Source: a virus. From it: DNA of 21,695 nucleotides. Positions 1 through 21,695 of the stretch are shown here, piece after piece. The notes beneath the pieces were generated by a model, which was given only the letters and a program-made list of their open reading frames with translations, searched no databases and was not told where the DNA came from. The translations under genes and the position numbers were made by a program. The stretch covers positions 1 through 21,695 of IMG/VR virus record IMGVR_UViG_3300025896_000211; one strand, given 5' to 3'. Position 1 is the stretch's first letter, and each line of letters opens with the position of its first letter.

Positions 1-821
1 GCGCAGCAAGACAAGATTCACAGTTCAAAGCACAAAAAGATTGGCGCTTAAAATTAAGTTTAGCACCGGGTGCTAACTATTTTTACAAAGATCCTGATCT
101 TAAACCCGGTGACATTCTTGCCCCGTTAGCAGCAACAGGTGGAATTGTTTTCCCGTATACACCAATCATTGCAACGTCATATAATGCAAACTACGAGGGT
201 ACTGATCTAACTCATACTAACTATAAAATGTATCAGTATAGAAATAGTAATGTAGGCGAGATTACAATAACTGCTGATTTTACTGCGCAAGATACGGCTG
301 AAGCAAATTATCTACTAGCGGTGATACATTTTTTTAAAACAGCAACTAAAATGTTTTATGGACTTGATGAGAATCCACCAAGAGGATTACCGCCACCGCT
401 GTGCTACTTGAGCGGCTACGGGCAGTATCAGTTTGATAGTCATCCTTTAGTAATTCAGTCTTTTAATTATACTCTACCAAATGATGTAGATTACATTCGT
501 GCCGGTTCTTCTGTAAGAATGAGTGGGCAAAATGCCCGATCAGATGAGGACAAGAATCCAAAGGCTGCATCACCAAACTGGTTTTCTTCATTGCTTCGTT
601 TAGGCGGGTCTGGGTTAAAACCGGGTGCTCAGCATGGTCTTCCGCAATTTACTCCATCCGGAGTTGACGAAGCAACTTATGTGCCTACAAAATTAACAAT
701 CACTATTACATGCTTGCCAATGATTTCACGACTGGCAGCAGCAACTGAATTTGGTCTTAAACAATATGCCACTGGTGCACTCAGCCGTGGCTCAACACGC
801 AGAAGCGGAGGTATTTGGTAA
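1..821 (+). CDS. Conserved virion structural protein, probable baseplate tube cap/initiator (5' end outside window)
   Basis: The frame is open from the left edge (first full codon at 3) to a TAA at 819-821, giving at least 272 residues. A Met at 228 is internal, because the upstream codons encode a good protein stretch (DWRLKLSLAPGANYFY, then FPYTPIITASYNANY) in the style of this family. The fragment continues with ITITADFTAQDTAEANYLLA, a helix rich in F, K and T, a PPPLCYL segment, and LPNDVDYIRAG. From memory this pattern recurs in proteins encoded next to gp53 in T4-like marine phages, often annotated only as virion structural protein or as gp48/gp54-like. A role where the tail tube starts on the hub is inferred from position beside gp53 and the hub; no catalytic motif, signal peptide or membrane segment is visible. 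The stop overlaps the next start (TAATG), suggesting translational coupling. Structural role is fairly sure; the exact T4 counterpart is not. Confidence 0.7.
   Translation, partial: AARQDSQFKAQKDWRLKLSLAPGANYFYKDPDLKPGDILAPLAATGGIVFPYTPIIATSYNANYEGTDLTHTNYKMYQYRNSNVGEITITADFTAQDTAEANYLLAVIHFFKTATKMFYGLDENPPRGLPPPLCYLSGYGQYQFDSHPLVIQSFNYTLPNDVDYIRAGSSVRMSGQNARSDEDKNPKAASPNWFSSLLRLGGSGLKPGAQHGLPQFTPSGVDEATYVPTKLTITITCLPMISRLAAATEFGLKQYATGALSRGSTRRSGGIW
807..811 (+). promoter_or_regulatory. Shine-Dalgarno site of gp53
   Basis: GGAGG lies nine bases before the ATG at 821, inside the 3' end of the preceding gene. It is the strongest ribosome-binding site in the window. It decides the gp53 start in favour of ATG 821 rather than the in-frame TTG at 815, which would be only three bases from the site. 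Confidence 0.75.
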
Positions 822-1120
822 TGTCATATGGAACTAGTAGTCCTTACTATACTACAGGAATAGTAAGTAATCAATTTTTAGATATAATGATAAATCGTCC
901 TTTGGAGAAAAATCCAGATGACATATATTGGGCAATCACCCCCACTTATCATTTAAGACCTGATATGCTGGCATTTGACTTGTACAACGATAGCAAGTTA
1001 TGGTGGGTATTTGCTCAGCGCAATCCCAACACACTTAAAGATCCAATGTTTGATTTTGTAGTGGGTACTGAAATTTACCTACCAACAAGTTCAACCTTAA
1101 CACAAACATACGGTATCTAA
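821..1120 (+). CDS. gp53: Baseplate wedge protein gp53
   Basis: This 99-residue protein matches the T4 gp53 family, a wedge component that helps join wedges around the hub. Visible family features are an N-terminal SPYYTTGIVSNQFLDIM, the pair NPDDIYWAITPTYHLRPDML, and the core LYNDSKLWWVFAQRNPNTLK followed by DPMFDFVVGTEIYLP. The core has the W-x-I/V-A-x-x-N ... G-x-x-I-x-x-P layout of a LysM-like fold, consistent with the LysM-like domain known in T4 gp53. It is about half the length of T4 gp53 (196 aa as I recall), as in other short marine versions. The start at ATG 821 is set by GGAGG at 807-811 and overlaps the upstream stop by one base. The hub gene follows after 21 bases. Family call is confident. 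Confidence 0.9.
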   Translation: MSYGTSSPYYTTGIVSNQFLDIMINRPLEKNPDDIYWAITPTYHLRPDMLAFDLYNDSKLWWVFAQRNPNTLKDPMFDFVVGTEIYLPTSSTLTQTYGI

Positions 1121-1141
1121 TTCCGCATATATTACATTTGA

Positions 1142-3718
1142 TTGGCACGACTATTAATGATTTCACGAGCAGAATTTACAGCATTACAACAACAACGAGA
1201 CAGTTTAAAAGGCCAAGCTGCAGCTAAACAGCTTGCCATTGACAATGCCATTGGATCAGGGGTGGATGACGTAACTGTCCTTACCTTAATAGAAGAAAAA
1301 AAACAACTGAACCTTCAAGTTGATGATGCAAAAAATGCTGTAATTAAGGCTGCTGCCGGTGGAATATCAGAAACGGCAGCACCTGTAGCTCCTGCGGTTG
1401 CAGCCCCGATTAACGCCGACCCAACTGCCCCCAACGCAAATACAAAAGTATCAAACACAGGTGAAAATGCAAGTAATGATGATAGAAAATCTGTAGAAAC
1501 TTCATCAACGGTAGCACCCACTGCACCTAAAACCAAAACAAGCTTTGTGTCTGCGATTGGATTCAGACCAAATAACCCCTTATCAAGTTTTAGTAGCTAT
1601 ACATATCATCTAACTTTGTTTATGGTTTCACCTGAAGCATATATTAAATTTGTAAATGACGGAGCAACTCAAATTGCAAACGAGGGATTTTATGTAGTTG
1701 CTGAATCAGGTGGAACTTCCCCAAATGCTGTGACCCCTAGGTTATTTCCTGATCGTGATTATTTTATTGATGATCTTGTCTTTAAAACTTCTTCAAATAC
1801 AAAGGCAACTGACGGTCCGGTTAACAGTATGGGATTTGAATTTAAAATATACGAGCCATATGGTTTTAGTTTTACTAGCCAGTTAAAAGCTGCAGCAGCA
1901 AAAATTGATGCTGCTAGTAAACTGCCAAACGCTGACAAAAACTTTAATCCGCTTAAGCATTTTTTCGTTTTGGGATTTAAATTCTTTGGATACGATGATG
2001 AGGGGGAATATCTGTTATACGATACTGTTTCAGAAGAACTTGGTAGACCGCTAACAGGAAATCATACCGCAGCAGCCGGTGGAAATTTTCCAAGATATTT
2101 TCCATTGAATATCACTGACTTTAGTTTTAAACTTGATGGTAAGACAACAGTTTACAGTATCAAGATGCAACCGGTTGCGATCCAAGAAGCGTTTGGAGTT
2201 AAGCGTTCACAATTTCAAAGTACATATCAATTAATTGGTACTACAGTTGCCGATGTGTTGCTTGGTCAGTCCCAAGGGTCAAGCAATAATTCAATCACTG
2301 GTATTCTAGATATTCTAAACAAAAAAGAACAAGATTTAGTTAACTCAAAACAAGCAGGTGTTGCAAACGTTTATGAAATTTATATTGATCCTGAAATAGG
2401 AAACAAAAAATTAGTTACGGCTGAACTTAAAAACAAGAACAAATCTGCAATGTATGGAGTTAATGGTAGCGACGGTACAAGCGCAAAGGAAAGCCTCAAT
2501 AATACAAAATATGATCCTAATACAAGATCCGTCACTGTAAATTCAGGACAATCATTAATCAAACTAATTGACAATATAATTTGTCAAAGTGAATATATTT
2601 TGGGTGCTATGGAATATATTTATAATGAAGAATTGGTTACTAAATCTAAACCGCAAACAGAAAAATATCTGCAATGGTTTATGATTAACCCAGTTGCTAT
2701 CCCATTGGGATATGACACGATTAGGAATGATTATTCATATAGACTTATATACGAAATAAAGCCCTATCAAATTCCATTTGTTAGATCAACTTTTGTGAAT
2801 GTGGACAAGAAAACAAAATATAGCGGTGCGTATAAAAAATATGAATATTATTTTACAGGGCAAAACACTGAGGTGTTAAGCTTTGAAACAACTTATAACA
2901 ATTTATATTTTATTCCGGGCGGTAGTGATGGATCGGCAATGCCAAGTAGATCGGGAACTGATGTGCCTGTCGTACCAGGCAGCAAAATTACAGGTAATGA
3001 ATCCCAATTAGGTAAAGCAGGCGACCCTGTTGGTAGCGTAAAAACAAGTTTGTATAGTTTAGCAGACAGTGTTAAGAACAAACTGTTAATAATGGGTGAT
3101 CCTGATTACTTGATGACCCGAATTGGTGTTGCAGGGAATGTAACTGCGCCAAAAGAAGCAGTATATGGACCAGATTATTCAATCAACCCATTAATTGGTC
3201 AGATTTTCATAGAGATTAATTTTTACGAAGGGGTTGACTACGACACGCAGACTGGCTTATTAAAGATTAATAAAAATATTGAGTTTTATCAATATCCAAA
3301 AACTATTAAAGATAAAATTAGCGGAATTGTTTACATGGTGTTGAGCGTAGTGAGTACTTTTAGTAAAGGTAAGTTTACACAAGAACTAGATTTAGCTCTT
3401 TGGCCAGCACCGCCGGATGAGGTAACTAATACCGTTACCGGACGAGAATTTTCTGAGAATGATCAATCAAAACAAAGAGTAGTTTCTACCGGAGTTGCAA
3501 ATAACGCATTTTTGGCAGGGGTACCAAAAGCACAAACAGTTGGATTTAGTGCAGTTACTCCTATCAGTAACTTTGCAACAGACGCAGTTGCAACAACGAA
3601 TTCTGATATCTTGAAAACAATTGCTCCCACTCCAATGGATCAAGCTAATCGTAGCGTACTCGCTGCAATCAATAGAGTTCAAAATGAGGGCGGGAGAGAA
3701 CCACCCCAAACAGTATAA
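1142..3718 (+). CDS. Probable baseplate central hub protein (gp27-like), with N-terminal coiled-coil extension
   Basis: An 858-residue protein numbered from TTG 1142; ATG 1157 (five codons later, protein MISRAEF...) is equally possible, and neither has a clear Shine-Dalgarno. Residues about 6-70 are charged and Q/K-rich, likely helical coiled coil; about 70-130 is an Ala/Pro/Thr-rich linker. The folded part begins near SFVSAIGFRPNNP (about 134). Later blocks are PRYFPLNITDFSFKLDG (about 317), EKYLQWFMINPVAIPLGYD and YRLIYEIKPYQIPFVRS (about 508-550), YYFTGQNTEVLSFETTYNNL (about 569-588), and VYMVLSVVSTFSKGKFTQEL (about 730-750), the last resembling the closing beta-strands of phage hub domains. 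Residues after about 760 are low-complexity tail. It sits between gp53 and the gp5-like spike, where a gp27-type hub fits. It is over twice the length of T4 gp27 (391 aa as I recall). Structural role is firm; gp27 equivalence is inference from position and general pattern. Confidence 0.65.
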   Translation: MARLLMISRAEFTALQQQRDSLKGQAAAKQLAIDNAIGSGVDDVTVLTLIEEKKQLNLQVDDAKNAVIKAAAGGISETAAPVAPAVAAPINADPTAPNANTKVSNTGENASNDDRKSVETSSTVAPTAPKTKTSFVSAIGFRPNNPLSSFSSYTYHLTLFMVSPEAYIKFVNDGATQIANEGFYVVAESGGTSPNAVTPRLFPDRDYFIDDLVFKTSSNTKATDGPVNSMGFEFKIYEPYGFSFTSQLKAAAAKIDAASKLPNADKNFNPLKHFFVLGFKFFGYDDEGEYLLYDTVSEELGRPLTGNHTAAAGGNFPRYFPLNITDFSFKLDGKTTVYSIKMQPVAIQEAFGVKRSQFQSTYQLIGTTVADVLLGQSQGSSNNSITGILDILNKKEQDLVNSKQAGVANVYEIYIDPEIGNKKLVTAELKNKNKSAMYGVNGSDGTSAKESLNNTKYDPNTRSVTVNSGQSLIKLIDNIICQSEYILGAMEYIYNEELVTKSKPQTEKYLQWFMINPVAIPLGYDTIRNDYSYRLIYEIKPYQIPFVRSTFVNVDKKTKYSGAYKKYEYYFTGQNTEVLSFETTYNNLYFIPGGSDGSAMPSRSGTDVPVVPGSKITGNESQLGKAGDPVGSVKTSLYSLADSVKNKLLIMGDPDYLMTRIGVAGNVTAPKEAVYGPDYSINPLIGQIFIEINFYEGVDYDTQTGLLKINKNIEFYQYPKTIKDKISGIVYMVLSVVSTFSKGKFTQELDLALWPAPPDEVTNTVTGREFSENDQSKQRVVSTGVANNAFLAGVPKAQTVGFSAVTPISNFATDAVATTNSDILKTIAPTPMDQANRSVLAAINRVQNEGGREPPQTV

Positions 3719-3720
3719 GG
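3717..3720 (+). promoter_or_regulatory. Shine-Dalgarno site of the gp5-like gene
   Basis: AAGG seven bases before ATG 3728; it begins within the TAA stop of the hub gene (3716-3718). Translation of hub and spike may therefore be coupled, which would suit two proteins that assemble together. Confidence 0.55.
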
Positions 3721-3727
3721 TTAATCA

Positions 3728-6700
3728 ATGAGCGATAATATAATTAAAACTACGGGCACTACAGAACAGTTTAAGCCTAATCCCGGCGGCGCAATTTCCT
3801 TTCCGTATGCAGCTAGGGGAGTAGTAAAAGATAACGTAGACACAATACGCACAGGCAGATTACGAGTTTACATTGACGATTTTGGATCACATGATCCTAA
3901 CGATAGTGAATCTTGGGTCACAGTGTCTTACCTGTCTCCTTTTTACGGTACCGCAGGGAACTTGTCATCGGATCCAATGACTGGATACGGAACATATATT
4001 AACAACCCACACTCGTATGGCTTTTGGGCCAGCAGTCCTGATATTGGAACAGAAGTTATTTGTGTTTTCTTGTATGGCAAAAAAGACTTTGGATACTATA
4101 TTGGATGCATACCAACACCAGGCTTAACTCACATGGTTCCTGCTATTGGAGCATCCACTAACATTCTTACTGGATCCGATACGGAGAGTGATAGTTTTGG
4201 TGGTGCAACTAGATTGCCTACGGTAGAAATGAATGACAAAAATGCCAAACTTTATGACGATCCAAAGTTCAATGATTCAGCTAGACCAGTGCATAAAATT
4301 ATCGCAACACAGTTTTGGCAACAGGGTTTACTTAGAGATTCTATCAGAGGTCCAATAACAAGTTCAGCATCACGTGAGTCACCTTCAAATGTGTTTGGTC
4401 TCTCAACTCCGGGAAGACCAATTTACAGCGGTGTAACAGGTGAAAATGAAGCAGAATTTACGGTCAAAATTGATCAGGCTACTAATCAACAAGCCAAAAT
4501 TATTTCAAGACGCGGCGGACATAGCTTTGTTATGGATGACGGTGACAAGTATGGGGCAGATCAATTAATTAGATTGCGAACTAGTGGTGGTCATCAAATT
4601 ACAATGAGTGATGACGGCGGTACGTTATTCATAACACACGCAAACGGTCAAAGTTATGTTGAGTTAGGTAAAGAAGGAACAGTTGATATCTATGCGACTA
4701 ACAGTTTTAATGTAAGAACAAAAGGTGATATTAATTTTCACGCCGACAACAATATAAACTTAAATGCTAAAAAATCGTTAAATGTATTTGCGGAACAAAT
4801 TAATATTAACAGTGACAAAGACACTAACTTAAGAACAGGTGAAAATTTTAGTCAGCATACTAAATCAAATTATAAGGTTAAAGTTGACAAAGGAATGAGT
4901 TTGGCTTCAACGGGAGACTCATCATTCTTAAGCAAAGCAACTACTTATATTAACGGTGGCCCTAACATAAAGCTAAACACAGGGGCATCATCGTTGATTC
5001 CAAAAGATATCGCCCCTATTCCTATAACTGCACATACTGATACTTTACTTGATAAAGCAAAGGGATGGATACCTGCTCCGGCTATGTTGACAAGCATAAC
5101 TTCACGTGCTCCGGCACACTCTCCCTGGGTTTATGCAAATTTAGGGGTTGACGTTAAAATCAATGAAAGTGCAACTGCGGCTTTTCCTTCGGATGCTTCT
5201 TCTTCTGTACAACAAGCAAACGCTGCAGTAGCATCAGCTCCAAAAAACCCAGTACAAACCAATGTTGCTGCGTCTGTTCCGGTAAACAGTGCAGTTAGTA
5301 ACACTATAGATAAAAATACAACTGCAACGTTGGTTGCTCAAACTGCTACTAATGCAGCAAGTGACCCCGTAACTAGTTCTGCAGTTGCTGCTGGATCGGG
5401 AGTTGTTACTGATTTAGCGGGTACAAAGAAGGCAATATTAGGAAAGCTTGCTCATACCCCTGAACAAATGGAAGCAGCAGGAACAATTAAACCCGGTTCT
5501 GCTACTTTGGTTGCGGCAATGATTTCGCAAGGAAAAACAATTGACCAAGCATTACCTTCAAATTTGTTTACTGGAAAAGATGGAGTTAGCAGTGTTGCTG
5601 ACTATACAAAAAATGTAAATGCTCAAACTAATAATCAAGTTGGGCTTATGCAGCAAGGCTTGCTCGCTCTTAAATCAAGCGGCTTGATATCAGGAAACGA
5701 AAGTCCAACACAGATCGGTGGGCTGGTAACTGCAACCGCAGTTGTGGGGGTCAGTGAAGTTTCATCATTTATTAAGAATAGTTCATCACCATCTGCACAA
5801 CTTGCTAGCAATGCAGGCATCGCCGCTTCTATGGCAGGTAGTAAAATAGGCGACGCAATTAGTTCAGGTAATTTTGCTGCAAATATGGCAGACAAAACAA
5901 CAAACCCTGCAGGTTCAATTGCAGCGTCAATAAAAAATACGGCTTCATCTGTTGCCGATTCGGTTAAAGGTGCTGCTTCTTCAGCTTTTAGTGCAATTAA
6001 GAACGGATTTACAAAATTAAAATCAAATGTTCCACAAAATCTAACAACATTAAATGCACAGAATCAAGCTAAGCTAGATGCAGACAGTACAAAAACAGAA
6101 GCAAAAGCTGAAGTTAAAACTAATTTTAGTGTTGCTGATATAGCTACGGCTGTAGGAACAGCGTCTCTGATTGCGGGTGCAGCCGGAGTTGAAGATGCAT
6201 TTACTATAGCAGCCTTGGCCGGAGGAATTGGTGCGATCAGTAAACTTGTCACCAACTCTAGTGCTCCTTCTGCGGCTTCTGCTGCTGATTCTGCCGGCGG
6301 AACAAGTATCGGCTCATCAATAAAATCTACAGTGAGTAATATTAGTGGTTCGCTTGTCTCTGCATCACCTGCTTCATTGGGAGAATTAGGTAACGGATTA
6401 AGTGCAACTGCTTTGCCTGGACTTAATAAGTCTCAAATTGCAGGATTGAGTAGCGCGATTCAATCAATAGGTTCAGGTGGACCACAGACTATAAAAATGC
6501 CAACAGTAGCTACAAATACAATTGACAGGTCTGATATTAATAGTCAAACCAAATCATTGTTCGGGGATTCAAGAATCCCAATGCCAACTACTGGTAATTT
6601 TAACTTTAAACCACCTTCACCTGAATTGCAACAAAAGTATGACGCAATCAAAGCAGAACTGGAAGCAAAACAAGATGCAAGATGGACACTATCTAAAGAC

Positions 6701-6844
6701 TTGAGCGATGCTAAACGTAAGTATGGTCTTGATAGCTACCAAGTTGAATCAGCCGACGTGCAGTATAAAGAATGTGTACAACGTATAGCAGAACTACAAG
6801 CAGAAAAAACTGCAGTTTCAAATCAAATACTTGCATCACTTTAA
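3728..6844 (+). CDS. gp5: Baseplate hub/tail spike protein, gp5-like, no recognisable lysozyme domain
   Basis: A 1038-residue protein. Residues about 20-140 form a gp5/VgrG-type OB-fold: SFPYAARGVVKDN, TGRLRVYIDDFGSHDP, YGFWASSPDIGTEVICVFLY, GYYIGCIPTPG. Residues about 255-420 hold short beta repeats (GGHSFVMDDG, GGHQITMSDDG, GQSYVELGKEGTVDIYA, KGDINFHADNNINLNAKKSL) typical of the trimeric needle of gp5/VgrG proteins. LTSITSRAPAHSPW (about 455) matches a motif I recall after the needle in cyanophage gp5. Next comes an alpha-helical segment at about 562-688 (HTPEQMEAAGTIKPGSATLV ... LPSNLFTGKDGVSS), then a long Ala/Ser-rich stretch, and a charged coiled coil at about 964-1038. T4 gp5 (575 aa as I recall) carries a lysozyme between OB-fold and needle; here I see none. 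The protein should pierce the outer membrane at the tip of the tube. SD AAGG at 3717; gp25 follows after 17 bases. OB-fold/needle call is confident, C-terminal function unknown. Confidence 0.85.
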   Translation: MSDNIIKTTGTTEQFKPNPGGAISFPYAARGVVKDNVDTIRTGRLRVYIDDFGSHDPNDSESWVTVSYLSPFYGTAGNLSSDPMTGYGTYINNPHSYGFWASSPDIGTEVICVFLYGKKDFGYYIGCIPTPGLTHMVPAIGASTNILTGSDTESDSFGGATRLPTVEMNDKNAKLYDDPKFNDSARPVHKIIATQFWQQGLLRDSIRGPITSSASRESPSNVFGLSTPGRPIYSGVTGENEAEFTVKIDQATNQQAKIISRRGGHSFVMDDGDKYGADQLIRLRTSGGHQITMSDDGGTLFITHANGQSYVELGKEGTVDIYATNSFNVRTKGDINFHADNNINLNAKKSLNVFAEQININSDKDTNLRTGENFSQHTKSNYKVKVDKGMSLASTGDSSFLSKATTYINGGPNIKLNTGASSLIPKDIAPIPITAHTDTLLDKAKGWIPAPAMLTSITSRAPAHSPWVYANLGVDVKINESATAAFPSDASSSVQQANAAVASAPKNPVQTNVAASVPVNSAVSNTIDKNTTATLVAQTATNAASDPVTSSAVAAGSGVVTDLAGTKKAILGKLAHTPEQMEAAGTIKPGSATLVAAMISQGKTIDQALPSNLFTGKDGVSSVADYTKNVNAQTNNQVGLMQQGLLALKSSGLISGNESPTQIGGLVTATAVVGVSEVSSFIKNSSSPSAQLASNAGIAASMAGSKIGDAISSGNFAANMADKTTNPAGSIAASIKNTASSVADSVKGAASSAFSAIKNGFTKLKSNVPQNLTTLNAQNQAKLDADSTKTEAKAEVKTNFSVADIATAVGTASLIAGAAGVEDAFTIAALAGGIGAISKLVTNSSAPSAASAADSAGGTSIGSSIKSTVSNISGSLVSASPASLGELGNGLSATALPGLNKSQIAGLSSAIQSIGSGGPQTIKMPTVATNTIDRSDINSQTKSLFGDSRIPMPTTGNFNFKPPSPELQQKYDAIKAELEAKQDARWTLSKDLSDAKRKYGLDSYQVESADVQYKECVQRIAELQAEKTAVSNQILASL

Positions 6845-6850
6845 TTACAT

Positions 6851-6854
6851 AGGA
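6851..6854 (+). promoter_or_regulatory. Shine-Dalgarno site of gp25
   Basis: AGGA seven bases before ATG 6862, in a 17-base A-rich gap after the stop of the gp5-like gene. It supports the annotated gp25 start. Confidence 0.6.
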
Positions 6855-6861
6855 AATAAAA

Positions 6862-7311
6862 ATGCCAACATATACCGGATTTAGTACACTTAACGCAAAT
6901 CAAGCTAGAACTTTAAATTTACCTGCAGGGATTGACGGCGGTGTTGGGTCAATAAACAAACCAATTGTGCCCTCAAAGAAATTCTCATTGTACGATAATC
7001 AGTTAGTGATCATTGATTTCTTAAACGCGATCAATATTCCGCAAGGCCAAAAAGTTGGAAATCCTAGCTATGGTTCAACAATTTGGTCTTTTATATTTGA
7101 ACCAAATATCCCTGAAATTCAGATCCAAATTGAAAATGAGTTAAAGCGTGTAGCTCATGCTGATCCTAGGATTATTATCAACACCGTTACAACTTATCCT
7201 AGTGACAATGGAATTCTAATTGAAATGGAGATAGCAATTTCCCCGCAAAATCAAGTCCAGCAGCTTAAGATTAACTTTGATCGTGCTACGGGAACAGCAT
7301 CCGCACAATAA
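6862..7311 (+). CDS. gp25: Baseplate wedge / sheath initiator gp25 (GPW/gp25 family)
   Basis: This 149-residue protein has the GPW/gp25 fold signature shared by contractile tails and type VI secretion (TssE): an N-terminal positioning segment ending FSLYDNQLVIIDFLNAIN, then GNPSYGSTIWSFIFEPNIPE, a helix EIQIQIENELKRVAHADPRI, and the closing beta-strands GILIEMEIAISPQ. In T4 gp25 binds gp6 and gp53 in the inner wedge and starts polymerisation of the sheath. The 'EPN' and the 'DPR(I/V)' element correspond to the conserved parts of the family as I remember it. Length is close to the family's usual 130-150 residues. The start has an AGGA site. It directly precedes gp6, its known partner, as in other T4-like marine phages. 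High confidence. Confidence 0.95.
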   Translation: MPTYTGFSTLNANQARTLNLPAGIDGGVGSINKPIVPSKKFSLYDNQLVIIDFLNAINIPQGQKVGNPSYGSTIWSFIFEPNIPEIQIQIENELKRVAHADPRIIINTVTTYPSDNGILIEMEIAISPQNQVQQLKINFDRATGTASAQ

Positions 7312-7341
7312 TCGTTCTTTAAAACCATACTTTTGGCAATT

Positions 7342-7349
7342 GATAAATA
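7342..7349 (+). promoter_or_regulatory. Candidate T4-type late promoter upstream of gp6
   Basis: GATAAATA differs at one base from the T4 late -10 element TATAAATA and fits the NATAAATA form I recall for T4-like cyanophages. It lies in the 56-bp gap 7312-7367, the widest between genes here, 18 bases before ATG 7368. Initiation about six bases downstream would leave a short leader containing the AAGAGA at 7355-7360. A perfect TATAAT overlaps at 7348-7353, but nothing like a -35 box lies at the right distance, so a phage late sigma seems likelier than sigma-70. Confidence 0.5.
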
Positions 7350-7367
7350 TAATAAAGAGAAAAACTT

Positions 7368-10300
7368 ATGGCCACAAGTTCAAGACAATCAACAATCTTC
7401 GGTGTTAACGACTGGAAAACGATATACAAAACGTTCAGTCAAGCCGATTTCCAAAGCTATGACTATGAAACATTACGTAAAAGTTTCATAGACTACTTAC
7501 GCACATTCTATCCGGAAACATTTAATGACTACATTGAAAGTTCGGAATATGTTGCGCTTTTAGACGTAATCGCATTCATGGGACAAGCCGTCGCATTCCG
7601 TGATGACTTAAACACTCGTGAAAACTTTATTGACACCGCCGAAAGACGCGACAGTGTTATTAAGCTTGCGAACCTAGTAAACTATAATCCAAAACGTAAT
7701 AGTACTGCTCAGGGCTTTCTTAAAATAACCAGTATATCAACTACTGAAAACGTAGCTGATATCAATGGGTTAAATTTATCAGGTATTCCTATTATTTGGA
7801 ATGATCCTGCAAACACTAATTGGCAAGAGCAATTTAATGCAATAATGAATGCAACTTTGGTGAACTCACAGCGTATTGGTAGACCCGGTAATTCTAATAC
7901 TATTTTAAATATCAAAACTGATGAGTATTCAATGCAGATTCCGTCAACAGTAACTCCTACCATTCCATTCAGTGCAACGATTGGTGGGGTTTCAATGAAC
8001 TTTGAGGGTATTAGTGCAACCAGTTTAAATCAAGATTATATCTACGAAGTACCACCTAAAGCAACCGGCAAATTCAATATATTATATAGAAATGACAAAC
8101 TTGGATTTGGCAGTGCAAATAACGGATTCTTTATGTACTTTAAACAAGGGTCGTTATTAACATATGATTTCTCATTGACCCAACAGATTTCAAATCAAAT
8201 AATTGATATTGGCGACATTCAAGGAATCAATGAAACTGATACTTGGTTATATAAAATAAACCCAATCACACAAGAATTAACTGAATGGAAGCAAGTTGAT
8301 AATCTATTTTCCAATGCAGAGTTGAGAACAGAAGATTCAAACAAAACAATTTTTACTGTTAAATCTAAATTTAACGATCAAGTAAGTTATATGTTTGGTG
8401 ACGGTATATTCAGTGAAATTCCATTAGGTTCGTTTAGAAGTTTAGTCAGATCAAGCAATGCACTACAGTATTCAATTGACCCTGTTGAGATTCAAGGAAC
8501 AACCTTAACATTCACTTATATCAGCAGAGTAAACAGACCTGAGACATTAACTATTACCGTTGAGCTAATGCAGCCGGTTAATAATGCTCAAACACGTGAG
8601 TCAATTGCAGATATCAAACTAAAAGCACCAGTTAAGTATTACTCACAGAATCGTATGGTAAATGGTGAAGATTATAATAACTTCCCGTATACACTTTATA
8701 GTTCTATTATAAAAAGTAAATCTGTTAACCGTAGTTCTATTGGAGTCTCAAGAAATTTTGACTTATTAGACCCTACTGGAAAATATTCAAGTACTAACAG
8801 TTTTGCAGAAGACGGTGCATTATATCTTTCAACTGAGGATCAGTTTTATTCGTTCAGTGGAATCGCTGGTACAGGTACAGCGATAAAGTTATTTACTAAT
8901 CAGATTTTATCTATTGCATCAAGTAGAAACTTATTGCAACATTATACTGCAACTTTTCCTAGATATTTTCCTTTACAAAATAATAATTCAACTAGTTGGA
9001 AACAAACTTCTTACGATGCAACTAATGTAACCGGTTTCTTTGAAAGTCAATCAGTTTCTATTCCAATTGGTATTTTTAATTCAAGTACTATGAAGTATGT
9101 AACTGCAGGTGCACTTATTAAGTTTATTGCACCAAGCGGATTCTATTTTAAAGATAATAGATTAGTTTCGGGGTCACCAACACCAAATGACGTTACTTAC
9201 TTATGGACTAATGTAATTAATGTAGTTGAAGATGGATATAACGGTGGATTAGGAAACTTGGCAAATGGATTAGGTCCAGTAAGTTTAAGTAAATTTATCC
9301 CAACTGGTGCAATAGTTGATACTATTATTCCTGCATTTGATAATGTACTACCAAGAGTAGTTGTTCAGAATATGATTGATCGTTTTAATTTAGATCAAAG
9401 TTTCACATTAAATTATGTAAACAGTGTGCCAGTTAATGCACAGCGTTGGTTCGTTGGAGAGTATTCTGAATCCAACTACTTAATTAACTTTCAAAGTTTA
9501 GGTAATGGTAGATATTTGATAACTAATAAAGCTATTACATATTACTTTGGAAGTGTTAAAGACACAAGATTTATATTTGATAATGACAAAATAATATTTG
9601 ATCCTGCTAGCGGAACAACTGCATACGATTCAGTTACTGTGCTGAAAACTAACTCGTCGCCTAACAGCAGCGCAAGTTTGGGAGCAAATGCTGTACTATC
9701 AGTTGTGGGCAAAACTGTTGAAGCTGATGGCTACCCCGATGATTACTCAATAGAAATCAGTAGCATTGATCCAAAGAATAATCTTCTTATTGGTAACCCT
9801 GATTTCTTTACTGAAATCACCGGATTCTCGCAAGGGTCAACTAATACAACACATTTTGTATTTTTGAAAAAGGTAACCGACGCTAACAAGTTAATGAAGA
9901 ATGAATTAGTTACTTCATCTACTATTGTAGGTGCATATGAAACTCAAAATCAAGTTGAGGTTGTAAAATACGAATACCCAATTGGCCAAGTATTTTATGC
10001 ATTTATGGAAAATAAATTTTACCAAACGGTTATTGACTCAACTGCACAAAATATTTTGAATTTAATTGAGCGTACTAATTATGTTGCTCTTACTGGTCGT
10101 CAGGGATTGTTCTTTCAATACAAGCACAACAGCAACAATACTTCTAGAATAGATCCAGCAACAACAAATATTATTGATTTATATTTGGTCACCCAAGCAT
10201 ATTATACGCAATATCAAAATTGGTTGAATGACACAACTAGTGCATTGTCTGAACCTAACATGCCAACAATGGATGAGTTAAGTCAGTCGTACAGTAAAAT

Positions 10301-10718
10301 CAACGACTATAAAATGTTAAGTGATAGTGTAATTTTTAATAGTGTGAAATTTAAACCTTTATTTGGTAACAAAGCTGAACCAAAGTTAAGAGCTACGTTA
10401 AAAGTTATTAAATCATCGGTCACAACAGCTAGTGATAGTGAAATTCGTTCTGCTGTACTTTCCAATATGAATATATACTTTAGTATTCGTAATTGGGACT
10501 TTGGTGATACCTTTTACTTTAGTGAGTTAAGTGCTTACTTACACAGTAAAATAGGTGATATAATTAATTCGGTAGTTTTAGTACCAAATGACCCTTCACT
10601 GACGTTTGGTGATCTATATGAAATAAGATGCGCGCCTTTTGAAATTTTTGTAAATGGTGCACAAGCAACAGATATCGTGGTTATCTCTGCGCTAACCGCA
10701 AATGAATTACAATCATAA
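7368..10718 (+). CDS. gp6: Baseplate wedge protein gp6 (enlarged)
   Basis: An 1116-residue gp6, the baseplate-J-type wedge protein that forms the inner ring of the baseplate. The N-terminus is a clear match: FGVNDWKTIYKTFSQADFQS, IDYLRTFYPETFNDYIESSE, LLDVIAFMGQAVAFRDDLN and RENFIDTAERRDSVIKLANL. The central core has MFGDGIFSEIPLGSFRSLVR (about 342-361), NAQTRESIADIKLKAPVKYY and SQNRMVNGEDYNNFPYTLYS (about 426-445), ending in DPTGKYS. The C-terminus carries NWDFGDTFYFSELSAYLHSK and INSVVLVPNDPSLTFGDLYE, the dimer-forming end of gp6. T4 gp6 is 660 aa as I recall; the extra length lies mostly between about 470 and 980, a beta-rich stretch with no motif I recognise. ATG 7368 has only a weak purine-rich site (AAGAGA). 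Gp25 lies upstream and the giant structural gene starts 11 bases after the stop. High confidence. Confidence 0.95.
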   Translation: MATSSRQSTIFGVNDWKTIYKTFSQADFQSYDYETLRKSFIDYLRTFYPETFNDYIESSEYVALLDVIAFMGQAVAFRDDLNTRENFIDTAERRDSVIKLANLVNYNPKRNSTAQGFLKITSISTTENVADINGLNLSGIPIIWNDPANTNWQEQFNAIMNATLVNSQRIGRPGNSNTILNIKTDEYSMQIPSTVTPTIPFSATIGGVSMNFEGISATSLNQDYIYEVPPKATGKFNILYRNDKLGFGSANNGFFMYFKQGSLLTYDFSLTQQISNQIIDIGDIQGINETDTWLYKINPITQELTEWKQVDNLFSNAELRTEDSNKTIFTVKSKFNDQVSYMFGDGIFSEIPLGSFRSLVRSSNALQYSIDPVEIQGTTLTFTYISRVNRPETLTITVELMQPVNNAQTRESIADIKLKAPVKYYSQNRMVNGEDYNNFPYTLYSSIIKSKSVNRSSIGVSRNFDLLDPTGKYSSTNSFAEDGALYLSTEDQFYSFSGIAGTGTAIKLFTNQILSIASSRNLLQHYTATFPRYFPLQNNNSTSWKQTSYDATNVTGFFESQSVSIPIGIFNSSTMKYVTAGALIKFIAPSGFYFKDNRLVSGSPTPNDVTYLWTNVINVVEDGYNGGLGNLANGLGPVSLSKFIPTGAIVDTIIPAFDNVLPRVVVQNMIDRFNLDQSFTLNYVNSVPVNAQRWFVGEYSESNYLINFQSLGNGRYLITNKAITYYFGSVKDTRFIFDNDKIIFDPASGTTAYDSVTVLKTNSSPNSSASLGANAVLSVVGKTVEADGYPDDYSIEISSIDPKNNLLIGNPDFFTEITGFSQGSTNTTHFVFLKKVTDANKLMKNELVTSSTIVGAYETQNQVEVVKYEYPIGQVFYAFMENKFYQTVIDSTAQNILNLIERTNYVALTGRQGLFFQYKHNSNNTSRIDPATTNIIDLYLVTQAYYTQYQNWLNDTTSALSEPNMPTMDELSQSYSKINDYKMLSDSVIFNSVKFKPLFGNKAEPKLRATLKVIKSSVTTASDSEIRSAVLSNMNIYFSIRNWDFGDTFYFSELSAYLHSKIGDIINSVVLVPNDPSLTFGDLYEIRCAPFEIFVNGAQATDIVVISALTANELQS

Positions 10719-10729
10719 TTGGACAAATA

Positions 10730-13700
10730 ATGGTAACAAAAGTTAGAACACTTGAATTTCTTCCTGATATATTCAGAACCACCCCTAATCAGCAATTTTT
10801 AACTGCTACATTAGATCAATTAGTGCAGCAACCAAATATAACTCGCATGCAGGGTTATATTGGTCGCCAATTTGAATACGGGATTAATTCAAATGATAGT
10901 TATATCACAGAGCCAACAAAAGCCAGAACAAATTATCAATTAGAGCCTGCGGTTGTTTTCACTAAAGAACAAACTAGTACTGCAAGTGATTTTATAACTT
11001 ATCCTGAAATGCTAGACTCTCTAAAACTAGAGGGTGGTCCTGTTGCTAAAAATTCTAGCCTGTTCTCAAATCAATTTTATTCATGGGACAGTTTTACTGA
11101 TTTAGATAAACTCATCAACTTTAATCAGTATTATTGGTTACCAAACGGACCTGATCCAGTTGAAGTAAGACCTAGTATTCTTGACTACCTTGTAGATTAT
11201 AATGTGAGTCAAGATATTACTAACGCATTTACTTTCACTGCAGACAATGAAGTAGTAGAAGGATTAAACCCAACTCTTACCTTATTACGCGGTGGCAAAT
11301 ATACGTTCAGCACAAAACAATTTGGAAATTTTTGGATTCAAACTATTCCTGGTATTACAGGAACTGATCCAAACCGCCCTAACATAAGCACTCGTTCTAT
11401 ATTTGGTGTTACTGCAAATGGCGCGCAAAACAATGAAACAATTACATTCCAAGTACCGGCAGTTGATGCGCAAAACTCAGATGTATATCCGGGCAATAAT
11501 AGAGTAGACTTGGTTGCAACTGTACCGTTTGATAAAATTCACGGAAAAAGATTAAGTGAAGTTCAAAACATTGATGGCATTACAATTCTTAACAATAAGT
11601 CTTTGATGTTTTATGGTTTCCCGTCGGCAACAGTTGGAAACATAACTAGACTATATGATGATGAATTATTTGACGGTGACATCAACACTATAGTAAGTTT
11701 TGATGAGGTTGATCAAACTGATGTAACAACTAAATTCTATCGTATTGTTTATAATGACGGCACAAACCCAGGTGATCCAGTAATAATTCTTTCAGAAATA
11801 GGATCAATCCCAACTAATGAAAAGATTACCGTTTCGTATGGAACTTTGTTTAGCACAACTGATTTTGTAAAAAATCCATATGGTGTTATTTCTATAATTC
11901 CTACAGTAACGGCACCGATCAGTACATTGTATTATCAGGATGGAACAAATCCAAGTAAGTTTGGTATTATTAAATTAATAGAAGGTCAAACAAATAATTT
12001 TATTGATCTTGATTCAGAAGTGCTAGGCAAGAAAACATATGTAAGTCCAAATGGGGTTACATTTACTAATGGCTTGAAAGTTACATTTTCTGGAAACATT
12101 TTCCCTGCTAGTTATCAAACAGGACAATACTATGTTGAAGGTGTTGGCTCTAGTATAACATTGCACTCAGTTTTAGATTATGTAGTCCCTGAAAAATTTA
12201 CACAACAAGTTTATAGTGCATACGATATCGATCCATACGATACTTCAAACTTTGGATCAACTGTAAATGTTCCTGTTCTTAAAGATTATATTACCGTTAG
12301 CAGAAATGCAAACAGTAAAAATGCATGGTCACGAAGCAATCGTTGGTTCCACGTTGGAGTTCTTACTGAAGTAGTCAAGCATAATTCTACTGCATCAGTC
12401 CTTGCTGTGTTGAATAGTGATGCAAGCAGAGCAAAACGTCCTATTATTGAATTCTACCCAAACATAAAATTATTTGATTCTGGCACTGTTGGCAAAGGTA
12501 AAGTGTCATTTATTGATACTACATCAACTGATGCATTTAATCAAGTATCCGGCACGACCTCATATTTCCCTGATGGATCACAGTTTCAATTAACTGAAGG
12601 TAGCACTATAATTTTTGCAAACGATAAAAATCTATCGGTTCGTAACAAAATATATTCAGTAAATTTTGTGTCAATTACAGGTTCATCCGCTCCGGTAATT
12701 TCGTTAGCCAAAACAGTTAACGGGGATGTTACATTTGATGATCAAGTTGTTATTTTTGAAGGTGATCAGAACAAAGGGAAAAGCTTTTACTTTGACGGGT
12801 CAAATTGGAAAGAAGCACAGCAAAAAATAAATGTAAATCAGCCACCTTTATTTGATATTTTTGATCAAAACGGATTAAGTTTAAGCGATACTGATTACTA
12901 TCAAAGTAGTGACTTTCTTGGTTGTACACTATTTGAATATGCAATTGGAACAGGTTCCGATGATATAGTATTGGGATTTCCGTTAAAGTATAACACTGTA
13001 AATAATATCGGTGATATTGGATTTTCTGTTTCACTTAACGCTAACACATTTAATTACGTAGTAAACAACCAGTCAGTTACTGAAAAAGTTAGCATTGGAT
13101 ACCCGCATCTTTTCAATAACAGAACAGACTTCTCTAGACAATTAGGTTGGCAAACTGCTGCAGGAGAAAGCTTTCAGTATCAAGCATTTGACTTTTCGTA
13201 CAATCCAGCGTCATTAAACAATGCTGAATTCTTGTGCGATGTTCCTGCAAAGGCAAGCGGCTCAACTAATTGGCAACCAATTAGAGTCATCGTAAATTCA
13301 ACTGTACTTGCTCAGTCACAGTATATCGCTGTGGTTACTGATTCTGCAACTACTATAACGTTGAACACCAATCCCACAACAGATACTCAAATTCAAATAT
13401 TGATTTACAGTGATGTTGCAAGCACAAGTGGTGCTTATTATACTATACCTAGTAACTTAGCAAACAATCCGTTCAATACACAGATTAGCACTTTGAATTT
13501 AGGTGATGTAAGAGGTCACTATCAAAGTATTTGTGTTAATAGTAACCAAATTCAAGGAACAATTTTCGGCCCTAATAATTTTAGAGACTTGGGTAATCTT
13601 GTTCCGTTTGGTAATAAAATTATTCAAAGTAGCGCACCACTGCCATTGATGGGTGCCTTCTTGCGTAATAAAAATTATAACTTAATTGATTCACTTACCT

Positions 13701-16700
13701 ATAGCGGTGACGAGTATGTTAAGTTTAAAACTTTGTTGCTAGATACCATTAACAAAACTAGCTATGATGTGTTGCAATCAAACGCAAGCATCTTAGATGA
13801 TGCATTGAATCAAATTGCTGCGTATAAGAGCGAAAGTAATTCATTCTTTTGGTCAGATATGCTACCAAATAGAAGTGCTCAAACAAGCAACACCTATAGA
13901 TATAATTCAGCAGCAAGCAATGTTTTTTATTCGTTGAGTAAGATTTATGACTTTACTTCAGCAAACTATGATAGCGTCTTAGTTTATTTGATTCGCACAG
14001 TTCAGGGTGTTACACGTACAATTCAACTTGTAAGAGGTAAGGATTATATTGTTAGCAGTACTGATCCAAAAGTAACTATATTTGCAAGTTTGCAGTTAGG
14101 TGATCATATTGTAATCAATGAATATAATCAAACTTACGGAAGCTTTGTTCCAAATACACCTACAAAGTTAGGTTTCTTGCCAGCAGCAGTTCCTGAAATT
14201 GTACTTGAAACTAATTATCTGTCACCTACTTACTTTATTAAAGGCCATGACGGTTCTCTTACTAAACTATACGGTAGCTATAACGAAGGCTTCTTGGAAG
14301 ATTTTAGAGATCGTGCGTTGTTTGAATTTGAATTAAGAATCTATAACAATATAAAAGTAGATGCTGCACTCCCTGTTCTTGCTGATGATGTATTCCCTGG
14401 ACAGTTTAGAACAACTTCATATTCGTACTCTGATATTATGGGTCTTTACTCAATATTCTTTTTGAACTGGGTAGGAAAAAACAGAGTAGAATACAAACCG
14501 CAATATTATTTGACAGATAATCAGTACACATGGAATTACAATCAAACAGCAAGCAAATTAGATACTACTAATTTTAAACAAGGTAACTGGAAAGGTATTT
14601 ACAGATGGTACTATGACACTGTTACACCTGATTCAACCCCTTGGGAAATGATAGGATATGTAAGCAAGCCACTTTGGTGGGAAACTAGATACGGTGAAGC
14701 TCCGTATACAAGCGACAACTTGTTGCTGTGGAATGATATGGAACTTGGCTTTGACTACAACGGTGGTGATTCAAGAATATTACCGCATAAAGCAAGACCT
14801 GGATTATTAAATGTATTACCAGTTGACAGTGAAGGTAAACTTGCTGGACCAATGAATGCAGTAGTCGGTAGCTATGATTCAGTAAGCTTTAGTAGAGATT
14901 GGAAAGTGGGAGACTGTGGACCAGCAGAGTATAGCTATCTAAAAAGTAGTACATGGGCATTTGATTTAGTAAAGATACTTGCGTTATGCAAACCTGCAAA
15001 ATTCTTTGCTCTTGGTCAAAACTTAGACACATATAAATTCAATGCTGAGTTCAACCAGTATTTGGTTAATGACCGATATAGATTGTCAACTGTGAGCAGT
15101 GTTGACTATGGTAGTGGCAAAGCCCAACACAGTTATTTAAATTGGATCGTTGATTATGTTCAAAGCACCGGTGCAACTGGGACAGACAAGTTAAACTCTT
15201 TATTAAGCAATTTGGATGTTAGATTAACATACCGATTAGCTGGCTTTAGTGACAAAGATTTATTAAACTTTTATGTGGAACGTTCATATTCAGATAGAAC
15301 ATCAACCTCTACTAATAATACAAAATCATTAATGGTTCCAAACGAAAGCTATTCAGTATTATTGCACGAGAATCAACCGTTCAGCAATATTCAGTATAGT
15401 GGAGTAATTGTACAAAAAACTGAAAATGGATTTAAAGTTTATGGTAATAGCCAAAACAAAATATATTTTACAACATTTAGTCCACTGATAAACGGAAACT
15501 ATAGAAACATAACCGTATCCGATCTAACAGTATTTGTAAGCAAGAACTTTACTAAAACTGAAATCATTGTTCCTTATGGAACTGAGTTTAATTCTGCGCA
15601 AGCATTAGCTGAGTTTATTGCAAACTACGGAAGATATTTGACCGAACAAGGTATAAAGTTTGAGAACATAGAAAACAATATTGTAATTGATTGGAATCAG
15701 ATTATTTCTGAAGTACTTTACTGGATTCAATCTGGATGGGAAGTCGGCGCAGTTATAAATGTAAACCCGATTGCTAAACAATTAGTTATTGACAAAGAAA
15801 GTAGCATTGTTCAACCACTTACAATTCAAAATCAAAACTATATACTAAATCAGGATCTAATCCCGATTCAGTTAAAAGACATGGCTATCAATCGTGATGG
15901 TACAATCTTTACTGCTGCACCATTAAATGACGGTGACGCGATTTCTTATTTTACTGTTAACTTAAGTAACATAGAGCATGCGATTGTTTTTGATAACACT
16001 ACAATATTCAATGATCTGTTATTTGATCCAAGCACCGGATTACGTCAAAATAGAATGATGGTAAAGGGCAGAAAAACCGCCGAATGGACTGGTACCCTTG
16101 ACACACAGGGCTTTATACTAAATCAAGATAACATACAAGAGTGGGCGGTTAACACAAAGTACACTAAAGGAATTATCGTAAAGTTCAAGAATGACTATTG
16201 GTTAGCTAATTCAATTATTCAACCTAGTGACTCTTTCCAACAACAGTATTGGGTTAAGACCCCTTATGAAAAAATACAAAAGGGGCTACTACCAAATGCA
16301 AGTAGCAGAGCATACGAAGCTTCATTATTTTATGACTCAACTTTATCTAATTTAGATTCAGATTCTGATATTTTAAGTTTCTCTTTAATTGGTTACAGAC
16401 CAAGAAATTATTTAGCATCCGCTAATATAAGTGAAATCTCGCAAGTTGGTTTTTACAAATCATTTATTGCAGAAAAGGGAAGCAAGAATAGTTTAACTTC
16501 AGTTGAAGGAATTACTCTATCTACCGGAGCACTACAATTTACTGCATACGAAAATTGGGCAATTAGAACAGGTCAGTATGGTGGTGTGTTAAATCAAAAC
16601 TTTATTGAATTCAAACTAGACGAAAAACAATTGCGCGGAAATCCAAACATCGTTGGAATTGTTGATGATTCAACACCTGCAGGCTTAATGCAAGTTGTTC

Positions 16701-19700
16701 CGTTATACTCATTAACAAATTATAATCAACCGATTGCAAATACTGATATTCTACCAGTACGCAGTAACAGCGAATTGATTCAATTGCCAACAGCAGGCTA
16801 TGTGAATTTCAATGATGTAGCAATGAATGCATTTACATTCATGGGATTGAATGATACTTCTGCTCCAATATCAGAACTATATAAGAATGAATATGTTTGG
16901 GTAGCAGATCATAAAGGTACTTGGAATGTTTATACTCCGGTTCCGGTAACTTTCTCAAAGAGTCCAGTTCAAGCTGTGCGGGTAAACAATAATCTTAATA
17001 GTACTGTTACTGTGCTATTTGATAATCCGCATGGATTAGTCAGTGATGACTTGATTATGATTTTAAACTTTGGGTCAACAGTTGATGGATTATACGAGGT
17101 ATTGAATGTTAACGGAAATAATTCCGTTGTAATCAGTCTATCGCTGCCAGCTAGTATTCAAACAACAAATGGAACTGGAATTGTAGCAAAGTTTGAAAGT
17201 CAACGTGTTGCAACACCAAAAGATATTGAGTCATTGGCTTTATTAGACAGCGAATTTGTCAAGAATAAAGTATGGGTTGATAATGGAGTTAACGGAGATT
17301 GGGCAGTTTATAGAAAGAGTATAAACTACAAACATTTAGATGGATTAACTAAACCTGAAAGCACATTGACATTTGGTAGCTCAATGGTTTACGATAAAAG
17401 ACAAGGGTATTTTGTCGGTGATGCCGAAGCAGGAGTTGTTTATCAATACTCGCACTTTAATAATAGATTTGCATTAGACAATACATTTGTTAAGTCAGCA
17501 GGCTTCGGCGCAGCAATGGCAAAATCAAATAGCACATTAGTTATTACTCAACCTCAGAATGGTAGAGACAGTAACAATATTGCGGTTGCAAGTATCATTC
17601 GTGTATACTCGCTTGTATCAACTAGTAAAATACAAACAGTTGCGCTTCAGCAAGAGATTACATTTGCGTCCAAGCTCGTAGGTAACGCTATCACATTGTC
17701 CGGTGATTCAAAATGGATGTTTGTTTCAGCAACTGCAAGTAATGAAGTGTTAGTTTATTCACGTAATTATAACCCTACACTTGTTGCAACAGAACTTTAT
17801 ACTGATGTTAATATAGCAGCAGGCGATAATAGTTTTGTTATCGCAGGAGAGAATGCAGCAACATTTACCCCGGGCACAAATGTAAGTTTCAGCAATATGC
17901 TCACTGGTAAAACATATTTGGTTGTTACTTCAAAATATGAAAGTTCAACTGATCGTACTACGATATATTTGGACAGTGCAATCGCGACTGATGTAACCTC
18001 CGGTACTGCTGTTTATACTGCAACTTTTGAATTTGTGCTCACCAAAACGTTAACAGTTTCAAATCTTGCATCAAATGATAAGTTTGGTTATTCATTGTCA
18101 ACTAATTATGATGGTAGCAAACTATTTGTCGGTACACCAGAAAAAGACTTTAGTTCAACTTACACCAACACTGGTTTTGTTTATATGTTTGATAGAACTT
18201 GCCAAATATTTGAGCATAGCTATAACACTTTGGTGGGGCAATCAACCGTGTTTACATTAGCATGGCAACCAGCAACAACGTTAACAGTTACACTAAACGG
18301 AGTTGAACTACAAAGTTCACAGTTTACATTAACTGATATTGTAAAACTTAGTATAAAAGTTCAGGTTAATGCAGGGGATATTGTCAAAGTTAGCTCAAGT
18401 GACTTTATTAATACTCAAACATTAAGCGGTTATACTGAATCTGCTACTCCAAGAGTAGGAATTAAGTTTGGTAACTCAATAGATAATAACACAAGCGCAA
18501 ACGAATTTATTGTAGGTGCACCTTTTGATATTAGCGAATCTAATATTGAAGGAAGTGTGTATCGTTATACCAATGGTGGTAAAAAATACGGAATCATTAT
18601 TGGTGAAACTGCAGTAAACTTAACTGCTGCAGCAACCATCTTGATTAACGGATATGCAGTAACTTTACCTGCAGGTACTGTCAATGGTGCTGTAACTGCA
18701 ATTAACAATGCAAACGTAACTAATGTAAAAGCTAGCGCAACAACTGATTCAAAACTAATAATTCAATTGATTAACTTAGATTTAAGTCCCATTAATGATA
18801 AGTTAAGTATCAATGTATTTGATAAAACTGTTTTAGTAGATTTGGGTATTGTTGAATATAAATTGACACAGATTTTACATGATATAAATCAACAAAATGC
18901 TACTCAATTTGGTTACACTGTAAAATATAACGAGCATAACTCTTTTGTAGTTAGCGCCCCAGTTGGAATCAGATATACTTCAACTTCATTTGATTTTACT
19001 GACGACGAAGTATATACCAATGATACTATATTTGATAATAATTTTACTGTTTGGGTTGACAATTTTGACAACGCTGGCGCAGTTTATATGTTTGACTATT
19101 TACCAGCATATAATGAAAGCTTAACAAATACTGGAAAGTTTGTACTAGCTCAAACAATTAATGATACTATATCACAAATTGGACCAAGACCATATTACGG
19201 TGAGACATTGGCGTTCAGTGATTACACCGTTGTAGTTGGCTCACCAACTTACTATTCAGGTACAGTTAATGGTAGTGTAACGGCATATCAAAATGCTGAA
19301 AATCAACCCAACTGGTCAATATATCGTACCTCTGAACAAGTAGTTGATATTAATAAACTACAGTCAATTCAGCTATTTGATAACACAACTAACGAAAAAT
19401 TAGATTCGTTAGATTATATTGATCCGCTACAAGGTAAATTGTTTGGTGTAGTCAGAGAGAACTTAGACTTTATCTCAAATATTGATCCAGCAGGATATAA
19501 CACTGAAATAAGAAATAACAAGATTGTATGGGCTGAGAATTTCGTTGGCAAACTATGGTTTGACACAACCTATACACGATTTGTTGATTATCATCAAAAT
19601 GACGTAGTTTATAATAGTGAATATTGGGCAAACGTATTCCCTGGCAGCACTGTTGCAATCTATACATGGATTGAAAGTGATGTAATGCCAATGAACTATG

Positions 19701-21695
19701 CAGGTACCGGCACTCCATACGACTTGGATGCTTACACAACTGCATTTGATTTAGATAATACCGGAGCTGTTGTTACCCGTTATTATTATTGGGTAAGAAA
19801 TACTGACACTATCGTTGACAAAAAAGAAAAGACTCTTACTGATTCAGTTATCGCGTCTTATATTTCTAATCCTCAAAGTTCGGGAATAAGTTTCTTTGCA
19901 CCGTTCAGTCCGAATGTGTTTGGTTTATATAACTGTAACGAATTTATCAATTCAACTACAACTAGTGTTCACGTTGGATTTAAATCAGGTAACAATGACG
20001 ATACAGTACATAATCAATTCCAACTTATCAGAGATGGTTTTGCAGGTGATTTCTTAACTGGATTCCCTACATCTGTTAACACAATTACTGATCCGCAAGA
20101 CTTGTATCTAAAGATGCTAGAAAGCTTATCAGGAGTTGACAATCAAGGACAAGTTTTACCTAATCCATATTTGCCAAGTCAGTTAAGAACTGGTGTATTA
20201 AAAAGACCAAATCAAAGTTTCTTTATTGATAGATTATCTGCGTTAGAAAATTACTGTAACTATGCAAATAGAGTATTGTTACAGTATCCAATTACTGAAA
20301 TCAAAAATCCAAGCTTCTTGAATTTGGGAGTTACTGCAACTGCCGGAGCTGGCGCCCCAATCATGTTTACTACATCGGGTGAGTACTTTGATACTAATGA
20401 TTACTGGGAATATGTTTATTGGTACGCTGCTGGATTTAGTAATAACACTAGAACTGATCTAGAAGTTCCAAAATATTATGACTTAGTAAAACTTAATGCT
20501 GTTGAGAATATGGTTGTTGGTGTACTCAGCAACAGTGACGGGAAGCGTGAAATCTATAAGTACACTTCGGGTGAATGGATTAGAGTTGGCCTTCAACAAG
20601 GTACTATTCAAATCAAGAGTTCACTATGGGATTATAGTTTGGTTAATCGCGGATTTGGCAGCGAGTTCTTTGATACTATGATGTTTGATAATTATCCTTC
20701 AACTGAAACCATGTACATTATACGTGGCTTGAATGAAGAAGTATTTACCGGCGATTTGTTAGTACATCGCAACAAGAGTTTAATTTTGTTATTTGAATAC
20801 ATTACCGGTGAAAGCACTGAATCACAAAACTATTTGCCTTGGCTGAATAAAACAAGTTTCATGAATGTTCAACATACTATGCGTGAACTAACTGATACTA
20901 CTTTATATCAAAGTGACGATGAAGTTTTCTTAGAAGGTTACTTGAATGAAGTTAAACCATATCACGTTATCATTAAAGAGTTCAGCCTAAGATATACACG
21001 CACTGAAGTTTATAACAGTAATGTTACTGACTTTGATTTACCTGCAATGTTTAACGCTAAGCTAGAAAGATTTACGACACCTGAATTAACATTTGTTAGT
21101 ACAGCAGGTGACGACCAATTCTTACCTTTGGATGATATTTGGTCCACTAATATAAATTACGCAACTTGGTTTGAAAATTACGGACTTGCTTTAACCGGTA
21201 GCATTGCCTCTGAAATAACTAGAGTCAATAGTTATGTGTACTTAACTTCAAATCAAATTGAAGTTAATAATGCATTTGGATTTCCAATATCGGGTACAAT
21301 TAGAATAGATCAAGAAATAATCGGTTATTCAAACGTAGATCGTGATAACGGAATATTGTTTGGATTATCAAGAGGATTACAAGACTCACCTGTATCAGAT
21401 CACGCAGAAAATTCAATAATTTATATGGATCTACCAGGAGCAATCGTACTTAACTCAGGTAGAGATTACATTGACCCACCTGTTATTACAGCTTATATAG
21501 ATACTGCCATCTATCCAGCACCAAGAACAGTTGCAAAATTGCGACCAATCATGCTAGCCGGACAAGTAATTGGGGTAACAGTAATTAATCCGGGTAGTGG
21601 TTACGCGATTACACCTGAGCTAATCGTTGCTCCTTCGGTTGCAGTAGAATTTGCAGATACTGACATAAACTACATTGAATATACTATAACTGCTG
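10730..21695 (+). CDS. Giant modular virion structural protein downstream of gp6 (3' end outside window)
   Basis: I followed this frame codon by codon from ATG 10730 to the right edge without a stop: at least 3655 residues. TTGGA seven to eleven bases upstream is a weak ribosome-binding site. The N-terminus (VRTLEFLPDIFRTTPNQQFL, then LDQLVQQPNITRMQGYIGRQ, and YSWDSFTDLDKLINFNQYYW) matches large uncharacterised structural proteins I recall from T4-like marine phages. Further blocks are a cupredoxin-like segment (168-246), WSRSNRWFHVGV and RAKRPIIEFYPNIKLFD (about 530-580), QPPLFDIFDQNG (about 704), GNWKGIYRWYYD (about 1285), VPYGTEFNSAQALAEF through DWNQIISEVLYWIQSGWEVG (about 1610-1675), IVFDNTTIFNDLLFDPSTG (about 1752-1770), a probable beta-propeller (2215-2854), EVKPYHVIIKEFSLRYTR (about 3407-3424), TDFDLP, and IRIDQEIIGYSNVDRD (about 3524). 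It occupies the place of gp7 in T4, but I see no gp7 signature. Probably a peripheral wedge or fibre-like baseplate component; function unknown. Confidence 0.85.
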   Translation, partial: MVTKVRTLEFLPDIFRTTPNQQFLTATLDQLVQQPNITRMQGYIGRQFEYGINSNDSYITEPTKARTNYQLEPAVVFTKEQTSTASDFITYPEMLDSLKLEGGPVAKNSSLFSNQFYSWDSFTDLDKLINFNQYYWLPNGPDPVEVRPSILDYLVDYNVSQDITNAFTFTADNEVVEGLNPTLTLLRGGKYTFSTKQFGNFWIQTIPGITGTDPNRPNISTRSIFGVTANGAQNNETITFQVPAVDAQNSDVYPGNNRVDLVATVPFDKIHGKRLSEVQNIDGITILNNKSLMFYGFPSATVGNITRLYDDELFDGDINTIVSFDEVDQTDVTTKFYRIVYNDGTNPGDPVIILSEIGSIPTNEKITVSYGTLFSTTDFVKNPYGVISIIPTVTAPISTLYYQDGTNPSKFGIIKLIEGQTNNFIDLDSEVLGKKTYVSPNGVTFTNGLKVTFSGNIFPASYQTGQYYVEGVGSSITLHSVLDYVVPEKFTQQVYSAYDIDPYDTSNFGSTVNVPVLKDYITVSRNANSKNAWSRSNRWFHVGVLTEVVKHNSTASVLAVLNSDASRAKRPIIEFYPNIKLFDSGTVGKGKVSFIDTTSTDAFNQVSGTTSYFPDGSQFQLTEGSTIIFANDKNLSVRNKIYSVNFVSITGSSAPVISLAKTVNGDVTFDDQVVIFEGDQNKGKSFYFDGSNWKEAQQKINVNQPPLFDIFDQNGLSLSDTDYYQSSDFLGCTLFEYAIGTGSDDIVLGFPLKYNTVNNIGDIGFSVSLNANTFNYVVNNQSVTEKVSIGYPHLFNNRTDFSRQLGWQTAAGESFQYQAFDFSYNPASLNNAEFLCDVPAKASGSTNWQPIRVIVNSTVLAQSQYIAVVTDSATTITLNTNPTTDTQIQILIYSDVASTSGAYYTIPSNLANNPFNTQISTLNLGDVRGHYQSICVNSNQIQGTIFGPNNFRDLGNLVPFGNKIIQSSAPLPLMGAFLRNKNYNLIDSLTYSGDEYVKFKTLLLDTINKTSYDVLQSNASILDDALNQIAAYKSESNSFFWSDMLPNRSAQTSNTYRYNSAASNVFYSLSKIYDFTSANYDSVLVYLIRTVQGVTRTIQLVRGKDYIVSSTDPKVTIFASLQLGDHIVINEYNQTYGSFVPNTPTKLGFLPAAVPEIVLETNYLSPTYFIKGHDGSLTKLYGSYNEGFLEDFRDRALFEFELRIYNNIKVDAALPVLADDVFPGQFRTTSYSYSDIMGLYSIFFLNWVGKNRVEYKPQYYLTDNQYTWNYNQTASKLDTTNFKQGNWKGIYRWYYDTVTPDSTPWEMIGYVSKPLWWETRYGEAPYTSDNLLLWNDMELGFDYNGGDSRILPHKARPGLLNVLPVDSEGKLAGPMNAVVGSYDSVSFSRDWKVGDCGPAEYSYLKSSTWAFDLVKILALCKPAKFFALGQNLDTYKFNAEFNQYLVNDRYRLSTVSSVDYGSGKAQHSYLNWIVDYVQSTGATGTDKLNSLLSNLDVRLTYRLAGFSDKDLLNFYVERSYSDRTSTSTNNTKSLMVPNESYSVLLHENQPFSNIQYSGVIVQKTENGFKVYGNSQNKIYFTTFSPLINGNYRNITVSDLTVFVSKNFTKTEIIVPYGTEFNSAQALAEFIANYGRYLTEQGIKFENIENNIVIDWNQIISEVLYWIQSGWEVGAVINVNPIAKQLVIDKESSIVQPLTIQNQNYILNQDLIPIQLKDMAINRDGTIFTAAPLNDGDAISYFTVNLSNIEHAIVFDNTTIFNDLLFDPSTGLRQNRMMVKGRKTAEWTGTLDTQGFILNQDNIQEWAVNTKYTKGIIVKFKNDYWLANSIIQPSDSFQQQYWVKTPYEKIQKGLLPNASSRAYEASLFYDSTLSNLDSDSDILSFSLIGYRPRNYLASANISEISQVGFYKSFIAEKGSKNSLTSVEGITLSTGALQFTAYENWAIRTGQYGGVLNQNFIEFKLDEKQLRGNPNIVGIVDDSTPAGLMQVVPLYSLTNYNQPIANTDILPVRSNSELIQLPTAGYVNFNDVAMNAFTFMGLNDTSAPISELYKNEYVWVADHKGTWNVYTPVPVTFSKSPVQAVRVNNNLNSTVTVLFDNPHGLVSDDLIMILNFGSTVDGLYEVLNVNGNNSVVISLSLPASIQTTNGTGIVAKFESQRVATPKDIESLALLDSEFVKNKVWVDNGVNGDWAVYRKSINYKHLDGLTKPESTLTFGSSMVYDKRQGYFVGDAEAGVVYQYSHFNNRFALDNTFVKSAGFGAAMAKSNSTLVITQPQNGRDSNNIAVASIIRVYSLVSTSKIQTVALQQEITFASKLVGNAITLSGDSKWMFVSATASNEVLVYSRNYNPTLVATELYTDVNIAAGDNSFVIAGENAATFTPGTNVSFSNMLTGKTYLVVTSKYESSTDRTTIYLDSAIATDVTSGTAVYTATFEFVLTKTLTVSNLASNDKFGYSLSTNYDGSKLFVGTPEKDFSSTYTNTGFVYMFDRTCQIFEHSYNTLVGQSTVFTLAWQPATTLTVTLNGVELQSSQFTLTDIVKLSIKVQVNAGDIVKVSSSDFINTQTLSGYTESATPRVGIKFGNSIDNNTSANEFIVGAPFDISESNIEGSVYRYTNGGKKYGIIIGETAVNLTAAATILINGYAVTLPAGTVNGAVTAINNANVTNVKASATTDSKLIIQLINLDLSPINDKLSINVFDKTVLVDLGIVEYKLTQILHDINQQNATQFGYTVKYNEHNSFVVSAPVGIRYTSTSFDFTDDEVYTNDTIFDNNFTVWVDNFDNAGAVYMFDYLPAYNESLTNTGKFVLAQTINDTISQIGPRPYYGETLAFSDYTVVVGSPTYYSGTVNGSVTAYQNAENQPNWSIYRTSEQVVDINKLQSIQLFDNTTNEKLDSLDYIDPLQGKLFGVVRENLDFISNIDPAGYNTEIRNNKIVWAENFVGKLWFDTTYTRFVDYHQNDVVYNSEYWANVFPGSTVAIYTWIESDVMPMNYAGTGTPYDLDAYTTAFDLDNTGAVVTRYYYWVRNTDTIVDKKEKTLTDSVIASYISNPQSSGISFFAPFSPNVFGLYNCNEFINSTTTSVHVGFKSGNNDDTVHNQFQLIRDGFAGDFLTGFPTSVNTITDPQDLYLKMLESLSGVDNQGQVLPNPYLPSQLRTGVLKRPNQSFFIDRLSALENYCNYANRVLLQYPITEIKNPSFLNLGVTATAGAGAPIMFTTSGEYFDTNDYWEYVYWYAAGFSNNTRTDLEVPKYYDLVKLNAVENMVVGVLSNSDGKREIYKYTSGEWIRVGLQQGTIQIKSSLWDYSLVNRGFGSEFFDTMMFDNYPSTETMYIIRGLNEEVFTGDLLVHRNKSLILLFEYITGESTESQNYLPWLNKTSFMNVQHTMRELTDTTLYQSDDEVFLEGYLNEVKPYHVIIKEFSLRYTRTEVYNSNVTDFDLPAMFNAKLERFTTPELTFVSTAGDDQFLPLDDIWSTNINYATWFENYGLALTGSIASEITRVNSYVYLTSNQIEVNNAFGFPISGTIRIDQEIIGYSNVDRDNGILFGLSRGLQDSPVSDHAENSIIYMDLPGAIVLNSGRDYIDPPVITAYIDTAIYPAPRTVAKLRPIMLAGQVIGVTVINPGSGYAITPELIVAPSVAVEFADTDINYIEYTITA
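11231..11467 (+). other. Cupredoxin-like segment in the giant protein
   Basis: Residues 168-246 of the giant protein read as a short beta-sandwich: NPTLTLLRGGKYTFSTKQFG, NFWIQTIPGITG, STRSIFGVTANGAQNNETIT and TFQVP. The spacing of 'L-x-R-G-x-x-Y-T-F', 'F-W-I-Q-T' and 'G-x-x-x-F-x-V-P' resembles cupredoxin domains. No His-Cys-His-Met copper ligands are visible, so if the fold is right it is structural rather than redox-active. The call rests on pattern recognition only. Confidence 0.45.
17372..19291 (+). repeat. Seven degenerate FG-GAP-type repeats in the giant protein, probable beta-propeller
   Basis: Residues 2215-2854 contain seven diverged units of pattern (F/Y)G-x-S ... hydrophobic-VG-x-P ... 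G-x-V-Y-x-(Y/F). Approximate DNA spans: 17372-17461 (FGSSMVYDKRQGYFVGDAEA), 17504-17617 (FGAAMAKSNSTLVITQPQNG), 17678-17764 (SGDSKWMFVSATASNEVLVY), 18083-18196 (FGYSLSTNYDGSKLFVGTPE), 18467-18580 (FGNSIDNNTSANEFIVGAPF), 19031-19099 (FTVWVDNFDNAGAVYMFDYL) and 19196-19291 (YGETLAFSDYTVVVGSPTYY). Units 3 and 6 are weakest. Seven units is the number for an integrin-type propeller. Units 3-4, 4-5 and 5-6 are separated by roughly 90-150 extra residues, i.e. inserted beta-rich domains. The D-x-D-x-D calcium loops of classical FG-GAP repeats are mostly absent. Confidence 0.55.
18638..18772 (+). other. Flagellin/hook IN-motif-like insertion between propeller repeats 5 and 6
   Basis: Residues 2637-2681 read ILINGYAVTLPAGTVNGAVT, then AINNANVTNVKAS and KLIIQLI. 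This matches the layout of the Flagellin_IN motif of hook-associated proteins: a strand ending ING, a second strand, a helix ending AIN, then V-x-A-S and a final L-x-I strand. The segment sits in the longest inter-blade insertion. It is short and the match is by eye. Confidence 0.4.

Follow-up and report, generated by a model that had tools for sequence, protein, structure and literature searches.

Seven-bladed propellers are already known at jumbo-phage baseplates from phiKZ gp131C (PDB 4GBF), which lies at the baseplate periphery and has been proposed, though not proven, to bind a receptor (PMC4901313). In phage phi11, a beta-propeller of the receptor-binding protein (RBP) is the probable receptor-binding part at the baseplate (PMC4901313). 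The seven-bladed nozzle propeller of SU10 carries the dock for the short tail fibres and lines the tail channel (PMC9509320). By analogy, phi11 RBP and, unproven as yet, phiKZ gp131C (PMC4901313) may serve as precedents for adhesion, and the SU10 nozzle (PMC9509320) as one for docking or a channel role. Our literature search found no paper joining FG-GAP repeats with jumbo phages or phage tail fibres.

Here we describe a predicted FG-GAP-type propeller within a giant virion protein of an uncultured giant phage. The DNA studied, hereafter the window, comprises positions 1-21,695 of virus record IMGVR_UViG_3300025896_000211 (21,695 nucleotides in all). By ORF calling and profile matches, it consists of tail genes, all on one strand:

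815-1120, plus strand: gp53-like baseplate wedge protein (phrog_7145, E 2e-21)
1142-3718, plus strand: structural protein, between the gp53-like and gp5-like genes
3728-6844, plus strand: gp5-like baseplate hub protein (phrog_13211, E 5e-33)
6862-7311, plus strand: gp25-like baseplate wedge protein (phrog_43; PF04965, E 1e-4)
7368-10718, plus strand: gp6-like baseplate wedge protein (phrog_10646, E 8e-249; phrog_219)
10730-21694, plus strand: giant virion protein ORF, phrog_10938 family (E 1.1e-267), truncated at the window end with 3655 aa present
13280-16669, plus strand: upstream part of the conserved scaffold (residues 851-1980), common to RaK2, PBECO4, PA5oct, Atu_ph07, SCTP-2 and Phosso
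19310-21694, plus strand: conserved scaffold downstream of the module (residues 2861-3655), running on past the window end

No PADLOC defence family was matched. The giant ORF starts with ATG at 10730 and meets no stop up to the window end, giving 3655 aa. Since contig IMGVR_UViG_3300006805_000068 (L001) carries a copy with 99.9% identity that reaches 5285 aa, the protein in the window is incomplete. The phrog_10938 profile matches along the giant protein and the homologues of PA5oct and Atu_ph07 belong to the same family; by its sequence, the protein is a member of the giant virion-protein family of RaK2/PA5oct/Atu_ph07-type jumbo phages. Its conserved part has homologues in 57 phage records, every one below 60% identity, including PA5oct, RaK2, PBECO4/121Q, GAP32, CBB, Atu_ph07, SCTP-2 and Phosso. 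As in the window, the gp6-like wedge gene lies directly 5' of the giant gene in RaK2, PBECO4, PA5oct, Phosso and Atu_ph07. The gene for T4 gp7 also stands directly after gp6, in the order 53-5-(25)-6-7, but the giant protein is about three to six times longer. A profile comparison with T4 gp7 found no similarity (hhalign probability 0.4%, with a reversed control no worse). In one relative (L036) the giant protein is encoded by two overlapping ORFs, 3587-14383 (3599 aa) and 14326-21078 (2251 aa), and the same is seen in L106; either the gene is truly divided, or a frameshift or an error in the sequence has broken the frame.

Mass spectrometry has found homologues of the giant protein in virions. 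The record of PA5oct gp355 bears an ESI-MS/MS note. Virions of phAPEC6 contain a 382-kDa protein adjoining a baseplate wedge protein, with 17 unique peptides (PMC7247149), and those of CBB contain the structural protein CBB_236, with 21 unique peptides, beside the wedge protein CBB_237 (PMC5259590); we took phAPEC6 gp245 and CBB_236 as homologues from size and gene order. All three homologues are without the propeller or are not known to carry one. Gene order and these mass-spectrometry records support the original prediction that the giant protein is baseplate-associated; the module would presumably lie in the baseplate wedge. The scaffold itself was modelled poorly (residues 1080-2062, pLDDT 55, pTM 0.31) and gave no significant fold match. 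A small Trp/Tyr-rich stretch at residues ~1800-1845 (window ~16127-16264) may be the source of weak matches of this model to chitin-binding domains of chitinases, and one relative (phage PAC2) carries the annotation chitin-binding type-3.

For the module set between the two scaffold parts, computation established which repeat family it belongs to, its fold and number of blades, where the domain begins and ends, its restriction to one clade and its variability. Residues 2198-2860 form seven degenerate FG-GAP-type repeats; the limits first given, 17372-19291, had the right place and were slightly too narrow. The parts are as follows:

17321-19309, plus strand: seven-bladed FG-GAP-type beta-propeller module (2198-2860), from FG-GAP_2, model, structural alignment and joined-flank profile
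17327-17353, plus strand: predicted N-terminal closing ('velcro') strand completing blade 7 (2200-2208; model strand 26-34, alignment range 24-694)
17366-17491, plus strand: blade 1 (2213-2254), from model and unit alignment
17504-17665, plus strand: blade 2 (2259-2312), from model and unit alignment
17678-17773, plus strand: blade 3 strands A-C (2317-2348), with strand D at 18023-18052; from the model, most degenerate unit
17774-18022, plus strand: blade 3 C-D hairpin insert (2349-2431), least conserved part, low model confidence
18083-18214, plus strand: blade 4 strands A-C (2452-2495), with strand D at 18380-18427; Pfam-recognised unit
18215-18379, plus strand: blade 4 C-D hairpin insert (2496-2550), from model and family alignment
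18467-18574, plus strand: blade 5 strands A-C (2580-2615), with strand D at 18857-18880; from model and unit alignment
18575-18856, plus strand: blade 5 C-D hairpin insert (2616-2709), a small alpha/beta domain, confidently folded in the model and conserved
18908-19159, plus strand: blade 6 (2727-2810), from model and unit alignment
18959-19078, plus strand: blade 6 acidic B-C loop (2744-2783), bearing a family motif, low pLDDT
19196-19294, plus strand: blade 7 strands A-C (2823-2855), from model and unit alignment

Searched with the module alone, Pfam FG-GAP_2 (PF14312) scored 27.6 and 30.0 bits against a curated cut-off of 23, and it matched all 27 module relatives at E <= 0.01; by score, the module belongs to this family. 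On the whole 3655-aa protein the same profile reached 17.1 bits only. Pfam FG-GAP (PF01839) had no match in the window, and phage records searched with the module alone, as DNA and as protein, returned none. A pattern of FG/YG, a hydrophobic strand and G/S-T/A/S/Q-P, composed after the units had been inspected, occurs five times in the 3655 residues, always within 2190-2870; shuffled module sequence gave a mean of 0.31 and a maximum of 3 (2000 shuffles). The FG/YG start is retained in 27/27 sequences for units 1, 5, 6 and 7. Units 4, 5 and 7 had been named as the best, which held, with unit 6 clear as well; unit 3 is the most degenerate, its GAP-like turn gone in most of the 27 sequences. When the window units were searched singly, as had been suggested, Pfam recognised unit 4 and none of the other six, so that the count of seven rests on fold and family alignment. 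Single-unit profiles built from the 27 relatives match one another in a patchy but clear manner (units 4 and 5, E 7e-11).

Residues 2175-2885 were modelled with AlphaFold2 from an alignment of 27 sequences. The model (pTM 0.77, mean pLDDT 72, blade cores mostly at 80-95) shows seven blades of four strands each in a closed ring, with residues 2200-2208 forming the outer strand of blade 7; low confidence is found mainly at the ends, in the blade 3 insert (2349-2430) and in the blade 6 loop. The model and the family alignment agree with the repeat number first proposed, and the FG-GAP_2 matches, the predicted structure and its integrin alignment support a single closed seven-bladed propeller of FG-GAP/integrin-like type. 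Three inserts (2349-2431, 2496-2550 and 2616-2709) split strands C and D of blades 3, 4 and 5. The original prediction had expected insertions at blade junctions; the model puts them in the C-D hairpins instead, and since each sits between strands C and D, they would line the outer edge of adjacent blades.

In VIA-align, the best match of the model was the integrin alpha-M propeller (Z 35.8, 345 residues, 3.0 A, 19% identity); among the 50 chains listed, the top 16 were all integrins and the next was a WD40 protein at Z 32.5. The Foldseek top matches were integrin alpha as well, and an independent profile search of PDB sequences gave integrin alpha-M chains exclusively, but weakly (E 0.21-0.59). 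Because a WD40 protein reaches 32.5, most of the structural score reflects the general propeller fold; the preference for integrin over other propellers is modest, and agrees with the FG-GAP_2 match and the weak integrin alpha-M profile matches. As modelled, the module resembles the integrin alpha propeller in its seven FG-GAP-type repeats, closed ring and N-terminal strand closing blade 7. Integrin alpha has calcium loops, whereas no strict DxDxDGxxD loop was present in the 24 module sequences examined; a relaxed search found a few matches in four relatives and none in the window. In part of the integrin family, alpha-I domains are inserted between blades 2 and 3, unlike the module inserts, which the model places in the C-D hairpins of blades 3-5. 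Lacking the calcium loops and having its inserts elsewhere, the module is not an integrin; it also sits, unlike integrin alpha, inside a phage virion protein.

The module also has sequence relatives among stand-alone phage genes. The module HMM matches Atu_ph07 gp320 and Phosso protein 129, and the former, annotated 'hemagglutinin' and encoded next to a gene annotated tail sheath, matches FG-GAP_2 at 5e-18 and is among the matches of the model in a viral fold library. On this evidence the module is related in sequence to these FG-GAP_2 propellers, which are of the same repeat family but are separate genes of ~393 aa, unfused to the giant protein. Elsewhere in Phosso (PV764938.1, 48338-57826 and 57900-68978, minus strand; L132), a pair of adjacent proteins of ~3,160 and ~3,690 aa, both annotated hypothetical, together contain several dozen FG-GAP_2 repeats, a number that would allow each to form more than one propeller. 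The module HMM does not match phiKZ gp131, which has a weak RCC1-like match rather than FG-GAP and carries its propeller C-terminally in its own 771-aa protein; 4GBF is not among the 50 chains listed in VIA-align, which is uninformative either way. The phi11 RBP differs as well, being a five-bladed, trimeric receptor-binding protein of a phage of a different host class.

The propeller module was found in nearly all full-length closer relatives. Aligned with the giant proteins of six cultured phages, the window protein is collinear on both flanks and broken at the module, and the module HMM found nothing convincing in these six. A profile joining residues 2100-2197 directly to 2861-2960 crosses the junction unbroken in PA5oct (2267-2393, 6e-23), SCTP-2 (2358-2472) and the viral contig L115 (5074-5183); in RaK2, PBECO4, Atu_ph07 and Phosso it matches mainly on the downstream side. 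Because the joined flanks match across these propeller-free junctions, the module is a discrete clade-specific domain, inserted at or cleanly lost from one loop, and its restriction to the clade of closer relatives would favour gain over loss. Between the conserved flanks lie approximately 130 residues in RaK2 and PBECO4, 320 in PA5oct, 410 in SCTP-2, 880 with the propeller in the window clade, 1,520 in Atu_ph07 and Phosso and 2,900 in L115. The L115 interval (residues 2187-5091, ~2,900 residues) includes a glycine/proline-rich stretch, and a Pfam search of it gave no convincing family. A LamG-like reading of the SCTP-2 insert, made from the letters, was dropped as no Pfam family matched. We tentatively suggest that the giant protein may have a dedicated site at which lineages exchange unrelated modules, and that stand-alone FG-GAP propeller genes of phages may have supplied the propeller captured at this site; host-contact parts would then evolve by domain capture in a core baseplate protein, and not just in tail fibres.

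Conservation is uneven across the module. When 24 full-length relatives are compared, conservation across the giant protein is lowest in the 250-residue stretch that starts at residue 2201; for the three closest relatives, the corresponding start is nearly the same, 2229. Counting gaps as differences, mean identity is 23% over residues 2198-2445, ~50% on both flanks and 51% over 2721-2860, the low identity of blades 1-4 being owed partly to inserts; blades 1-3 alone have 32%, against 54% in the upstream core. Blades 1-3 with the blade 3 insert are the least conserved part of the giant protein, and the loop inserts differ from relative to relative. In blades 5-7 and the blade 5 insert, conservation is roughly at the level of the scaffold. 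The blade 6 loop, 40 residues long, carries the acidic motif TTFDxxDDxxYxNDTxFDNNxT in almost every relative; this points to a partner that stays constant or to a metal site.

Two recurring elements were seen among the relatives. A mobile ~45-residue motif (AGSFVVGKTYTITSLGTTDFxxIGAxxNTVGxxFxATGxGTGTGTA) occurs in various propeller loops and elsewhere in their giant proteins: near residue 2354-2465 in L018, L025, L026 and L027, also in L007, L013, L017, L019 and L023, in L021 and L035, and at residues 654 of L032, 723 of L040 and 5604 of L006. It is in tandem once (L026), and the window is without it. A ~90-residue domain (..PIVFTGxxFGGVxLNTVYYI..) forms tandem copies far from the propeller, at about residues 3900-4400 and 320-420 of the relatives' giant proteins, and also lies within the blade 4 C-D insert of relatives; it is absent from blade 4 in the window.

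We favour, at a probability of roughly 0.55, the reading that the module is an exposed part for adhesion or docking to a variable partner. The closed ring of FG-GAP_2 type, with the integrin-alpha fold and no calcium loops, is a discrete domain that interrupts a loop of the giant protein. Its two ends would lie together, so that it would stand out from the scaffold like a knob borne on a short stalk. Of its blades, 5-7 would face or touch the conserved scaffold, and the variable half, blades 1-3 with the blade 3 insert, would be exposed as the adhesion or docking surface, the partner most likely being a cell-surface or fibre component that differs among these phages. The binding platform at the baseplate rim that was originally envisaged is plausible, as it fits the pattern of variability. 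However, the variability of blades 1-4 could reflect relaxed constraint and not host adaptation. The conserved acidic loop of blade 6 counts against our reading, as it argues that at least one face may have a constant partner.

The propeller might otherwise be a purely structural hub, a rigid ring that binds other virion proteins such as fibres or pins and never the host, like podophage nozzle proteins. Here the SU10 nozzle propeller is a precedent (PMC9509320), and the acidic blade 6 loop, blades 5-7 and the blade 5 insert all match the scaffold in conservation. Such a role is possible though less likely, given that blades 1-3 are the least conserved in the protein, that the inserts change among relatives and that assembly of the cultured relatives needs no propeller here. 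It is very unlikely that the propeller is an enzyme acting on the cell surface, for example a lyase or hydrolase of glycans. Enzymes do exist among seven-bladed propellers, four of the 27 relatives also weakly match the Lactonase family and the acidic blade 6 loop could hold a metal, but most matches are to FG-GAP_2 and integrins, any one enzyme family was matched by a few of the 27 at most, and no catalytic residues were identified. That the module is a row of separate beta-sandwich domains, closed into a ring by AlphaFold2 habit, is scarcely credible, for although one unit alone passes Pfam individually and the alignment is 27 sequences deep, this reading is opposed by the pTM of 0.77 with high blade confidence, by an alignment to integrin propellers that spans the whole ring with its closing strand and by the profile similarity from unit to unit.

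To conclude, giant proteins of this kind are annotated merely as 'virion structural protein' or 'hypothetical protein', and the module now provides a concrete domain with boundaries, open to expression and testing. On our preferred reading of adhesion or docking, it would be turned outward from the baseplate. The propeller site marks a point of strong divergence among jumbo phages within an otherwise conserved giant protein, and is relevant to the way in which uncultured giant phages encounter their hosts.
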